This document shows positions 1-64,000 of a DNA stretch of 64,000 nucleotides, piece after piece. The stretch spans positions 1 to 64,000 of the forward strand of contig CAKZRR010000038.1 in the NCBI GenBank assembly GCA_937146805.1, read 5' to 3'. Position 1 is the stretch's first letter; each line of letters opens with the position of its first letter. Origin of the DNA: an uncultured Owenweeksia sp. (lineage in GTDB: Bacteria; Bacteroidota; Bacteroidia; Flavobacteriales; Schleiferiaceae). The position numbers and the translations under genes were made by a program. Under the pieces are notes generated by a model, which was not told the origin of the DNA, searched no databases, and worked only from the letters and a program-made list of their open reading frames with translations.

Positions 1-13
1 TAGACTCTTGCCC

Positions 14-45
14 AAAACCTAGTTGATTTAAATCAACTAGGTTTT
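14..45. terminator. Perfect 32-bp palindrome, probable terminator
   Basis: Two 16-nt arms are exact reverse complements with no spacer, so a hairpin would close on a small central loop. T residues follow on the plus strand and an A run starts the left arm, so it could terminate transcription from either side. It probably ends the gene to the left of the window. Confidence 0.6.
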
Positions 46-99
46 TATCCGTGTTGCATTTATGACTTGAACTTACATTTGTTATAAGGTTAATATTTT

Positions 100-142
100 A
101 AAAAAAGGTTGTCTTATCTTCCACTTAAGGCAACCTTTTTTT
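100..142. terminator. A/T-flanked hairpin upstream of the first gene
   Basis: A 12-bp stem (AAAAAAAGGTTG at 100-111, CAACCTTTTTTT at 131-142) with a 19-nt loop. It has the shape of a bidirectional terminator and lies 35 bp before the first start codon. It could end upstream transcription or act as a leader hairpin. Confidence 0.5.
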
Positions 143-177
143 AAAAACCCTATCTAAAGGAAACACACAAATTAATT

Positions 178-1848
178 ATGAAAAAAATTACACTATCAGC
201 CCTATTGTTTCTTCCTTTATCTTGGGTTATGGGGCAGGTTACTCTTGGTTTTGACTCCCTAAATGTAAACACCTTAAAACTGGCGGTATACTCTGATGGG
301 GGCCTCGAAAACATACAGACAACAGACGAATCTAAATCATTAATCTATACCCAGCATTTATGGCTAGGCGGTTATGATGACAACAGTATTTTGCACCAAT
401 CCTTTGAAACATATAGACAAGGGCTTTTAGGTTTTACATCAGGCCCTGTATCTACCGACCCTGACGTATTTTTAAATTATAATAGAGTGTACACCGTAAG
501 TCAGCAAGATATTGCCACAGTAGTTAACTCGGCCGGGGGCACTGTCCCTCCCTCTGTTGCTGATTGGCCCGCGCATGGTGACACTACCGAAAATGAGGCA
601 TGGTTACTGGCTCCTTTTATAGATGTGGATAATGATGGGGTTTACAATCCCTCAAATGGAGATTACCCATCGATAAAGGGTGATGTAGCCATTTACAGCA
701 TTTTTAATGACTCTATATTAGTGGCTAATAATGGTTTAGGAGTTGAAATTCACGCCATGACTTATGCCTACAACACGGGCACCATACAGGATAGCATTGT
801 GTACACAGATTACCGTATTATTAACCGTTCTCCTCGAAATTACCACGATATTTATTTAGGCCTCTTTGCTGATTTTGATATTGGCAATTCGCGTGATGAT
901 ATCTTAGGCACCAATATAAACGCCAATTCGGTATTTGCTTATAACGGAGATAGTATTGACGAGCTCAATTTTAATGGTTTTGGAAGTAGACTGGCTACCG
1001 CAGGTATCCGAATTTTAGAGGGCCCTTATGCCGACTTTTTAGATGGCTTGGACAATGACCGAGATGGATGCCTTGATGGTGTAAAAGATTTACAGGGCAA
1101 TTGTGTTCCCGAAAATTTAACCACTGGAGTTAGAGAACGAATTAATCTCAGCGGTTCTATGTACTATTTTAATAATGCCTCCTTTACCGGTAATCCAAGT
1201 ATAGAGGAGGACTATTATCATTACCTTCAATCTAGGTGGAAGGATGGCAACCAATTAGTAATAGAAAGCCCCTCTGGACAGTACAATAATAGCAACGGTG
1301 ATGGATACATATCAACTGGATCGGGCACACCAACCTCTTTTATGTTTCCTGGCAACACGTTTGATACTACTGGTAGCTATAACCCGGCCGCTCCAACCAA
1401 TTGGTTTTGCGCGCCTAGCAATAGTGCGGATCAACGTAGCCTCGCCAGCATGGGGCCTTTTAGTCTACAGTCTGGTGAACAAACCACACTAAAAACAGCG
1501 GTGATTTGGGCTAGAGCCGATAGCGGAAAAATAGGTTATGACCTTATTAATAAAAGATTAGAAAACTTAGGGCAATATGCCAGCAACCAACCACCTAATC
1601 CTTTCTCATTGAATCATATCGTTCCTCAAAAGGAATTTAATTATTACTACCAACAAGAGGAATGGTTTATACATAATGGCGAAAAAATGCCGCTTGAATT
1701 TAATGTTCTAAACCTGCAAGGCCAGTTAATAAATAGCTTTAAAGTAGCCGCACAAAGCAATGGGCAAATTCCCCTTGCCTCTCTTCCGCATGGTGTCTAT
1801 TTAATTCAGTTGCCCGGAAGCAATCAAAATTTTAAAGTTCAAAAATAG
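178..1848 (+). CDS. Secreted T9SS type A sorting-domain protein of unknown function
   Basis: The 556-aa product begins with a clear signal peptide (MKKITLSALLFLPLSWVMG, cleavage before Q). The last 75 or so residues have the T9SS type A pattern: a beta-sandwich with 'FNVLNLQGQLI', then 'LPHGVYLIQL' and a basic end. This predicts export across the outer membrane by the type IX system. The middle contains Asp/Asn-rich stretches (DVDNDGVYNPSNGD, DGLDNDRDGC) that resemble calcium-binding loops. I recognise no catalytic domain. It is monocistronic, bounded by hairpins at 100-142 and 1870-1907. The signal and sorting calls are strong; the function is unknown. Confidence 0.8.
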   Translation: MKKITLSALLFLPLSWVMGQVTLGFDSLNVNTLKLAVYSDGGLENIQTTDESKSLIYTQHLWLGGYDDNSILHQSFETYRQGLLGFTSGPVSTDPDVFLNYNRVYTVSQQDIATVVNSAGGTVPPSVADWPAHGDTTENEAWLLAPFIDVDNDGVYNPSNGDYPSIKGDVAIYSIFNDSILVANNGLGVEIHAMTYAYNTGTIQDSIVYTDYRIINRSPRNYHDIYLGLFADFDIGNSRDDILGTNINANSVFAYNGDSIDELNFNGFGSRLATAGIRILEGPYADFLDGLDNDRDGCLDGVKDLQGNCVPENLTTGVRERINLSGSMYYFNNASFTGNPSIEEDYYHYLQSRWKDGNQLVIESPSGQYNNSNGDGYISTGSGTPTSFMFPGNTFDTTGSYNPAAPTNWFCAPSNSADQRSLASMGPFSLQSGEQTTLKTAVIWARADSGKIGYDLINKRLENLGQYASNQPPNPFSLNHIVPQKEFNYYYQQEEWFIHNGEKMPLEFNVLNLQGQLINSFKVAAQSNGQIPLASLPHGVYLIQLPGSNQNFKVQK

Positions 1849-1869
1849 TTGAGTTAAGTGTTTGTTATG

Positions 1870-1907
1870 AGGTTGGTACAACATGTGTTTTGTACCAACC
1901 TTTTTTT
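1870..1907 (+). terminator. Rho-independent terminator after the T9SS gene
   Basis: Stem AGGTTGGTACAA (1870-1881) pairs with TTGTACCAACCT (1890-1901), followed by a T run. The longest reading frame of the next gene would start inside this stem, which argues for its internal ATG at 1986 instead. Confidence 0.85.
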
Positions 1908-1954
1908 ATTTCTATATCTGATAAAAGTCATTTACGGTGTGCCTTAAGAATCCT

Positions 1955-1962
1955 TAAATTTG
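1955..1962 (+). promoter_or_regulatory. Bacteroidota -7 element for hmgA
   Basis: TAAATTTG matches TAnnTTTG fully. It sits downstream of the terminator and predicts transcription from about 1967, giving a leader of about 19 nt before the ATG at 1986. No clear -33 TTG is seen. Confidence 0.5.
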
Positions 1963-1985
1963 AACTCGAAAGAAAAAAACTTAAC

Positions 1986-3143
1986 ATGCCATTTTACACT
2001 AAACTCGGGCAAATTCCGCATAAACGCCATACCACTTTTAGTAAACCCAACGGAGGGTACTTTTATGAAGAACTATTTGGTACCATTGGTTTTGATGGAA
2101 TGTCGTCTTTATTATACCATCACCACCGACCAACACAGGTTAAAGAAATTATTGGCGCCAAAAATGTACAACCACAAGCTGCCATTGATAAAAACATAAC
2201 CAGCCGTATGCTGCAAGGTTTTAAGGTAAAGCCCGTAGCGGATTTCTTAGAATCTCGTAAAACGGTGTTATTTAACAGTGATGTACATATTTCATTAGCC
2301 GCACCTTCTGCTTCATTGCGCAATTACTTTTACAAAAATGCCGATGCCGATGAACTACTTTTTGTGCACCAAGGGAGCGGTACTTTACGCACTTTTTTGG
2401 GCAATATCAAATTCGGTTACGGTGATTATTTGTTGATTCCAAGAGGTATGATTTATCAAATTGATTTTGATACTACCGAGAACCGTTTACTTATTGTGGA
2501 TTCCTTTCACCCTTTATACACACCTAAGCGCTACCGCAATTATTTTGGGCAGTTATTAGAGCATTCCCCATTTTGTGAACGCGATTTGCGCACGCCACAA
2601 AATTTGGAAACCTATGATGAGAAGGGTGAGTTTATCATTAAAATTAAAAAGGAAGGAACGCTGCACGAAGTGGTGTATGCTACCCACCCTTTTGACGTAG
2701 TAGGCTGGGATGGTTACAATTTCCCTTATGCCTTTAACATTAAAGATTTTGAACCCATTACGGGAAGAGTGCATCAGCCACCACCCGTACATCAAACCTT
2801 TGAAACCAGTGCTTTTGTGGTGTGCAGTTTTTGCCCTCGCTTATACGATTACCACCCCGAGGCAGTGCCTGCGCCCTACAATCATAGCAATATAGATAGT
2901 GATGAAATGTTGTACTATGTAGATGGAGATTTTATGAGCCGAAACCATGTTGAGAAAGGCTATATAAGCTTGCACCCCGCTGGTATTCCACATGGGCCCC
3001 ACCCAGGTGCTATGGAGCGTTCTATTGGACAAACGGTTACCGAAGAATTGGCCGTAATGGTAGACACCTTTAAACCCCTAAAGCTTACCCAAGCTGCCTT
3101 GGATTTAGACGATGGCAGCTATTGGAAAAGCTGGTTGGATTAA
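1986..3143 (+). CDS. hmgA: Homogentisate 1,2-dioxygenase
   Basis: The 385-aa protein opens the ring of homogentisate to maleylacetoacetate in tyrosine/phenylalanine breakdown, using one Fe(II) in a cupin fold. Likely iron ligands are His300 and Glu307 (in YNHSNIDSDE) and His336 (in GIPHGPHPG), with His330 nearby, matching the family's H-E-H arrangement. The start is taken at MPFYTKLGQ because the 32 extra codons of the longer frame lie in the preceding terminator. 4-hydroxyphenylpyruvate dioxygenase, the previous pathway step, lies about 11 kb away (14375-15520). The gene stands alone between two hairpins. Confidence 0.93.
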   Translation: MPFYTKLGQIPHKRHTTFSKPNGGYFYEELFGTIGFDGMSSLLYHHHRPTQVKEIIGAKNVQPQAAIDKNITSRMLQGFKVKPVADFLESRKTVLFNSDVHISLAAPSASLRNYFYKNADADELLFVHQGSGTLRTFLGNIKFGYGDYLLIPRGMIYQIDFDTTENRLLIVDSFHPLYTPKRYRNYFGQLLEHSPFCERDLRTPQNLETYDEKGEFIIKIKKEGTLHEVVYATHPFDVVGWDGYNFPYAFNIKDFEPITGRVHQPPPVHQTFETSAFVVCSFCPRLYDYHPEAVPAPYNHSNIDSDEMLYYVDGDFMSRNHVEKGYISLHPAGIPHGPHPGAMERSIGQTVTEELAVMVDTFKPLKLTQAALDLDDGSYWKSWLD

Positions 3144-3169
3144 AACCCCATTAACTCCTGAAAAACAAT

Positions 3170-3201
3170 AAATCCCCACACCAAAAATGGCGTGGGGATT
3201 T
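3170..3201. terminator. Bidirectional terminator between convergent genes
   Basis: Stem AAATCCCCAC (3170-3179) pairs with GTGGGGATTT (3192-3201). It lies between hmgA (plus) and the minus-strand gene ending at 3224 and can serve both. Confidence 0.8.
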
Positions 3202-3223
3202 TATATTTAAAATAAAGCCGTGC

Positions 3224-5197
3224 TTATTGCACTATCCATTTAAGGGTATGGCTTTGATTTCCCGTTTTTAAACTAACCAAATAAACGCCTGCCTTTAGTT
3301 TGGTAGCATCCAATTCAGCTTTGTATTTTCCGCTGGCCAAATTACCCAGCTCCGTTTTTTGCAAAACAACACCAGCAATATTAGCTATCTCTAATTGGTA
3401 AAAACCGGGTTCTTTTACTGTATAATTTGCAAAAGCTACTTCCCCTGCTGGGTTAGGATAAATACTGGCAATTTCGCCCGCCTTTACCTCAGTTTCAACC
3501 AAACCAAAAGGGCTGGTAGGGTCGTAAAACATATCGTAATAACGGTACTGAACCGGGTTGGTAATTTGGGTAGGGTCATCATTAGTAAACTGCGTGCCTA
3601 CTGCCGGAAGTAAATACTCACCATTAGCATTAATATCAAAAGCCAAGTGGGTTAAGGCAAATTGCCCTGCCGAGCCTTTGTCCTGCAAAGTATTGGTCAT
3701 ATTTGAGCGCAATCCCATATTATCTGAGGTTACATCTAAGGACCGTACCCAAATATCAGGATAGAAATTATCCAGTGTACCAAATGCGTCCTGATCGGTG
3801 TCTCCATAGGCGTAAAACAATACACTTCCGTCCGTAGTTCTTGCAATTTGCGGTCTGGTGTATTCCGTGTAGGTCGCATTCGCGGGATCGGGACCATAAG
3901 GTGCATCAAAGGTAGAAACCGTATCTACAATATGAGAAGTCCAGGTAGCTCCACCATCTTTTGAGTGAATATCTACCACCATAGTGGCAATATTTACATA
4001 AAAAGCAAAGGCCGTTCCTGCTGTTCCTCCCGAAGGAATTGAATTAAAAGGAGATGGTCCAATATTCATAATCATATGCGGATTCCCATTTTTATCAACT
4101 ACTAAGTCATGTTCGAAAGCCGTAGATAAGGCATTAATTGTCCATGTTGGACGCATATCTGCCATGGTGTCCAATAAATTTTTGGTAGCACCTTCAATGC
4201 TTAGGTTATCTAAATTTACTCCTTTATAGGATGACCATGTTTTTCCACCATCGGTAGTTTTCCACATGGTAGGACTGAACACTCCGTAAGGCGCCACACT
4301 GGCATCATCCAAATAACCCAAAGCAGTAAGGTAGCCCACGCTTCCATCTGGCGAAAAAGCAATTCGTGCATCTGCAAAAACCGCGTTACCCGTTGTGCCA
4401 GCAGTATCAGCAATAAATGGCCAACCCAGTTTAGTATGATTATAATCAAACTTTTTGGTGTTAGGGTTAAACCTTCCTTTAGAAATTAAAAAAGTATCCA
4501 ACAGTTGAATAGCCGCTCCACGCCCATCATCCATAGTATTAAGACCAAACACGGTACCTGAATCAGAAACAACGGTAAAGTCATCTGCCACCTGAAAGAA
4601 CGTATTGGTACTAGCATCGGAAGTCATTTCGATAGTATCTCTATGGTTTCCGCTCAACTGAATACTTCCTAAAATTTGACCGCCCCAAGAACCCGTAACG
4701 TTGCTTCCATTTAAGGTAGGAGCAAAGTAAGCCAGATAAGCGGAATCGGGATTGGTATTACCTATTGGGTTGTAAATACCTCCTTGAGGATAACGAGCTG
4801 GACCATTTCGGGTTCCATCTACCGAGGGTATTTGCGCAGGTTCCCAAATAGGACCTTGATCTAAATTCCAGTTTGCACCACCATCTGTAGAAACATCGTA
4901 ACGCAAATGACCTGATGTTGTTCCAGGATACTGCGTGTTGTCATTTCGATGCGTAAATGTAATGGTGTTGATATTGGGTTCAGCCCAAACATAAGTCCTA
5001 ACACCTACGGTAGAGTAGCCGTTTGGACCTGTAGACAAATTGGCGCTAACGGCCGTTTTAGCTTTTAAGGGAATGTACAATTCGGCATCGGCCAAGTTGC
5101 GATTTTGAAGGGTTTTTGTCTCCGTTTTGTCTACACTTTGTTGCGCAAGCAATGGTGCTGCAAAAACGGAAAGTGCTACAAATAGCTCTTTTTTCAT
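3224..5197 (-). CDS. Secreted Asp-box (sialidase-like fold) T9SS protein, paralog A
   Basis: The 657-aa protein has a signal peptide from MKKELFVALSVFAAPLLAQ. I chose this start over a longer frame with 10 extra N-terminal residues because it begins the signal peptide. Repeated S/T-x-D-G-G-x-x-W motifs (VSTDGGANW, TTDGGKTW, SKDGGATW) are Asp-box turns typical of BNR/sialidase-like beta-propellers. The C-terminal 90 residues are a T9SS type A sorting domain (IYPNPAGEVAFANY ... KAGVYLVSLKTG). It is a tandem paralog of the next gene, which is also 657 aa and collinear throughout. Sialidase catalytic residues are not evident, so the enzymatic role is unknown. Confidence 0.85.
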   Translation of the reverse strand: MKKELFVALSVFAAPLLAQQSVDKTETKTLQNRNLADAELYIPLKAKTAVSANLSTGPNGYSTVGVRTYVWAEPNINTITFTHRNDNTQYPGTTSGHLRYDVSTDGGANWNLDQGPIWEPAQIPSVDGTRNGPARYPQGGIYNPIGNTNPDSAYLAYFAPTLNGSNVTGSWGGQILGSIQLSGNHRDTIEMTSDASTNTFFQVADDFTVVSDSGTVFGLNTMDDGRGAAIQLLDTFLISKGRFNPNTKKFDYNHTKLGWPFIADTAGTTGNAVFADARIAFSPDGSVGYLTALGYLDDASVAPYGVFSPTMWKTTDGGKTWSSYKGVNLDNLSIEGATKNLLDTMADMRPTWTINALSTAFEHDLVVDKNGNPHMIMNIGPSPFNSIPSGGTAGTAFAFYVNIATMVVDIHSKDGGATWTSHIVDTVSTFDAPYGPDPANATYTEYTRPQIARTTDGSVLFYAYGDTDQDAFGTLDNFYPDIWVRSLDVTSDNMGLRSNMTNTLQDKGSAGQFALTHLAFDINANGEYLLPAVGTQFTNDDPTQITNPVQYRYYDMFYDPTSPFGLVETEVKAGEIASIYPNPAGEVAFANYTVKEPGFYQLEIANIAGVVLQKTELGNLASGKYKAELDATKLKAGVYLVSLKTGNQSHTLKWIVQ

Positions 5198-5224
5198 TTT
5201 TATCAGTTTTAAATTTTCGTACGT

Positions 5225-5232
5225 CAAATGTA
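5225..5232 (-). promoter_or_regulatory. -7 element for the 3224-5197 gene
   Basis: The minus strand reads TACATTTG, a full TAnnTTTG match. It predicts initiation near 5220 and a leader of about 23 nt. Confidence 0.45.
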
Positions 5233-5265
5233 ACGATTACCAAATTGTAAAACGAGTACTAAAAC

Positions 5266-5298
5266 AAAGCCCCACTTTCTTGCGAAAGCGGGGCTTTT
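5266..5298 (-). terminator. Terminator between the tandem paralogs
   Basis: Arms 5266-5279 and 5284-5297 (AAAGCCCC..CTTTC / GAAAG..GGGGCTTT) pair with one internal mismatch and a four-base loop. An A run at 5261-5264 becomes the U tract for minus-strand transcripts. The two paralogs are therefore probably separate units. Confidence 0.8.
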
Positions 5299-5325
5299 AA
5301 AAACCTGTTTGGCTAATTTTTAAGC

Positions 5326-7299
5326 TTATTGAATAATCAACTTCTTAGAAGTTGCATTCTCTCCTGTGCTAAGTGTAACCAAATACACACCAGCCGTAAG
5401 ATTACTAATGTCAATATTTTCACGGTGATTACCTGATCCAATATTTCCTAACTCCATAGTTTTTACCGTAACACCACTAATAGTAGTAATGGCCACTTCG
5501 TATTCTCCTGGAACCTTCACTGTGTAGGCAAGATTTACTAGATCTGACGCTGGGTTTGGATACAAAGCAGAAATTTCGCCTGTTACCACATCGTGCTCAG
5601 AAATACCCACTGTGAAAGAATACAATAAATCTAAATAGATATACTGTACTGCTTGGTCTACCAATGCTCTATCGTCATTAGATAAAGCTGTGGCCGTAAC
5701 TGGTAATTCAAACTCTCCAGCACCATTAGCATCTTTAATAATGTGAGGTAGGTTAAAGAAGTTAGCCGAACCCTTATCTTGAAGATTATTAGTTAGATTT
5801 CCAATATTTCCCATTTGGTTGCTAGAAACATCTAAACCTCTTACATGTACATCGGGGTAGAAGTTTTCAGTGGTACCAAAAGCGGCAACGTCTGTATCTC
5901 CAAAAGCATAAATAATAGTAGCACCGTCACTAGTACGTGCCATTTGTGGGCGGTTATCCTCAGCAATTAGAGGGCTTGCAGGATCTGGGCCGTAGTTGCC
6001 TCTAAAAGTACTGTTTGTATCTACTACATGTGCTTCCCAAGTAGTTCCGCCATCTGTTGAGTATACATCCGTCATCATGCTTAAAGCAGAATAAACCGAG
6101 AAAGCGGCTCCTGAAGTGCCACCAGGAGGAATTGAGTTATTAGATGAAGGACACAAGTTAGTAAAAATGTGCGGGTTGCCATTCTTATCTACCACTAAGT
6201 CATGCTCAAATGCTGTAGTCAAAGCATTAATCGTCCATGTAGGATATAAAGTAGAAATAGAATCAATCACTTTTGTTCCGTGATGCGCAATGGTTAGGTT
6301 ATCAAGATTCACTCCTTTTTGAGCTCCCCAAGTTTTACCGCCATCGGTAGTTTTAATAATAACTGGGGTGTAAGCTCCATAAGGCCCTACAAGTGGGTCA
6401 TTTAAATACCCTACTCCACTTATGTAGCCAACAGTTCCATCAGGTGAAAATGCGATTTTAGCATCCGCGAAAACCGTGTTACCTGCGGTACCTGCCGTAT
6501 CTGTTTCAAAAGGAAAATGTACGTTAGTATGTGTGTAATTAAATTTACGTGCAGCCGCATCAAATGTACCGATAGACACGGTAACCGAATCTGTATAACT
6601 CACCGTACCCGTAGTTACATCGTCACGTTGATTCAAACCATATACCTTCTGTGAATCAGGCACGTATGTAAAGTCATCTGGTACCTGCCAATAAAGGCCT
6701 GTTGTAGTGTTAGTGCTTATCTCCATGGTATCCAGATGGTTACCACTCAGTTGCACACTACCCATTAACAAACCACCCCATGATCCAGGGTTATTGGTTC
6801 CGTTTAACGTAGGTGCAAAAAATGCCAAATAAGCAGAATCTGGATTTGTATTACCAGTAGGGTTAAACAATACACTTTGTGGATAACGAGCTGGTCCGTT
6901 TAAAGTTCCATTTACCGCTGGAATTTGCGCTGGTCCCCATACAGGGCCTTGATCCGTACTCCAGTTGCCACCGCCATCAAAAGACACATCGTAGCGCAAA
7001 TGGCCAGATGTAGTGTTGGCGTGTGTATTGGCATCGTTACGGTGCGAAAAAGTAATCACATCCATGGATGGATCTACCCAAAGGTACGTTTTAGGGCCAA
7101 AAGCCGTAGAATAAGCATTGGAAGCTCTACCTAAGTTTACGCTAACTGCTGATTTTTTAGAAATGTAAGGCACAAAATTCGCTTGATCCACTTTATTTCG
7201 CTCTTGGATCGAATGCGTTTGTTCCTTATTCGCTCCACTTTGCTGGGCAATAGCAGGCACCACAGCTAAAGATAGAGCAACAAATAGTCCTCTTCTCAT
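5326..7299 (-). CDS. Secreted Asp-box (sialidase-like fold) T9SS protein, paralog B
   Basis: The 657-aa product has the signal peptide MRRGLFVALSLAVVPAIAQ, Asp-box motifs (SFDGGGNWS, TTDGGKTWG, STDGGTTWE) and a T9SS type A domain (LYPNPASDLVNLAY ... LTAGVYLVTLSTG). It shares long collinear blocks with the 3224-5197 product, for example 'NPDSAYLAFFAPTLNGTN' against 'NPDSAYLAYFAPTLNGSN' and 'TAFEHDLVVDKNGNPH' in both. This points to tandem duplication followed by moderate divergence. It has its own promoter and terminator. The substrate or role is not known. Confidence 0.85.
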   Translation of the reverse strand: MRRGLFVALSLAVVPAIAQQSGANKEQTHSIQERNKVDQANFVPYISKKSAVSVNLGRASNAYSTAFGPKTYLWVDPSMDVITFSHRNDANTHANTTSGHLRYDVSFDGGGNWSTDQGPVWGPAQIPAVNGTLNGPARYPQSVLFNPTGNTNPDSAYLAFFAPTLNGTNNPGSWGGLLMGSVQLSGNHLDTMEISTNTTTGLYWQVPDDFTYVPDSQKVYGLNQRDDVTTGTVSYTDSVTVSIGTFDAAARKFNYTHTNVHFPFETDTAGTAGNTVFADAKIAFSPDGTVGYISGVGYLNDPLVGPYGAYTPVIIKTTDGGKTWGAQKGVNLDNLTIAHHGTKVIDSISTLYPTWTINALTTAFEHDLVVDKNGNPHIFTNLCPSSNNSIPPGGTSGAAFSVYSALSMMTDVYSTDGGTTWEAHVVDTNSTFRGNYGPDPASPLIAEDNRPQMARTSDGATIIYAFGDTDVAAFGTTENFYPDVHVRGLDVSSNQMGNIGNLTNNLQDKGSANFFNLPHIIKDANGAGEFELPVTATALSNDDRALVDQAVQYIYLDLLYSFTVGISEHDVVTGEISALYPNPASDLVNLAYTVKVPGEYEVAITTISGVTVKTMELGNIGSGNHRENIDISNLTAGVYLVTLSTGENATSKKLIIQ

Positions 7300-7330
7300 A
7301 ATTCAAGTATTTAGGGTTGATGATAATCCC

Positions 7331-7338
7331 CAAATATA
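7331..7338 (-). promoter_or_regulatory. -7 element for the 5326-7299 gene
   Basis: The minus strand reads TATATTTG, a full match to TAnnTTTG, with initiation expected near 7326, about 27 nt before the ATG. Confidence 0.5.
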
Positions 7339-7382
7339 ACATTTAACAGTTTGTTAACTATTTATTTAGCCAATATTATTGC

Positions 7383-7417
7383 AAAAAAAGAGCGCCTTAC
7401 ATCTTTGTAAGGCGCTC
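7383..7417 (-). terminator. Terminator of the ExbB/ExbD operon
   Basis: A 12-bp perfect stem (GAGCGCCTTACA 7390-7401 / TGTAAGGCGCTC 7406-7417) with a TCTT loop. An A run at 7383-7389 gives the U tract on the minus strand. Confidence 0.9.
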
Positions 7418-7444
7418 CTTAAATTCTATAAAAATGCTAGTAAA

Positions 7445-7921
7445 TTATCTGTCAAACACTTCTCCTTTTTTGGTAGAATAGTTGATTTTTAAAGCCTCTG
7501 CCTTCCGCAGTTCTTGCTTTATATCTCCAACCAAACCCATCCTTACATTTTCATCTGCTTTAATCGAAACGGTCATCAAGGGACGCTCCGCTTCATTAAT
7601 GGCCGTTCGTTCTTCAATAATAAAGGGCTTAATTTCTTGCAAACGGGCAAAGGAATCGTTTAGCTGAATACGAGGTTCTGTACCTACTACCGATTGAAAT
7701 TTCTTTTTGGGCTTACCTACATAGAGATACGTTACCAAAGATTTTTTCTCTAACTTCTTAATCTCAGTAGCAAAAGGCTTATTATTTTCTACCAATAAAG
7801 TAACCTCTCTCATTACCGTGGTTACCATAAAGAAAAACAACAGCATAAATACAATATCTGGCAACGAAGCCGTAGAAATTGCGGGGGTTCCTCCGCCTGA
7901 ACTTTTCTTAAACTTTCCCAT
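7445..7921 (-). CDS. exbD: ExbD/TolR-family biopolymer transport protein (second copy)
   Basis: This 158-aa protein has the ExbD layout: a short basic cytoplasmic N-terminus, one membrane helix with the family's proton-path Asp (in STASLPDIVFMLLFFFMVTT), and a periplasmic domain. ExbD works with the ExbB channel to couple proton motive force to outer-membrane TonB receptors. It is the last gene of a four-gene operon (ExbB, small membrane protein, ExbD, ExbD), 7 bp after the other ExbD. Two different ExbD proteins downstream of one ExbB is a common Bacteroidota layout. Confidence 0.85.
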   Translation of the reverse strand: MGKFKKSSGGGTPAISTASLPDIVFMLLFFFMVTTVMREVTLLVENNKPFATEIKKLEKKSLVTYLYVGKPKKKFQSVVGTEPRIQLNDSFARLQEIKPFIIEERTAINEAERPLMTVSIKADENVRMGLVGDIKQELRKAEALKINYSTKKGEVFDR

Positions 7922-7928
7922 TAGCTAT

Positions 7929-8495
7929 TTATAAATTTAACGGTTCGGCTTCCGATATTTTTTGCGGGTAATCCGCAGCAATCTCTTTCTTTTGATCTTT
8001 GGTTAACTCCTCATACGAGGAACCAAATCGCCTTTCAGATAAATCGTTACGCAACTCATTAATAGCCGCTACCAATTCATTTTGCACCGCTACATACATC
8101 TTGTATGAGGTTCGTCTGTCATTTTGTAAAGAAATAATAGCCTTTTGGGGGCTATCTGATGAACTTGGATCTTTTTTACCTTGGCAATAGTCACAAGTTC
8201 CTTTACCATTGTTATCCAAAAAATCGCGGGTAAGCCTTCTTAAATCTTCTATTTCGGCATAATCGCCCTCTACCAACAGCTGATCGTTAGAGTTTACCAA
8301 TACTTCAAAAAGGTTTCTCTTTCTAGCTGGTGGTGGCGGAGGTACATTCTGATCCATTATAGGGGGCAGCTTAGCGCTAATACCCGAATCCACATCCATT
8401 GTAGTGGTAACCAAAAAGAAAATTAAAAGCAAGAAAGCAATATCGGCCATAGAGCCGGCATTAATTTCTGGTACATCTCTTTTACTTCTGGCCAT
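7929..8495 (-). CDS. exbD: ExbD/TolR-family protein with a periplasmic CxxC
   Basis: The 188-aa protein has the ExbD transmembrane helix with its Asp (AGSMADIAFLLLIFFLVTTT) near residue 18 and a periplasmic domain larger than the neighbouring ExbD. The domain contains a proline-rich stretch (VPPPPPARKR) and an insert with CDYC flanked by charged and Ser-rich residues. That CxxC pair is not part of the classical ExbD fold and could bind metal or form a disulfide. It sits 1 bp from the small membrane protein gene upstream and is almost certainly co-transcribed. Confidence 0.85.
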   Translation of the reverse strand: MARSKRDVPEINAGSMADIAFLLLIFFLVTTTMDVDSGISAKLPPIMDQNVPPPPPARKRNLFEVLVNSNDQLLVEGDYAEIEDLRRLTRDFLDNNGKGTCDYCQGKKDPSSSDSPQKAIISLQNDRRTSYKMYVAVQNELVAAINELRNDLSERRFGSSYEELTKDQKKEIAADYPQKISEAEPLNL

Positions 8496-8496
8496 A

Positions 8497-8817
8497 TTAT
8501 TTAAATAAACGAGTTACTTCTACATAAAGTATCGACAAAACGGCTAAACCCATTAGTACGTAAAACGTTACTAGTCCACCACCTACTGTCTTCGAAGTTC
8601 CTTCTGAAACTTCTAATTTGGCAAAAACTGTATTGGCATCCTCTCCGCTGCTTACTGCATACGAAATACCCGCTACTACAACTAATCCACCAAGCCCTAT
8701 TAAAGCATTTTTAGCCGCTGCTGGATTAGAAATCATGCGAGTAATAGCAAAAACTAAAATTGCTATTACACCTATTGCCATCAATCCGTACGCTAAAAAT
8801 ATTCCAAAATTAACCAT
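8497..8817 (-). CDS. Small membrane protein of the ExbB/ExbD operon
   Basis: A 106-aa protein with three predicted membrane helices: residues about 5-27 (AYGLMAIGVIAILVFAI), 38-56 (LIGLGGLVVVAGISYAV) and 78-100 (GGGLVTFYVLMGLAVLSILYV). A short polar loop joins the second and third. It is encoded between exbB (11 bp upstream) and exbD (1 bp downstream), so it probably acts in the same inner-membrane complex. I do not recognise a named family. No soluble domain is present. Confidence 0.7.
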   Translation of the reverse strand: MVNFGIFLAYGLMAIGVIAILVFAITRMISNPAAAKNALIGLGGLVVVAGISYAVSSGEDANTVFAKLEVSEGTSKTVGGGLVTFYVLMGLAVLSILYVEVTRLFK

Positions 8818-8828
8818 GCGTTGTTTTT

Positions 8829-9680
8829 TTATTTTTTAGCTCCGTGCTTAATCAAAATATCAATCAAAGAAATAGAAGCATCTTCCATTGTGTTTACAAT
8901 AGAATCCACTTTGGCAACGATGTAGTTGTAAAATACTTGCAAAATCATCGCTACGATCAAACCAAATACGGTTGTTAAAAGTGCTACTTTAATACCACCC
9001 GCTACTAACGATGGTGAAATATCTCCCGCTGCTTCAATAGCATCAAAAGCGCCTATCATACCAATTACAGTACCCATGAAACCTAACATTGGAGCCAAAG
9101 CGATAAACAATGAAATCCAAGAAATGTTTTTCTCTAAAAGACCCATTTGAACGGAACCGTAAGAGATAACAGATTTCTCTACTACATCAATACCTTCGTC
9201 CATACGATCTAAACCTTGGTAAAAAATACTAGCTACAGGGCCTTTTGTATTACGACAAACTTCTTTGGCTGCTTCTACACCTCCACTGGCTAGCGCACTT
9301 TCCAACTCTTCTAATAATTTTTTAGCATTTGGAGCGGCCATGTTTAAGTATATAATACGTTCAATACATAATGCCAAACCTAAAATTAAGGCGATAAGTA
9401 CAATACCCATAAAGCCTGCACCACCTTCAATAAACTTAGTTTTAATTACTTGATGAAAAGATTGCTCAGCTACTACCGCTGGCTCTTCTTTTTTCTCAGG
9501 AGCTGCTTCTTCCTTTACTTCCTCTTCTACCACCTTGTTGGTGTCTGCCGCTGCTGCTGAGCTATCAATTACCTGCTCAGATTGATTTGTATCAGCTGCA
9601 TCGCCATCTTGGGCATTAAGGTTTACCGATCCAAAGGCTACTAATCCAAAAATAGCCAATATTGAAAGTGCTTTTTTCAT
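8829..9680 (-). CDS. exbB: MotA/TolQ/ExbB proton channel family protein
   Basis: This 283-aa ExbB-type channel has an N-terminal signal-like helix (MKKALSILAIFGLVAFGSVNLNAQ). An Asp/Glu/Ala-rich periplasmic extension to about residue 75 follows, then three membrane helices. The signature region is 'LEKNISWISLFIALAPMLGFMGTVIGMIGAF'-like, with the conserved Gly-Thr-Val-x-Gly-Met turn. A long extracytoplasmic N-terminus is usual for Bacteroidota ExbB. The start was moved from 9731 to 9680 because the upstream codons (MRGVLYFHAKF...) precede the signal-like helix. First gene of the 9680-7445 operon. Confidence 0.88.
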   Translation of the reverse strand: MKKALSILAIFGLVAFGSVNLNAQDGDAADTNQSEQVIDSSAAAADTNKVVEEEVKEEAAPEKKEEPAVVAEQSFHQVIKTKFIEGGAGFMGIVLIALILGLALCIERIIYLNMAAPNAKKLLEELESALASGGVEAAKEVCRNTKGPVASIFYQGLDRMDEGIDVVEKSVISYGSVQMGLLEKNISWISLFIALAPMLGFMGTVIGMIGAFDAIEAAGDISPSLVAGGIKVALLTTVFGLIVAMILQVFYNYIVAKVDSIVNTMEDASISLIDILIKHGAKK

Positions 9681-9728
9681 TGCTCTTTTATTGTTTAAAA
9701 ATTTTGCGTGAAAATATAAAACTCCGCG

Positions 9729-9736
9729 CAAAGCTA
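9729..9736 (-). promoter_or_regulatory. Probable -7 element of the exbB operon
   Basis: The minus strand reads TAGCTTTG (TAnnTTTG). Initiation near 9724 gives a leader of about 44 nt. The rest of 9737-9958, up to the next gene, shows no clear feature. Confidence 0.45.
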
Positions 9737-9958
9737 AAGTTTTTAACGTGTTTTTTGTGTTATGTGCTAAAGCTGAGCTGTTTTATTTAGATAATTAAGA
9801 CTGGCTTAACGTACAATGGTTGCTTATTATTTGATTTAAAAGCAGTTGTGACCTCTAAAAAAAATTAGGCATGCATAAAAAAATTAAGCGGCCCACTACT
9901 CGCGATATTAAATGGAGTATGTAACTTGCTCTTTCACCCATACTTTTAGTACAGCCCT

Positions 9959-10831
9959 ATGAAATTTGGAAAAGTAGAGGACCCTTCGCTAATTGATTTT
10001 ACGCTACCTAGCGATCATCCGGCCACAGCCCGTGTTTTAAAAGAAAAAGGAAATACCAGCCAAAAGCCGGAGATTTTTGTGGGTTGCGCCAAATGGAATA
10101 GAACCGATTTGAAGGGTTTTTACCCCAGAGGCACTAAAGATGAATTGGCCTATTACGCTACGCAATTTAACTCTATAGAGCTCAACGCCACTTTTTACCG
10201 ACCTTATGGAGCTTCTCAATTTGAAACTTGGGCCAACAAAACACCTGACAACTTCAAATTTTTTCCAAAACTAAACCAAGAAATTAGCCACTGGAAAAGA
10301 CTCCAAGAAACCGAAACATTGACTCAAAATGCCGTAGATGCGGCCTTGGGACTTCAAGAAAAACTAGGGCAGTTATTTCTACAATTGCGCGATGATTTTA
10401 AACCTCAGCATATAGGTAGGGTAGAAGCTTTCTTAAAAAACTTTCCGCGGGAAGTGCCTTTAGCCGTAGAATTACGCAATACCGAATGGTTTAATAATCC
10501 CGCTGTAGCGGAAGAAATGGGCAATTTACTAGAAGCCTATGAGGCCACTAATATTATTGTAGATACTGCCGGCAGAAGAGACATGTTACACATGCGACTC
10601 ACCACACCTTATGCATTTGTACGCTATGTGGGCGCCAATATAGATTCGGATTACGATAGATTAGACGATTGGCTTGACAAATTGGAACCATGGATAGAAC
10701 AAGGCATTAAGGGTATCTACTTTTTTATACATCAAAACATTGAAAAAGCCTCTCCGCTACTGGCCGCTCACTTTATTAATGGGCTTAATAAGCGATTTGG
10801 CTATGCTCTTGCCATTCCCAACAAAGTTTAA
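9959..10831 (+). CDS. DUF72 (YecE-like) protein
   Basis: A 290-aa TIM-barrel-type protein of the DUF72 family. The hallmark region near the N-terminus is 'IFVGCAKWNRTDLKGFYPRG', followed by 'YYATQFNSIELNATFYRPYG'. The C-terminal half has 'VRYVGANIDSDYDRLDDW' and 'GIYFFIHQNIEKASPLLA', matching the family's phosphate/metal-like loops. Family members lack an agreed biochemical role. The gene is followed 20 bp later by an SDR gene on the same strand, so the two are probably co-transcribed and share the terminator at 11594-11628. Confidence 0.8.
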   Translation: MKFGKVEDPSLIDFTLPSDHPATARVLKEKGNTSQKPEIFVGCAKWNRTDLKGFYPRGTKDELAYYATQFNSIELNATFYRPYGASQFETWANKTPDNFKFFPKLNQEISHWKRLQETETLTQNAVDAALGLQEKLGQLFLQLRDDFKPQHIGRVEAFLKNFPREVPLAVELRNTEWFNNPAVAEEMGNLLEAYEATNIIVDTAGRRDMLHMRLTTPYAFVRYVGANIDSDYDRLDDWLDKLEPWIEQGIKGIYFFIHQNIEKASPLLAAHFINGLNKRFGYALAIPNKV

Positions 10832-10851
10832 AACAACTAGTAAATACAAAT

Positions 10852-11571
10852 ATGCAATCATTAAAAAATAAAGTAGCCTTTATTACAGGCGGTACCAAAG
10901 GAATAGGTTACGGAGTAGCCGAAGTATTAATGGCCGAAGGAATGAACGTGGTAATAACTGGGCGAAACCAAGAAGCAGCCGAAAAAGCCGCTAGGGATCT
11001 AAATCAAAACAGTATAGGCAAAGCTTATGGAATTGCCTCTGATGTGAGGAATTTTGAATCACAACAAAACGCCATTAACCAAGCCATTGAAAAATTTGGC
11101 GAATTGGATTTAGTTTTTGCCAATGCAGGCTTAGGGCACTTTGGCTCTATCGAAAATATAAGTATTGACCAATGGAATGAGGTAATAGACACCAACCTTA
11201 CGGGCGTGTTTTATACCGCCAAAGCAAGTATCGAAACCTTGAAAAAAACCAAAGGTTACTTAATTACGCTTAGCAGTTTGGCGGGCACCAATTTTTTTCC
11301 GCAAGGAGCCGCTTACAATGCCAGCAAATTTGGTGTTACTGGTATGAGTCAAGCCATAATGTTGGATTTGCGTCAATACGGAATTAGAGTAAGTACTTTG
11401 ATGCCTGGCTCCGTTACTAGTCATTTTAATGGGCATACGCCCGATGAAAACGATGCTTGGAAAATTCAACCAGAAGATATTGGGGAACTTATTGCTGGCT
11501 TGCTTCAATTAAACGCACGCACTTTACCAAGCAAAATAGAAATAAGACCTAGCACTCCACCTACAAAGTAA
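10852..11571 (+). CDS. Short-chain dehydrogenase/reductase, candidate 3-dehydrocapnine reductase (CapC-like)
   Basis: This 239-aa classical SDR has the NAD(P)-binding motif TGGTKGIG (residues 13-20), the NAG motif (FANAGLG), and a Ser142-Tyr155-Lys159 catalytic set (TLSSLAG, YNASK). A Thr-Gly-Arg after beta-2 (VVITGRNQ) suggests NADPH preference. SDRs act on many ketones. Here it lies convergent to a CapB-like condensing enzyme and a CapA-like cysteate synthase, so reduction of a 3-keto sulfonolipid base is a reasonable role. That role is inference from position only. Confidence 0.8.
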   Translation: MQSLKNKVAFITGGTKGIGYGVAEVLMAEGMNVVITGRNQEAAEKAARDLNQNSIGKAYGIASDVRNFESQQNAINQAIEKFGELDLVFANAGLGHFGSIENISIDQWNEVIDTNLTGVFYTAKASIETLKKTKGYLITLSSLAGTNFFPQGAAYNASKFGVTGMSQAIMLDLRQYGIRVSTLMPGSVTSHFNGHTPDENDAWKIQPEDIGELIAGLLQLNARTLPSKIEIRPSTPPTK

Positions 11572-11593
11572 TTAGTAGGAGCACTTTAAACCA

Positions 11594-11628
11594 AAAACCC
11601 GCCATGCAAATGCATAGCGGGTTTTTTT
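11594..11628. terminator. Terminator between convergent SDR and CapB-like genes
   Basis: Arms AAACCCGC-C-ATGC and GCAT-A-GCGGGTTT pair with one mismatch, with A residues to the left and a T run to the right, so it can act on both strands. Confidence 0.85.
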
Positions 11629-11647
11629 AACTCTTATAATTTTACGA

Positions 11648-12925
11648 TTACTTCTGCTTAGCAGGATTAATCATTACTTCTTTATAATAACCTTCTGCCA
11701 AACGTTTGCCAATCTTCTTAAAGGCTACAATTGTTTGAGCAATATCATCCTCATTGTGCAATGCAGTTGGAATTAAGCGCAACAAGATCATTCCTTTAGG
11801 AATTACTGGGTACACTACTATAGAACAGAAAATACCGAAATTCTCGCGTAAATCCATCACCATTTGTGTGGCTTCTTCTACTGATCCCTTCATGTAAACA
11901 GGTGTTACACAGCTATTGGTTACCCCAATATCAAAACCGGCATCTGTTAATTGCTTTTGCAACGATAATGAGTTTTCCCAAAGCTTGGCCTTTAATTCGG
12001 GCTTGGTTTTAAGCAACTCTAAACGTTTAAGGTTACCTATAACCAATGGCATGGGTAACGATTTCGCAAAAATTTGCGAACGCATATTATATTGTAAAAA
12101 CTGAATTACGTCTTTATCTCCCGCTAAAAATGCACCAATGCTGGCCATTGATTTAGCAAAAGTGGCAAAGTAAACATCAATCTCATCTTGCACACCTTGT
12201 TCCTCTCCAGTACCAGCGCCTGTTTCACCTACAGTTCCAAAACCATGAGCGTCATCTACTAATAATCTAAAAGGATACTTCTTTTTAAGGGCTACAATTT
12301 CTTTAAGCTTGCCTTGGTCACCTCGCATTCCAAAAACACCTTCGGTAATAACCAAAACACCACCACCAGTACCTTCTACCAAACGGTTAGCACGTACTAA
12401 GTTCTTTTCTAAGCTGTCTAAATCGTTATGAGCATATACCAAACGCTTACCTAAGTGCATACGTACACCATCTACTATACAAGCATGGCTTTCCGAGTCA
12501 TACACTACTACATCGTTTCGATCTAACAGTGAATCAATGGCTGACATCACCCCTTGGTAACCAAAGTTAACCAACACGGCTTTTTCTTTGCCTACAAAAT
12601 CGGCTAGTTCGTTTTCTAGCTGATCGTGGTGAACCGTATTACCAGACATCATTCTTGACCCCATTGGATAGGCCATCCCCCAATCTTCTGCCGCCTTGGC
12701 ATCTGCCTCTCTAATTTCGGGATGATTTGCTAAACCTAAGTAGTTATTAATACTCCAGCAAATTACTTCCTTACCATGAAAAGTCATGTGATTGGAAATC
12801 TCTCCTTCTAGCTTCGGGAAGATATAATACCCTTCAGCGGATTCGGCATACTGACCCAATGGTCCTTTGTTCGCCTTAATTCTATCAAAAATGTCTGCTT
12901 TTGCAGTAGTTTGTTCTGCCTCCAT
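11648..12925 (-). CDS. Alpha-oxoamine synthase family PLP enzyme, candidate cysteate fatty-acyltransferase (CapB-like)
   Basis: This 425-aa fold-type I PLP enzyme belongs to the family that condenses acyl thioesters with amino acids (KBL, BioF, serine palmitoyltransferase). Visible landmarks are 'NNYLGLANHPE', 'GSRMMSGNTVHHDQLE', the DxHG-type motif 'LLVDDAHGFGTVG' and the PLP lysine K258 in 'FATFAKSMASIGAF'. The 'TFAKSMAS' lysine loop, instead of the 'TFSKSF/L' of sphingolipid enzymes, and the neighbouring cysteine-synthase-like gene favour a cysteate-using enzyme for sulfonolipids. Serine palmitoyltransferase is the main alternative. It is probably co-transcribed with the gene at 13001-14047, 75 bp upstream. 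Confidence 0.8.
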   Translation of the reverse strand: MEAEQTTAKADIFDRIKANKGPLGQYAESAEGYYIFPKLEGEISNHMTFHGKEVICWSINNYLGLANHPEIREADAKAAEDWGMAYPMGSRMMSGNTVHHDQLENELADFVGKEKAVLVNFGYQGVMSAIDSLLDRNDVVVYDSESHACIVDGVRMHLGKRLVYAHNDLDSLEKNLVRANRLVEGTGGGVLVITEGVFGMRGDQGKLKEIVALKKKYPFRLLVDDAHGFGTVGETGAGTGEEQGVQDEIDVYFATFAKSMASIGAFLAGDKDVIQFLQYNMRSQIFAKSLPMPLVIGNLKRLELLKTKPELKAKLWENSLSLQKQLTDAGFDIGVTNSCVTPVYMKGSVEEATQMVMDLRENFGIFCSIVVYPVIPKGMILLRLIPTALHNEDDIAQTIVAFKKIGKRLAEGYYKEVMINPAKQK

Positions 12926-13000
12926 TCTTCTAAAATATAAAATTTTACAACAGTCAAAATTTTGAGCCGTTGCAGATATTAACCGTTTGAGGTTGGTAAG

Positions 13001-14047
13001 TTAAACTTGATTTTGATTATGCAAATTTTTGGCCTCTGCACCGTTCTTGTTTGCGTCACTCTCCATAAATCCATTTTTTCGCATCCAATCATCATTGTAC
13101 AAGGTACTTAAGTAGCCAGCACCATGATCTGATAAAATCACCACCACGCAATCTGTTGGTTTAAATTCATCCTTCATGGTGTACAATCCTTCTATGGCAG
13201 CACCCCCAGAAGGGCCCGTTAAAATAGATTCTGTTTTTGCCAAATGGCGGGCTCGTAACAAGCCTTTTTTATCTTCTACCTGATAAAATTTATCAATGTA
13301 TTCAAACAAAACAGTGCCTGGAATAATTTTCTTTCCAACACCATCCAGCTTATAAGGTCTTATTTCATTTTCATCAAACTCCCCATCTCGGTGAAATTTG
13401 GTTAATACCGATCCAAAGGCATCTACACCATAAACTTTAATAGAACGATTGCGCTCTTTTAAAAATTTAGCGGTGCCTGATATAGTTCCACCCGAACCAA
13501 CACAGGCTACGTAATGGGTAACTTTATTTTCAGTTTGATTCCAAATTTCTGGACCCGTAGAACTGTAGTGACCCTCAATATTAGAATCATTATAATATTG
13601 ATTCACATAAATCGAATTGGGCGTAGATGCATGCAGCGACTTTGCTCTAGAATAATACGACTCAGGAGCATCTGATTTAGCGCTGGCCGGGCAAATATGT
13701 ACTTCAGCACCTAGGGCTCTAAGAAAAGTCTCCTTTTCAAAAGAAATTTTGGTAGTGGTAAAAAACACACATTTATAACCACGTAATGCCGCAATCATAG
13801 CCAAACTTCTTCCCGTATTTCCCGATGTAGATTCGATTATGGTACCTCCAACCTTCAGGCGACCTTCTTTCTCGGCCTTGTTTACCGCATATAGTGCTAT
13901 ACGATCTTTTGCCGAATGTCCTGGATTAAACGCTTCAACCTTTGCATACACATTGGTGTTTAGCTTTTCGGAAACATTCTTCAAATAAACTAATGGTGTA
14001 TTACCGATGGTTTGAAGTATGTTTTCCTTTTCTTCTTTCAATCTCAT
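13001..14047 (-). CDS. Cysteine-synthase-family PLP enzyme, candidate cysteate synthase (CapA-like)
   Basis: This 348-aa fold-type II PLP enzyme has the PLP lysine K47 in 'NPGHSAKDRIA', the substrate loop 'ESTSGNTG', the phosphate loop 'GSGGTISGT' and a C-terminal 'TGPSGGAA'. It resembles O-acetylserine sulfhydrylase/cystathionine beta-synthase catalytic domains but has no CBS or regulatory domain. The start at MRLKEEKEN was chosen over the frame's first Met because a TATTTTTG promoter element (14085-14078) falls inside the longer frame. Next to a CapB-like enzyme, formation of L-cysteate for sulfonolipids is plausible. Ordinary cysteine synthesis remains possible. Confidence 0.78.
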   Translation of the reverse strand: MRLKEEKENILQTIGNTPLVYLKNVSEKLNTNVYAKVEAFNPGHSAKDRIALYAVNKAEKEGRLKVGGTIIESTSGNTGRSLAMIAALRGYKCVFFTTTKISFEKETFLRALGAEVHICPASAKSDAPESYYSRAKSLHASTPNSIYVNQYYNDSNIEGHYSSTGPEIWNQTENKVTHYVACVGSGGTISGTAKFLKERNRSIKVYGVDAFGSVLTKFHRDGEFDENEIRPYKLDGVGKKIIPGTVLFEYIDKFYQVEDKKGLLRARHLAKTESILTGPSGGAAIEGLYTMKDEFKPTDCVVVILSDHGAGYLSTLYNDDWMRKNGFMESDANKNGAEAKNLHNQNQV

Positions 14048-14374
14048 AAAACTCGTTTCAGGGCTTTTAAGCAGCGGCAAAAATACGGGTGTTAATTGGA
14101 CTGAACTAATATTGCACCTCACAATTTTAGTATAGAGACGGCCTCATAACACTTAACCCTTTGATTTTATATAGATTACTAGTTAAACCTATATGATGCT
14201 TAGGTACTTAAACCACACCAAAAAGCACCTATTTAGGTAGTTTACTTCTAAAAAACGTCTGTAAATTCTTGTAATTTGGTCGTTTATGGCACTGTAAATC
14301 AAAAGAAGGGTTCTTTCCTTAGCTACTGCAATTAACTTTTGTTATTTTTTACCTTTGCCCAAAGCAAAAAAATT
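14048..14374. promoter_or_regulatory. Divergent intergenic region between CapA-like and hppD genes
   Basis: This gene-free stretch of 327 bp holds two outward promoters. TATTTTTG on the minus strand (14085-14078) serves the CapA-like gene, with initiation near 14073. TACCTTTG on the plus strand (14350-14357) serves hppD, with initiation near 14362. Both are full TAnnTTTG matches. Between them I see only a short palindrome, ACCTATTTAGGT (14227-14238), of unknown meaning. Confidence 0.5.
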
Positions 14375-15520
14375 ATGGAAACCACATACGACAACTCCTC
14401 GCTAAAACTTAAAAAAGAGTTTTTAGATGCAGAGGATTTTTTACCGCTTAACGGAACCGACTACGTAGAACTTTATGTTGGCAACGCTAAGCAAGCTGCT
14501 CATTTTTATAAAACGGCTTTTGGCTTTCAATCGTTGGCTTACGCTGGATTAGAGACCGGAATAAAAGACAGGGTTTCATACGTGCTAGAGCAAGAAAAAA
14601 TTAGACTAGTATTAACCTCCCCACTTGGAGATGGCGGCCCTATAAATGAGCATATCAACAAACATGGAGATGGTGTAAAAAACGTAGCGCTGTGGGTAGA
14701 TGATGCCAGCAAAAGCTGGAGCGAAACCACCCAACGTGGAGCCGAGTCGGTGTACGAGCCTAAAATTATAGAAGACAAAGACGGTAAAGTGGTGCTCTCC
14801 GCTATAAAAACCTATGGCGAAACCGCTCATATATTTGTGGAAAGAGGAGACTATAATGGTATTTTTATGCCAGGGTTTATGCCTTGGAAATCAGAATACA
14901 ACCCTGCTCCCGTTGGCCTTAAATTTATTGACCACATGGTGGGGAATGTTGGTTGGAATGAAATGAACCAATGGGTTGAGTTTTATGCCAAAGTAATGGG
15001 CTTTGCACAACTAATTTCTTTTGATGACAAAGATATTTCTACTGATTACACCGCTTTAATGAGCAAGGTAATGACAAACGGAAATGGACGTATCAAGTTT
15101 CCAATAAACGAGCCAGCCGAAGGAAAAAAGAAATCACAAATTGAGGAGTATATTGAGTTTTACAACGGAGCTGGCGTACAACACGTGGCCGTGGCTACCG
15201 ATAATATTGTAGAAACCGTTACCGCAATGAAAAATAGAGGCGTGGAATTCTTAAAAGTACCTGCTTCTTATTACGAAGATGTGCTTGATCGAGTAGGCGA
15301 AATTGATGAGGACTTGGCTCCTTTAAGCGAGCTGGGTATTTTAATAGATAGAGATGACGAGGGATACTTGTTGCAGTTGTTTACCAAACCCGTTGCTGAT
15401 AGACCTACCTTGTTTTTTGAAATCATCCAACGAAAAGGTGCCAAAAGCTTTGGAAAAGGAAACTTTAAAGCTTTGTTTGAAGCCATTGAAAGAGAACAAG
15501 AAAGCCGAGGTACATTATAA
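14375..15520 (+). CDS. hppD: 4-hydroxyphenylpyruvate dioxygenase
   Basis: The 381-aa enzyme converts 4-hydroxyphenylpyruvate to homogentisate in tyrosine catabolism. Two vicinal-oxygen-chelate halves are visible. The Fe(II) ligands are His187 (FIDHMVGN), His270 (VQHVAVAT) and Glu349 (FFEIIQRKG). The C-terminal 'KGNFKALFEAIEREQ' is the family's gating helix. The start is METTYDNSS at 14375: the promoter element at 14350-14357 overlaps the extra codons of a longer frame. Its product is the substrate of HmgA at 1986-3143. A strong palindromic terminator follows. Confidence 0.95.
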   Translation: METTYDNSSLKLKKEFLDAEDFLPLNGTDYVELYVGNAKQAAHFYKTAFGFQSLAYAGLETGIKDRVSYVLEQEKIRLVLTSPLGDGGPINEHINKHGDGVKNVALWVDDASKSWSETTQRGAESVYEPKIIEDKDGKVVLSAIKTYGETAHIFVERGDYNGIFMPGFMPWKSEYNPAPVGLKFIDHMVGNVGWNEMNQWVEFYAKVMGFAQLISFDDKDISTDYTALMSKVMTNGNGRIKFPINEPAEGKKKSQIEEYIEFYNGAGVQHVAVATDNIVETVTAMKNRGVEFLKVPASYYEDVLDRVGEIDEDLAPLSELGILIDRDDEGYLLQLFTKPVADRPTLFFEIIQRKGAKSFGKGNFKALFEAIEREQESRGTL

Positions 15521-15544
15521 AATACCGCTTTTAAATTAGTAGTA

Positions 15545-15586
15545 GAAAATAGAAAATGCCCGCTAGCGGGCATTTTCTATTTTTGG
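15545..15586. terminator. Terminator: perfect 38-bp palindrome
   Basis: Arms 15545-15563 and 15564-15582 are exact reverse complements with core GCCCGCT/AGCGGGC, followed by T residues. It ends hppD. Confidence 0.85.
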
Positions 15587-15652
15587 AACCATGCAACCTT
15601 TTGCTCGTAATTTGGTGTCCTAAGGTTAGTCGATCATCAACCCCCTATAATT

Positions 15653-18151
15653 ATGCGTAAACATTTACTAGTCCTTTTTCTTCTATTATCGGTTAGCGGC
15701 TTTGCGCAAAGTTTTGTGGCTAAAGGCAAAGTTAGAGATGCCAAAACCAACGAACCTTTGGCTTTTGTAAATATTGTGGTTAAGCAGGCCAATACTGGAA
15801 CCACTACTGATATTGATGGTAACTTTAGCATCAAACTTCAAGAAGGAGACCACCTTTTGGAGTTTAGCTTTATTGGTTTTGAAAGTGCCCGTTTACCCGT
15901 AAATGCCAACAGCGGTTTTCTCAAAGTTTTTCTATCCGAATCAGCCTCCCAACTAAATGAAGTGGTGGTTTTGCCTGGCATTAATCCGGCCCACCGAATT
16001 ATAAACAACGTAATTGACCATAAGGAGAAAAATAACCCCGAAAACCAAAGCTCCTTTAGTTACCGTACCTACAGTAAATTTTATGCTACTGTAGACCTCC
16101 CCGAACCAAGCGCACAAGACACCATTAATTCCTTAGACAGTGCAGCTACGCCTGCTGACACCAGCCTAGCCGCACAAAATGACACAGCCGCAGCCGATAC
16201 TAGTTTTAATGCCCGAGAATTTTTAGAAAACAGCTATCTGTTTGTAAACGAAAGTGTTACCGAGCGTTTTTACTTACCGCCTTCGCGGGATAACGAAACC
16301 GTTTTGGCCACCCGTACCTCTGGTTTTAAAAACCCTCTTTTTGCCTTGCTCACCACGCAATTACAATCCTTTTCGTTTTACAACGAATACATTAGCATTG
16401 CTGGTCAAGATTTTTTAAACCCCATTAGTAAGGGCAGTACCAACCGCTATATTTTTATTTTAAAGGATACCGTTTACAACAGCCCAACAGATACTGTATT
16501 TATTATCTCTTACCTGCCTAAACCTAATTATGGTTTTAAACCACTTCAAGGGTTGCTCTACGTAAATAGCAGCAGCTGGGCCATTCAAAACGTAATTGCC
16601 GAACCTGTAGAAAGTGAAGGAATAAATGTTTCCATCGAACAACAGTATATCGAATATTCTCCTGGTTTATGGTTCCCCGATCAGCTTTCGGCCGAAATTG
16701 TTTTTGCGAGCCTAACCGCCAACGGAGCCAACCCCTATGCGCGTATGCGTACTTATTTAAAGGATGTTAAAATTGGTGAGGAATTAAAGCGAAGAGACAT
16801 ATCAACCGCCAGCATTACCATTGACGAATTGGCCGTAGAAAATGGAGAAAAACTATTAAACCAATACCGCGTTGATACGGTTTCGGCCAAAGAAGAAGCC
16901 ACCTATCATTTTTTAGATTCGATAGGTGAAGAATATGATTTTGAAAAAAGGTTGGACATTCTTTTTGCCCTAGCTTCAGGTAAAATTCCGGTTAAAATGT
17001 TTGACATTGAACTAGATAAAATTTTAAAGTACAATACCTACGAGGGTTTTAGATTAGGCTTTGGTGCCAGTACCAATGCTAAGTTTTCGCGATGGCTAAA
17101 ACTGGGGGGCTATTTTGGTTATGGCTTTAAAGATGAAGAACTTAAATATGGCTACGATGCCGAAATAACGGTAAACAAACACAACAATTTTAAACTGTAC
17201 GGAGGGTATCTTTTCGATATTTTTGAGAGTGGTGGCTACAGTAATCTGCATCGCGAAACACCACAACTGATCAACGATAGTTACCGCAGGCTTTTTATAG
17301 AGAAATGGGATTATACCTCGCGCTACTTTGCGGGAGTTACTTTTGATCCTGCCGCGCGCGTTCACTTTAAAGGACAACTGCAACGAGAAAACCGATATAC
17401 CCGCAACCAAGGTTACTATCTAAATCACGAAAGTGAAAACCCGATGCCCGAAAATGGGTTCAATTACTTTGAGTTTGTAGGAGCCGTTCAGTTTTCGCCT
17501 AACGAGGAATTTGTAGAAGCACCGGGTTACGAAAAACTCGTGCTAAACGCAGCCTACCCCGTTTACTATTTGCAATACACACGTGGTTTTAATGATGTTT
17601 GGGAAAGTGAATGGGCCTACGATAAAATTGATTTAGAAATAGATCATCGCAAAAAATTTACGCGTATTGGCACCAGCAGCCTTAATTTAAAAGCGGGCGT
17701 GGTGCTAAGCGACATACCGTATTCAAAGCTTTACACAGGCACTTCCAACATGATTAATTCCGATTCCTTTAGCAGAAGGCTTGGAATGCTAGCCGATAGA
17801 AACAGTTTTGAAACCATGCGATTTAATGAGTTTTTGGCCGATCAATACATTCAAGTAATGCTCCGTCAAGATTTTAAATCTTTGCTTTTTAAACGAAAAG
17901 AATTTGCTCCGCATATTGAGCTAGTAGGCCGTGCCATGTGGGGATCGCTTCGCAAGCCAGCCTATCATTTTGACACCGAAACACAAAGCCCCGTGCATGG
18001 TTACTACGAAGTGGGACTTGAGTTAAACCGCCTTATAAGCAATGATTTTAGTGGCATTGGTATGGGCGTTTATTATCGTTTGGGGGCGCATAGCCTAGGC
18101 GAATTTGAAGAAAACATCGCCATCAAAATCACTTCAAAATTTGTGCTTTAG
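15653..18151 (+). CDS. DUF5686 outer-membrane protein with carboxypeptidase-like regulatory domain
   Basis: This 832-aa protein has a signal peptide (MRKHLLVLFLLLSVSGFAQ). A CarboxypepD_reg-like beta-sandwich spans about residues 22-100 ('KGKVRDAKTNEPLAFVNIVV ... TDIDGNFSI ... FSFIGFES'). A long DUF5686 region follows and ends in alternating amphipathic strands with a terminal aromatic-type residue pattern, suggesting a beta-barrel. Family members are Bacteroidota envelope proteins of uncertain role. A Asp/Ala/Thr-rich linker (residues about 155-185) interrupts the first third. It is followed 74 bp later by the MMPL transporter gene. Confidence 0.85.
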   Translation: MRKHLLVLFLLLSVSGFAQSFVAKGKVRDAKTNEPLAFVNIVVKQANTGTTTDIDGNFSIKLQEGDHLLEFSFIGFESARLPVNANSGFLKVFLSESASQLNEVVVLPGINPAHRIINNVIDHKEKNNPENQSSFSYRTYSKFYATVDLPEPSAQDTINSLDSAATPADTSLAAQNDTAAADTSFNAREFLENSYLFVNESVTERFYLPPSRDNETVLATRTSGFKNPLFALLTTQLQSFSFYNEYISIAGQDFLNPISKGSTNRYIFILKDTVYNSPTDTVFIISYLPKPNYGFKPLQGLLYVNSSSWAIQNVIAEPVESEGINVSIEQQYIEYSPGLWFPDQLSAEIVFASLTANGANPYARMRTYLKDVKIGEELKRRDISTASITIDELAVENGEKLLNQYRVDTVSAKEEATYHFLDSIGEEYDFEKRLDILFALASGKIPVKMFDIELDKILKYNTYEGFRLGFGASTNAKFSRWLKLGGYFGYGFKDEELKYGYDAEITVNKHNNFKLYGGYLFDIFESGGYSNLHRETPQLINDSYRRLFIEKWDYTSRYFAGVTFDPAARVHFKGQLQRENRYTRNQGYYLNHESENPMPENGFNYFEFVGAVQFSPNEEFVEAPGYEKLVLNAAYPVYYLQYTRGFNDVWESEWAYDKIDLEIDHRKKFTRIGTSSLNLKAGVVLSDIPYSKLYTGTSNMINSDSFSRRLGMLADRNSFETMRFNEFLADQYIQVMLRQDFKSLLFKRKEFAPHIELVGRAMWGSLRKPAYHFDTETQSPVHGYYEVGLELNRLISNDFSGIGMGVYYRLGAHSLGEFEENIAIKITSKFVL

Positions 18152-18225
18152 GCAATTTAATATTGCTTCTCCTATTCGCTTAAAAAGTCGTTATTTTGCC
18201 CGCAAATAAATAGGGCAAATTAGCT

Positions 18226-20634
18226 ATGTTTACTACGCTAGCACGTATTATTTTAAGAAATAGAATCACCATGCTGGTGCTGCTTTTTGCAGCCACAGTG
18301 TTTATGCTTTTTCAAGGGCAATCGGTAAACTTAAGCTATAAGTTTTCGAGACTACTACCACTAACTGACTCTACTCAAGTTAATTACGACCTATTTAGAG
18401 CCGAATTTAATCAGGTGGGTAATACGGTGGTAATAGCTGCCGATAATCTGGATGTGTTCGATAAAGAGGTTTACCAACAATGGCAATCTTTTGAAGAGAA
18501 TTTGGACACCATTTTTGGCGTTAAAAATGTTCTTTCCCCTATTAGTGCTGCAAATCTGGTGCGCAACGATTCTACAGGTAAACTGGAGATTGTCTCGTTT
18601 AAAAAAGCCTACAATGCTGAAAACTCAGAGGATCTTGGCAAGCTGTATAGAGGTCTTCCTTTTTACCAAGAAATGCTCTACAGCAAAGATGGCCGTTCGC
18701 CACTAATGCTTGTAAAACTGGAAGATGAGCATCTCTACACCAAAAATATTATTCGAATAATTGAGTCCGTAAAAAAGGTAGTAAGCCATTTTGAGGAAAG
18801 CTCAGGACATAAAATGCACGTAAGTGGTTTGCCTTACATACGCATGGCAAACACCAAAAAAGTGAGCAAGCAAATTGGTCAATCTGTAGGGCTGGCTATG
18901 CTCATTACGTCCTTATTAATGTTTTTCTTTTTACGCTCGGTAAAAGCCACCATTATAAGTATGTTGGTGGTGGGTATCGGTGTGATTTGGTCCTTCGGGC
19001 TCATCTCTACCTTTAATTTTACGCTTTCCATGTTAAGCGCATTAATTCCCTCGCTTATTATTGTTATAGGTGTGCCCAACTGTATTTTTCTAATTAATAA
19101 ATACCATGCTGAATACAAGCATCATCAAAATAAAATACTAGGAGTACAACGTGTAATTAGAAAAATTGGAGCCGCCACATTACTTACTAATACCACCACG
19201 GCTTTAGGTTTTGCTGCTTTTATTTTTACCGATAGCGTGGTGCTGCGTGAGTTTGGCATTATCGCTTCTCTCAACATCTTGCTGGTGTTTGTGGTAAGTA
19301 TTATTATCATCCCTATTTTTTACAGCTACAGCCGCACACCTAAAAAGCGCCATTATTTACATCTCGAAAAAAATTGGTTAGAAGGCTTTATAAATTTTTT
19401 GACACGCACTATTCAAGAAAAACGCCCAACAGTATATAGTATCGCTATTTTACTAGCTCTGGTAGGTGTATACGGTGCCACGCGAATTGTTACTACGGGA
19501 AATATTACAGAGGAGTACAAAGAGGATGATCCTTTATTAAAAGACCTTCGCTTTTTAGAAAGAAACTACGGAGGGGTAGTACCGTTGGAAATTGTGATTG
19601 ACACCCAACGTAAAAATGGCGCTCAAAAATTAAGTACCATTAAGCGCTTAGCCAAATTACAACAATCTCTTTCTGAAATCCCTGGCTTATCAAGATCTTT
19701 ATCTGTAGCCGATGGAATTAAGTTTGCTAAACAGGCTTATTACCGAGGAGACTCTTCGTTTTACGACATCCCCAACAGTCAAGAGAAAAACTTTATCCTT
19801 TCGGCCATCCCAAGGCAAAATGATGGCTTAGATTTGCTTAATTCCATGATTGACACTAGTGGCCAAAAAGTGCGTGTGAGCATACAAGCACGCGATTTGG
19901 TAACTGCCGAAAGCACTGCATTGCAAGCACGTGTAAGGCAGGCGGTTTATCACCATTTCGATCCGGAACAATACAATATTACCATTACAGGAGCCTCCGT
20001 GGTATTTGTTCACGGAACCTCCTACCTCATTAAAAATCTTTTTGTGAGTTTAGCTTTGGCCATCTGTGTTATTGCTTTAATTATGGCCTTGCTTTTCCGC
20101 TCCTTTACAATGGTGCTCATCTCTCTCCTTCCTAACATTTTACCACTGCTGCTAACTGCTGGTATTATGGGCTATTTTGGTGTACCCCTAAAGCCTTCTA
20201 CCATTCTGGTGTTTTCCATAGCTTTCGGAATATCAGTGGACGATACCATTCACTTTTTGGCAAAATACCGACAAGAGCTCAGGGCCAATGGCTGGCGAAT
20301 TGCTGAAGCTGTTTTAGCCGCCACACGTGAAACTGGAGTAAGCATGCTTTACACCTCCATTGTGCTGTTCTTTGGTTTTAGCACCTTCCTATCTTCGGGG
20401 TTTGGCGGTATTGTAGCATTAGGTATTTTGGTATCGGTTACCCTGATAATTGCCATGCTTAGCAACCTTATTTTATTACCCAGCCTACTAATGTCATTAG
20501 CACGTAGGGCAGCCACCAAAGAATTTAACGAACCGCTTATTACCATCTATAAACCTGAACAGGAAAACGAAGACGAGTTTACAGAAGAAGCAGAAAAAGA
20601 AACAGAGAAAGACCTCATAAAACCTAAATCATGA
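18226..20634 (+). CDS. MMPL/RND-superfamily transporter
   Basis: The 802-aa inner-membrane protein has the RND layout: one helix near residue 12-30, a periplasmic domain, five or six helices (about 220-365), then a second copy (helix near 400, second periplasmic domain, helices about 600-760). The '[17 protein letters not shown]' loop in the second half is the family's helix-4-type acidic motif. The C-terminus is a Glu/Lys-rich tail. Such proteins export lipids or hydrophobic compounds; the substrate here is unknown. Its stop overlaps the next start (ATGA), indicating translational coupling with RmlA. Confidence 0.85.
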
Positions 20635-21494
20635 AAGGAATAATTTTAGCCGGAGGATCTGGCACTCGCTTACATCCTCTTACCTTGGCAGTAAGCAAAC
20701 AACTAATGCCTGTTTACGATAAACCCATGATTTATTACCCCTTAAGCACACTGTTACAAGCAGGTATTAAGGAGATCTTAATTATCTCCACGCCACATGA
20801 TATGCCTCTTTTTAAGAAGCTATTAGGAGATGGAAGTAGAATTGGCTGCCGATTTGAGTACACCATTCAACATGAGCCCAATGGCCTAGCACAGGCTTTT
20901 GTTTTGGGCGAAGAATTTATTGGTACTGACTCGGTAGCACTGGTATTAGGAGACAATATTTTTTACGGCAGCGAAATGCCAAACTTACTTCAGCAGAGCA
21001 AAAACCCATCAGGAGGTGTTGTTTTTGCTTACCAAGTAAACGACCCCGAGCGTTATGGCGTGGTTGATTTTGACGAAAATCTAAAGGCTATTTCGATAGA
21101 GGAAAAACCAGCAAAACCTAAATCTCGTTATGCCGTGCCTGGCTTGTATTTTTATGATAACGATGTCGTTTCCATCGCGAAAAACCTCAAGCCTTCTGCC
21201 AGGGGTGAATATGAGATTACTGATGTAAACAAAGAGTACCTTAAAAGAGGTACGCTAAAAGTGGGCATCCTAGACCGAGGCACCGCTTGGTTAGATACGG
21301 GTACTTTTAATAGCCTTATGCAGGCAGGCCAATTTGTACAAGTAATTGAAGAGCGCCAAGGGTTAAAAGTAGGTTGTATTGAAGAAATTGCCTTTGAACA
21401 AGGCTTTATTACAGCCGATCAATTACAAGAAATTGCTAACCCGTTGGTAAAAAGTGGTTACGGCAAATACCTTCTTCGCCTTTTAGAAAACTAA
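20631..21494 (+). CDS. rmlA: Glucose-1-phosphate thymidylyltransferase
   Basis: The 287-aa enzyme makes dTDP-glucose from glucose-1-phosphate and dTTP, the first step to dTDP-rhamnose and related sugars. The nucleotide-binding signature '[11 protein letters not shown]' is at residues 8-18, and '[16 protein letters not shown]', 'VLGDNIFYG' and 'GTAWLDTGT' are all typical. Length and motifs match the short RmlA type. It overlaps the MMPL gene by 4 bp and precedes a polyprenyl synthase. The other rml genes are not nearby, so the sugar pathway is completed elsewhere. Confidence 0.93.
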
Positions 21495-21502
21495 AACTGC
21501 AC

Positions 21503-22465
21503 ATGCAAAAAATAAAGGCCTATACTCAACAAATTGAACAGGCGCTAGCAAACTATTCCTTTGGCAATAAGCCAATGGAATTGTACGAACCCATTAGATA
21601 TATTTTAGATATTGGTGGGAAGCGACTTAGACCTGCTCTTACTTTGGCGGTTGCCGAAATGTACGGAACCAAACCTTCTCAGGCTCTAAACCAAGCCTTA
21701 AGTATTGAGGTGTTTCATAATTTTTCGTTGTTGCACGATGATATTATGGACAAGGCTCCTTTGCGGAGAGGGCAAGCCACAGTGCACGAAAAATGGAATA
21801 ATGACATCGCTATCCTTTCAGGGGATGCTATGCTGGTAAAGGCTTACCAATTATTAGCAATGGCCGATGCTCAGGTATTACCGCAACTTTTAGAAGTGTT
21901 TTCTAAAACAGCTTTACAAGTTTGCGAAGGCCAACAGTACGATCTAAACTTTGAAAGTTTAACCGATGTAAGCTTAGAAGATTACCTCCACATGATAAAA
22001 CTCAAAACTTCGGTTTTGCTGGGCGCAGCCGCCCAAATGGGTGCTATTGTTGCCGGGGCTAATTCCCACGAAAGTGAAAAAGTATACCAATTTGCTGTAA
22101 ATATTGGCATTGCTTTTCAAATACAAGATGATATTTTAGATGCTTTTGGGGATGTAGCTAAATTTGGAAAAACCAGTGGAGGCGACATTTTAAATGACAA
22201 GAAAACCATTTTAATGATTGACGCCTTGTCTAAAGCTGATGAAACACAGCAGGCTATATTGCGGAAAACGTTTGAAACCGATCAAGAAAAAGTAACAGCC
22301 GTAAAAACACTTTTTAAAGAGCTGGGATCCCTTGATTTTGCGCAGCAAAAAATGGAAGAATACTATCAGATGGCCTTAACAAACTTACAAGCAACGCAAG
22401 GTGATGAAGAGCTTAAAGAAGAGCTTAAGGGCTTTGCTCAGTGGCTTATTCAGCGCGAAGATTAA
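21503..22465 (+). CDS. Polyprenyl (farnesyl/geranylgeranyl or longer) diphosphate synthase
   Basis: The 320-aa all-helical prenyltransferase elongates isoprenoid diphosphates. The first aspartate-rich motif is in 'LLHDDIMDKAPLRRG' (DDxxD) and the second in 'QIQDDILDAFGD'. 'GGKRLRPAL' near residue 35 binds diphosphate. Chain length cannot be read with certainty; bulky His/Phe residues before the first motif (VFHNFSLLHDD) suggest a medium product. Third gene of the MMPL-rmlA-prenyl synthase run, 8 bp after rmlA. Confidence 0.88.
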   Translation: MQKIKAYTQQIEQALANYSFGNKPMELYEPIRYILDIGGKRLRPALTLAVAEMYGTKPSQALNQALSIEVFHNFSLLHDDIMDKAPLRRGQATVHEKWNNDIAILSGDAMLVKAYQLLAMADAQVLPQLLEVFSKTALQVCEGQQYDLNFESLTDVSLEDYLHMIKLKTSVLLGAAAQMGAIVAGANSHESEKVYQFAVNIGIAFQIQDDILDAFGDVAKFGKTSGGDILNDKKTILMIDALSKADETQQAILRKTFETDQEKVTAVKTLFKELGSLDFAQQKMEEYYQMALTNLQATQGDEELKEELKGFAQWLIQRED

Positions 22466-22478
22466 AGTAATTTCCTAT

Positions 22479-23108
22479 TTAAAACATGATGCCTATTACG
22501 GGGTAAAAAGCCGTGGAATAAGGCGAATCAAAATCATCCAAAACATTGTATCTAATACCTACTTGGATCACCCCTTTTGAGCCCATCTCTTGAGAGTAAC
22601 CTACTTCTAAAAACAATACCGGTGTCCACTCATTATTAGAATACGGCCTACCTGTGGTAGGGTTATAATAATAAACATCATGGTTTAGTACTTCGCCCTG
22701 CACACCAAGGTACACCCCTTCAAAAACAAAGTAATTGGCAAAAACCTTAGGTCCATATACCTGATTGTCTACGCCATCTATTTTTACCATTCGCCCAGTA
22801 TTGAGATCATAGGCCTGCCGTAGCTTAGCATACTGGTAATTAAACCCCACACCTGCTATAAACTCATCGCTAAATTTGTAGCCCACCTGCGGTGCCAAAT
22901 AAATGTAGGTATTGGTATTGCTAAAGTTTAAGCTAAAATTGCCACCCACTAAAATATTATCCACCCAATCGGCCTTCTTTTTCTCTGCTTCTTCTTTTTC
23001 GACTGGAGCAGTCTCTTTACCTTTTTTAGTTTTAAACCGCTCTTGCACCTGTGCATTTACCACTCCCGTAAATAATGCTAGCAACAAAAGTAAAATCCAT
23101 TTTTTCAT
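22479..23108 (-). CDS. Hypothetical outer-membrane beta-barrel protein
   Basis: A 209-aa protein with signal peptide MKKWILLLLLALFTGVVNAQ, a charged Lys/Glu linker (residues about 24-45), then strands with alternating hydrophobic residues (NILVGGNFSLNFSN, YIYLAPQVGYKF, FIAGVGFNYQY, VYLGVQGEV, LFLEVGYSQE). It ends '..YPVIGIMF', a terminal Phe typical of outer-membrane barrels. The start was set at the signal-peptide Met. It faces the prenyl synthase gene convergently (13 bp apart). Function unknown. Confidence 0.7.
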   Translation of the reverse strand: MKKWILLLLLALFTGVVNAQVQERFKTKKGKETAPVEKEEAEKKKADWVDNILVGGNFSLNFSNTNTYIYLAPQVGYKFSDEFIAGVGFNYQYAKLRQAYDLNTGRMVKIDGVDNQVYGPKVFANYFVFEGVYLGVQGEVLNHDVYYYNPTTGRPYSNNEWTPVLFLEVGYSQEMGSKGVIQVGIRYNVLDDFDSPYSTAFYPVIGIMF

Positions 23109-23182
23109 GCGTTTCAAACGAAAATTATAGCACAAAGGTATCAAAGCCCAAGCATAATATTTGTCTAATATTTTTTAACACC

Positions 23183-23211
23183 TTGCCACTCTTAATAAAG
23201 TTTTAATTTTG
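23183..23211 (+). promoter_or_regulatory. Promoter of the odhA-odhB operon
   Basis: TTG (23183-23185), an 18-bp spacer and TAATTTTG (23204-23211) form a complete Bacteroidota-type promoter. Initiation near 23216 gives a leader of about 29 nt. Confidence 0.65.
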
Positions 23212-23244
23212 CGCTAAATTTTATACTCTACTGATAAATTAAAC

Positions 23245-26007
23245 ATGGACAGATTTTCCTTCCTTGGAGGAGTTCACTCAGCCTTTATTGACGACCTTTA
23301 TCAAAAGTATTTATCAAGTCCCGACTCGGTGGAGCCCAGTTGGCGTAGCTTTTTTCAGGGTTATGATTTTGCCCTAGAAAGCTATGAAGACGAAGATAAA
23401 GCTCATCAGGCAATTGCCTCGGGTAATTTTAATCATGGTGAGGTAGTTAACGAAATTAAGAAAGAATTTCAGGTTATTAATCTGATTGAAGCGTACCGCA
23501 CACGTGGTCACCTTTTTACAAAAACCAACCCGGTACGAGCACGTAGAAAGTACGAACCTACCTTGGTTATCGAAAACTTTGGATTGGTTCAAAGCGACCT
23601 AGACTTGCCTTTTCAAGCGGCAAAAGAGCTGGGCTTAAAAAATGCCGCTACCCTTCAAGAAATTATTAATCATTTAGAAGCTATTTATTGCCAGAGTATT
23701 GGCACCGAATACACCTATATTAGGGAGCCCGAGCGTCAAAATTGGATTAAAAACAGGTTGAATGTTAATGATAATCAGCCCAATTTTAGTCCTGATGAAA
23801 AAAAGCAGATTTTAAGTAAGCTGAACGAAGCCGTTGCCTTCGAAAACTTTTTGAACACCAAATTTGTAGGGCAAAAAAGATTCTCCATTGAAGGGGCCGA
23901 ATCTTTAATTCCTGCTTTAGAAATTGGTATTTTAAAAGCAGCGGATTTAGGCGTTAAAGAATTTGTGGTAGGCATGGCCCACCGTGGAAGATTAAATGTA
24001 CTGTCCAATATTTTTGGGAAAACACAACGTGATATTTTTAGCGAGTTTGAAGGCAAAGAGTTTACCGATGAAGAGTTTGATGGTGATGTAAAATACCACT
24101 TGGGCTACTCTACCGAAAAAACGCTGGAAAACGGCCATAAAATAAAACTAAACCTTTCGCCAAATCCATCGCACCTAGAGGCGGTAGATACCGTGGTAGA
24201 AGGAATTGCAAGAGCCAAAATAAACAACGATTACGATTCGGATGCGGGCAAAGTAATGCCTATATTAATACATGGTGATGCCGCTATTGCAGCCCAAGGT
24301 ATTTTACTGGAATTGGTGCAAATGGAGCGCCTTGACGGTTATAAAACTGGAGGTACGGTGCATGTGGTAATTAATAACCAAGTAGGTTTTACCACCAATT
24401 ATTTAGATGCCCGATCTAGCACCTACTGTACCGATGTAGCCAAAGTGATTTTAGCGCCTGTTTTCCATGTAAATGGAGATGACCCCGAGGCGGTAATTCA
24501 TGCTTTTCAGTTTGCCATTGAATACCGACAACGCTACCAAAGAGATATTTTTATTGACTTATTATGCTACCGTAAATACGGCCATAACGAAGGAGACGAA
24601 CCGCGTTTTACTCAGCCACTTTTATATAAAGCCATTAGCAAACATAAAAACCCTAAACAGATTTACAGCGCCAAGCTAAAAGAAGAAGGGATTATAGGAG
24701 ACGATTTTTTGAATGGCTTGCAGGCCAGCTTTAGAGATATGCTGGAAATGAAGTTTGATGAATCTAAAAAATTAGAGAAAAACGTAATTACGCCCTTTAT
24801 GGAGCATGATTGGGAGGGTTTACGCGTTTCGGAGCCAAGTGACTTTGATGCTTCCATAGATACTTCTTTTGACAAAAAGACCTTAATAAAAATTGCGAAG
24901 GCCATTACCACCCTGCCAGAGGATAAAAAATTCTTCAATAAAATTGCCCGCTTGCTTAAGCAACGCTGGGAAATGGTGAATGATAAAAATGCCTTGGACT
25001 GGGGAATGGCTGAATTACTGGCCTATGGCTCTCTTATTAACGAGGGTTACAACGTACGTATTAGCGGTGAAGATGTAGAAAGGGGAACTTTTTCGCATCG
25101 TCATGCCGTAATTAAAGTTGAAGACTCAGAAGAGGAAATTACGTTATTAAACCAGATACCGGGACGTGAAGGGCGTTTTTCCATTTACAACTCACTACTT
25201 TCGGAGTACGGTGTACTTGGTTTTGATTACGGTTATGGAATGGCTTCTCCCAACTCATTGGTAATTTGGGAAGCGCAGTTTGGTGACTTTTTTAATGGCG
25301 CTCAAATTATTGTAGATCAATTTTTAAGTGCAGCCGAGGATAAGTGGAAAGTACAAAATGGCATTGTGCTTTACTTGCCACACGGTTACGAAGGTCAGGG
25401 CGCGGAACACTCAAGCGCACGCCTTGAAAGGTGGCTACAGCAATGTGCGCAGTACAATATGCAAGTAGCCAATGTTACTACCCCTGCCAACCTGTTTCAC
25501 TTATTACGTAGGCAGATGAAACGCGAGTTTAGAAAGCCACTGGTGCTGATGACTCCAAAAAGTTTGTTGCGACACGCTTCCGTGGTTTCTCCTATTGAAG
25601 ACTTGGCCAGTGGTAATTTTAAAGAATTGCTTGCCGACCCACGCGCAGAAAATGCTGCTAAGGTTGAAACTGTTGTATTTGTTTCAGGTAAGCTTTACTA
25701 TGAGGTAGATAAATTCCGCGAAAGCGAAAAAAGAGAAAACCTGGCCCTAGTAAGGCTAGAGCAATTATACCCTTTGGCCGAAGATCAAATTAAGGATATG
25801 TTGGCTGATTTCCCAAATGCGAAAAAGGTAGTTTGGGCGCAAGAAGAACCTTTTAATATGGGTGCTGCAGCCTATGTTAAAATTAATTTCCCGGTGGCAG
25901 TAGATGAAATCATTTCACCTCCTGCTAGCGCTAGTACGGCACCAGGCTCATCAAAGGCCCATGCCCTAAAACAAGAAAAACTCATTAACGATATTTTAAA
26001 CGCATAA
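23245..26007 (+). CDS. sucA: 2-oxoglutarate dehydrogenase E1 component
   Basis: The 920-aa thiamine-diphosphate enzyme decarboxylates 2-oxoglutarate in the TCA cycle. The N-terminal E2-binding stretch 'FIDDLYQKYLSSPDSVEPSW' is present. ThDP and active-site landmarks include 'GMAHRGRLNVLSN', 'NPSHLEAVD', 'IHGDAAIAAQG' and 'YGHNEGDEPRFTQP', and the C-terminal half has 'LPHGYEGQGAEHSSARLERWLQ'. Length fits the family. It is followed 9 bp later by the E2 gene, a standard operon. E3 (lipoamide dehydrogenase) is not in the window. Confidence 0.96.
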   Translation: MDRFSFLGGVHSAFIDDLYQKYLSSPDSVEPSWRSFFQGYDFALESYEDEDKAHQAIASGNFNHGEVVNEIKKEFQVINLIEAYRTRGHLFTKTNPVRARRKYEPTLVIENFGLVQSDLDLPFQAAKELGLKNAATLQEIINHLEAIYCQSIGTEYTYIREPERQNWIKNRLNVNDNQPNFSPDEKKQILSKLNEAVAFENFLNTKFVGQKRFSIEGAESLIPALEIGILKAADLGVKEFVVGMAHRGRLNVLSNIFGKTQRDIFSEFEGKEFTDEEFDGDVKYHLGYSTEKTLENGHKIKLNLSPNPSHLEAVDTVVEGIARAKINNDYDSDAGKVMPILIHGDAAIAAQGILLELVQMERLDGYKTGGTVHVVINNQVGFTTNYLDARSSTYCTDVAKVILAPVFHVNGDDPEAVIHAFQFAIEYRQRYQRDIFIDLLCYRKYGHNEGDEPRFTQPLLYKAISKHKNPKQIYSAKLKEEGIIGDDFLNGLQASFRDMLEMKFDESKKLEKNVITPFMEHDWEGLRVSEPSDFDASIDTSFDKKTLIKIAKAITTLPEDKKFFNKIARLLKQRWEMVNDKNALDWGMAELLAYGSLINEGYNVRISGEDVERGTFSHRHAVIKVEDSEEEITLLNQIPGREGRFSIYNSLLSEYGVLGFDYGYGMASPNSLVIWEAQFGDFFNGAQIIVDQFLSAAEDKWKVQNGIVLYLPHGYEGQGAEHSSARLERWLQQCAQYNMQVANVTTPANLFHLLRRQMKREFRKPLVLMTPKSLLRHASVVSPIEDLASGNFKELLADPRAENAAKVETVVFVSGKLYYEVDKFRESEKRENLALVRLEQLYPLAEDQIKDMLADFPNAKKVVWAQEEPFNMGAAAYVKINFPVAVDEIISPPASASTAPGSSKAHALKQEKLINDILNA

Positions 26008-26016
26008 TTAAATCTC

Positions 26017-27231
26017 ATGAGCGTAGAAATAAAAGTACCGTCACCCGGTGAATCCGTTTCCGAAGTAGAAATTGCTGCTTGGTTGGTAGAAGATGGTGAT
26101 TACGTAGAAAAAGATCAGGAAGTAGTAGAGCTGGACTCGGACAAAGCTACTTTGGCTATGCCTGCTGAAGAAGCCGGTGTAGTTAAAATTATGGTAGAGG
26201 AAGGCGAAGCCGTAGAAATTGGTCAAATAATTGGCGTAATTGATACCGATGCTGCGGCTCCGGAAGGCGGTACCGCCCCTAAAAAGGATGAAAGCCCAAA
26301 GGCCGAAACTAAAGCAGCTACTCCAAATCCTAATCCTGTTGCGGCCACTACTTATGCTAGCGGTACGCCCTCGCCAGCGGCCAAAAAGGTGCTGGATGAA
26401 AAAGGTATAGATGCCAAAGCTGTAACTGGTACAGGCAGAGATGGACGTATAACGCACGATGATGCTGTAAAAGCAGAAGTTTCTATGGGCACACCTGGTT
26501 CAGCCAACCGCCCTAGCAGTACAGCTCGTATGAGTTCGCTTCGCAGAAAACTAGCCAAACGTTTAGTTTCGGTGAAAAATGAAACGGCTATGCTTACTAC
26601 TTTTAACGAGGTAGATATGAAGCCCATTTTTGATTTGCGTAGCCAATACAAAGAAGAATTTAAGGAAAAACATGGCGTAAGTTTAGGCTTTATGTCGTTT
26701 TTCACTTTGGCCGTAACACGTGCATTGCAATTGTTTCCTCAAGTAAATTCAATGATTGATGGCGACAACCAAATTAGCTACGATTATGCCGATATTAGTA
26801 TTGCCGTAAGCGGCCCTAAAGGTTTAATGGTTCCAGTAATTCGCAATGCCGAGAACATGAGTTTTGCGGGCGTTGAGCAAGAAGTTAAACGTTTGGCTAT
26901 CCGCGTACGCGAAGGACAAATTACCATAGATGAAATGACGGGAGGCACCTTTACCATTACCAATGGTGGTGTATTTGGATCCATGCTTTCTACCCCCATT
27001 ATTAACCCTCCACAAAGTGCTATTTTAGGAATGCACAATATTGTAGAGCGCCCTATGGCCGTAAATGGTCAAGTAGAAATTCGCCCAATAATGTACGTGG
27101 CCTTAAGCTATGATCACCGCGTAATTGATGGACGTGAGTCGGTTGGATTTTTGGTAGCCGTAAAAGAAGCACTTGAAAACCCAAGTGAACTTTTAATGAA
27201 TAACGATATCAAAGGAGCGCTGCAACTGTAA
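26017..27231 (+). CDS. sucB: Dihydrolipoyllysine succinyltransferase (E2 of 2-oxoglutarate dehydrogenase)
   Basis: The 404-aa E2 has one N-terminal lipoyl domain with the modified lysine in '[12 protein letters not shown]' (about residue 43). An Ala/Pro/Thr-rich linker follows, then a peripheral-subunit-binding domain ('[31 protein letters not shown]', residues about 117-150) and a C-terminal acyltransferase core with '[12 protein letters not shown]' (catalytic His). It lies directly behind sucA and ends at a strong terminator. Confidence 0.95.
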
Positions 27232-27252
27232 GCCTCTTTGAGTACCTCTTAT

Positions 27253-27288
27253 AAAAACCCCAAACTTTAACGGTTTGGGGTTTTTGTT
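27253..27288 (+). terminator. Terminator of the sucAB operon
   Basis: Perfect stem AAAAACCCCAAAC (27253-27265) / GTTTGGGGTTTTT (27273-27285) followed by more T. Confidence 0.9.
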
Positions 27289-27320
27289 TTGCGTAATATT
27301 GAACCCACTAAAACGTAAAA

Positions 27321-28085
27321 ATGGGTCGGTTTTTAAAACTGTATTGGCTGTTAAAAAACTACGGGCTTTTTCAAGCACTCAAAATATTTTTGTTGTTGGG
27401 CAGGCGTAATTTTTTTAAGGTGCCCGGCATTAAGCATCATATTCATCTGCGTAAAAACACCACGGACATACCCACCTTTGAGCAGGTTTTTATTACTCAA
27501 GAATACGATATTCCCTTTAACGATCCTTCTATAATAATTGATGGAGGTGCCAACGTTGGCCTAGCCTCAGCCTACTTTGCCAGTCACTTTCCTGAGGCTC
27601 GGGTATATGCCATAGAACCAGAACCCAGCAATTTTGAAATGCTAAAGAAAAACACCTACCTATACGATAACATTACACCCATACAGGCCGCTCTTTGGTA
27701 TAAAAATGATGAATTGGAAATTGTAGATCAGGGCTTTGGAGCTTGGGCCTTTGCCGTGGCCGAGCAATCGCATCAAAGTGTGGGTAAAACCACAGCCATA
27801 AGCATTCCTCACCTTATGGAAGCTTATAACTTGAGCAGTATTGATGTGCTTAAAATTGACATTGAAGGAGCTGAGAAAGAGTTATTCTCGGAGGGGTTTG
27901 AAACTTGGCTGCCTCATGTAAAAACCTTGCTTATTGAGCTGCACGATCAATACAAAGTAGGTTGCTCTAAACAGTTTTTTGACACTATGCGCCAGTATGA
28001 TTTTTCGTTTCACGCTACCGAAGATATTTTGTGTTTACGCAACTTAAAGTTTCAGCCCAAAACAGCCGCCACCAGCAATGATTGA
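27321..28085 (+). CDS. FkbM-family methyltransferase
   Basis: This 254-aa SAM-dependent methyltransferase has motif I 'IIDGGANVGLASAYFA' (about residues 73-88), the acidic loop 'VYAIEPEPSNFEML' and the FkbM-typical 'IDVLKIDIEGAEKELF'. FkbM enzymes methylate hydroxyl groups of sugars or small molecules; the acceptor here is unknown. A hydrophobic-basic N-terminus (LKLYWLLKNYGLFQALKIFLLLGRR) suggests peripheral membrane association. It overlaps the following tatD gene by 8 bp, so the pair is co-translated. Confidence 0.85.
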   Translation: MGRFLKLYWLLKNYGLFQALKIFLLLGRRNFFKVPGIKHHIHLRKNTTDIPTFEQVFITQEYDIPFNDPSIIIDGGANVGLASAYFASHFPEARVYAIEPEPSNFEMLKKNTYLYDNITPIQAALWYKNDELEIVDQGFGAWAFAVAEQSHQSVGKTTAISIPHLMEAYNLSSIDVLKIDIEGAEKELFSEGFETWLPHVKTLLIELHDQYKVGCSKQFFDTMRQYDFSFHATEDILCLRNLKFQPKTAATSND

Positions 28086-28851
28086 TACCCATAGCCATAT
28101 TTACGCCAAAGATTTTGATGCTGATTTTTTGGAGATGATGGCCAGAGCCAAAGCCGAAAACATTCACAAAATTTACCTACCCAATATTGATGTAGAGAGT
28201 ATTACGCCTCTTAAAAATGTAGCCAAACAACATCCGCATTGTTTACCTATGATGGGTTTACACCCTGGCTCTGTAAAAGCCGATTGGGAACATCAGCTAA
28301 ACGTTATTTTACAAGAGCTTGATAAACCTGAGTTAAATTATTGTGCGGTAGGCGAAATTGGTATGGACTTGTATTGGGATAAAACTTTTGTGGAAGCACA
28401 GAAAGTGGTATTCAAAAAACAAATTCAAAAATCGAAAGAACTGGATTTGCCTATTGTGATTCACTGCCGAGATGCTTTTGATGAAATTTTTGAAGTGCTG
28501 GAAAGCGAACGAGACGAAAAACTTCATGGGGTTTTACATTGCTTTACGGGCACTATCGATCACGCCAAACAAGCGCTATCGCTAAATCTTAAATTAGGTA
28601 TTGGTGGGGTAGTTACTTTTAAAAACTCAGGTTTAGATGCCGTAGTAGCTCAGTTAAAACTGGATGACTTGGTACTGGAAACCGATGCGCCTTACTTAGC
28701 ACCAACTCCCTATCGCGGTAAGCGAAACGAACCCGCCTACCTTAGCCAAGTGTGTACTAAATTAGCCAGTATTTTTAATTGCCCCGCTGGCCATGTTGAT
28801 ACCGTAACCACGGCCAATGCCTTGGCTATTTTTGAACCTAGCACCAAGTAA
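28078..28851 (+). CDS. tatD: TatD-family metal-dependent hydrolase
   Basis: The 257-aa TIM-barrel hydrolase shows the family's metal ligands: 'DTHSHIYAKDF' (His-x-His), Glu in 'VGEIGMDLYWD', His in 'PIVIHCRDAFDE', His in 'VLHCFTGT' and Asp in 'LETDAPYLAP'. TatD proteins are Mg/Zn-dependent nucleases with roles in DNA quality control. It starts inside the end of the FkbM gene and is followed 2 bp later by the asparaginase gene. Confidence 0.9.
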   Translation: MIDTHSHIYAKDFDADFLEMMARAKAENIHKIYLPNIDVESITPLKNVAKQHPHCLPMMGLHPGSVKADWEHQLNVILQELDKPELNYCAVGEIGMDLYWDKTFVEAQKVVFKKQIQKSKELDLPIVIHCRDAFDEIFEVLESERDEKLHGVLHCFTGTIDHAKQALSLNLKLGIGGVVTFKNSGLDAVVAQLKLDDLVLETDAPYLAPTPYRGKRNEPAYLSQVCTKLASIFNCPAGHVDTVTTANALAIFEPSTK

Positions 28852-28853
28852 TT

Positions 28854-29888
28854 ATGGAGGGTACTTCCAAAATATTAATGCTTTATACCGGTGGTACCAT
28901 TGGTATGGTAAAAGATGACCACACCCAAAGTTTAAAGCCTTTTAACTTTGAGCACTTGCTATCTCAAATTCCGGAAATTGGCCAAATGGATTGTGAGATT
29001 AGCACCGATAGTTTAGATCATCCTATCGACTCCTCTAACATGAAACCCGAGCATTGGTTACGCCTAGCCAAACGCATTTATACCGACTACGCTCATTTTG
29101 ATGCTTTTGTAATTTTACACGGCTCTGACACCATGGCCTATACTTCATCCGCTTTGAGCTTTTTGTTGGAGAACCTGGGCAAACCCGTAATCTTAACGGG
29201 CTCTCAATTACCCATTGGGATAAGCCGCTCGGATGCCCGCGAAAACTTATTAACCTCTTTAGAAATTGCCATTGCCAAAAACGAACAAGGCCAAGCCATG
29301 GTGCCCGAGGTAGCCGTGTATTTTGAGTACGACCTTTTTAGAGGCAACCGCATTCATAAAATTAGCACCGAAGATTTTGAAGCTTTTCAATCGCTTAACT
29401 ACCCCAAATTGGCCGAGGCAGGTGTACATATAAAATACCACAAATCAGTTATTAACCCACACCCCAGTAAGCCTATTAAATTAAACCAAAACCTTTGTAA
29501 TGAGGTGGCGGTGCTTACTACCTTTCCGGGGATGAGCCAAGCTTATGTAGAAGCCGTGTTAAACATTAGCAACTTGCGTGGACTTGTTTTACGCAGCTTT
29601 GGATCGGGTAATGCGCCTACTGATGCTTGGTTTTTAGAAGCTCTGCGCAACAAAATAGAGGCCGGCCTAGTGGTAGTTAACATTAGCCAATGTGATGGTG
29701 GGGGTGTAATACAAGGCAAGTACGAAGCCAGTAAGGGCTTATTAGAAATGGGTGTGCTTAGTGGCCAAGATATTAGCTTTGAAGCGGGTCTTACCAAACT
29801 AATGTACCTATTGGGTGAAAACCTTAGCCCCAGCGAATTAAAAAAAGCGTACGAAACAAATCTTAGAGGCGAGCTTACTCAGAAATGA
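28854..29888 (+). CDS. ansA: Type I L-asparaginase
   Basis: The 344-aa enzyme hydrolyses L-asparagine to aspartate and ammonia. Catalytic threonines lie in 'LYTGGTIGMVKDD' (about residues 12-16) and in 'VILHGSDTMAYTSSALSFLLE', which supplies the Thr-Asp pair and downstream Lys/Ser network. No signal peptide is present, fitting the cytoplasmic type I enzyme. Last gene of the FkbM-tatD-ansA run. The tRNA-Ser promoter follows at once. Confidence 0.9.
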   Translation: MEGTSKILMLYTGGTIGMVKDDHTQSLKPFNFEHLLSQIPEIGQMDCEISTDSLDHPIDSSNMKPEHWLRLAKRIYTDYAHFDAFVILHGSDTMAYTSSALSFLLENLGKPVILTGSQLPIGISRSDARENLLTSLEIAIAKNEQGQAMVPEVAVYFEYDLFRGNRIHKISTEDFEAFQSLNYPKLAEAGVHIKYHKSVINPHPSKPIKLNQNLCNEVAVLTTFPGMSQAYVEAVLNISNLRGLVLRSFGSGNAPTDAWFLEALRNKIEAGLVVVNISQCDGGGVIQGKYEASKGLLEMGVLSGQDISFEAGLTKLMYLLGENLSPSELKKAYETNLRGELTQK

Positions 29889-29893
29889 TTTAG

Positions 29894-29901
29894 TAGTTTT
29901 G
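29894..29901 (+). promoter_or_regulatory. -7 element for tRNA-Ser
   Basis: TAGTTTTG matches TAnnTTTG and predicts initiation near 29906, 18 bp before the mature tRNA. Confidence 0.5.
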
Positions 29902-29923
29902 CCGCCTTAATTTAGCCAAAATT

Positions 29924-30010
29924 GGAGAGGTGTCCGAGTGGCTGAAGGAGCACGCTTGGAAAGCGTGTGTGCGGGTAACCGTACCGCGGGTTCGAATCCC
30001 GCTCTCTCCG
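29924..30010 (+). tRNA. tRNA-Ser (anticodon GGA)
   Basis: An 87-nt class II tRNA. The acceptor GGAGAGG pairs with 30003-30009. The anticodon arm CACGC-TTGGAAA-GCGTG carries GGA at 29958-29960, the variable arm is long (TGTGCGGGTAACCGTACC), and the T-arm is GCGGGTTCGAATCCCGC. The discriminator is G, as usual for tRNA-Ser. CCA is not encoded. Confidence 0.96.
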
Positions 30011-30011
30011 C

Positions 30012-30047
30012 ATCCAACCTCAATCATCGTAGATGGTTGGGGTTTTT
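30012..30047 (+). terminator. Terminator of tRNA-Ser
   Basis: CCAACC pairs with GGTTGG, with an inner ATC/GAT, followed by seven T. It overlaps the stop codon of the opposing CPBP gene at 30020. Confidence 0.7.
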
Positions 30048-30958
30048 TTGTGGTTTATAAACCTATACACCGCCCAAATACTAAGGGCAAACACCGCCAC
30101 ACCTACCAACAGCACCGTTATATTATTTTGCAGTCCTTCCGCTTCATTTTGATAAGGCACTCCAAAAAAGTACAAGGCCACTAAAATGCCTCCATTATTA
30201 ATAAGATGTAAAATAATAGATAGCCACAGCTTTCCGCTCCAGTAGCGCAGGTAGCCCAATACTATTCCCAAAAACAAAATGGGCAACACTGCCGAAATTT
30301 GAAGGTGCATTAATGCAAACAACGCAGCCGTTACGCCAATACCTATATGCGCGCTACGGGTAGCCTTGGTAAAAATGGGTTGTAAAACGCCTCTAAATAA
30401 CAGCTCCTCGCCAAAAGCGGGCAATATAGCCATCAAAAAAAAGGTACTTGCAAAATCCCAGAAATCATCCATTTGTAAAAAGCCATTCACTTGCTCTTGT
30501 GCCAGCCCTTCGTTGCTCTCAAACCAATCCCTAATTCCTTGCATGGCCTCAGGCCAAGGCAAGGTTTCATAGGCCCCAAAAAGAAGATTACTTATGGCTG
30601 TTGCTCCCCAAGCCATAGGTAACAATAAACCAAAAGTTAGTATAGGTGTACTTTTTATTCGGGTTAAACCCAGATGCCCCAAAGGCCCATCACTAAGCAA
30701 TCCAGCCGCTAAAAAACCAGGTACTACAAAGGTGCCTATACTGCTTAGGCCTTGTACATACTTTAAGATGGAGGAAGGAATGCCGTTCCCGTTTTGCACC
30801 ACCTGCCCTATTTGCGCGTAGGTAATATTGTAAAACCAAGGGGCGGTAGCCAGTGCCAATAACTGAAAAAGCAAGGCACCCATTAAAACGAGCAACAAGG
30901 TTAAAACAAGCTGCCCCCAAGGGCTTTGACCAATAAATAGTGCTTTGAGTTTTGGCAA
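30020..30958 (-). CDS. CPBP (CAAX-like) intramembrane metalloprotease
   Basis: This 312-aa polytopic membrane protein (about eight helices) has the CPBP/Abi motifs: 'FGEELLFRGVLQP' (EExxxR), 'ALFALMHLQ' (second His motif) and 'IILHLINNGG'. Bacterial members act as intramembrane proteases or bacteriocin-immunity-type proteins; no substrate is evident. The only in-frame start before the first helix is a TTG at 30958, preceded by a TATTTTTG element on the minus strand (30988-30981). It shares its promoter region with the divergent dusB gene. Confidence 0.82.
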   Translation of the reverse strand: MPKLKALFIGQSPWGQLVLTLLLVLMGALLFQLLALATAPWFYNITYAQIGQVVQNGNGIPSSILKYVQGLSSIGTFVVPGFLAAGLLSDGPLGHLGLTRIKSTPILTFGLLLPMAWGATAISNLLFGAYETLPWPEAMQGIRDWFESNEGLAQEQVNGFLQMDDFWDFASTFFLMAILPAFGEELLFRGVLQPIFTKATRSAHIGIGVTAALFALMHLQISAVLPILFLGIVLGYLRYWSGKLWLSIILHLINNGGILVALYFFGVPYQNEAEGLQNNITVLLVGVAVFALSIWAVYRFINHKKTPTIYDD

Positions 30959-30988
30959 GGTGGGATTTGTTAATTTTGCACAAAAATA
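30951..30988. promoter_or_regulatory. Overlapping divergent promoters for CPBP and dusB
   Basis: Plus strand: TTTG (30951-30954), a 16-bp spacer and TAATTTTG (30971-30978), initiation near 30983 for dusB. Minus strand: TATTTTTG (30988-30981), initiation near 30976 for CPBP. The two -7 elements are three bases apart and face each other, so polymerases should compete. Confidence 0.5.
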
Positions 30989-30997
30989 AGGCTATAC

Positions 30998-31990
30998 TTG
31001 GTAACAATAGGCAACATTGAAGTAGGCGAATTTCCGCTACTACTCGCACCCATGGAAGACGTGAGTGATCCTCCGTTTAGGGCTTTGTGTAAAAAACATG
31101 GCGCAGATGTTATGTACACAGAGTTTATATCTAGCGAAGGCTTAATTAGAGATGCCGCCAAGAGTGTGCAAAAGCTGGATATTTTTGAATATGAACGCCC
31201 TGTGGGTATTCAAATTTTTGGCAACGAAATTTCGTCTATGCGTGAAGCGGCCGCCATTACCGAGCAAGCCCAACCCGATATTATTGATATTAATTATGGC
31301 TGCCCCGTAAAAAATGTGGCCTGCAAAGGCGCTGGCGCTGGCATTTTGCAAGACATCCCCAAAATGGTGAGCATGACCTCGGAAATTGTAAAAGCCGTAA
31401 AAAAACCCGTAACCGTAAAAACACGCTTAGGTTGGGATGAAGATACCAAGTACATTGTAGAGGTAGCCGAACGCTTGCAAGATGTGGGTATTGAGGCTAT
31501 TTCGATACACGGACGTACACGCAAGCAGATGTACAAAGGCGAGGCCGATTGGAGTTTGATTGCCGATGTAAAAAACAATCCGCGAATGCGCATACCCGTA
31601 TTTGGTAATGGAGATGTGGATAGCCCTGAGAAAGCCCTTGAAAAAAAGCAACGCTATGGCGTTGATGGCATTATGATAGGCCGTGCCAGCATTGGTAACC
31701 CTTGGATTTTTAATGAGATAAAGCACTTTTTTGAAACTGGCAACAAACTCGCACCCCCTACTTTAGCACAACGTGTAGAAGCCGCTTTGGCGCATATTAA
31801 CATGGCGGTAGAATGGAAAGGGGACCGTGTAGGGATTTATGAAACCAGAAGGCATTACACCAATTACTTTAAGGGCATTCCTAATTTTAAACCCTTTAGA
31901 ACTCGCTTAGTTACAGCCGAAAACTTAGAAGAGATTCATGAAATTTTGCAGGAGGTTACTAAAGAGTTTGGTGAAGTAAATTTTGGTTGA
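30998..31990 (+). CDS. dusB: tRNA-dihydrouridine synthase B
   Basis: The 330-aa FMN enzyme reduces uridine in the tRNA D-loop. Visible signatures are 'LLLAPMEDVSDPPFR', 'NYGCPVKNVACKGAGAGIL' (catalytic Cys), 'VKTRLGWD', 'ISIHGRTRKQMYKGEADW' and 'GNGDVDSPEKA ... DGIMIGRASIGNPWIF'. The N-terminal strand 'VTIGNIEVGEFPLLLAPM' is needed for the fold and has no ATG before it, so translation must begin at the TTG at 30998, with AAGG about 7 nt upstream. Confidence 0.92.
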   Translation: MVTIGNIEVGEFPLLLAPMEDVSDPPFRALCKKHGADVMYTEFISSEGLIRDAAKSVQKLDIFEYERPVGIQIFGNEISSMREAAAITEQAQPDIIDINYGCPVKNVACKGAGAGILQDIPKMVSMTSEIVKAVKKPVTVKTRLGWDEDTKYIVEVAERLQDVGIEAISIHGRTRKQMYKGEADWSLIADVKNNPRMRIPVFGNGDVDSPEKALEKKQRYGVDGIMIGRASIGNPWIFNEIKHFFETGNKLAPPTLAQRVEAALAHINMAVEWKGDRVGIYETRRHYTNYFKGIPNFKPFRTRLVTAENLEEIHEILQEVTKEFGEVNFG

Positions 31991-32002
31991 TAATTATATA
32001 GT

Positions 32003-32608
32003 ATGGCAATAAATTTCCATGACAATATTGAGCTAACTGCCAAAATAGTCTTAGCTGCAACCGCTATCGTGGCAATTATTCTTAAAGTTAAAGACTCCTA
32101 TTCAGGAGTAAAAGATAAGCAAGAAATAAAGCTTGACTTGGAAATTTATGAGTTGTTAAAGAGAACCAGCAGTATTGAAAATGAAGAATTGAAAAAGTCC
32201 ATCGACCGCAAAATATCCAAATCACTTCAGGACAAGGAAGGAAAAATAGTCAATTTTATTGTTGGTTTATGTGTCTTCATTGGATTTGGATTTTGGTCAA
32301 TCGATATTCTACAACGCCAAGAATCATTTAATGCATGGGTTATATTGACCGCCTTTTGTTCCTTGACTGGACTAACTATGTTATTTGGCACCAATGACAA
32401 AGCAGAGAATAAAACTGTCTTTTACCAAATCGGTTTTTACGACAAGACTGATTTTCAGATTGGTTTCATTATGGCCGGATTAACCGGTATTCTCACAGCT
32501 ATACTAATTTCAAAACTGGAAGGGTTTTCCTTTTGGCAATTTCTTTCCGGTCTAATCTTTATTATCAGTGTATTTAGTTTGATCAAAAAAATCAAGCGAA
32601 TAAAGTAG
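32003..32608 (+). CDS. Hypothetical four-helix membrane protein
   Basis: A 201-aa protein I do not recognise. It has a hydrophobic helix near residues 11-28 (KIVLAATAIVAIIL), then a charged, probably helical cytoplasmic segment rich in Lys/Glu (about 29-75: KDKQEIKLDLEIYELLKR ... SKSLQDKEGK). Further helices lie at about 77-97 (IVGLCVFIGFGFWSIDI), 107-125 (WVILTAFCSLTGLTMLF) and 148-195 (two helices), with a basic tail. It begins 12 bp after dusB and ends 2 bp before the convergent LolC/E-like gene. It may be an insertion into an otherwise conserved neighbourhood. Confidence 0.6.
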   Translation: MAINFHDNIELTAKIVLAATAIVAIILKVKDSYSGVKDKQEIKLDLEIYELLKRTSSIENEELKKSIDRKISKSLQDKEGKIVNFIVGLCVFIGFGFWSIDILQRQESFNAWVILTAFCSLTGLTMLFGTNDKAENKTVFYQIGFYDKTDFQIGFIMAGLTGILTAILISKLEGFSFWQFLSGLIFIISVFSLIKKIKRIK

Positions 32609-32609
32609 G

Positions 32610-33830
32610 TTACTGCCCCAACTTTAAAAACCCATGGGTAAGCCTTCGGGCGGTAAGCCACGAAACCAAAGCCGACAAAGCCAAAACAGTACCACCTACC
32701 GTAAATATATCTTTTACTTTTAAAGCCACAGGGTAAGCCTCTACCGCGTAGTTAGATCCAATTTGAAGCAAGCCATATTGCTGCTGTAAATACACCAAAG
32801 CTACGCCCAGTACAAGGCCCAATAATCCTCCGCTTAAGCTTATTAATAAACCCTCTTTAAAAAACACCTGACGCAATGTGCCTACCTCTGCCCCTAAGGC
32901 GTGCAACGTTCGCAAATGCTCTTTTTTATCTAACATTAGCATGCTTAGGCTGCCCATAATAGTAAAGGAGGCAATACCCAAAATAAGTGCAAATACTAAA
33001 AAGGTGAACAACGCCTCCGTTTTCATCACCTTAAAAAATACGGCCTGTTGCTCTTCGCGGGTTTCTACTTTAAAGTTAGCTCCTAACAATTGCTGCAAGG
33101 CCTTTTGTACTCGACCTACTTGCGCTGGTTCTGCCACTTTTACCTCTAGGTGGCTTAGCTCCCCTTGGCGGGAAAGTAAGTTTTGTGCAAAGTCAATTTT
33201 TGTAAAAATGTATTGCGCATCTACCTCGGGTTGTACCCTAAAAATACCACTTGGGTACACGCTTCTGCTCGAAAAAGCTTCCGTCATGGCGCTGGCTTTA
33301 AAGCCCGTTTTAGGTACAAAAATTTGAATAGGATCACCAATAGCGCGGTGATCGTAACCCAAGTAATAACTAACGCCAATGCCCATTACAGCATGCACAC
33401 CTCGCTTTCCAGAAAAAATTTCGTTTTCGCCATACACAATGGCGCTATCTATACCTGTTACCAAAGTATAACTTGGATCAATACCCTTTAGGCTAGCCAC
33501 ATATTCTTTGTTCTGAAAGGTGAGTAACACGCGCTCTTCTAACACAGCCGATACCCGCTCTAAACCTTCCAAGTCCTCTAACTCATCCCAAGGCACAACC
33601 TCATCACTAAAAAATTTGCCCTCGTGCAGACTTACTTTTAAGTCAGGGTCAAAGGTGTTGTAAAAGCCTTTTACTAAATCCTCTAAACCATTAAATGCAC
33701 TTAAAACAATAAACAGGGCCAAAGTGCCCACTAAAATTCCTGAAACGGAAATACCAGAAATAATATTTACGGCATTGCGTGATGTTTTGGCAAAAAAATA
33801 CCGCTTAGCTATGTAGCTCGAAAAATTCAC
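32610..33830 (-). CDS. FtsX-like permease of the LolC/LolE type
   Basis: The 406-aa ABC permease has one N-terminal helix ('IISGISVSGILVGTLALFIVLSAFNG'), a MacB-like periplasmic domain (about residues 48-265) and three C-terminal helices typical of FtsX-type permeases ('FLVFALILGIASFTIMGSLSMLMLDKKEHLRTLHALGAE'). LolC/E proteins extract lipoproteins from the inner membrane. No LolD ATPase is adjacent. Its start overlaps the rbfA stop by 4 bp, so the two are coupled. Confidence 0.85.
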   Translation of the reverse strand: MNFSSYIAKRYFFAKTSRNAVNIISGISVSGILVGTLALFIVLSAFNGLEDLVKGFYNTFDPDLKVSLHEGKFFSDEVVPWDELEDLEGLERVSAVLEERVLLTFQNKEYVASLKGIDPSYTLVTGIDSAIVYGENEIFSGKRGVHAVMGIGVSYYLGYDHRAIGDPIQIFVPKTGFKASAMTEAFSSRSVYPSGIFRVQPEVDAQYIFTKIDFAQNLLSRQGELSHLEVKVAEPAQVGRVQKALQQLLGANFKVETREEQQAVFFKVMKTEALFTFLVFALILGIASFTIMGSLSMLMLDKKEHLRTLHALGAEVGTLRQVFFKEGLLISLSGGLLGLVLGVALVYLQQQYGLLQIGSNYAVEAYPVALKVKDIFTVGGTVLALSALVSWLTARRLTHGFLKLGQ

Positions 33831-34186
33831 TTGATGGGGCTTTCGCCACCGCCCTTTAAAATATTATTTATGGCTTCTTCTTGCTCAATCGAGTCGTCTA
33901 AGAAAAATCGTAGCTCGGGCATTTTACGCAAAGCTCCTTTTAATTTTTGCACCAAAGTGTTTTTTATAAGTGACTCATTATCATTTAACCAACTTACAAT
34001 TTCTTGCTTATCCTTGGCAGGAAAAACACTTACATAGCAACGTGCCAAACCCACATCGCTGGTAATATTTACTCGTGTAGCCGATAATAGCAAACCTCTA
34101 AACTGCGATTGTGCCATTTCTCTAAAAATCTCGGCTAAGTCTTTTTGAAACTGGCCTTCGAGGCGTTTTAGTCTATTTGATTCCAT
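33827..34186 (-). CDS. rbfA: Ribosome-binding factor A
   Basis: The 119-aa KH-like protein helps mature the 30S subunit. Family landmarks are the N-terminal 'RLEGQFQKDLAEIFREMAQ', the central 'VNITSDVGLARCYVSVFP' and the C-terminal 'LRKMPELRFFLDDSIEQEEAINNIL'. A TAAATTTG element on the minus strand (34198-34191) is placed so that transcription should begin at or next to the A of the ATG. The mRNA would then be leaderless or nearly so. Confidence 0.93.
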   Translation of the reverse strand: MESNRLKRLEGQFQKDLAEIFREMAQSQFRGLLLSATRVNITSDVGLARCYVSVFPAKDKQEIVSWLNDNESLIKNTLVQKLKGALRKMPELRFFLDDSIEQEEAINNILKGGGESPIK

Positions 34187-34190
34187 GGGG

Positions 34191-34198
34191 CAAATTTA
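34191..34198 (-). promoter_or_regulatory. -7 element four bases before the rbfA start
   Basis: The minus strand reads TAAATTTG-CCCC-ATG. With initiation four or five bases after the element, the transcript starts at the ATG. Confidence 0.55.
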
Positions 34199-34263
34199 CA
34201 TTATTGCGAGGGGTAAAAGGCTACATTATTTAAAAGAAGCCTGCACCTTTGTTTAGTTATATA

Positions 34264-35145
34264 TTAGGGCATAATTGGTTTTAGCTCATAACCTTGCGCC
34301 TTCAATAATTCTATTAAGCCATCTGCCCCCGGCAAATGCAAAGCGCCTACTGCAATAAATGCTTTTCCCTTGGCTAAAGGTGCCTTTAGCTTGGGTATCC
34401 AGTTTTCGTTTCTGTTTTTGAGCAATACATCCGAGTTGTCCAATCCCAAACCTAAATCCTTGGCCATCGCCCACATTTTATTCAAATCTTCGGCTAAATA
34501 ATAAGCGGTTACATCTTCGGCTTCGGAGGTACTATCGGCTTCTTCCTCTTGCTTTACCATTTCCACTAGCATCTTGGCTTGTTCTTCTACTGTGGTAGAT
34601 TCAAACAGTAAACTGGCTTGTTCTTTGGCAGTTTCCAAACCCATTACCTCCTTACCTTGTTTTTTACCGTCTTGGGCAAAAAATAAATCCATGGGTTCTT
34701 CCGTATCTACCAAACTATCGGGTGCAAAACTCTCCACATCCTTAAGCATATACATGGTGCTTATTACCATGGGTTTTACTTGGTCCAGCATTATTAAATC
34801 CATCCCTAGTATGGGGTTCAGTTTTTCTTGCAACAAGGCATAATCGGCACTATCTACCATTGCCTTTAACGATTTACCGGGCATTAATCCCATCATGGCT
34901 ACGGTCATCATGGCACTACTATCTACCAGCATTTCTACCACCACATGTTCGCTGGCATTGTATGCTTTTTCTATCCGTGGATTATCGCTAATAAAAGCAC
35001 TGCCCAATAAATGGTAGGTACCAAATAGGTACGAGGTTTTTTTAGTTTCGGGGTCTTTAACTTCCCATAATAATGAGCTGCTCCATTGAGCGATGCTAAC
35101 ATGTGCTACTAGTAGCCCTAAGGCCAGTAAAAAATATTTTTTCAT
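34264..35145 (-). CDS. TraB/GumN family protein
   Basis: This 293-aa secreted protein has signal peptide MKKYFLLALGLLVAHVSIAQ. The TraB/GumN fold is marked by 'SSLLWEVKDPETKKTSYLFGTYHLLGS' (the G-x-x-H motif), 'SEHVVVEMLVDS' and the C-terminal 'GKAFIAVGALHLPGADGLIELLKAQGYEL' (GxxH-P-G). Family members include TIKI-like metalloproteases; whether this one is active is not known. It is separated from rbfA by 77 bp without a clear terminator and lies 21 bp from the flavoprotein gene upstream. Confidence 0.85.
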   Translation of the reverse strand: MKKYFLLALGLLVAHVSIAQWSSSLLWEVKDPETKKTSYLFGTYHLLGSAFISDNPRIEKAYNASEHVVVEMLVDSSAMMTVAMMGLMPGKSLKAMVDSADYALLQEKLNPILGMDLIMLDQVKPMVISTMYMLKDVESFAPDSLVDTEEPMDLFFAQDGKKQGKEVMGLETAKEQASLLFESTTVEEQAKMLVEMVKQEEEADSTSEAEDVTAYYLAEDLNKMWAMAKDLGLGLDNSDVLLKNRNENWIPKLKAPLAKGKAFIAVGALHLPGADGLIELLKAQGYELKPIMP

Positions 35146-35166
35146 TGCGCTATTTCTAGGTTCGTA

Positions 35167-36357
35167 CTACATCCAATTTTTCCACTCCTTTACCATTTTT
35201 TGGTGCGACCAATTTTTGAGTGCTCCTGTATTAAACAAGCCCACCACCGTGTTAAGTGCCATTGGGTATTTTAATGATTTCTGTAAACCATAGCCCGCTC
35301 TAATTTCGCTATTATAGTAACGGTACATGTGCTGTTGGTAGCTTGTTAAATCGTAATTTTTTGTTTTTAAGGCTTCCGCCAGATGTTCAGAGCAAATACG
35401 AGCCGACATCATTCCTGGGCCAATACCTTTTCCGGTAAACGGCTCAATCATACCCGCAGCATCACCAATTAAAGCGTAATTTTTTCCGGCAATAATCCGC
35501 TTTGGGGTAATTAGGGGTAAACCCCAACCTTTTGGCTTTTCCATGGGCTCTGCCTCAGCAAACATGTTAGAAACCCTTGGGTGCTCTGTCAACATTTGCT
35601 CAAACATTTTTTTGAGATTTACCTTTCGCTTAGCAATTTCAGTACTTACCATACCTAAACCTACATTAGCCATTCCGTTGCCCAACGGGAAAGCCCAAAA
35701 GTAACCCGGCAACAATTTTTTATCAAAGAAAAACTCCAGGTGATTGCCTTCATTAAAGCCTTTTACATTTTTATAATATACTCTAATCCCGCCAATCAGG
35801 TTTTTCTTCTCACGAAAGTGAGGTAAGCCTAAAGCTTTGGTTACCACCGGCTTTTCACCCTCAGCACCTACTATCATTTTAGCCTTAATTAGCGTTCCGC
35901 CAAGCGCGGATTGACTTAAAATCTCGAGTCCATCTTCCACCCTTGCAATGCTTTTTACCGTATTACCTGACAAAAAGTTACAATAAGCTGGGTTTAATCG
36001 TTGCACTAAAAAATTATCTAAATCTATTCGCCTAGACGTAAAAAAAGGAGGGTACGGAAATCCATCTTTTGAGAAATCATAGCGCAACTCCTTACCATTA
36101 CTTCCATGAAAACAAAAACCCCAGCTCTCCAACATTTCGGGTTGGGCGGCAAACTCTTCCAGTAATTCAGGATTTATCCGCTTTAGCACATTCAATACAT
36201 CTATGGTAATGCCGTCTCCGCAAATTTTATCGCGCGGAAAAGTGGCTTTATCCACCAAAGTGTGTTCAATTTTTTGTTTGCTTAAAAAATGAGATAACGT
36301 GGCTCCGGCTGGACCAGCGCCTATTATACAAATTTCGGTATTGTGCGGATTTAACAT
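35167..36357 (-). CDS. Geranylgeranyl-reductase-family FAD-dependent oxidoreductase
   Basis: The 396-aa flavoprotein has the N-terminal FAD motif 'ICIIGAGPAGATLSHFL', the family-specific 'FPRDKICGDGI' and the second FAD motif 'ALIGDAAGMIEPFTGKGIGPGM'. These enzymes reduce isoprenoid double bonds, or act in menaquinone- or aromatic-type chemistry; the substrate here is open. The start at MLNPHNTEI was preferred to MALIFS six residues upstream because it leads straight into the Rossmann strand. A polyprenyl synthase lies in the same window (21503) but is not linked. Confidence 0.82.
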   Translation of the reverse strand: MLNPHNTEICIIGAGPAGATLSHFLSKQKIEHTLVDKATFPRDKICGDGITIDVLNVLKRINPELLEEFAAQPEMLESWGFCFHGSNGKELRYDFSKDGFPYPPFFTSRRIDLDNFLVQRLNPAYCNFLSGNTVKSIARVEDGLEILSQSALGGTLIKAKMIVGAEGEKPVVTKALGLPHFREKKNLIGGIRVYYKNVKGFNEGNHLEFFFDKKLLPGYFWAFPLGNGMANVGLGMVSTEIAKRKVNLKKMFEQMLTEHPRVSNMFAEAEPMEKPKGWGLPLITPKRIIAGKNYALIGDAAGMIEPFTGKGIGPGMMSARICSEHLAEALKTKNYDLTSYQQHMYRYYNSEIRAGYGLQKSLKYPMALNTVVGLFNTGALKNWSHQKMVKEWKNWM

Positions 36358-36403
36358 TGAAAAAATAAGCGCCAATATAAAAAGTGCAGGGCTTACTTAA
36401 CCA

Positions 36404-36883
36404 TTAATAATCGGACAATTGATTGGGAAATACTTCTTGGAAATGTTTTTGCTCATTTTTCACCAATTCTTGCAGCGCCTGGTTGGTTTTAAAAAGCTGA
36501 AAACACTTTTGATCTATAAACAAACTCCGAACCGCGCGACTCCCAGTATAAAGATGCTGCTGGTGCCTTTGATCTTTTAAAAAGTGAGATAAGCCCGCCA
36601 TGCTCCCTGAAGTAAAAACCAAGGGCTTGCCTTTATCCATTTCCATTTTAACCCTGCCACTTAGCACCCAGTAAAAACCAAGCGGCTTATCGCCAACTTT
36701 AAAAAGACTTTCGCCTGTTCCATCAAAATTAATAGCACTGCTGTGCATCAAAATTTTTTGCCACAAGGAAGCCTCTACGCCCGTAGGCACAATCTTTTTT
36801 ACTAATTCTAGGTTTGTTTCTGTTAGCAAAGGCTCGGAATAAGCCCGCAAGGTAGATGGGCCATTTAGGGCGGCCAATGACAT
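36404..36883 (-). CDS. Stand-alone cyclic-nucleotide-binding-like domain protein
   Basis: A 159-aa protein with a Crp-type sensor fold ('FDGTGESLFKVGDKPLGFYWVLSGRVKMEMDKGKPLVFTSGSMAGLSHFL') but no helix-turn-helix; it ends about 40 residues after the domain. The Arg/Ser phosphate cassette of true cAMP binders is not evident. It starts 9 bp after the stop of the Crp/Fnr regulator gene and is probably co-transcribed with it. It could modulate that regulator or sense another ligand. A palindrome like the Fnr operators (36877-36890) overlaps its start codon. Confidence 0.65.
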   Translation of the reverse strand: MSLAALNGPSTLRAYSEPLLTETNLELVKKIVPTGVEASLWQKILMHSSAINFDGTGESLFKVGDKPLGFYWVLSGRVKMEMDKGKPLVFTSGSMAGLSHFLKDQRHQQHLYTGSRAVRSLFIDQKCFQLFKTNQALQELVKNEQKHFQEVFPNQLSDY

Positions 36884-36890
36884 TTGTCAG
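36877..36890. promoter_or_regulatory. Weak Crp/Fnr-type palindrome over the cNMP-protein start
   Basis: ATGACATTTGTCAG differs from the window's operator pattern ATGAY-N4-RTCAT at the last base only. A poor -7 match (TACCTTGC, minus strand 36854-36847) lies at the same offset as in the three strong sites. It may be functional or a chance match. Confidence 0.35.
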
Positions 36891-36892
36891 CT

Positions 36893-37594
36893 TTAATCAA
36901 AAACAGCGGCTCGCTTTTCTAATGCCGATTTATTGAGCAACTTCATCTTACGTCCCTTTAACTCAATGTGTTCGTCTGTCTTTAGCTCAGAGAGTAATCT
37001 TATAGCCGATTCAGTGGCCGTGCCTATCATGTTGGCAATTTCTTCTCGAGTTAAGCTAATATTTAAGTAGCCCTCTTCATCTACTCCAAAAGTGGCTTCC
37101 AGTAAAAGCAGTACTTCTGCCAATCTTTCGCGCACATTTTTTTGGGCTAGGCTGGTAATCATTTTACCCGCTTCCCCCAACTCATGGCAAGATATTTTTA
37201 ACACATTAAGCGAAAATTTAGGGTTCTTTTCAATAACCTCTAAAAACGAACTTTTGGGGATATAACAAACGTGCGTATCCTCTAAAGCTACCACCGTAGC
37301 ACTTAAAGGTTCATCACTTAAAATACTACGATAACCCACCAAATTACCATTGGTAATTAAGCGCATTATTTGCTCTTTACCTTCGTTACCTCGCTTAAAT
37401 AATTTGGCTTTTCCGTTATGAAAACAATACACACCTTGCGGCCTTGCACCTTCTTGAAGCATTACTTGCCCCTTTTTAAAAAACATGCATGATTTGCGAT
37501 CGCTTATCATGCCGAGTGCTGCCTGATCTAAATTTTCAAAAGCACTCTCTTGTTTGTTTTTACAAAACTGGCAATTTAACGGCATGTTTTCCAT
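36893..37594 (-). CDS. Crp/Fnr-family transcription regulator with N-terminal CxxC
   Basis: This 233-aa regulator has a sensor domain (about residues 20-140), a long dimer helix (~140-165) and a winged helix-turn-helix with recognition helix 'TATESAIRLLSEL'. The recognition helix keeps the Glu and Arg that contact GA in Crp/Fnr sites. The extreme N-terminus has C8 and C11 (NCQFCKN), with C36 and C57 later. This recalls the iron-sulfur cysteines of Fnr, though the spacing differs from C20-C23-C29-C122. It is divergent from ccoI, and its promoter abuts an ATGAT-N4-ATCAT operator. It is the obvious candidate to control the cco and nos operons in response to oxygen or NO. Confidence 0.85.
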   Translation of the reverse strand: MENMPLNCQFCKNKQESAFENLDQAALGMISDRKSCMFFKKGQVMLQEGARPQGVYCFHNGKAKLFKRGNEGKEQIMRLITNGNLVGYRSILSDEPLSATVVALEDTHVCYIPKSSFLEVIEKNPKFSLNVLKISCHELGEAGKMITSLAQKNVRERLAEVLLLLEATFGVDEEGYLNISLTREEIANMIGTATESAIRLLSELKTDEHIELKGRKMKLLNKSALEKRAAVFD

Positions 37595-37620
37595 CAGCTT
37601 CTTGTCTTCATATTACTACG

Positions 37621-37628
37621 CAAAAATA
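37621..37628 (-). promoter_or_regulatory. -7 element of the Crp/Fnr regulator gene
   Basis: The minus strand reads TATTTTTG, a full match, with initiation near 37616 and a leader of about 22 nt. It abuts, sharing one base with, the operator at 37628-37641. Confidence 0.55.
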
Positions 37629-37671
37629 TGATTTTTATCATAGTAATCGCTGCCAAAGCCCGTAATATTTG
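37628..37671 (+). promoter_or_regulatory. Fnr-type operator and promoter of ccoI
   Basis: Perfect palindrome ATGATTTTTATCAT (37628-37641), extendable by T/A on each side. AATATTTG (37664-37671, five of six consensus bases) begins 36 bp after the operator start. The operator centre is then about -41.5 from the predicted start at 37676, the class II activator position. Confidence 0.6.
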
Positions 37672-37675
37672 CAAG

Positions 37676-40036
37676 GTGACACAGCCCGAAAAAAAGACCC
37701 TTGATTGTAGCCACTGCCACCAACCGGTAAGCCACCCTTTGGCGCACACCAAGGGTGATAATACCTACTGCTGTTTTGGTTGTATGGTGGTAGATAATTT
37801 GTTGCAAAGCTCGTCCAACGAGCTGGATATCTCTATACTAAACACCGACCCCTACACCTACCTTGACACCCCAAAAATAAAAGAGCAATTACTCGATTTC
37901 AAAGAAAATGACTTTGAAAAAATAACTTTAAGCCTACCGCAAATACATTGCTCAAGCTGCATTTACCTACTCGAAAATCTCTCTGATGTATCCGCAGGAA
38001 TTTTAAATGTAACGGTGAATTTTGGATTAAAGCAGGCAAACCTATCCTACCGCAGTGAGCAAATAAAGCTGTCGCAATTGGCAGCACTTTTGACGCACAT
38101 TGGCTACGCACCTGAATTTAACCCTGCTAAAACTCAACGGAAAACCAACAATAAGCTGCTGGTAAAAATGGGGGTTGCCGGTTTCTTTTTTGGCAATACC
38201 ATGTTACTAGCCTTTCCCGAGTATTTTGACGAAACACTTTCCCACGATAGTGGCCTGCAACAATTTTTTAGATGGTTGATGTTAGCTTTTAGCTTGCCCG
38301 TGGTACTATACAGTGGCAGCGGCTATTTTAGCGCTGCCTATAAAAATTTACGTGCCGGCATTTTGGGTATTGATTTACCTATTGCGCTAGGTATAGCCAC
38401 CATTTTTATCCGCAGCGCCTACGAAGTAATTAGCCATACAGGCGCTGGTTATTTTGATAGTCTTACCGGTCTTATTTTTTTCCTCTTACTCGGGAAATGG
38501 TATCAACAAAAAACGTACAAAAACTTTAGCTTTAACCGAGATTTCACCTCTTTTATTCCACTTGCTGCCCAAGTGCTACAGCCCAATGGTAATTATGAAC
38601 CCATACCGGTAGCCGACCTTAAAAAAGGCCACATAATACGTCTTAAAAAAAATGAAGTGCTGCCCGCAGATGCGTTATCGCAAAATAAAATTACCCTAGA
38701 CTACAGCTACATTACAGGCGAGTCGGCTCCTGTAAGCAAAAACGAAAACCGCAAAATATTTGCCGGTGCCCGTGTTTTGTCAGAACAGGCATTTTTTGAA
38801 ATTTTAGATACAGCTGATTGCAGCTACCTAGCTCAAATGTGGGCCCAAAATAAAAGTAACAACATCGCGCAAGCTGCACCTAAAAATCTTACCGATAAAC
38901 TGGCGCCATACTTTACACCCGCCATACTTTTAATAGCACTTTTTAGTGCCTTATTCTGGATGCGTGTAGATACTTCAAAAGCAATACTTGTTTTTACTTC
39001 GGTACTTATTGTGGCTTGCCCATGTGCCCTGGCTTTGGCCGAGCCCTTTGCTTCGGGCAGCCTTATGCGGCACTTTGGTAAGCAGGGCTTTTTCCTGAAA
39101 AACACACAAGTATTAGAAAGACTTGCACAAATAGACCATCTCATTTTTGATAAAACAGGTACCCTTACCCAACTTAAAGGTATTTTGGTGCAATGGCATG
39201 GGATCAAGCTTTCGTCATCCGAGAAAAATGTACTTAGCCAGGTTGCCCAAAAAACAAATCATCCGCTTAGCGAACCTTTGCAGAGACACCTTAAAAGTAC
39301 CGCTAATCACCCCATTAAATGGGGCGCTATTACTCAACACGAAGGCGTTGGACTTACCGCCATTGCCAACGCAGACACCTATGCCATAGGTACTGCATTA
39401 TTTGTAAAAGCTACCGAAAAGGCCAATACCACCGCCATATACGTTAGTAAAAATGGTGATGTTTTGGGATACTTTACCTTTAACCAGCAAACCCGCTTAC
39501 ACACCAAGGCTGTTTTACAAAAGCTCCAAAAAAAATACAGCCTTAGCTTGTTAAGTGGTGATAACGATAGTGAGCGTTCAAGATTTAGAGCCATAATGGG
39601 AGACAAAGCTACTTTACTATTTAATCAAAGTCCCTATCAAAAATTGGCTTATGTAAAAACGCATAAACGCCAACAACAAAATTTACTGATGATTGGTGAT
39701 GGGTTGAATGATGCGGGAGCTTTACAACAAAGTGATGTAGGCATTAGCATTTGTGAAAAAAACATTAATTTTTTTCCACCCAGCGATGCGCTGCTTCAAG
39801 CACATCAATTTCAATATCTACCGCAGTTTTTAAAGTTAAGCCAAAAAAACAAACTTGGCATTAAATGGGCCATGGCTATTTCGCTATTGTACAATGTAGC
39901 AGGGCTAAGCTTTGCTGTAGCTGGAGTTCTTAGCCCATTGGTTTGCGCCATACTAATGCCAGTAAGCTCTATAAGTGTGGTGCTTTTTACTGGCCTTTGG
40001 AACCAACTACAAGTGCGAAAACTAATACGGAACTAG
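37676..40036 (+). CDS. ccoI: CcoI-type copper-translocating P1B ATPase
   Basis: The ATPase (786 aa from GTG) supplies copper for cbb3 oxidase assembly. In order it has a Cys-rich N-terminal module ('CSHCHQPVSHPL ... CCFGC'), a heavy-metal domain ('IHCSSCIYLLE'), membrane helices, the actuator motif 'ITGESAPVS', the metal-binding 'VACPCALALAEPF', the phosphorylation site 'FDKTGTLTQL' and hinge 'MIGDGLNDAGAL'. An in-frame ATG at 37628 would add 16 residues but lies inside the operator and upstream of the predicted transcript start. The GTG at 37676 coincides with that start, implying a leaderless message. The start is uncertain. Confidence 0.9.
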   Translation: MTQPEKKTLDCSHCHQPVSHPLAHTKGDNTYCCFGCMVVDNLLQSSSNELDISILNTDPYTYLDTPKIKEQLLDFKENDFEKITLSLPQIHCSSCIYLLENLSDVSAGILNVTVNFGLKQANLSYRSEQIKLSQLAALLTHIGYAPEFNPAKTQRKTNNKLLVKMGVAGFFFGNTMLLAFPEYFDETLSHDSGLQQFFRWLMLAFSLPVVLYSGSGYFSAAYKNLRAGILGIDLPIALGIATIFIRSAYEVISHTGAGYFDSLTGLIFFLLLGKWYQQKTYKNFSFNRDFTSFIPLAAQVLQPNGNYEPIPVADLKKGHIIRLKKNEVLPADALSQNKITLDYSYITGESAPVSKNENRKIFAGARVLSEQAFFEILDTADCSYLAQMWAQNKSNNIAQAAPKNLTDKLAPYFTPAILLIALFSALFWMRVDTSKAILVFTSVLIVACPCALALAEPFASGSLMRHFGKQGFFLKNTQVLERLAQIDHLIFDKTGTLTQLKGILVQWHGIKLSSSEKNVLSQVAQKTNHPLSEPLQRHLKSTANHPIKWGAITQHEGVGLTAIANADTYAIGTALFVKATEKANTTAIYVSKNGDVLGYFTFNQQTRLHTKAVLQKLQKKYSLSLLSGDNDSERSRFRAIMGDKATLLFNQSPYQKLAYVKTHKRQQQNLLMIGDGLNDAGALQQSDVGISICEKNINFFPPSDALLQAHQFQYLPQFLKLSQKNKLGIKWAMAISLLYNVAGLSFAVAGVLSPLVCAILMPVSSISVVLFTGLWNQLQVRKLIRN

Positions 40037-40062
40037 TATTTACACCCCTGCATTTGTCAAAC

Positions 40063-40106
40063 ATGATAAATGTCATTTCCTGCCCTTATCCCGCCCGCTA
40101 CTTTTG
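40063..40106 (+). promoter_or_regulatory. Fnr-type operator and promoter of the ccoS-NOQPGH operon
   Basis: ATGATAAATGTCAT (40063-40076) is a palindrome with one mismatch. TACTTTTG (40099-40106) is a full -7 match, beginning exactly 36 bp after the operator start. Predicted initiation is near 40111, putting the operator at -41.5. Confidence 0.65.
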
Positions 40107-40126
40107 ACCTATCAAACAGTAAAAAA

Positions 40127-40294
40127 ATGTCTGCTATTTATCTGCTCATCGGGGTCAGTTTTATTGTTGCCCTCGCCTTTCTCATCGCCTTTATATGGAG
40201 CATTAAAAATGGCCAATACGAAGACGACTATTCACCCGGAATTAGAATGTTAAAAGACTCCAAAAAAAATAGCCAAACAAATACCAAAGTATGA
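40127..40294 (+). CDS. ccoS: cbb3 oxidase maturation protein CcoS
   Basis: A 55-aa protein with one membrane helix (MSAIYLLIGVSFIVALAFLIAFIW), then 'SIKNGQYEDDYSPGIRML', the CcoS family hallmark in which the helix is followed by G-Q-Y/F-D-D. It is needed for cofactor insertion into cbb3 oxidase. A longer frame starts at 40070 but inside the operator and before the promoter, so the ATG at 40127 is taken. Its stop overlaps the ccoNO start by 4 bp. Confidence 0.88.
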   Translation: MSAIYLLIGVSFIVALAFLIAFIWSIKNGQYEDDYSPGIRMLKDSKKNSQTNTKV

Positions 40295-42411
40295 ATACCG
40301 AAACTTTTTATTACGACAATCGTTGGGCAAAAAACTTTTTAATTGCCACCATGGTTTGGGGGCTTATCGCGCTACTGATTGGGCTTACAGCTGCTCTGCA
40401 ACTGGTTTTCCCGGAGCTAAATGCCAATACCTCTTGGCTTACCTTTGGTAGATTACGTGCACTCCACACCAACGGAGCCATTTTTGCTTTTGTGGGTAAC
40501 TCCATTTTTGCAGGGGTATATTATTCGCTGCAAAGGCTTTTAAAAACACGTATAGCCAGTGATGCCTTAAGTAAGTTTCACTTTTGGGGCTGGCAGCTCA
40601 TCATCCTTTCGGCTGTAATTACCTTACCCATGGGGTTAACTTCATCAAAGGAATATGCCGAGTTGGAATGGCCTATTGATATTGCCATTGCTATAGTTTG
40701 GGTGGCCTTTGGGGTAAATATGTTTTGGACCATTTTAAAAAGAAGAGAGCGCCACTTATATGTAGCTATCTGGTTTTTCATTGCCACTTTTGTTACAGTT
40801 GCACTACTGCACATTGTAAATAACCTAGCCATACCGGTTTCTTTTACTAAATCTTACCCCGTGTTTGCGGGAGTGCAAGATGCCTTGGTGCAATGGTGGT
40901 ACGGGCACAATGCCGTGGCCTTTTTCTTAACCACACCTGTACTGGGTTTAATGTATTACTTCGTGCCTAAGGCCGCCAATAGACCCGTGTATTCCTATCG
41001 CTTATCTATTGTCCATTTTTGGGCGCTTATCTTTTTATACATCTGGGCGGGTCCGCACCATTTACTCTACACCGCCCTACCCGAGTGGGCGCAAAGTTTA
41101 GGTACCGTATTTTCCATTATGCTCATTTTCCCTAGTTGGGGAGGTATGCTAAACGGTTTACTTACCCTACGTGGTGCTTGGGATAAAGTACGCGAAAGTG
41201 CGGTGCTTAAGTTTTTTGTTGTAGCCATTACTTGTTACGGAATGGCCACTTTAGAAGGCCCCTTACTCAGTTTAAAGAGTATTAACGCCATTGCGCATTA
41301 CACGGATTGGATTCCGGCACACGTACACATTGGTACATTGGGTTGGAATGGCTTTATGATTTTTGGAATGATATACTGGCTATTACCACGTATGTACAAC
41401 ACCAGTTTATTTTCGCAAAAGATGGCCAACACTCACTTTTGGATTGGCACCGTTGGTATCATTTTTTGGGCTTTACCCATGTATGTAGCCGGCTTTACCC
41501 AAAGCCTTATGTGGAAAGAGTTTAATCCTGATGGCACCTTAGTATATGCCAATTTCTTAGAGACTGTTACCCAAATTGTTCCTATGTACGCACTCCGTGC
41601 CGTAGGCGGTAGCCTTTACATTATTGGAATGTTGGTAATGGGTGTAAATGTTTTTAGAACCATAAAAAGCGGCAACTTTATTAAAGAAGAAGAAGACAGT
41701 GCCATGCCACTTACCAAAGTATTTAAAAAGGCTAAGGGCGAGTACTGGCACCGTTGGATTGAAAGACGCCCAGTACAGCTAATGGTTTGGAGTTTAGTAG
41801 TAGTACTGTTGGGGGGTATTTTAGAAATTGTACCTACTTTAATGGTTAAAAGCAACATCCCTACCATAGCCAGTGTAAAACCCTATACGGTATTAGAGTT
41901 GGAAGGGCGTGACATCTACATAAGAGAAGGTTGTAATGCTTGCCACAGTCAAATGGTGCGCCCCTTTAGATCGGAAACAGCGCGGTATGGCGAATACTCC
42001 AAAGCAGGAGAATTTGTGTACGACCATCCTTTTTTATGGGGTAGTAAACGTACCGGTCCAGACCTACACCGTGTTGGTGGAAAGTACTCCCACAGCTGGC
42101 ATTACAACCACATGCTCGACCCTCAAAGTATGAGCCCTGGCTCAATTATGCCGCGTTACCCATGGCTGTTTGGTAACCCACTAAATACTATTCATAGCCA
42201 AGAAAAATTAAATGTAATGGTGAAACTAGGCGTACCCTACTCTCAAGATTACATTGATAATTGGGAACATTATATGGATTTACAAGCCCAAGCCATTACC
42301 GATGATTTACGCGAACAAATTGAGGAGGTAGATGTAGAGAAGAGCGATGAAATTGTAGCCTTAATAGCCTACCTACAGCGCTTGGGAATTGATATAAAAG
42401 CTGAAAACTAA
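40291..42411 (+). CDS. ccoN: Fused cbb3-type cytochrome c oxidase subunits I and II (CcoN-CcoO)
   Basis: The 706-aa fusion joins the 12-helix catalytic subunit (about residues 1-470) to the membrane-anchored mono-heme cytochrome CcoO (about 490-706). CcoN landmarks are 'RLRALHTNGAIFAFVGN', 'QWWYGHNAVAFFLTTP', 'WAGPHHLLYTALPEW' and 'DWIPAHVHIGTLGWNG'. The CcoO heme site is C548-x-x-C551-H552 (EGCNACHSQMVRPF), with 'MSPGSIMPRYPWL' carrying a likely Met ligand. Such fusions are typical of Bacteroidota. The oxidase reduces O2 at low oxygen tension. Second gene of the cco operon. Confidence 0.95.
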   Translation: MNTETFYYDNRWAKNFLIATMVWGLIALLIGLTAALQLVFPELNANTSWLTFGRLRALHTNGAIFAFVGNSIFAGVYYSLQRLLKTRIASDALSKFHFWGWQLIILSAVITLPMGLTSSKEYAELEWPIDIAIAIVWVAFGVNMFWTILKRRERHLYVAIWFFIATFVTVALLHIVNNLAIPVSFTKSYPVFAGVQDALVQWWYGHNAVAFFLTTPVLGLMYYFVPKAANRPVYSYRLSIVHFWALIFLYIWAGPHHLLYTALPEWAQSLGTVFSIMLIFPSWGGMLNGLLTLRGAWDKVRESAVLKFFVVAITCYGMATLEGPLLSLKSINAIAHYTDWIPAHVHIGTLGWNGFMIFGMIYWLLPRMYNTSLFSQKMANTHFWIGTVGIIFWALPMYVAGFTQSLMWKEFNPDGTLVYANFLETVTQIVPMYALRAVGGSLYIIGMLVMGVNVFRTIKSGNFIKEEEDSAMPLTKVFKKAKGEYWHRWIERRPVQLMVWSLVVVLLGGILEIVPTLMVKSNIPTIASVKPYTVLELEGRDIYIREGCNACHSQMVRPFRSETARYGEYSKAGEFVYDHPFLWGSKRTGPDLHRVGGKYSHSWHYNHMLDPQSMSPGSIMPRYPWLFGNPLNTIHSQEKLNVMVKLGVPYSQDYIDNWEHYMDLQAQAITDDLREQIEEVDVEKSDEIVALIAYLQRLGIDIKAEN

Positions 42412-42416
42412 TTGCT

Positions 42417-42617
42417 ATGCTAAAGTTTATAAAACACCACATGGATAGTATAGATGGTATTGGATTGTATCCCGTACTTTCTTTCCTCATCTTCTTTACG
42501 GTATTCATCCTAATGTTGGTGTACATTATTGCGGTAGATAAAAAGACCATGAAGGCGCGAAGCTCTATGGCCTTAAACAACAATGAATTAAAAGCCTTTG
42601 AAAATGAAAACCAATAA
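42417..42617 (+). CDS. ccoQ: CcoQ-like cbb3 oxidase small subunit
   Basis: This 66-aa protein has one membrane helix (residues about 19-41, 'LYPVLSFLIFFTVFILMLVYIIAV') and a charged tail (DKKTMKARSSMALNNNEL). Size, topology and position between ccoNO and ccoP identify it as CcoQ-type, which stabilises the oxidase complex. It begins 5 bp after ccoNO and its last codons overlap the ccoP start. Confidence 0.8.
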   Translation: MLKFIKHHMDSIDGIGLYPVLSFLIFFTVFILMLVYIIAVDKKTMKARSSMALNNNELKAFENENQ

Positions 42618-43491
42618 CTATTACTGGCTATTTTTTGCCTTGGTAGCGGGAGTGTTTAGCCTCGCCTATTTTGATGGAGACCAAATTACAGCTGTGTTTA
42701 CCAGTCAAACTACCTGGCTCGTGGCCATTATTGCCTTCTTCCTTTTCCTTGCATTTTCCGCAGTATCATCTGCCAGTAATGCCATTAAACATTATGTTGC
42801 CAAAAAAGAGGGACGCGATATAGGAGCCGAAGACTTAGCAACTGAAACTTGGTGGGAAAAAACTTGGCAAAAACTACAAGATTCAAAACCAATTGAGGAA
42901 GAAACCGATATTGCGTTAGATCACAACTACGATGGTATTGTAGAGCTAGACAATAACCTACCACCTTGGTGGTTATGGGGCTTTTATCTTTCTATGGTAT
43001 TTGCAGTAGTATATCTCGTTCATTTTCATGTACTACAAACGGGCGATTTACAAATTGAGGAATATGAAAAAACCATGGCCGAGGCCGAGCTGCAAAAAGC
43101 AGAATACCTTAAAACTGCTGCAAATTTGGTAGATGAAAACACCGTAACTCTGCTTACCGATGAAGCTTCGATAAAAGCTGGGAAAAAACTTTTTGCCTTA
43201 AACTGTGCCGTATGCCATGCGGCAGATGGTGGTGGGGGTGTAGGCCCTAATTTGGTAGATGACTATTGGATACATGGAGGTAGCGTAAACGATGTGTTTA
43301 AAACCATAAAATACGGAGTGCCCGAAAAAGGCATGATTTCTTGGAAAGATCAAATGAATCCTTCCAAAATGCAACAAATGACAGCTTACATATTAAGCCT
43401 AAAAGGAACCGTACCAGTAAAACCTAAAGAGCCACAAGGCGAGTTGTATCAAGGAAATGCTGCTGCCAGCCCTAACGATAGTGCCCAATAA
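42604..43491 (+). CDS. ccoP: cbb3 oxidase cytochrome c subunit CcoP, single CxxCH
   Basis: The 295-aa protein has two N-terminal helices (residues about 5-22 and 36-55), a linker with the FixP_N-like stretch 'HNYDGIVELDNNLPPWWLWGFYLSMVFAVVYLVHF' and one cytochrome c domain. The heme site is C201-x-x-C204-H205 (NCAVCHAADGGGGVGPNL), with Met in 'PEKGMISWKDQMNP'. Many proteobacterial CcoP proteins carry two hemes; only one CxxCH is present here. The ATG at 42604 is preferred to a TTG six bases earlier. Confidence 0.92.
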   Translation: MKTNNYYWLFFALVAGVFSLAYFDGDQITAVFTSQTTWLVAIIAFFLFLAFSAVSSASNAIKHYVAKKEGRDIGAEDLATETWWEKTWQKLQDSKPIEEETDIALDHNYDGIVELDNNLPPWWLWGFYLSMVFAVVYLVHFHVLQTGDLQIEEYEKTMAEAELQKAEYLKTAANLVDENTVTLLTDEASIKAGKKLFALNCAVCHAADGGGGVGPNLVDDYWIHGGSVNDVFKTIKYGVPEKGMISWKDQMNPSKMQQMTAYILSLKGTVPVKPKEPQGELYQGNAAASPNDSAQ

Positions 43492-43508
43492 ACCCCTTAT
43501 AAAAATAC

Positions 43509-44939
43509 ATGGGCGTCCATATTAGTAATCCTAACTTTAGAGACACCATAGGTACTATTGATGCCGATGGAAAACGAAACTATTTACACCCGCGTAAAAC
43601 CAATGGCCGCTACACCAACTACAGGCGTTTAACTAGTTATGCGCTGTTGCTCGTTCTAGTTGGCATCCCCTTTATTCAAGTAAATGGACGGCCCTTTATG
43701 CTGTTCAATATTATTGAGCGCAAATTCATCCTCTTTGGTCAAACCTTTTGGCCAGCCGATTTCTTTTTAGCCGTGCTAGCCATGCTTATCTTGGTGCTAT
43801 TTGTAGCCGCCTTTACGGTAGCCTTTGGTAGATTATTTTGCGGTTGGGTATGCCCGCAAACTATTTTTATGGAGCATGTTTTTAGGCGTATCGAATATTG
43901 GATTGATGGCGATAGAAATCAACAAATACGCCTATCTAAAATGAAGTGGACGGCCGAAAAAATTCGCAAGCGCGTATTTAAAAACGGCATTTTTTACTTG
44001 ATTAGTTTTGGTATTTCCAATGTGTTTATGATGTACCTAGTGGGGCAACCGCAATGGTGGAAAATAGTAAGCGACAATCCTTTAAATCATATCTCGGGTC
44101 TGGTTACCATTCTCATTTTTAGTGGAGTGTTTTTCTTTGTTTTTGCTTGGTTTAGAGAGCAGGTTTGCATTATGGTTTGCCCCTATGGGCGATTACAAAG
44201 TGTGCTGCTAGATAGGCACTCGGTGGTAATTGCTTACGACTATATACGTGGCGAAATACGAAGCAAATTCCGCAAAAGCGAAAACCGAAAAGAAGAAGGA
44301 AAAGGCGATTGCATAGATTGCAACCAATGCGTAGAAGTTTGCCCTACTGGTATTGATATTAGAAATGGCACCCAGCTAGAGTGTATTAATTGTACCGCTT
44401 GTATGGATGCCTGCGACAATGTAATGGACAAAATAGATCTGCCGAAAGGCTTGATTAGATACGATAGTGAGGAAAATATTGCCACCTACAAAAAGAAAAT
44501 TTTTACCGCCCGCGTTTGGGGTTATTCGGCTGTAATGATTGTTTTATTAACGCTATTTACCTTTTTATTGGCCAGTCGCACCAATGTAGAAGCGCTGGTA
44601 TTTAGAGTGCCCGGACAACTTTACCAAAAGGTAGATGAGCAAACCTTAAGCAACCTTTTCAACTACAAAATACTAAATAAAAGTACCGATGCTATGGCTG
44701 TTGAGATAGTGCTTTTAGAACCCAAAGGCGAACTAATGATGGTAGGCAGTAATACCCTAAACCTTAAGGAAGGAGACTTTGCCGAAGGCACCCTAATTGT
44801 ATACCTTAAGCGAGCCGATTTAAGCAAGCAAACTACCAAACTAAAACTGGGTATATTACAAAACAATGAAGTAATAGAAACGGTACAAACTTCGTTTAGC
44901 GGCCCCATTGTTAGAAAAACTAAAAGACAAAAGCCATGA
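43509..44939 (+). CDS. ccoG: Cytochrome c oxidase accessory protein CcoG
   Basis: The 476-aa membrane iron-sulfur protein is implicated in copper reduction/handling for cbb3 assembly. It has about five helices, a cytoplasmic ferredoxin-like part with two [4Fe-4S] motifs ('CIDCNQCVEVCPTG' and 'CINCTACMDACD'), an extra 'CGWVCPQTIF' near residue 115 and 'CIMVCPYGRLQSV'. The C-terminal 130 residues are an Ig-like FixG domain. It starts 17 bp after ccoP and overlaps ccoH by 4 bp. Confidence 0.93.
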   Translation: MGVHISNPNFRDTIGTIDADGKRNYLHPRKTNGRYTNYRRLTSYALLLVLVGIPFIQVNGRPFMLFNIIERKFILFGQTFWPADFFLAVLAMLILVLFVAAFTVAFGRLFCGWVCPQTIFMEHVFRRIEYWIDGDRNQQIRLSKMKWTAEKIRKRVFKNGIFYLISFGISNVFMMYLVGQPQWWKIVSDNPLNHISGLVTILIFSGVFFFVFAWFREQVCIMVCPYGRLQSVLLDRHSVVIAYDYIRGEIRSKFRKSENRKEEGKGDCIDCNQCVEVCPTGIDIRNGTQLECINCTACMDACDNVMDKIDLPKGLIRYDSEENIATYKKKIFTARVWGYSAVMIVLLTLFTFLLASRTNVEALVFRVPGQLYQKVDEQTLSNLFNYKILNKSTDAMAVEIVLLEPKGELMMVGSNTLNLKEGDFAEGTLIVYLKRADLSKQTTKLKLGILQNNEVIETVQTSFSGPIVRKTKRQKP

Positions 44940-45385
44940 AAAAATGGAAATGGAATTGGGGAACCGGTATTGCGCTAACCTTAGTGTTATTTGTAACATT
45001 AATGGGCAGTATGGTGTATAAGGCCACCCAACAAAACTTTGACTTGGTTAGCGAAAATTACTATTTGGACGAACTAAATTTTCAGGAAGTAATTAATCAA
45101 AAGAAAAATGCAGCACAGCTTAATGGGCGCATGGCTCTAAACACAAAAAAAGATTCCGTACAAATTACTTTTCCAAGTGATTTTGATGGGAAGGAGAAGG
45201 AGGTTACCATACATTTATACTGTGAGCAAAACGCTCAGAAAGACATTAAGCTATCTCCTAAATTGTTGCAAGCCAATTCACTAAATGTGCTACTGCAAAA
45301 TCCAAATAGCGGACGATGGCTGGTAAAAACCACAATAAAATGTGAAGGACTTAACTACTATTTTGAACCTGAATTGTTCTTTTAA
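44936..45385 (+). CDS. ccoH: FixH/CcoH family protein
   Basis: A 149-aa protein with one N-terminal helix ('WGTGIALTLVLFVTLMGSMVYKA') and a periplasmic beta domain. The 'LVSENYYLDELNFQEVINQKKNA' stretch after the helix is diagnostic for FixH. CcoH assists the late stage of cbb3 assembly. Translationally coupled to ccoG (ATGA overlap), and its stop abuts the next start. Confidence 0.9.
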   Translation: MKKWKWNWGTGIALTLVLFVTLMGSMVYKATQQNFDLVSENYYLDELNFQEVINQKKNAAQLNGRMALNTKKDSVQITFPSDFDGKEKEVTIHLYCEQNAQKDIKLSPKLLQANSLNVLLQNPNSGRWLVKTTIKCEGLNYYFEPELFF

Positions 45386-46078
45386 ATGATTTGGAGCGCC
45401 TTGGTTCTTGGCATTGTTTCTTCGGTGCATTGTGCGGCCATGTGTGGGCCCTTGCAAGGTGTGCTCTTAGGTGTTTTTATAAAAAAAAAGCAATTTGCCA
45501 AAACTATAATATACCATGCCGGCCGGCTTAGTAGCTATATTTTACTTGGCATGATAGCACAAGTTTTTGGTAAAGCCTTAGGGCTCCAATCATGGCAACA
45601 ACAAGCCTCATTACTAAGCGGTCTATTTTTGTTGGGAGCCATCGTACTTTTTTACATTTTAAAGTTAGATCGACAACTTATGTCTCTACTATTTCCTCTG
45701 CTAAATAGAGCACAAAACTGGCTTCGCAAAAACAAAAAATGGGGCATAGGTTATCTTTTTGGGAGTGGCTTGCTTAATGGTTTTTTACCCTGTGGCATGG
45801 TGTATTTTGCTCTTTTTGCTGCCATTGGCACTTCATCTACAAGCCAAAGCAGCCTATACATGCTAAGCTTTGGTTTAGGTACCCTGCCACTGCTTTTAGT
45901 AGCCAATTATGGACTATTATCTCTTATGGGTTCTAAATCTGGTTGGTTACAAAAAATAACACCCTGGCTTATTACTGGTGTGGCAATATTGCTCATTCTT
46001 AGAGGCATGAATTTAGGCATCCCCTACCTTTCTCCACAGCAAATAGCTCCTGGTGCCTCTACCCTAGTTTGTCCTTAG
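45386..46078 (+). CDS. UreH/DsbD_2-type (TauE/SafE-annotated) membrane protein of cbb3 clusters
   Basis: The 230-aa protein has six or seven helices. The conserved Cys motifs are 'SSVHCAAMCGPLQGVLLG' in helix 1 and 'GLLNGFLPCGMVYFALFAA' in the second half. This pattern belongs to the DsbD/CcdA-like UreH branch commonly linked to cbb3 oxidase and heavy-metal handling. Metal or electron transfer is likely, but the substrate is not proven. It ends the ccoS-to-here operon (40127-46078). No clear terminator follows. Confidence 0.8.
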   Translation: MIWSALVLGIVSSVHCAAMCGPLQGVLLGVFIKKKQFAKTIIYHAGRLSSYILLGMIAQVFGKALGLQSWQQQASLLSGLFLLGAIVLFYILKLDRQLMSLLFPLLNRAQNWLRKNKKWGIGYLFGSGLLNGFLPCGMVYFALFAAIGTSSTSQSSLYMLSFGLGTLPLLLVANYGLLSLMGSKSGWLQKITPWLITGVAILLILRGMNLGIPYLSPQQIAPGASTLVCP

Positions 46079-46135
46079 AACCACCTAGCAGCATGTCAAA
46101 GGCTTGCAATACTTCCCTAATTATGGTAACGTTAT

Positions 46136-46675
46136 TTAAAATTGATGCCTGTATCCCACATTAACTACCATGCCGTTTGAATAGATTGGTGACCCAGGAA
46201 TCTTGTTGGCAGTTGCTCCAGTTCCCACACCTCCTATTTCAATAAAGTAATTATCATGTTTATACATAAAAAATTCAAAACCAAACAACCCATAACCCCC
46301 GAAGTGAACTGATTCATTTGAAAACTGAGTAGACGGAAACAATGCTATCGCACCGCCTTCACCATACACTCTGATTTGATCACCCAAATTTCCTGAAATC
46401 GTGGCCAAACCAAATGAAAAATTTGAGTAAGGCGACCAGGTAGTTTCGTTTGGCCCAGAGGCATGTTGATTCCAAACCATATTTCCTCTCAATCTAATGG
46501 TCATCTTCTTGTTTGCAAAATAAGGGCTAGAAAGATTTAGACCTAAGCCAAAATCATTTTGATGCTGCGTTAGTTGCAGACCAATAGCCAGTTTATCACC
46601 CACCATATCACTTTGAGCTAGACTAGGCATTACTGCCAATAGGCCTAAAAATAAACAAATCACTAAATTCTTCAT
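46136..46675 (-). CDS. Hypothetical secreted beta-barrel-like protein
   Basis: This 179-aa protein has signal peptide MKNLVICLFLGLLAVMPSLAQ and alternating hydrophobic strands ('KLAIGLQLTQHQNDFGLGLNLSS', 'YGLFGFEFFMYKHDNYFIEIGGVG', 'GMVVNVGYRHQF'). It ends in Phe, consistent with a small outer-membrane barrel. It is inserted in antisense orientation between the cco and nos operons, and I see no functional motif. Confidence 0.6.
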   Translation of the reverse strand: MKNLVICLFLGLLAVMPSLAQSDMVGDKLAIGLQLTQHQNDFGLGLNLSSPYFANKKMTIRLRGNMVWNQHASGPNETTWSPYSNFSFGLATISGNLGDQIRVYGEGGAIALFPSTQFSNESVHFGGYGLFGFEFFMYKHDNYFIEIGGVGTGATANKIPGSPIYSNGMVVNVGYRHQF

Positions 46676-47020
46676 GGTTTATACGTTTTGATTAAAAGTT
46701 ATGAAAAAGTTCAAATTTCTATCTTAATGCGACACTACGTTTTCAAAATTAACCTCTTCATACGACATATCAATAGTTTAAGACAAACACTTTGGCGTTT
46801 TGCTTATTCTAAAAGAAATGAACCCCCTTTCTCTGCAGCAGGTGATACCCCGCCACCCTAGTTTGTTCCTAATAGATGTTTTTTATCGACATCCTTCAAT
46901 ATCTCATAAACCACTTTTAGCCATTAAATTGTAAATAAGACTTTTTTGTCTTAAATATGATATTTATCATTTTATAAGGAATGCCCCACCTATACTTTAG
47001 CCCTATAATTAAAAAATATC
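46676..47020 (+). promoter_or_regulatory. nos control region with Fnr-type operator
   Basis: In this 345-bp gene-free stretch the perfect palindrome ATGATATTTATCAT lies at 46957-46970. TACTTTAG (46993-47000, five of six consensus bases) starts 36 bp after the operator start, the same offset as in the cco promoters. Predicted initiation is near 47005, with a leader of 16 nt. The left two thirds show no clear feature. Confidence 0.6.
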
Positions 47021-47500
47021 ATGAAAAAAATCAGCCCACTTTTAGCTTCATTAACCCTCCTTTTAATGATTGGTTGCGGACAAAGCCCAGCCGATAACAG
47101 TGCCGGTATTAACCCGCAAGCCGCACCGGTAGTTGAAAAAGAAGAAGCGACCAGCGACCCAATGCAAAATTTCGGAATTGGCCCCATAAAAAGCGTTGAA
47201 CTGGCCGAAATTGACCACACATTGGCAGAAGAAGGTAAAACACTTTTTAACTCTATGTGCTCGGCATGCCATAAACCCACCAAAAAATACATTGGTCCGG
47301 CTCCTATTAATATTTTAGAAAGGAGAAGCCCAGAGTGGGTAATGAACATGATTATGAACCCCACCGAAATGGTAAAAAAGGACCCCATTGCCAAGCAATT
47401 ACTTGCGGATGCAAACGGTGCCATTATGGCCAATCAAAACGTAAGCGAAGAAGACGCTCGTAAAATTTTAGAGTATTTCCGAACCATTCAAGAACAATAA
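47021..47500 (+). CDS. Mono-heme c-type cytochrome lipoprotein of the nos operon
   Basis: A 159-aa lipoprotein (lipobox 'LLMIGC') with one cytochrome c domain. The heme site is C80-x-x-C83-H84 (MCSACHKPTKK), and a Met-rich 'WVMNMIMNPTEM' segment contains likely axial ligands. Cytochromes encoded just before nosZ are typical of clade II nos clusters, which lack NosR, and probably donate electrons to NosZ. First gene of the operon, 10 bp before nosZ. Confidence 0.88.
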   Translation: MKKISPLLASLTLLLMIGCGQSPADNSAGINPQAAPVVEKEEATSDPMQNFGIGPIKSVELAEIDHTLAEEGKTLFNSMCSACHKPTKKYIGPAPINILERRSPEWVMNMIMNPTEMVKKDPIAKQLLADANGAIMANQNVSEEDARKILEYFRTIQEQ

Positions 47501-47510
47501 AAACAACACC

Positions 47511-49472
47511 ATGAAAATCTCAAAAATCATTTTGGCCTGTGTTCCACTAATGTGGATAGGCGCCTGTAACAGCGGAAACCCCGAAAGCACTCCCAGCGGA
47601 GGTGCCATGGCTAAAAACAATGCAGCCGAAAAAGTATATGTAGCCCCTGGCGAACACGATGAGTTTTACTCCTTTATGTCCGGTGGCTTTAGCGGCCAAG
47701 TAAGCGTTTATGGTTTGCCTTCTGGCAGATTGCTAAAAGTAATACCGGTATTTTCATTAGATGGCGAAAAGGGATATGGCTTTAACGAAGAAACCAAACC
47801 CATGCTTCAAACCAGTTTTGGCTTTGTGCCTTGGGATGATGCCCACCACCCCGAGCTTTCACAAACAGACGGTGTGCCAGACGGACGTTACCTTTTTATT
47901 AATGGTAACAATACACCCCGTATTGCGCGTATTGACCTTAGCACTTTTGAAACCGCAGAAATAATAGAAATACCCAATTCTGGTGGTAACCACAGCTCAC
48001 CCTTTACCACCGAAAACTCAGAGTATGTAGTGGCTGGTACTCGTTTTAGTGTGCCTATTCCACAAAAAAATGTGGCCATAAGTAGTTACAAGGAAGAGTT
48101 TAAAGGTGCCTTATCTTTTATTTCGGTAGATCCCGAAGAGGGACACATGGAAGTTGACTTCCAAGTACTGCTACCTGGTTTTGACTATGATTTGGCGCAT
48201 GCCGGAAAAGGAAAATCACATGGTTGGATGTTTTTTACCAGCTACAATAGTGAAGAAAGCCACACCTTAAAAGAGGTAAATGCTAGCCAAAATGACAAGG
48301 ATTACATAGCAGCCATAAACTGGAAAAAAGCGCAAGAGTACTTAGCGCAAGGAAAAGCCATTGATATGCCAGCCGAGTACTTAATAAATCGCTACAACGA
48401 AAAAAAGCATATGGCCGAAACCGAAAAGAGAACCAGTGTAAAGGTATTACTGCCTCAAGATTGCCCAGGTCTAATTTACTATTTGCCTACACCAAAATCT
48501 CCGCATGGGGTTGATGTAGATCCTACCGGTTCGTACATTGTAGGTAACGGAAAGCTCAACGCTAACCTTACCATTCATAGTTTTGATAAGATGATTACTG
48601 CAATCGAAAATGAATCATTTGCAGGTGATATTGCAGGCATACCCGTATTGAACTTTGAAGACGTAGTAGCCGGAACCGTAGAAAGCGGAGGATTAGGGCC
48701 ATTGCACACCGAGTTTGATGGCGAAGGAAATGCTTATACCACCTTCTTTATATCTAGCGAGGTAGTAAAATGGAAATTAGATACTTGGGAAGTGTTAGAC
48801 CGTATTCCAACCTACTACTCAGTTGGTCACTTAATGATACCTGGTGGAGATTCTAAAAAACCATGGGGTAAGTATATGGTAGCTCTTAATAAGATTACTA
48901 AAGATCGCTACCTACCTACAGGCCCTGAGCTGGCGCACTCCGCACAGTTGTATGATATTAGTGGAGATAAAATGGAGCTCTTGCTTGATTTCCCTACCAT
49001 TGGAGAACCACATTATGCACAAGCCATACCAGCCGAATTGGTAAAACCAAATTCGAAAAAGATTTACAAACTGGATGAAAATGAGCACCCCTACTTTACC
49101 AAAAGTGAAAGTGATGCAAGGGTAGAGCGTGAGGGCAACGAAGTGCATATATACATGACCTCTATACGCAGCCATTTCTCTCCTGATAATATAGAAGGAA
49201 TTAGCGTGGGTGACCAAGTATATTTTCACCTCACCAACTTAGAGCAAGATTGGGATGTACCTCACGGCTTAAGTGTAATGGGTGCTCAAAATGCCGAGCT
49301 ACTGGTAATGCCTGGTCAAACCGAAACCCTACTATGGGAACCGGTTAAAGCTGGTGTATTTCCGTTTTACTGCACTGATTTTTGCTCGGCTCTGCACCAA
49401 GAAATGCAGGGTTACATCCGCGTTTCTCCAAAAGGTGAACAACTACCTCTCAGTTTTTCTACGGGAGAATAA
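47511..49472 (+). CDS. nosZ: Nitrous-oxide reductase, clade II, with lipoprotein-type Sec signal
   Basis: The 653-aa copper enzyme reduces N2O to N2. All seven CuZ histidines are visible: H112-H113 (DAHHPE) and those in GNHSSPF, SPHGVDV, GPLHTEF, SVGHLMI and GEPHYAQA. CuA ligands are H585 (DVPHGLS), C621, C625, H629 and M632 (CTDFCSALHQEM). The N-terminus has no twin-arginine motif. Instead it has 'LACVPLMWIGAC', a lipobox-like Sec signal, as expected for clade II, which suggests membrane tethering. A hairpin (49507-49534) follows. Confidence 0.97.
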   Translation: MKISKIILACVPLMWIGACNSGNPESTPSGGAMAKNNAAEKVYVAPGEHDEFYSFMSGGFSGQVSVYGLPSGRLLKVIPVFSLDGEKGYGFNEETKPMLQTSFGFVPWDDAHHPELSQTDGVPDGRYLFINGNNTPRIARIDLSTFETAEIIEIPNSGGNHSSPFTTENSEYVVAGTRFSVPIPQKNVAISSYKEEFKGALSFISVDPEEGHMEVDFQVLLPGFDYDLAHAGKGKSHGWMFFTSYNSEESHTLKEVNASQNDKDYIAAINWKKAQEYLAQGKAIDMPAEYLINRYNEKKHMAETEKRTSVKVLLPQDCPGLIYYLPTPKSPHGVDVDPTGSYIVGNGKLNANLTIHSFDKMITAIENESFAGDIAGIPVLNFEDVVAGTVESGGLGPLHTEFDGEGNAYTTFFISSEVVKWKLDTWEVLDRIPTYYSVGHLMIPGGDSKKPWGKYMVALNKITKDRYLPTGPELAHSAQLYDISGDKMELLLDFPTIGEPHYAQAIPAELVKPNSKKIYKLDENEHPYFTKSESDARVEREGNEVHIYMTSIRSHFSPDNIEGISVGDQVYFHLTNLEQDWDVPHGLSVMGAQNAELLVMPGQTETLLWEPVKAGVFPFYCTDFCSALHQEMQGYIRVSPKGEQLPLSFSTGE

Positions 49473-49506
49473 TATCCCTCACGAAACAAATTAAGAGGCC
49501 AATCTC

Positions 49507-49534
49507 AGCAACTCTGGCAAATGTCAGAGTTGCT
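49507..49534 (+). terminator. Hairpin between nosZ and the downstream nos genes
   Basis: A 10-bp perfect stem (AGCAACTCTG / CAGAGTTGCT) with an 8-nt loop but only three T after it. It is probably a partial terminator or a stabilising 3' end that would raise nosZ over the accessory genes. Confidence 0.6.
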
Positions 49535-49548
49535 TTAAACCCCGCAAA

Positions 49549-50196
49549 ATGAAAAATTTACCACGCTTCATTGCCTTTATCGCTAGCGCCTTAGTATTGT
49601 TGCTTTTTGTTTATCCGCTTTGGCGGATTACATTAGAGGCACCCCAGTACCCAGAGGGAATAAGCATGTATATCTGGATTAACCAAATTACGGGCGATAC
49701 ACCAGGCACCCTTCAAAACATTAATATTTTGAACCACTACGTAGGCATGCAACAAATTGTGCCTAGTAGTATTCCTGAGCTACAGTATTTCCCTTATGTG
49801 GTAGCGGCACTAGGTGTATTGGGGTTAATTGCCGCCTTGGTAAACCGCCCAAAAGTTTACCTTATTTGGGTTATTATATTTGGTGCTTTGGCTTTTTTAG
49901 GCATTTACGACTTTTACCTTTGGGAGTACGATTATGGCCATAACTTAAGCGCCACCGCCCCTATTAAAGTACCTGGGCAGGCCTACCAACCACCTTTATT
50001 TGGCAGCAAAATGTTGCTCAATTTTAACGCTATCTCATATCCTGCTGGTGGTGGCATTTTTATGGGCATTAGTTTGATGCTCTCCTTTTTAGCCTATTTG
50101 CTTAGCCGTTCTTCTAAAAAAACACCCGTAAATAGCGCCTCCCTTAAAGCACCTAAAACCAAACAAAAAGCGAAGCCACATCTACAACACTTTTAA
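49549..50196 (+). CDS. Membrane protein of clade II nos clusters, unknown function
   Basis: The 215-aa protein has four helices: residues about 6-27, 83-102, 107-125 and 165-187. An extracytoplasmic segment between the first two contains 'WINQITGDTPGTLQNINILNHYVGM', and the loop after the third has 'WEYDYGHNLS' and 'PPLFGSKMLLNF'. It ends in a basic tail. A membrane protein directly after nosZ is common in clade II clusters (sometimes called NosB), but its role is unproven. His/Met/Asp residues in the loops could bind metal. It is followed 20 bp later by nosL. Confidence 0.75.
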   Translation: MKNLPRFIAFIASALVLLLFVYPLWRITLEAPQYPEGISMYIWINQITGDTPGTLQNINILNHYVGMQQIVPSSIPELQYFPYVVAALGVLGLIAALVNRPKVYLIWVIIFGALAFLGIYDFYLWEYDYGHNLSATAPIKVPGQAYQPPLFGSKMLLNFNAISYPAGGGIFMGISLMLSFLAYLLSRSSKKTPVNSASLKAPKTKQKAKPHLQHF

Positions 50197-50215
50197 CCCA
50201 CAAAAAAAATCTACC

Positions 50216-50659
50216 ATGAAAATTACCCTTCTGTTTGCCAGTTTGCTATTAGCAATTAGCAGCTGCCAACCCAGCGCCCAAAAAATAAACTACGGTAAGC
50301 AAAGCTGCGATTTTTGCCGGATGAGCATTGTAGATGACCGCTATGCTGCTCAACTGGTAAACTCAAAAAGTAGAGCCTATAGCTTTGATGCCATTGAATG
50401 CTTATTGCATTTTAAAAAGGAAAATGCCGACCAACAATGGGCTTTAGAGCTGGTTACAAATTATGCCGAGCCAGGCCAATTAACCGATGCCAACCACTGC
50501 CAATATATTAGATCAAAAAAATTACCAAGCCCCATGGGTATGTACCTTACAGCTGTGCAAACACCAAACCAAGCCGAAGTGCTTACTTCCGAATTTGGTG
50601 GTGCTTTATTTAATTATAGTACAGTGCTAATTCAATGGGAGCAATGGGCCGAACTATGA
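50216..50659 (+). CDS. nosL: Copper chaperone NosL, lipoprotein
   Basis: The 147-aa lipoprotein (lipobox 'LLLAISSC', Cys17) has the NosL Cu(I) motif C31-x-x-C34-x-M36 (SCDFCRMSIVDDRYAAQL) and the downstream 'AYSFDAIECLLHF' and 'KLPSPMGMYLTAV' typical of the family. NosL delivers copper to NosZ together with NosDFY. Its stop overlaps the nosD start (ATGA). Confidence 0.9.
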   Translation: MKITLLFASLLLAISSCQPSAQKINYGKQSCDFCRMSIVDDRYAAQLVNSKSRAYSFDAIECLLHFKKENADQQWALELVTNYAEPGQLTDANHCQYIRSKKLPSPMGMYLTAVQTPNQAEVLTSEFGGALFNYSTVLIQWEQWAEL

Positions 50660-51900
50660 TCAGGTATTTGGTTATTATCATCATAGTTGTGGGTGGGAGC
50701 GTGACTGCAAACGCCAGAGAGCTTGTGGTAGGTCTTTCTAGTGCAGTCACCTCCCTTTCCTCTGCTTTAAAAATGGCTAAACCCTATGATACCCTTTGCG
50801 TAAATGCAGGCACCTATCACCCCGATTCTACTTTGATAATTACTAAACCACTTTACATTTTTGGTAATGGAAATGCTCAAATTGAAGCAGCTCAAAATCA
50901 AGGAATTTTTGAAATAAGAAGTGATTCGGTAACAATAGCAGGCTTTACTTTGCAAAACGTACCCAAAAACTACCTTAAAGATTTGGCCGCCATATGGGTA
51001 GATTATAGCCAACACTTTTACATTGGTAACAACACCATAAACAACTGCTTTTTTGGCATTTTTATAACCAAATCAAAAAATGGTATTGTAGAAAATAATA
51101 CCGTTAAAGGCCAAGCCATACACGAGCATTCATCGGCCAACGCCATACACCTTTGGTATTGCCAAAAAATGGTGGTTAAAAATAACTGGGTGCGCCACCA
51201 CCGTGATGGTATTTACCTGGAGTTTGTAGATAGCAGCAATATTGAAAACAATATAAGTGAGCAAAATTTGCGGTATGGGCTTCACTTTATGTTTAGCAAC
51301 TACGATGCGTACCAACAAAATACTTTTAGTAATAATGGAGCGGGCGTAGCAGTAATGTTTAGCAAGTTTATACAAATGCACCGCAATAATTTTAATGCCA
51401 ATTGGGGAGATGCTGCCTATGGTTTGTTGCTTAAAGAAATTTACGATGGAGAGATTACAGGAAACACTTTTCAAAAAAACACGGTAGGCATTTTTGCCGA
51501 AGGAGCCAACCGTATTCATTTACGGCAAAATGATTTTATTGCCAATGGCTGGGCCTTAAAAATACGAGGAAGCGCCATGAACAACGAGTTTTGTTACAAC
51601 AATTTTATAGGTAATAGTTTTGATTTAGCCACAGATGCCCGCACGGATTATAACTCCTATCACCACAATTATTGGGAGGAATACAGTGGCTACGATTTAA
51701 ACAAAGATGGACTGGGCGATGTACCACACCGACCGGTAAAACTGTTTGCCTATTTGGTAAGCAAGCTTGACGAGAGCATACTGCTAATGCGTAGCTCCTT
51801 TATTGAGCTTCTCAATTTTGCCGAAAAAGTGGCTCCATCCGTAACCCCCACCTCCCTTATGGACAAAACCCCCCTAATGAAAATGTACCGCCCAGCTTAA
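50656..51900 (+). CDS. nosD: NosD, periplasmic copper-site assembly protein
   Basis: The 414-aa secreted protein has signal peptide MIRYLVIIIIVVGGSVTANA and a right-handed beta-helix built from repeated N-x-I/F-x-x-N turns ('YIGNNTINNCFFGIFITKSKNGIVENNTVKG', shortened here). NosD works with the NosFY ABC transporter in CuZ maturation. The start is set at the ATG overlapping the nosL stop; a frame from 50635 would lie wholly within nosL codons. Confidence 0.92.
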   Translation: MIRYLVIIIIVVGGSVTANARELVVGLSSAVTSLSSALKMAKPYDTLCVNAGTYHPDSTLIITKPLYIFGNGNAQIEAAQNQGIFEIRSDSVTIAGFTLQNVPKNYLKDLAAIWVDYSQHFYIGNNTINNCFFGIFITKSKNGIVENNTVKGQAIHEHSSANAIHLWYCQKMVVKNNWVRHHRDGIYLEFVDSSNIENNISEQNLRYGLHFMFSNYDAYQQNTFSNNGAGVAVMFSKFIQMHRNNFNANWGDAAYGLLLKEIYDGEITGNTFQKNTVGIFAEGANRIHLRQNDFIANGWALKIRGSAMNNEFCYNNFIGNSFDLATDARTDYNSYHHNYWEEYSGYDLNKDGLGDVPHRPVKLFAYLVSKLDESILLMRSSFIELLNFAEKVAPSVTPTSLMDKTPLMKMYRPA

Positions 51901-51918
51901 ACACAAAAAATCCTACCC

Positions 51919-52635
51919 ATGATTCACTTTAAAAATATTAGCAAGAGCTTTGGTAAAAACCTGGTTCTTCAAAATGTTGATTTGCAAATAAATACACCTG
52001 GTATTTTTGCCTTACTGGGGCCCAATGGCTCTGGTAAAACCACCCTTATAAAAACCTTTATGGGTATGGTTTGCGCTAATAGTGGAGAAATACTGTTTAA
52101 CCAACAAGTGGTATCTGGCAATGAGTACCGCAAAAAAATTAGCTATCTGCCCCAAATAGCGCGCTTCCCAGAAAATCTTACACCACTCGAGTTTTTTGAT
52201 TTTATTGAAAAATTAAGAGGGCCTGCCCCACGAAAGGAAGAACTTATACACTGGTTTAACATTGAAGCATTTTTACATAAAACACTGCGTAATTTATCCG
52301 GGGGAACCCGCCAAAAAATAAACCTAGTAAGCTGCTTAATGTACAATAATCCCGTGCTCATTTTAGATGAGCCTTCTACTGGTTTAGACCCCGTGGCCAT
52401 GCTAAAGCTTAAAAAGTGGATTTTGGCCGAAAGCCAACAAGGCAAGCAGATTATACTGTGTTCGCACCTGATGGATTTTGTACAAGAACTGGCCGATGAA
52501 GTTATTTTTATGCTGGATGGAGAAGTACATTACCGAGGAAACCAACATCAACTTTTGGCACAAACAAACACGCAAACGCTAGAAGAAGCCATTGCCAACC
52601 TACTAAGCGAACCTAAAGCCCAATTAGTATGTTAA
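51919..52635 (+). CDS. nosF: NosF, ABC transporter ATPase
   Basis: The 238-aa ATPase has Walker A 'LGPNGSGKTTLIK' (about residues 34-46), Q-loop 'SYLPQIARFPENLTPLEF', signature 'NLSGGTRQKINL', Walker B 'PVLILDEPSTGLDP' and H-loop 'IILCSHLMDF'. It pairs with NosY to power NosD-dependent copper-site assembly. It overlaps nosY by 7 bp. Confidence 0.93.
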   Translation: MIHFKNISKSFGKNLVLQNVDLQINTPGIFALLGPNGSGKTTLIKTFMGMVCANSGEILFNQQVVSGNEYRKKISYLPQIARFPENLTPLEFFDFIEKLRGPAPRKEELIHWFNIEAFLHKTLRNLSGGTRQKINLVSCLMYNNPVLILDEPSTGLDPVAMLKLKKWILAESQQGKQIILCSHLMDFVQELADEVIFMLDGEVHYRGNQHQLLAQTNTQTLEEAIANLLSEPKAQLVC

Positions 52636-53408
52636 AAGTATTTAAATACAGCTTTTTAGATTTAATGCGTAACCGCTGGACGATTGCTTACGCTCTGTTT
52701 TTTGCCCTCTGCAGTGCTGGCTTACTATACCTTAGCGGAGATGGCAACAAAGTAATTGTAAGCGCCATGAATATAGTTTTGCTGCTAGTACCGTTAGTGA
52801 GCGTCATTTATGGACAAATGTACTTGTATCAAGTACGTGAGTATGTTGAGCTATTGCTAGCACAACCTATTTCGCGCAAAGCCATTTTTATGGGCTACTA
52901 CTTGGGTATTAGTACAGCTCTAAGCCTAAGTTTACTCGTGGGCTTTATGCTACCCGCCCTACTTTTACAGCCTAGCTATTTGCTAAATACCAATTGGCTA
53001 CTTTTAATAGTTATAGCTGTTGTACTTACCTTTATTTTTACTGGTTTAGCCTGCTGGCTGGTGCTTAAGTACGACAACCGATTAAAAGGTTTTGGAGCTG
53101 GTTTATTTATTTGGTTATTACTTGCCGTACTATATGATGGTGCTATTTTGGTAATTCTACTACTTTTAGAAGACTATCCACTCGAAAAACTGGCTTTGGT
53201 ACTAAGTATGCTCAACCCCATTGATATGGGTAGAATGTTGCTTATATTTCAGCTGGATTACAGTGCTTTAATGGGTTACACAGGTGCCGTTTTCTCTCAC
53301 TTTTTTGGCACCCGCCTAGGTGGCTTTATACTAACCTTTGGATTCGGAGTTTGGTTAAGTTTTCCCATTGTATTACTCCTAAGCAAAGCCCGTAAAAAGG
53401 ATTTTTAA
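52629..53408 (+). CDS. nosY: NosY, ABC transporter permease
   Basis: The 259-aa inner-membrane protein has six helices. The N-terminal 'LKVFKYSFLDLMRNRWTIAYALFFALCSAG' and 'YVELLLAQPISRKAIFMGYYLG' coupling segment are typical of NosY/ABC-2 permeases. Last gene of the nos operon; two hairpins follow immediately. Confidence 0.92.
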   Translation: MLKVFKYSFLDLMRNRWTIAYALFFALCSAGLLYLSGDGNKVIVSAMNIVLLLVPLVSVIYGQMYLYQVREYVELLLAQPISRKAIFMGYYLGISTALSLSLLVGFMLPALLLQPSYLLNTNWLLLIVIAVVLTFIFTGLACWLVLKYDNRLKGFGAGLFIWLLLAVLYDGAILVILLLLEDYPLEKLALVLSMLNPIDMGRMLLIFQLDYSALMGYTGAVFSHFFGTRLGGFILTFGFGVWLSFPIVLLLSKARKKDF

Positions 53409-53473
53409 GCTCCTAAATAATTTTGATGATTATTTAGGAGCAAAGAGGGGGTTTTAATGATTACCCCCTCTTT
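53409..53473 (+). terminator. Tandem hairpins ending the nos operon
   Basis: Hairpin 1: GCTCCTAAATAA (53409-53420) / TTATTTAGGAGC (53430-53441). Hairpin 2, directly abutting: AAAGAGGGGGT (53442-53452) / ACCCCCTCTTT (53463-53473). Both stems are perfect; the second has A before and T after. The next gene starts 12 bp later. Confidence 0.8.
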
Positions 53474-53484
53474 ATAAAATACCA

Positions 53485-54636
53485 ATGATAAAAAACAACT
53501 TTAATACTGCGTGGATTGTAACTCTTAGTCTTGGGTTGATAGGTGTAATATTAGGCTTGCTCTTACGGGTTAATTTTGTGCAGCCCCTAGGTTTCAACTT
53601 TCAGTATGTATTGCATGCTCACTCACATACCATGCTTTTGGGATGGTTACTTAGTGCCCTACTATTGCTTTTATACAGGCAATGGTTTTACCGTCTCCCT
53701 ACGCTAGACTATTTACTTTTTGTGGCCATGCAATTTTGCGTTTTAGGTATGTTGCTCAGTTTCCCTTTTCAGGGATATGCCGCATGGTCTATCAGCTTTA
53801 GCAGCCTGCATCTGGTACTTAGTTATGCTCTTTTTATACGATTGTGGCGGCACAGCAAAAAACATCCTATTCTTGGTATTATTGTCCGTTTTGCCATTGT
53901 TTTTCATGTAATATCCAGCATTGGGCCTTTTAGCCTAGGCCCCCTAATGGCCTTGCAAATGCAAGATAACCCATGGTACCAACAGGCAATCTTTTTTTAC
54001 CTACACTTTCAATACAATGGACTACTATGGTTTTTAACAATTGCCCTAATTGGCCAAAAGTGGATTACACACCCCAGCCGTAAAGCCCTAGTAAAAATAG
54101 GTGTGGCCATGGCTACAGGTACGCTCCTTACATGGGCTCATACGCTTGATTTTTCGTTTAACCACCTTCTCCTTAATGTACTAGGCTTTATGGGGTCTGC
54201 CCTTCAGTTATTGGCGGGCTATTGGTTACTAAGGCCTATCCATATTAAAAAACAACCCAAAGCGGTGAAATGGCTAATACTACTTTTGGTAGCCAAGTTA
54301 ATCGTTCAAGTGCTGGGTTCTTTTCCGGCTATAGCCGATTTAGTTACAGGCAATCGATTTTGGTTGCTAGCCTATCTCCATTTTATCTTTTTAGGCATTT
54401 TCAGCCCTCTTATATTTCACTTCTACTTGGGGTTTAAGTCCGCATTTTTTCTTCGCTTTTATTGGCCTTTTTTTTTCCTCACCGAAATAGGCCTGTTACT
54501 TCCCGCCACTTTTTGGAATCAAATACGCTTATCACAACATCAAGTAATTTTAATACTGTATGGCTTGTTGGTAGCAACTTGGCTGGCGCTTAGTTTTAAA
54601 GGACTTAAAAAATGTTTCAGATTCTCTAAAATTTAA
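53485..54636 (+). CDS. Polytopic membrane protein with heme-copper-oxidase-like histidines
   Basis: A 383-aa protein with about 11-12 helices. Helix 2 begins with H44-A-H46-S-H48 ('YVLHAHSHTMLLGW'), and other helices have 'FFYLHFQYNGLLWF', 'WAHTLDFSFNH' and 'AYLHFIFLGIFSPLIFHFYLGF'. Paired intramembrane histidines in such contexts are typical of heme ligands in heme-copper oxidase/NO reductase subunit I and NnrS-like proteins. The family cannot be assigned from sequence alone. Placement between nos and the NO-stress genes scdA/Rrf2 suggests a role with NO, heme or copper. Confidence 0.65.
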   Translation: MIKNNFNTAWIVTLSLGLIGVILGLLLRVNFVQPLGFNFQYVLHAHSHTMLLGWLLSALLLLLYRQWFYRLPTLDYLLFVAMQFCVLGMLLSFPFQGYAAWSISFSSLHLVLSYALFIRLWRHSKKHPILGIIVRFAIVFHVISSIGPFSLGPLMALQMQDNPWYQQAIFFYLHFQYNGLLWFLTIALIGQKWITHPSRKALVKIGVAMATGTLLTWAHTLDFSFNHLLLNVLGFMGSALQLLAGYWLLRPIHIKKQPKAVKWLILLLVAKLIVQVLGSFPAIADLVTGNRFWLLAYLHFIFLGIFSPLIFHFYLGFKSAFFLRFYWPFFFLTEIGLLLPATFWNQIRLSQHQVILILYGLLVATWLALSFKGLKKCFRFSKI

Positions 54637-54677
54637 TAAAGTACTTATTGGTCTTTTATTAAAATAACCTACCTTTG
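54632..54677 (+). promoter_or_regulatory. Promoter of scdA with inverted repeat
   Basis: TTG (54648-54650), a 19-bp spacer and TACCTTTG (54670-54677) make a complete promoter. TTTAATAA (54632-54639) and TTATTAAA (54656-54663) form an inverted repeat across the -33 box, and AAGTACTT (54639-54646) is an inner palindrome. A repressor such as the downstream Rrf2 protein could bind here. Confidence 0.55.
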
Positions 54678-54699
54678 AATAAACATAAAACAATTAGAA

Positions 54700-55428
54700 A
54701 TGAGTACCATACTTGATAAAACGCTTGGCCAATTGGTGGTGGAAGATTACCGCAGAGCGGATATCTTAAAATCACATAATCTTGATTTTTGCTGCGGAGG
54801 AAAACAAACTTTAGAGCAGGCTTGTGCTGAAAAACAGCTTTTTGTAGATGATATAATCGCCCAGTTAGAGCAAATACCTGCCAGCAGCAAGGCTTCCGAA
54901 AATATAGACACCTGGCCAGCCGATTTGCTATGCGATTATATTGAAAAAAAACATCACCGCTATGTTGAAAATAGCATTCCTATCATTAAATCGTACCTCG
55001 AAAAAGTGTGGGCTGCTCATGGCACCCAAAACCCTTCGTTGGCTACAGTAAAAAGTATTTTCTTTGCCACAGCTGATGAACTTACGTTACACCTCAAAAA
55101 AGAAGAACTGGTACTATTTCCATACATCCGAAAACTTACCAGCCACCAAATAAGTGGCACTAAGGATATAAACCCACCCAGTTTTAATTCGGTGCAAAAC
55201 CCTATACAAACCATGTTAGATGAGCACGAACAGGCAGGAGCCAACTTGCGCGAAATTGCAGCCATTACCAACAATTACCAGCCACCAGCATCTGCCTGTA
55301 ACACGTACCGCGTACTATTGGCCAAACTACAAGAGTTTGAAAATGATTTACACCGCCACGTACATTTAGAAAACAATGTGCTCTTTGAAAAAGCCATACA
55401 AATGGAACAATCTATTCTTGCCACCTAA
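54700..55428 (+). CDS. ric: Iron-sulfur cluster repair di-iron protein (ScdA/Ric/YtfE)
   Basis: The 242-aa protein has the N-terminal DUF542 segment with 'LDFCCGGKQTLEQAC' and a C-terminal hemerythrin-like four-helix bundle. The di-iron ligands are in 'EKKHHRYVENSIP', 'LHLKKEELVLFPYI', 'MLDEHEQAGANL' and 'LHRHVHLENNVLF'. It repairs Fe-S clusters damaged by NO or oxidants. It is followed 8 bp later by an Rrf2-family regulator, likely in one operon. Confidence 0.92.
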   Translation: MSTILDKTLGQLVVEDYRRADILKSHNLDFCCGGKQTLEQACAEKQLFVDDIIAQLEQIPASSKASENIDTWPADLLCDYIEKKHHRYVENSIPIIKSYLEKVWAAHGTQNPSLATVKSIFFATADELTLHLKKEELVLFPYIRKLTSHQISGTKDINPPSFNSVQNPIQTMLDEHEQAGANLREIAAITNNYQPPASACNTYRVLLAKLQEFENDLHRHVHLENNVLFEKAIQMEQSILAT

Positions 55429-55436
55429 CTTTACTT

Positions 55437-55883
55437 ATGTTATTATCAAAAGCCTGCGAATACGGCCTTAAAGCCTGTATATTTTTGGCAAGTGCCAAGC
55501 CATCTATAAAAACAAGCGCCTTAGAAATAAGCGAGGTAATGGATGCGCCAAGCCCTTTTACGGCCAAAATTTTAAAACAACTTAGCAAGGCAGGGATAAT
55601 ATCTAGTAACAAAGGCCCTAAGGGCGGTTTTTACCTTACAAACGAGCAACAAAAACAAAACCTGTACACAGTACTGGTTGCTATAGATGGCGATCAACTG
55701 TTTACAGGTTGTGCGCTCGGCTTATCCACTTGCTCATCGCAGTTTCCGTGCCCCGTACACAAGGAATACGCCTTAATACGAGACCGACTCACAAAATTAA
55801 TGAAGTACAATACCCTAGATAAAATGGCAGATAGCTACCAAAATGGTGAAGCCTTTTTAAAATCTTTAGAGATTAGCGTGTAG
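55437..55883 (+). CDS. Rrf2-family regulator with three cluster-type cysteines
   Basis: The 148-aa protein has an N-terminal winged helix ('LLSKACEYGLKACIFLA ... SPFTAKILKQLSKAGIISSNKGPKGGFYL') and the Fe-S loop C92-x6-C99-x5-C105 ('GCALGLSTCSSQFPCPVH') with His108 near. This fits NsrR/IscR-like sensors that lose repression when NO or redox stress alters the cluster. It lies directly behind scdA, which it probably controls. Confidence 0.88.
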   Translation: MLLSKACEYGLKACIFLASAKPSIKTSALEISEVMDAPSPFTAKILKQLSKAGIISSNKGPKGGFYLTNEQQKQNLYTVLVAIDGDQLFTGCALGLSTCSSQFPCPVHKEYALIRDRLTKLMKYNTLDKMADSYQNGEAFLKSLEISV

Positions 55884-55889
55884 CCTGTG

Positions 55890-55897
55890 TACCTTTG
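55890..55897 (+). promoter_or_regulatory. -7 element four bases before the hemJ start
   Basis: TACCTTTG-TGCC-ATG. The full TAnnTTTG match predicts initiation at or next to the ATG at 55902, giving a leaderless transcript. No clear -33 TTG is seen. Confidence 0.45.
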
Positions 55898-55901
55898 TGC
55901 C

Positions 55902-56444
55902 ATGAGCAGTTTTTACCTCTTTTTTAAGGCGCTACATATTATTGGTTTTGTAAGTTGGTTTGCTGGGCTCTTTTACCTTGTTCGCCTGTTTGTGTACCAC
56001 CGCGAGGCGTGGGAGTTAAAAAACGAAACTGGCACAACTTTACGCGCTCAATATCAAATTATGGAAAGCCGTTTGTATACTATTATACAAACTCCAGCTA
56101 TGGTGCTCACCTTAGTGGGAGGTATTGGCATGTTGGTGATTAACCCTAGCTGGTTGCAACAAAGTTGGATGCACCTAAAACTGGCTTTAGTGGTTGCGCT
56201 CATTTTATATCACTTTTCTTGCGGCAAGCAAATTAAAAAGTTAGCAAGACAAGCTGGTGGTATAAGCAGCTTTGGCTACCGCTTGTATAACGAGCTACCC
56301 ACACTATTGCTTATTGCCATAGTGATGCTGGCCGTTTGGAAAAGTTTAGAAGGCCTCTACCTAGGTTTGGCTCTGTTGTTAGCTTTAGGCCTTCTATTTT
56401 TTGTTGTTGCCAAGGTATATAAGCGGCAACGCACTAAAAAATAA
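55902..56444 (+). CDS. hemJ: HemJ/CopD-family membrane protein (protoporphyrinogen oxidase type)
   Basis: This 180-aa four-helix membrane protein begins 'FYLFFKALHIIGFVSWFAGLFYLVRLFVYH', with the conserved His of HemJ in helix 1. It also has 'MESRLYTIIQTPAMVLTLVGGIGML', 'WMHLKLALVVALILYHFSCGKQ' and 'YNELPTLLLIAIVMLAVWK', which match HemJ. HemJ oxidises protoporphyrinogen IX in heme synthesis. The ATG at 55902 is preferred to a GTG at 55887 that lies upstream of the promoter element's end. It supplies heme near a cytochrome-rich locus. Confidence 0.82.
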   Translation: MSSFYLFFKALHIIGFVSWFAGLFYLVRLFVYHREAWELKNETGTTLRAQYQIMESRLYTIIQTPAMVLTLVGGIGMLVINPSWLQQSWMHLKLALVVALILYHFSCGKQIKKLARQAGGISSFGYRLYNELPTLLLIAIVMLAVWKSLEGLYLGLALLLALGLLFFVVAKVYKRQRTKK

Positions 56445-56473
56445 ATAATCCCTTGATGTAGGTACAACCCTCA

Positions 56474-56499
56474 TTGCTAAAGTTTTTTACCTTTAGCAA
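56474..56499. other. Hairpin/palindrome upstream of 56551 gene
   Basis: TTGCTAAAG (56474-56482) and CTTTAGCAA (56491-56499) are perfect inverted repeats around TTTTTTAC. Flanking ACAACC and GGTTGT could extend the structure. No T tract follows on the plus strand. It may be the hemJ terminator, a leader structure or an operator. A near -7 match (TACCTTTA) overlaps the right arm. Confidence 0.4.
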
Positions 56500-56550
56500 C
56501 ACCTTCTATATTAGGTTGTTATAATTTACTACAACATAAAAACTTATACC

Positions 56551-57987
56551 ATGGCCTTTCCAAGCAACTTTAAAGGAATCCTTTTGGCTCTTTGCATGAG
56601 TCTCTCCATTATTCTTAACGCACAACTAAGCCTGCCTCAGGCCAAGGCAGAGGCTAAGGTCATTACTCAAAAGTTGTTGAAAATTGAGGAAGAAATGAAG
56701 GCTAATGTGGAACAAAAACAACCTTGCGCTACCTCCGTTCCGCGCTATATGGATCAAGCAATTAGCTCTATCGTATCTAACGACATTGCGGCTTACATTA
56801 ACGCTCAATCCGAAAAATATTTTGCCAGTGCTAATTTCTCCGAACTTGATTGGATAACCCGCGGGCAATATCCAACGGTTGCTGATAAAGGTTTAGCGGC
56901 TGCTTCGGCTTCTAAAGATTTACCAAGTTTTATAGAGCTTTTTACGGGCAAAAAACAAGATAAATTGAGCCTTTCTCAATATCAACAGCTAAAGAAGTAC
57001 TTTGAAATGTATCAAGCCATTTCAAAAGAAAAACAAGAAGACGTTCTAAAAGGTATAAATCGTGGGTTTGGTGATCTCTGCAATTCCACCATTTTTTATT
57101 ATATAAAGCCGTTGAGCATCAATTACCCCAATGCCAATTGGGAAATTTTTGTTGAGTTTAATACTTCTTGTAGGTGCTCGGATGAAGATGACAATCGCGA
57201 TTTGAAAGAAAGTACAGTAACCTATAAAGCTTCCTATTCCTCTATTTTTACCAGCAAAGCCTTTAAACTACAAGCTGCCAAAAACGTAACACACAAAACT
57301 GAGAAACTAATTTGTTGTGCACAACCAGAAAAAACGAAAGAAGAAGAAACCTATATAGATCCGAAAGGCGATGATGATAAAATAAAAATTGGAAGCTCTT
57401 ATGATCTTAACGAGCCCAAAATTTGGATAGACCCTAAACAATACCTGGGAGTAAGTTTAGGTTTTGGATATGAGCAAAGCACCTTTGATAATGGCTCTAG
57501 TGGAAGCAACACCAACAGCAGTACTAGCTTTTGCCTTGGGGCTGAGTACCTTTACGCCCTTGATTTACTGGATGAGCTAGATGATGTACTCTTCTTTTTA
57601 GGCGCGGATGCGGAGCTCGGTTATATGTTGGATGATTTATATAATGAGATTAACTTTCAGTTTGCCCCCAAATTTCAAGTAAATAAAAGATTTGAGCAGC
57701 TGGGCAATAGTGAGCTCGCCTTAGGCCTAAAAGCCGGCTTTGGTTTTGGCAATGAAAAATCAAAATCATCAGATGCAAAAACAAGTATAAATAGGGCCAG
57801 CGGAGGTGTTTTTTTAGGAGCTAATATACCCATGTGCCGTGGTACGTTGGGCATGGAAATACCTGTACTCAACTTCTCAAACTTTAACTATAATCCAGCT
57901 GTAGGCATGGACTATAGCCAGTCCAATCTCTCGTTCCTTCTAAACAAACACAACCCTCTTAAACTAGTGTACCGAAGAAGGTTCTAA
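56551..57987 (+). CDS. Hypothetical secreted/outer-membrane protein
   Basis: The 478-aa protein has signal peptide 'FKGILLALCMSLSIILNAQ'. A helical N-terminal half follows, with Cys pairs ('FNTSCRCSDEDDNRD', 'KLICCAQPEK'). The second half has barrel-like strands ('QYLGVSLGFGYEQS', 'STSFCLGAEYLYAL', 'ALGLKAGFGFGNE', 'GGVFLGANIPMCRG') and ends 'LVYRRRF', with a terminal Phe. I do not recognise the family. It is convergent with the copper operon, 1 bp between stops. Confidence 0.65.
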   Translation: MAFPSNFKGILLALCMSLSIILNAQLSLPQAKAEAKVITQKLLKIEEEMKANVEQKQPCATSVPRYMDQAISSIVSNDIAAYINAQSEKYFASANFSELDWITRGQYPTVADKGLAAASASKDLPSFIELFTGKKQDKLSLSQYQQLKKYFEMYQAISKEKQEDVLKGINRGFGDLCNSTIFYYIKPLSINYPNANWEIFVEFNTSCRCSDEDDNRDLKESTVTYKASYSSIFTSKAFKLQAAKNVTHKTEKLICCAQPEKTKEEETYIDPKGDDDKIKIGSSYDLNEPKIWIDPKQYLGVSLGFGYEQSTFDNGSSGSNTNSSTSFCLGAEYLYALDLLDELDDVLFFLGADAELGYMLDDLYNEINFQFAPKFQVNKRFEQLGNSELALGLKAGFGFGNEKSKSSDAKTSINRASGGVFLGANIPMCRGTLGMEIPVLNFSNFNYNPAVGMDYSQSNLSFLLNKHNPLKLVYRRRF

Positions 57988-57988
57988 A

Positions 57989-58933
57989 CTACATATCTGG
58001 CATCGCTTTTTTGCGTGCTTCTAAATAATAGCCAAGGCCAAAACCGAAATTACTTTTACTTTCCGGTTGGCTTTCAGATAAAGTTTGCTGCACCGGAACC
58101 TGACCAAATACATTTAATACCCACTTTGAAAAGTAAAAATCAAGACCCGCACTAACATTTAAAACATGCCCTCCGGTATGCGCCTTAGTAATACCGTATT
58201 GCACATCATTTGAATAATAATCCCAACGTAATCCTAAGCTTGGTAACCAAAGTGTATTTTTTACTTTTTTGCTGTAAAAAAAGCTGGTAGCAACAGTTGT
58301 TTGCTCCCCAAAGCGATATTGCAATTCATTCTCACCATTATACAAAAACTGGACATGAGAGCTTACACCCCAATTTTGCCTCTTTAAAACGTGCCGAGCA
58401 AAGGCCTGATAAGAAAAAGCACCCTTACCTATTTGAAAGGCCGCTGGTAATTTTAGTTCATACCTATCTCTCTGTTGATATTTACCCGTAGGCAAACCCA
58501 ACTCTGCTCCAATAAAAAGAAGTTGCCTATTGCTTTTATTTAAACTATCGGTTTGGTTTAAGATGGCATAATTTACCTGCGCTCGCACATCTCCTATGCC
58601 GTCAATGGTAGAAACCCCATCCATATCAAAACGCTGATGTCTTGCAAAAGGCAATGTTAATTTAGCTTGCCATTTCGGTTTCATTTGCCATTGTGTCCAA
58701 ACTTCCGTGCGATAGAAATGATCAGATTTTACTCTATTTTGCTGGCTAAAATTAAGGTCAGTATTGGGGTGACTAAACTGACTAAATTGAAAGCGGGCGT
58801 TAAACATCGTTTTACCATAATTGGGATCAATGCCCAAATAAGTACTCCCTGTGCCGCAGCCACATACATCACACGCCAGTAAACTGTTTATTGATACTGA
58901 AAGTGCCACAAAAGCGGTAACTAAAAATTTCAT
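57989..58933 (-). CDS. Outer-membrane beta-barrel with N-terminal CDVCGCG motif
   Basis: The 314-aa protein has a signal sequence (MKFLVTAFVALSVSINSLLA) and a mature N-terminus of CDVCGCG. The rest alternates amphipathic strands ('MFNARFQFSQF', 'WQAKLTLPFARH', 'LLFIGAELGLPTGKY', 'LNVFGQVPVQQ', 'NFGFGLGYYLEA'), resembling transporter-type barrels. The cysteine cluster may bind a soft metal, or the first Cys may be lipidated. Last gene of the minus-strand operon with MbnP- and MbnH-like genes, 20 bp after the di-heme enzyme. A role in copper transfer across the outer membrane is inferred from context. Confidence 0.72.
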   Translation of the reverse strand: MKFLVTAFVALSVSINSLLACDVCGCGTGSTYLGIDPNYGKTMFNARFQFSQFSHPNTDLNFSQQNRVKSDHFYRTEVWTQWQMKPKWQAKLTLPFARHQRFDMDGVSTIDGIGDVRAQVNYAILNQTDSLNKSNRQLLFIGAELGLPTGKYQQRDRYELKLPAAFQIGKGAFSYQAFARHVLKRQNWGVSSHVQFLYNGENELQYRFGEQTTVATSFFYSKKVKNTLWLPSLGLRWDYYSNDVQYGITKAHTGGHVLNVSAGLDFYFSKWVLNVFGQVPVQQTLSESQPESKSNFGFGLGYYLEARKKAMPDM

Positions 58934-58953
58934 GTTTTTATCTTTAAAAACCT

Positions 58954-59991
58954 CTAATCAGGTTTTGAAAATTTACTGTTATTCAAATACGTATAATCTG
59001 ACAGTGTTAACAAAAAAGCCACTATAGCTTCCTTATCACTTTCACTCAAATTCATTTCTAAATTCAACTCATTACTAAGGGTGGACGATTTCTTTACACC
59101 CGAATTATAATGATTAACCACCTCCAACAAAGTACTAAATCGTCCATCGTGCATATAAGGTGCACTTTGGGCAATATTGCGTAAGCTGGGTACTTTAAAC
59201 AAACCTTCATCCTTTGCCAAAAGCGTTATGGTAGCTCTCCCTTTATCACTAAACACGGTATCCAAACCATTATTTTTAAACGAAAAATTTGTTTGCAATA
59301 CCCCTTGATGGCAGCTCGTACAAAATGTGTCAAACAACTTTTTACCTACTTCCTCTTCTAGGGTATAATGTGCCTTGCCATTTACATATCGGTCGTATTT
59401 GCTATTATCCGAAATCATGAGCCCCATAAATTGTGCTAAGGCAAAAAGTAATTGCTGGTCGGTAATTTGCGGCTGGTTAAAAGCTGCCTTAAACAAACTG
59501 GTGTACTGCTTACTGGCCTTTAGCTTTTGAACCACGTTGCTAAGCGATTCGTCCATTTCTAATGGATTCGTAATCGGTGCCACAGGCATTACTTCTATGT
59601 GATTAATACCACCATCCCACATAAAGTTTGGATTCCAAGCCAAGTTGGCCATAGCAGGTGAATGCCTAGTACCCAGCTGCCCATCTACCCCTTGACTAAA
59701 AGCTTTACCTTCATCAGCAAAATTGGCTTGTTGCTGATGGCAGCTAGCGCAAGAAATTTGCCCTGTGCGAGACAGCAAAGGATCGTAAAACAATTTGCGC
59801 CCTAGCTCAAAACCAGCCTGTGAAGGCGGGTTATTGTCAAATGAGTAGTGTTCCTTTGGAAAATGACTTGGAGGTGTAAATCCTTCAAAAAAGTGCTCAA
59901 TAGGTTGGCTATTTTCACATGAAGTTAGTAACAAAAGGCATCCCAATAAAAATAATTGAATGCCCTTTGCTACTTGCCTAAAAGCAGACAT
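58954..59991 (-). CDS. Di-heme cytochrome c peroxidase family enzyme (MauG/MbnH-like), lipoprotein
   Basis: The 345-aa periplasmic lipoprotein (lipobox 'LLTSC', Cys25) has two heme sites, C81-x-x-C84-H85 (SCASCHQQQANF) and C224-x-x-C227-H228 (FCTSCHQGVL). It also has the family's 'LGTRHSPAMANLAWNPNFMWDGG' (written here in part) and 'VPSLRNIAQSAPYMHDGRF'. It could be a peroxidase, but the MbnP gene 6 bp upstream points to an MbnH-type enzyme that oxidises a tryptophan of its MbnP partner. Confidence 0.88.
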   Translation of the reverse strand: MSAFRQVAKGIQLFLLGCLLLLTSCENSQPIEHFFEGFTPPSHFPKEHYSFDNNPPSQAGFELGRKLFYDPLLSRTGQISCASCHQQQANFADEGKAFSQGVDGQLGTRHSPAMANLAWNPNFMWDGGINHIEVMPVAPITNPLEMDESLSNVVQKLKASKQYTSLFKAAFNQPQITDQQLLFALAQFMGLMISDNSKYDRYVNGKAHYTLEEEVGKKLFDTFCTSCHQGVLQTNFSFKNNGLDTVFSDKGRATITLLAKDEGLFKVPSLRNIAQSAPYMHDGRFSTLLEVVNHYNSGVKKSSTLSNELNLEMNLSESDKEAIVAFLLTLSDYTYLNNSKFSKPD

Positions 59992-59997
59992 AATACC

Positions 59998-60765
59998 TTA
60001 GTTATGTACGTGGTCTAGCTCAAAGCCTCCGCCAAAATTATGGGCAATATGCTGTGCCATTTCACTAGGCATTTTTATGTCATTTTGATCGGCCACCAAA
60101 AATGGATGCATGCCATCAAAAACGTTTTTCATGTTTACCATTATGTGCACTCTGGGGTTAGCACCCGAAACAATGTTTAATTTTTCGGTATGCATATGGT
60201 GACCTTTTTCAACCTGAGCCCTATTAGGGCCGGCAAATCCACCTAAATGGTACTCAAATTTACCATTGGCTGAGCTCGTAGAAGTTCCTTCTAACTTTAC
60301 AAAAATGTAACCACTATTCCAGCTCCAAAACATATTATTAGAAGGACTTAAAGCACCTGCTTGCGCACCAGATACATTCTTAGCACTGTCTACACCAATG
60401 GTGTAACTAATATGATGGTACTCACCAAAAGGCACTTTGTCAATTTCTAAGATTAAACTACCGGCATCGTTAGCATCTACAATATAATAGCTATCGTCAT
60501 CCACAAAATCCGGCCCCGCACTGTTCATCATCTTTATATTAGAGATGTAATACTTTACCATGTTGTAGTTTACATCTTCGGCTCCATCAGTAGTGTAAGT
60601 ACTGCCCAAGTTAAAGGCCGTTCCTTCAAAATGATGTTCAAACTCGATAGAAAATTTGCCCGTGGTTGGATTGTTATTTACTGGTTTCTCATCCTCATCG
60701 CATGCGGTAAACATTACAAAAAAGGACATAAGTAGGGTGTACAAAAATATTTTTCTGTTTTTCAT
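59998..60765 (-). CDS. MbnP-family lipoprotein, probable copper-binding
   Basis: The 255-aa lipoprotein (lipobox 'FVMFTAC', Cys22) has the MbnP-like fold. Landmarks are 'KYYISNIKMM', 'VPFGEYHHISYTIGVD', 'NMFWSWNSGYIFVKLEG' (W147, W149), 'FEYHLGG' and the His cluster 'KGHHMHTEKLN' (H189, H190, H192). In characterised MbnP proteins a tryptophan is converted to kynurenine by the di-heme partner MbnH and helps bind copper. The corresponding partner gene follows 6 bp later. Mature N-terminus is acidic. Confidence in family is good; copper binding is inferred. Confidence 0.82.
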   Translation of the reverse strand: MKNRKIFLYTLLMSFFVMFTACDEDEKPVNNNPTTGKFSIEFEHHFEGTAFNLGSTYTTDGAEDVNYNMVKYYISNIKMMNSAGPDFVDDDSYYIVDANDAGSLILEIDKVPFGEYHHISYTIGVDSAKNVSGAQAGALSPSNNMFWSWNSGYIFVKLEGTSTSSANGKFEYHLGGFAGPNRAQVEKGHHMHTEKLNIVSGANPRVHIMVNMKNVFDGMHPFLVADQNDIKMPSEMAQHIAHNFGGGFELDHVHN

Positions 60766-60873
60766 TTTTCTGAATATTAGTGTTTAGGCCATACTTTGGC
60801 TTAAACGATTTAAATTATAGTAATAGGTGCCCAAAAGATTGGCTTAAGGCACGGAAGCTTGGAAAATGAAAAC

Positions 60874-61254
60874 CTAGCAGGGCGGGTGAAAAACGGAAGA
60901 AAGGAATGGACGCTGTAAAGCATCCTTAAAATCAAAATTTAAAACTTGATCGCGAAAGGCATTTGGTAAGTTTAGGCCATCAAAGTGGTTACACAATAAA
61001 AAAGTTGATAGTTCAAGCTGAAGAATTTCGGAATTTCGCAAAGGAGCCTCCTCTTTTTGCTCTTCCACCAAGTTGAGTTTTTTCATTAATACGCAACTTC
61101 CCTCGCAGTGCATTTCAGGTTTATCTTTATTTTCACATTGGGTAGCCGCAATTTCTTGCTGATTGAAAACAAAACTAGTTGTAACCCATACCTTCATGCC
61201 CCAAGGAAGGGCCAAAATGAAACAAAGTATGGTACTAATTACAACTCTAAACAT
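60874..61254 (-). CDS. Small secreted Cys protein, first gene of the MbnP operon
   Basis: The 126-aa protein has an N-terminal helix (MFRVVISTILCFILALPW) that may be a signal or anchor. A Cys motif follows, C40-x9-C50-x3-C54 ('CENKDKPEMHCEGSCVLMKKL'; written without the full context). The C-terminus ends in the tripeptide Pro-Pro-Cys (C126). I recall similar 'C-x-G-x-C-x-L-x-K' small proteins next to copper/TonB genes in Bacteroidota but cannot name a family. Soft-metal binding is inferred. The start follows a TATATTTG element (minus, 61269-61262) by only a few bases. Confidence 0.65.
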   Translation of the reverse strand: MFRVVISTILCFILALPWGMKVWVTTSFVFNQQEIAATQCENKDKPEMHCEGSCVLMKKLNLVEEQKEEAPLRNSEILQLELSTFLLCNHFDGLNLPNAFRDQVLNFDFKDALQRPFLSSVFHPPC

Positions 61255-61261
61255 AATACTA

Positions 61262-61269
61262 CAAATATA
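61262..61269 (-). promoter_or_regulatory. -7 element of the MbnP copper operon
   Basis: The minus strand reads TATATTTG, a full match. Initiation near 61257 leaves a leader of about 3 nt. Confidence 0.5.
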
Positions 61270-61363
61270 AAACAAACAAGACAGAAACCCTATAAGCAAA
61301 GAGCTATAGACTCATTTAATTTAGTTATCGATTGGTATAGAAGCTGCGAGTGCATCTAATAAA

Positions 61364-61398
61364 AAAGGGATAAACGATTACAAACCGTTTATCCCTTT
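61364..61398 (-). terminator. Terminator of tRNA-Met
   Basis: Perfect stem AAAGGGATAAACG (61364-61376) / CGTTTATCCCTTT (61386-61398). The A run at 61361-61366 provides the U tract on the minus strand. Confidence 0.85.
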
Positions 61399-61401
61399 GC
61401 G

Positions 61402-61475
61402 TGGGCCCAGCTGGGCTCGAACCAGCGACCAAATGATTATGAGTCATCTACTCTAACCAACTGAGCTATGGGCCC
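61402..61475 (-). tRNA. tRNA-Met (anticodon CAT)
   Basis: A 74-nt cloverleaf on the minus strand. The acceptor GGGCCCA pairs with TGGGCCC, discriminator A. The anticodon loop CTCATAA has CAT (61441-61439), and the T-arm contains GGTTCGAGCC. A fully paired first position argues against the initiator. Elongator Met is most likely; a lysidine-modified tRNA-Ile cannot be excluded. CCA is not encoded. Confidence 0.92.
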
Positions 61476-61488
61476 GAAATTTGGGTGG

Positions 61489-61496
61489 CAAATATA
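61489..61496 (-). promoter_or_regulatory. -7 element for tRNA-Met
   Basis: The minus strand reads TATATTTG; initiation near 61484 is about 9 bp before the mature 5' end. Confidence 0.5.
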
Positions 61497-61523
61497 CTTG
61501 AATTTCTAAGGTTTTAAAACAAA

Positions 61524-61557
61524 AAAACGGCTCTGTAAAAATTTACAGAACCGTTTT
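61524..61557 (-). terminator. Terminator of the large T9SS gene
   Basis: AAAACGG-C-TCTGTAAA pairs with TTTACAGA-A-CCGTTTT with one mismatch. The preceding A run serves as U tract for the minus-strand gene ending at 61580. Confidence 0.85.
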
Positions 61558-61579
61558 ATCTTTAAGCTACTTAGATCTT

Positions 61580-64000
61580 CTAGTTAATAGAAATTCTACG
61601 AGTAGCACTAATTCCATCACCTTTAAGGTGTACCATATAAATACCTTTAGATACATGGCTAATATTTACACTTTGTGATTGACCAGGCTGGCAATTTTCT
61701 CTAGTGAAAACTACTCTTCCCGACACGTCACTAATTTGTAGCGTATAATTAGCAGTTGCATTGTTTAAAGTAACATTAAACACGCCTTCTGACGGGTTTG
61801 GATACAACTCCAATGAAGCATCAAAAGATTGCTCAACTACACTAATACCACCTACCGTAATTGTTATAGTAGTATCATCTGTATTGCCACATTTGTCAGT
61901 TACCGTAAGCATTACGTTATAGGTACCATTACTTGTATAAGTACCTGATGGCATTGATCCAACACCAGTTGCACCATTTCCAAAGTCCCAAGCATAACTA
62001 ATACCATCACCTGTAGAGTTGGTAGCATCAAAGTCTACCGTAGCATCTATCAAGGTAGTGTTATTTTGGGCACTGTTAAAAGTAGCCCAAACAGGTGCTA
62101 ACGAATCTGTTTTGAAAGATATTGGTCCTGTGGTACTGTAGCCAATAGTATTGCAGCTATCGCTCACATAAACTTCATAATTTGTATTTAACATTAAACC
62201 TGCTATAACAACCGGGGAACTGACTCCAGAAACAACTGTACCCGCACCCTGGGTAAACCCTACAGGTCCGTATTCAATATAAGAAGCGGCAATAACTGTA
62301 TCACTGCTCCATGTAATTGTAGCTGAGTCACAATTAAGCGAACTCACCAAAACATTTGATGGTGCCATGCAACTAGTCAATTCTTTTATTGAAACATTAT
62401 CTACCGCCCAGTACCAAGCGTATACGCCATTGTCATTATAGTGAAAGCGTACTTGTAAGTTTGCATTAGCGTACATTGTAATATCTAATGAATCCTGTTG
62501 CGGAGCCAACCAGCCTCCAACATCCGATCCTATCTTCATAACATTTACCCATGAAGTGCCATCATAAACATCAACAAAACCGCTATCAGTGCTTAAATTA
62601 TTAAAGTAGTGGTCAAATTCTAAGATCAACGGCCCTGTAATACTCGAGGCATCAATCTGAACCGAAGTCATAACCTCATCCAGTGTTGCTCCTGATCCAG
62701 CACCATCGCTATCAACAAATGCGAATGGTGTTCCGTTTAAGGTATTTGTATTATAAGAAGTAGTTTGATGCCATGTGTCTGGCGTTGTTCCTCCAATTTG
62801 GGCGTTAAAGCAGCCAAGAGAAGCAGTAAAATCTTCAAAATATGGTAATCCTTGTGGTAAGCATAAAGTTGAAAAACAAACCGGTCCCAAAGTATCAGTA
62901 AAACCATTTGCACACTCTTCAACCACGTATACACAATAACTAGTAGAATTTGTTAATCCGCTTAGTATCAAAGTATCGTTAATTGAATTAACAACTGTGC
63001 CTGCAGCTGCAGGTTGACCAGGAGCAGTTATAAATACTTCCCCATTTATAAAACCGCTAGTCCCTTCTGTCCAATAAACCCTAGCACTATCCGTTTTTAT
63101 TTGATTAACCATAAGAGCTGTAGGATTAGCACAAGCCCTTGGTGTACGCACTTCAAAATTATCGATAAACAAGTCGTTGTCTTCTATGTCATCAATTCTT
63201 GATCCCGCATACAAGCCAAACTTAACATAACCCGAAATACCCGTTAACGGAATAATATGATGTTCACCAACTGCATCTACGGTGTCGCTATTATCAGCAT
63301 ACCATAAAATATTGTTCTCATCCCAAGTTAAACCATTATCCAATGAAATAACCACAGCCAATGTATCATCAGAACCTAAATAACCTTGGTTTGTACTGGC
63401 ATAGGCCGTAATGGCCGCATCAAACTCAACTTGTAAATTGGTGATGGTAGGATCTAAATAAATAGAAGGTGTAATTAACCAGTCCGTATAATCCGCTACG
63501 AATACATTAATTCTTTGCGCTCTTCCATTTGGAGAAGCCACATTGTTTCCAAAGTCATCATTCAACCAAGAAGAACTTCCAAGCGAAGTTAAAACTGCAT
63601 TAGCTCCTAACCTTCCTTCGGCTTCTTGCCATGCCTCCGGCACACCCGTTAATGCAAAATCATTTAGGTAATTTGTGGTAAAGGCAGTATAGAAAGCAAA
63701 TGGTCCTGACCAAACACTTACATCTCCAGCTCCACAGCTATCACGTACATAAAACTCATACTCTGTACCTGCCATTAAGCTAGATATGGTAACGGTATCA
63801 TTAGTAGTATTTAGCATGGTTCCGCCTCCTTTGGTAAAGCCTGCTGTACCATATTCTACATTATAATTATTAGCAAACCCTCCATCTGTCCAAAATACAT
63901 CGGTGCTATTTATAGTAAAATTTAAAGCGCCTAAGGCCGTAGGTGGTGGGCAAGATGGCAGTGTACAAAAAGTAAATGGACCGTCCCATTGACCTGTGCC
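61580..64000 (-). CDS. Large secreted FN3/PKD/T9SS protein, 5' end outside the window
   Basis: The frame stays open to the right edge, so the start lies beyond 64000; the Met at 63817 is internal (preceding residues read 'VEYGTAGFTKGGT', as in the other FN3 repeats). Order on the visible part: fibronectin type III repeat, a jelly-roll/MAM-like 'choice-of-anchor' domain ('DWLITPSIYLDPTITNLQVEF'), FN3, a second jelly-roll domain ('LPYFEDFTASLGCF'), FN3, a PKD domain ('YAWDFGNGATG'), then T9SS type A sorting ('LYPNPSEGVFNVTL ... SKGIYMVHLKG'). It looks like a surface adhesin or large scaffold; no catalytic domain is visible. Confidence 0.88.
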   Translation of the reverse strand, partial: GTGQWDGPFTFCTLPSCPPPTALGALNFTINSTDVFWTDGGFANNYNVEYGTAGFTKGGGTMLNTTNDTVTISSLMAGTEYEFYVRDSCGAGDVSVWSGPFAFYTAFTTNYLNDFALTGVPEAWQEAEGRLGANAVLTSLGSSSWLNDDFGNNVASPNGRAQRINVFVADYTDWLITPSIYLDPTITNLQVEFDAAITAYASTNQGYLGSDDTLAVVISLDNGLTWDENNILWYADNSDTVDAVGEHHIIPLTGISGYVKFGLYAGSRIDDIEDNDLFIDNFEVRTPRACANPTALMVNQIKTDSARVYWTEGTSGFINGEVFITAPGQPAAAGTVVNSINDTLILSGLTNSTSYCVYVVEECANGFTDTLGPVCFSTLCLPQGLPYFEDFTASLGCFNAQIGGTTPDTWHQTTSYNTNTLNGTPFAFVDSDGAGSGATLDEVMTSVQIDASSITGPLILEFDHYFNNLSTDSGFVDVYDGTSWVNVMKIGSDVGGWLAPQQDSLDITMYANANLQVRFHYNDNGVYAWYWAVDNVSIKELTSCMAPSNVLVSSLNCDSATITWSSDTVIAASYIEYGPVGFTQGAGTVVSGVSSPVVIAGLMLNTNYEVYVSDSCNTIGYSTTGPISFKTDSLAPVWATFNSAQNNTTLIDATVDFDATNSTGDGISYAWDFGNGATGVGSMPSGTYTSNGTYNVMLTVTDKCGNTDDTTITITVGGISVVEQSFDASLELYPNPSEGVFNVTLNNATANYTLQISDVSGRVVFTRENCQPGQSQSVNISHVSKGIYMVHLKGDGISATRRISIN

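Follow-up and report, generated by a model that had tools for sequence, protein, structure and literature searches.

How does copper cross the outer membrane of Gram-negative bacteria, a step that is poorly known, in Bacteroidota especially? The question is raised by a locus in an uncultured Owenweeksia sp., located within the 64,000-nucleotide stretch analysed here (the window; contig CAKZRR010000038.1). The initial annotation described four adjacent minus-strand genes, encoding a small Cys protein, an MbnP lipoprotein, an MbnH-type di-heme enzyme and a Cys-rich barrel, in the vicinity of two copper-enzyme clusters. All four ORFs, called as longest ORFs, are present, their identities are borne out by profiles, folds and motifs, and the cbb3 and nos genes are also found in the window (Table 1). 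We favour, with some confidence, the view that the four genes constitute an operon for copper acquisition in Bacteroidota, with its leading gene, named here cysP, in control. The unit is probably a device for capturing copper at the outer membrane, a role assigned by association.

Table 1 Features of the cysP operon and of neighbouring copper-enzyme clusters in the window.
Feature	Position	Strand	Description
cysP	60874..61254	minus	126 aa, small Cys protein; own longest-ORF call
mbnP	59998..60765	minus	255 aa; MbnP (PF20243)
mbnP codon W147	60327-60325	minus	first Trp of WxW
mbnP codon W149	60321-60319	minus	second Trp of WxW
mbnH	58954..59991	minus	345 aa; CCP_MauG (PF03150), di-heme
Barrel gene	57989..58933	minus	314 aa; predicted 12-strand outer-membrane barrel
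Promoter-box match TATATTTG	61262..61269	minus	fits TAnnTTTG; end 7 bp before the cysP ATG
cysP-mbnP gap	60766..60873	minus	108 bp, two predicted hairpins
Predicted hairpin	about 60852-60827	minus	in the cysP-mbnP gap
Predicted hairpin	about 60806-60782	minus	in the cysP-mbnP gap
cbb3 cluster, P-type ATPase	37628-40036		
cbb3 cluster, COX1+FixO fusion	40291-42411		
cbb3 cluster, FixG-type	43509-44939		
nos cluster, NosZ	47511-49472		
nos cluster, NosL and NosD			

The four genes form a recurrent unit in Bacteroidota, and their adjacency is not due to chance. A cysP gene lies within 6 kb of the barrel gene in 46 of the 49 strong barrel matches, and all four families occur together in 45 of 80 named MbnP loci, with 35 showing a gene order identical to that of the window; Pedobacter strains are among the carriers of the cassette. 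Since these are the best 80 of 572 loci and the alignment was built mainly from cassette MbnPs, the rate of 45/80 is not that of all MbnPs; a barrel or cysP gene is found near 44 of the best 150 MbnPs, and most MbnPs reside outside the cassette. The co-occurrence across Bacteroidota that the initial annotation had anticipated is hence borne out. Beyond the four, a DUF4625-type lipoprotein recurs in 15 of 59 barrel loci, every other family being present in 6 at most. The 60 regions L064-L123 were selected through barrel matches (58) or as top MbnP matches (2), 32 of 42 regions (L124-L155) because cysP had no listed partner there, and regions L184-L211 because the genomes had no or only weak MbnH. 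Named loci partly overlap the other genome set (e.g., L213 and L083 have identical gene coordinates), sequence duplicates were removed before cysP and MbnP were counted, and all association statistics ignore kinship. The combined cassette (cysP, MbnP/MbnH and barrel) did not turn up in searches of open-access papers, but MbnP/MbnH pairs far beyond methanobactin producers have been in print since 2013 (PMC3621798), and CutF-like proteins have been counted in Bacteroidota (PMC9973294), a phylum for which one survey reported no RAPP/RGPP-type copper leaders (PMC12992588).

The second and third genes resemble the adjacent MbnP/MbnH genes of methanotrophs. MbnP matches PF20243 (173.5 bits, gathering cut-off 27, E 6e-51) and, under the cut-off of 140, the TIGR04052 MbnP_like_WxW equivalog (55.3 bits); a lipoprotein-like Cys, C22, was judged by eye. 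The AF2 model (pLDDT 90.9) superimposes on Methylosinus MbnP (7l6g) with Z 17.7 (rmsd 2.9, 203 aligned residues), the next entry having Z 5.1. The Trp pair singled out initially, W147 and W149, corresponds in numbering to the WxW of this protein and, along with Met145 two residues before it and His173 downstream, aligns to 7l6g positions; WxW, Met and His are presumably the ligand-site residues of the Methylosinus protein. In 41 sequences, drawn mostly from cassettes, the Met is conserved in 33, the two Trp in 40 and 39 and the His in 40. MbnPs (99 compared, with and without MbnH) were classed for WxW by motif, and the motif is kept in 1 of the 7 MbnPs found in six genomes featuring MbnP without MbnH.

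MbnH is filed under CCP_MauG (PF03150; 183.3 bits against 25.6, E 5.5e-54) and is, judging from sequence, of the MbnH type, matching TIGR04039 ‘MbnH family’ with E 9.7e-65 and 218.8 bits, under the cut-off of 362.85. The best PDB match (4.2e-38) is 6e1c, which we take to be the MbnH of Methylosinus. The two CXXCH motifs (81-85 and 224-228), shared with methanotroph MbnH, are conserved in 33/33 sequences each, and residue 295 is Tyr in 31/33 and Phe in 2/33. Tyr295 aligns with a Tyr of 6e1c and with a Met of the CCP 3hq9, at what is presumably the position of the Met heme ligand in CCPs. These alignments uphold the annotated MbnP and MbnH identities and show conservation at the predicted Trp-oxidation site. 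The annotated lack of methanobactin genes also holds: a search of the same genome (98.86% complete) for MbnB (PF05114) yielded none, and a methanobactin operon link was rejected. The window pair thus differs from that of methanotrophs in the absence of MbnB from the genome, in scores under both TIGR cut-offs and in its recurrent cysP and CDxCGC-barrel partners. Copper sites with a Trp-derived kynurenine also occur in CorA and MopE of methanotrophs (PMC3912023), and CorB, the partner of CorA, is a di-heme cytochrome c peroxidase (PMC3912023, PMC3621798). CorA/MopE ligands are His/His plus Kyn, whereas Met/His plus Kyn would be expected in the window MbnP. MbnP is reported not to be markedly similar in sequence to CorA/MopE (PMC3621798); neither was among the best 50 matches listed in either MbnP fold search, which proves nothing on relation.

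The key to the control of the operon may be cysP. The protein features a hydrophobic N-terminus, the arrangement C40-x9-C50-x-G-x-C54 and a terminal HPPC preceding the stop codon. The three Cys are invariant in the cysP alignment, homologues having been collected with a profile that itself contains the Cys motif. No Pfam or NCBIfam family was assigned to cysP. By profile, the 49 cysP proteins searched belong neither to DUF2946 (PF11162, CruR), which is not one of the 19 families hit at E<=1, nor to HYC_CC_PP (NF047658), matched by a single protein below the cut-off (E 0.036). In the same genome, a second MbnP-MbnH operon (L002) starts with another small Cys and PP protein, an HYC_CC_PP leader (NF047658; 57.8 bits, cut-off 28).

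The architecture of cysP is that of a leader. Pro-Pro is found within the last 12 residues of 150/154 cysP proteins against 15/1090 other genes, usually 2-4 residues before the stop, and the spacing from CxxxC to Pro-Pro is 66.2 +/- 3.2 residues, although the linker is poorly conserved. A same-strand gene lies downstream in 149/154 cases, at a median distance of 98 bp compared with 4 bp for other cassette gaps; in the window, 108 bp separate cysP from mbnP, while mbnP-mbnH and mbnH-barrel distances are 6 and 20 bp. Another cassette gene is directly upstream in only 9/154 cases; a same-strand non-cassette gene precedes cysP in 86/154 (median distance 93 bp), and these 86 may therefore not be first in the operon. 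A match to TAnnTTTG, which we take to be the Bacteroidota -7 promoter box consensus, has its end no farther than 15 bp from the start codon of 91/154 unique cysP genes, against 0/147 mbnP, 1/126 mbnH and 1/126 barrel genes. For this count, cysP starts were reset according to how far they lie from the first Cys, and the comparison was repeated with one generous start rule for all gene classes.

CutF-like proteins have been defined by a length of <=150 aa, CxxxC, PP <=15 aa from the C-terminus and a same-strand downstream gene at <=1000 nt (PMC9973294), and the window cysP (126 aa, CEGSC, PP followed by one residue, mbnP 108 bp on) fits these rules. The definition further calls for a cleavable Sec signal peptide, for which the hydrophobic N-terminus of cysP is a candidate, and for copper-dependent control of the downstream gene, which would follow from a leader function. 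CutF of Rhodobacter is likewise small, has CxxxC and a C-terminal PP, and heads a same-strand copper operon with an intergenic stem-loop (PMC9973294); in contrast, no multicopper oxidase recurs downstream of cysP. CruR (DUF2946) of Bordetella is also a first gene with a Cys motif, Pro-Pro and a long gap behind it, and its copper-repressed operon includes a TonB receptor; such operons can hold MbnPH-like and TIGR01778 genes (PMC9426467). CysP differs from CruR in profile, in Pro motif (FHPP vs RAPP) and in Cys-to-PP spacing (~66 vs 45). Against a leader function stand the four cysP of 154 devoid of Pro-Pro in the last 12 residues and a Pro motif that is mostly FHPP, not RAPP. CutF's own Pro motif gives no strong stall by itself (PMC9973294). 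The CxxxC, the terminal PP, the near-fixed spacing, the promoter box at the start codon and the ~100-bp gap nevertheless suggest that cysP is probably a CutF/CruR-like copper-sensing leader ORF rather than a chaperone or a working component of the uptake apparatus itself.

The strongest competitor, in our opinion rather unlikely, holds that cysP is a true periplasmic copper chaperone, or membrane-anchored metal shuttle, which links the CDxCGC barrel, or alternatively a TonB receptor, with acceptors in the inner membrane by passing on Cu(I), PP and leading position being incidental. The hydrophobic N-terminal segment and the invariant Cys would suit such a role, as would the usual proximity to a Cys-bearing barrel or to TonB receptors, some of which have an N-terminal Cys cluster. 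A chaperone would not, however, be expected to carry a near-invariable PP at a near-fixed distance across a poorly conserved linker, to be so rarely preceded by a cassette gene, to be followed by a long gap in an otherwise packed cassette, or to have a promoter box abutting its start codon.

Less in favour of a leader are the gaps themselves, where folding signals are moderate (mean z -1.87; z -1.89 in the window). Little conserved sequence was seen in the 108-bp gap relative to the nearest named relative (44/136 columns). Terminator-like hairpins occur in 11/122 gaps against a shuffle mean of 3.7; intrinsic-terminator attenuation was thus rejected as a general rule, and is at most a minority device. 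A Rho-type C>G bubble was also rejected, the excess being modest (0.062 vs 0.000 and 0.013).

Support for copper comes from cysP loci lacking the barrel. At 29 such loci, one of which has MbnP, a TonB receptor is encoded downstream in 23. TIGR01778 TonB-copper is matched by 15 of the 23 receptors (best 1.6e-64), but all 23 also match the TonB-hemin model, a point against the copper reading. A YtkA-like lipoprotein, one member of which was checked, lies between cysP and the receptor at 9/29 loci. An N-terminal Cys cluster is present in just 7/23 receptors, and we therefore gave up the idea of a Cys-rich N-terminus at the outer membrane as the constant counterpart of cysP. Unlike these parallel operons, barrel cassettes have no TonB receptor recurring alongside. 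Because cysP also heads TonB-copper-like receptor operons, the copper role proposed initially is backed, by association.

It is unlikely that the cassette instead stores, or protects against, surface copper, with MbnP sequestering Cu(I) and the barrel exporting or anchoring material and no import taking place. In its favour are CorA, which is located at the cell surface and has a copper site of the kynurenine type (PMC3912023), and FapF, which is structurally related to the barrel and is part of an amyloid secretion machine (PMC5557850). Yet copper down-regulates both CorA (PMC3912023) and the cruR-bfrG operon (PMC9426467), as expected for acquisition, TonB-copper-like receptors are among the other partners of cysP, and, aside from the DUF4625-type lipoprotein, no added family exceeds 6/59 barrel loci.

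The barrel protein carries CDVCGCG at residues 21-27 (C21, C24, C26), just after the presumed signal peptide. Searched as a single sequence, it hit no Pfam family at E<=1 and nothing of note in NCBIfam. Its model superimposes on the COG4313 channel Pput2725 (4rl8) with Z 26.4 and on FapF (5o65) with Z 24.4; on this basis, the protein is a 12-strand COG4313/FapF-like barrel, which differs from both relatives in the N-terminal Cys motif, in sequence (12-13% identity) and in gene context. The Cys are conserved in 42/43 and 43/43 sequences, and the segment bearing them is modelled with pLDDT < 50 (residues 14-23 and 25-31). Since the N-terminus of COG4313 channels fills the lumen (PMC4493636), CDxCGC may be a copper gate; the same channels have been linked to hydrophobic substrates (PMC4493636), which speaks against a copper route. 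We judge it improbable that the barrel, in the manner of FapF, exports MbnP or a piece of it for surface display and does not itself conduct copper. FapF entries are the sole solved relatives retrieved by the barrel profile (best E 7e-6), and the barrel gene is 3' of mbnP-mbnH in one of two common orders, but the COG4313 fit is equal or better, cysP and barrel genes are paired without detected MbnP at loci L065, L077-L080 and L082, and secretion does not explain the conserved Cys.

A cassette devoted to the supply of cbb3 oxidase and NosZ, the service suggested initially, is similarly improbable: although, among the 43 genomes with both genes, six have NosZ within 15 kb of cysP (expectation, 0.45 pairs), and the cassette at L075 adjoins homologues of the window's nosL, nosD, ABC and ScdA genes in a genome whose NosZ is on that contig, receptor-type cysP loci account for three of the six near pairs (L131, L142, L151), two of these three being from one genus, and no association between cassette and NosZ is seen at the level of 198 genomes, kinship ignored (cysP, p=0.10; strong barrel, p=0.62; cysP plus barrel, p=0.54).

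For the copper-acquisition operon that we favour, the following course may be envisaged. Transcription would begin at or next to the cysP ATG, and the nascent protein would be targeted to the membrane, CxxxC emerging ~66 residues ahead of Pro-Pro. By analogy with CutF and CruR, copper bound to the motif would alter translation at Pro-Pro, the state of which would decide, via the ~100-nt gap, expression of the remaining genes. MbnH would oxidise W147 of MbnP to kynurenine which, with Met145 and His173, would form a Cu(I) site as in methanotroph MbnP, and the barrel would provide the outer-membrane route, its thiol-bearing N-terminus serving in the lumen as a copper-binding gate.

A broader scheme, possible but doubtful at present, is a widespread Bacteroidota copper-uptake circuit in which the cysP nascent chain reads copper outside the inner membrane during translation. 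A spacing of ~66 residues roughly equals a ribosome tunnel plus a translocon, and the Cys motif would thus arrive in the periplasm as the ribosome meets Pro-Pro. The sensor would drive two devices, either of which can replace the other: a receptor of the TonB-copper type, or a COG4313 channel that needs no TonB, with a lumenal CDxCGC thiolate as its gate and a kynurenine-copper lipoprotein as its feeder. In a side branch that has lost WxW and MbnH, MbnP would be used unmodified. If true, the cassette would define a recurrent TonB-independent candidate copper route and a new kind of outer-membrane copper gate, and would show that proteins with kynurenine-copper sites belong to a common operon beyond the methanotrophs. 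The many natural MbnP variants, with and without MbnH, could then reveal why a protein Trp is oxidised for copper, and a co-translational copper sensor would become testable in Bacteroidota.

The four ORFs of the cassette are all located on the minus strand and span positions 57989-61254 of the window, which is part of contig C38 in an assembly of 3.16 Mb (98.86% complete). In a Pfam search of the window proteins, neither the barrel nor cysP matched a family. Among the best 80 of 572 named MbnP loci, a set from which the window's own record may be missing, the MbnP closest to that of the window is found in an Owenweeksia MAG (46% identity), which places the window in Bacteroidota, probably in Flavobacteriales. 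A ScdA-type gene is also found near cysP in loci L075, L077 and L127.

Cassette genes and flanking features in the window
Feature	Position	Strand	Remarks
cysP	60874-61254	minus	126 aa, most upstream of the four
mbnP	59998-60765	minus	Pfam MbnP 6e-51
mbnH	58954-59991	minus	Pfam CCP_MauG 5.5e-54
barrel gene	57989-58933	minus	12-strand-type outer-membrane barrel gene, most downstream
tRNA-Met gene	61401-61475	minus	directly upstream of cassette promoter
fn3 + PKD + type IX sorting-tail protein	61580-64000	minus	extends past window end
ScdA/hemerythrin protein, Rrf2 regulator, UPF0093/CopD-like membrane protein	54700-56444	plus	between nos cluster and cassette

The cassette is a real, widespread unit. 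The initial annotation had suggested that the four adjacent genes may form one module, and genome and neighbourhood counts in 198 genomes of the class bear out their co-occurrence. MbnP is present in 141 of these genomes (and in 0/14 control genomes), the barrel profile in 115, cysP in 105 and MbnH-type enzymes (E<=1e-60) in 155. Of 49 barrel places at E<=1e-80, 46 have cysP and 30 a listed MbnP within 6 kb, the expected chance of one site in a 3.5-Mb genome falling within the distance being ~0.3%; at E<=1e-40, cysP is near in 51 of 57. The 59 barrel loci, window included, feature cysP in 52, MbnP in 38 and MbnH in 32, while any further family is found in at most 6, apart from a lipoprotein family present in 15 (DUF4625 in the single member scanned). 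This DUF4625-type lipoprotein adjoins the barrel in L065 (7392-7847) and 14 other loci, some of which lack MbnP; possibly, it is an alternative binding lipoprotein.

In the best 80 of 572 named MbnP loci, cysP is found in 64, MbnH in 67, the barrel in 58, all four families in 45 and the exact order of the window in 35; these loci were drawn with cassette-like MbnPs, and the full-cassette rate is not that of all MbnPs. Among the best 150 MbnPs found in the class survey, 38 have a barrel nearby, 43 cysP and 44 either; thus, most MbnPs reside outside the cassette. Two main orders are observed, cysP-mbnP-mbnH-barrel and cysP-barrel-mbnP-mbnH, and cysP and barrel pairs without MbnP exist. Phylum-wide, the cysP profile matches 121/296 genomes; hits outside the class are mostly weaker. 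A sequence record under the gammaproteobacterial name Glaciecola amylolytica bears cysP-mbnP-mbnH (L269); transfer, mislabelling or contamination are all conceivable.

The identities originally assigned to the mbnP and mbnH products are supported by fold and profile matches and by aligned residues. The MbnP model (pLDDT 90.9) matches Methylosinus MbnP (7l6g) with a Z of 17.7, the next entry scoring 5.1, and profile alignment places Met145, W147, W149 and His173 on the Met, WxW and His of 7l6g. The first Trp of WxW reportedly becomes kynurenine through MbnH, and His and Met are said to be copper ligands. The closest solved relative of MbnH is 6e1c, a 'Di-heme enzyme' (4.2e-38), and Tyr295 occupies the position of the Met in the aligned CCP.

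Across 99 MbnP sequences, 70 carry WxW, 13 a single-Trp MxWP, 11 MWFG and 5 other motifs, and MbnH is found within 3.5 kb of 53, 13, 1 and 1 of them, respectively. WxW and MWFG proteins differ in MbnH neighbours (Fisher test, p=3.9e-5, phylogeny ignored and the sample biased). For 16 of the 17 WxW MbnPs that lack MbnH as a neighbour, the same genome encodes an MbnH-type enzyme at another site (E<1e-100). MbnH is missing at 1e-60 from six of the 141 genomes with MbnP, two of these assemblies being only 56% and 65% complete, and just one of their seven MbnPs has WxW, so that the enzyme and its target tend to be lost together. Judging from sequence, the cysP-barrel cassette persists with an MbnP that would be unmodifiable. 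MWFG MbnPs lacking WxW occur in L120, L157, L159, L162, L163, L207 and L209, which are cysP and/or barrel loci without MbnH. The third MbnP of the genome that holds the window (L003:1408-2163) keeps the first Trp, lacks the second and has no adjoining MbnH. Single-Trp MxWP..GG MbnPs (L137, L186, L187, L189-L195, L202-L204) adjoin an MbnH-type enzyme in 13/13 cases, usually of a more distant type. Pairs of MbnP and MbnH well outside the methanobactin producers are described in PMC3621798.

The barrel model (pLDDT 86.3) is closest to the COG4313 channel 4rl8 (Z 26.4, rmsd 2.3, 247 aligned residues), followed by FapF (Z 24.4), which the barrel profile also matches by sequence (7e-6); autotransporter barrels score at most 22.2. 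If the signal peptide is cut before C21 (by eye), Cys residues are found at mature position 1 in 42, 4 in 43 and 6 in 31 of 43 aligned strong barrels, and in 30 of the 43 the barrel proper is free of Cys. Weaker barrels carry variants such as CDLCS, CDICGN and CCSGG. The COG4313 structure shows some 14 residues at the N-terminus folded inside the lumen and blocking it (PMC4493636). Together with the Cys positions, this makes a copper-binding thiol plug the natural reading of the barrel N-terminus, a segment that is poorly defined in the model.

A copper role for the cassette is suggested by the family identities and by the other contexts of cysP. Of 131 cysP places, 89 are near a barrel or a listed MbnP. 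Thirty-two of the other 42 were fetched, and 3 had cassette partners after all, leaving 29 (L128 with an MbnP). In 23 of the 29, a TonB-dependent receptor is next or next-but-one downstream. Of the 25 families shown for the receptors, TIGR01778 (TonB-copper) has the lowest E-value, and it matches 15/23 at <=1e-5 (best 1.6e-64); every one of the 23 matches TonB-hemin as well, 19 match a siderophore model, and one receptor scored in full reached 181 bits, below the TonB-copper cut-off of 472. Nine of the 29 loci have a lipoprotein between cysP and the receptor (YtkA-type in the single member scanned). According to PMC12914433, cruR stands in front in >40% of operons of a copper TonB transporter family. 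In L142 (G101:C23), cysP, a downstream lipoprotein and a receptor lie <1 kb from NosZ.

The cbb3 and nos clusters reported to adjoin the cassette were both confirmed in the window. The suggestion that the module serves NosZ in particular found no support across genomes: NosZ, present in 70/198 genomes, is found in 43/105 genomes with cysP (p 0.10), 22/57 with strong barrels (p 0.62) and 23/72 with the cysP and barrel pair (p 0.54). Six of 56 cysP-NosZ pairs are no more than 15 kb apart, against an expected 0.45, and they come from 6/43 genomes having both; the two hence lie close repeatedly, without the cassette being bound to NosZ.

The small exported proteins CruR (Bordetella) and CutF (Rhodobacter) combine a Cys motif with a Pro motif at the C-terminus; their genes come first in copper operons, and they act in cis while being translated (PMC9426467 and PMC9973294). 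We examined 154 unique cysP proteins for this design. The Cys motif, which is contained in the search profile itself, is present in 154/154, and Pro-Pro occurs in the last 12 residues of 150, compared with 15/1090 unrelated genes of the same loci; 2-4 residues follow Pro-Pro in 127. Cys motif and PP are 66.2 +/- 3.2 residues apart, while the majority residue has a mean share of 24% in the linker versus 63% in the Cys motif. A same-strand gene lies downstream in 149/154; another cassette gene is found directly upstream in 9, and a same-strand non-cassette gene upstream in 86. Between cysP and the cassette or receptor gene that follows, the gap is long (median 98 bp versus 4 bp elsewhere in the cassette, n=125 versus 200, p 1.4e-32), and the predicted folding of these gaps is somewhat stronger than that of shuffled sequences (mean z -1.87, n=122; window gap -1.89). 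A TAnnTTTG box whose end is no more than 15 bp from the start is found in 91/154 cysP, 0/147 mbnP, 1/126 mbnH, 1/126 barrel and 43/1005 other genes; under a uniform, generous start rule, the figures are 96/154, 4/144, 4/123, 2/120 and 51/385 other likely first genes.

The small Cys protein had been counted among the uptake or storage machinery; its Pro-Pro, spacing, gap and promoter box fit a leader instead. By analogy with CruR and CutF, cysP is probably a copper-sensing leader. The second MbnP-MbnH operon of the genome that holds the window (L002, C17) begins with HYC_CC_PP (NF047658), another small Cys and PP family, and a second HYC_CC_PP (L293, C9) precedes an HMA-like and a TonB-receptor-like ORF, both recognized by eye. 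Published work describes Bacteroidota leaders that end in Pro immediately ahead of the stop codon and precede sec genes (PMC10987492), proteins of the CutF-like type in this phylum (PMC9973294) and CruR operons including MbnPH-like genes (PMC9426467); one survey states that it detected no copper-related leaders of the RAPP/RGPP type in Bacteroidota (PMC12992588). Searches of the open-licence PMC literature found no paper that describes the four-gene cassette, and none on a COG4313 copper channel plugged by Cys. The cassette combines known kinds into a new variant, its first gene being reinterpreted. Copper switches the operon off in CruR and on in CutF; if the cassette serves uptake, copper would be expected to turn the cysP-led operon off, as in CruR, with switching on, as in CutF, being the alternative.
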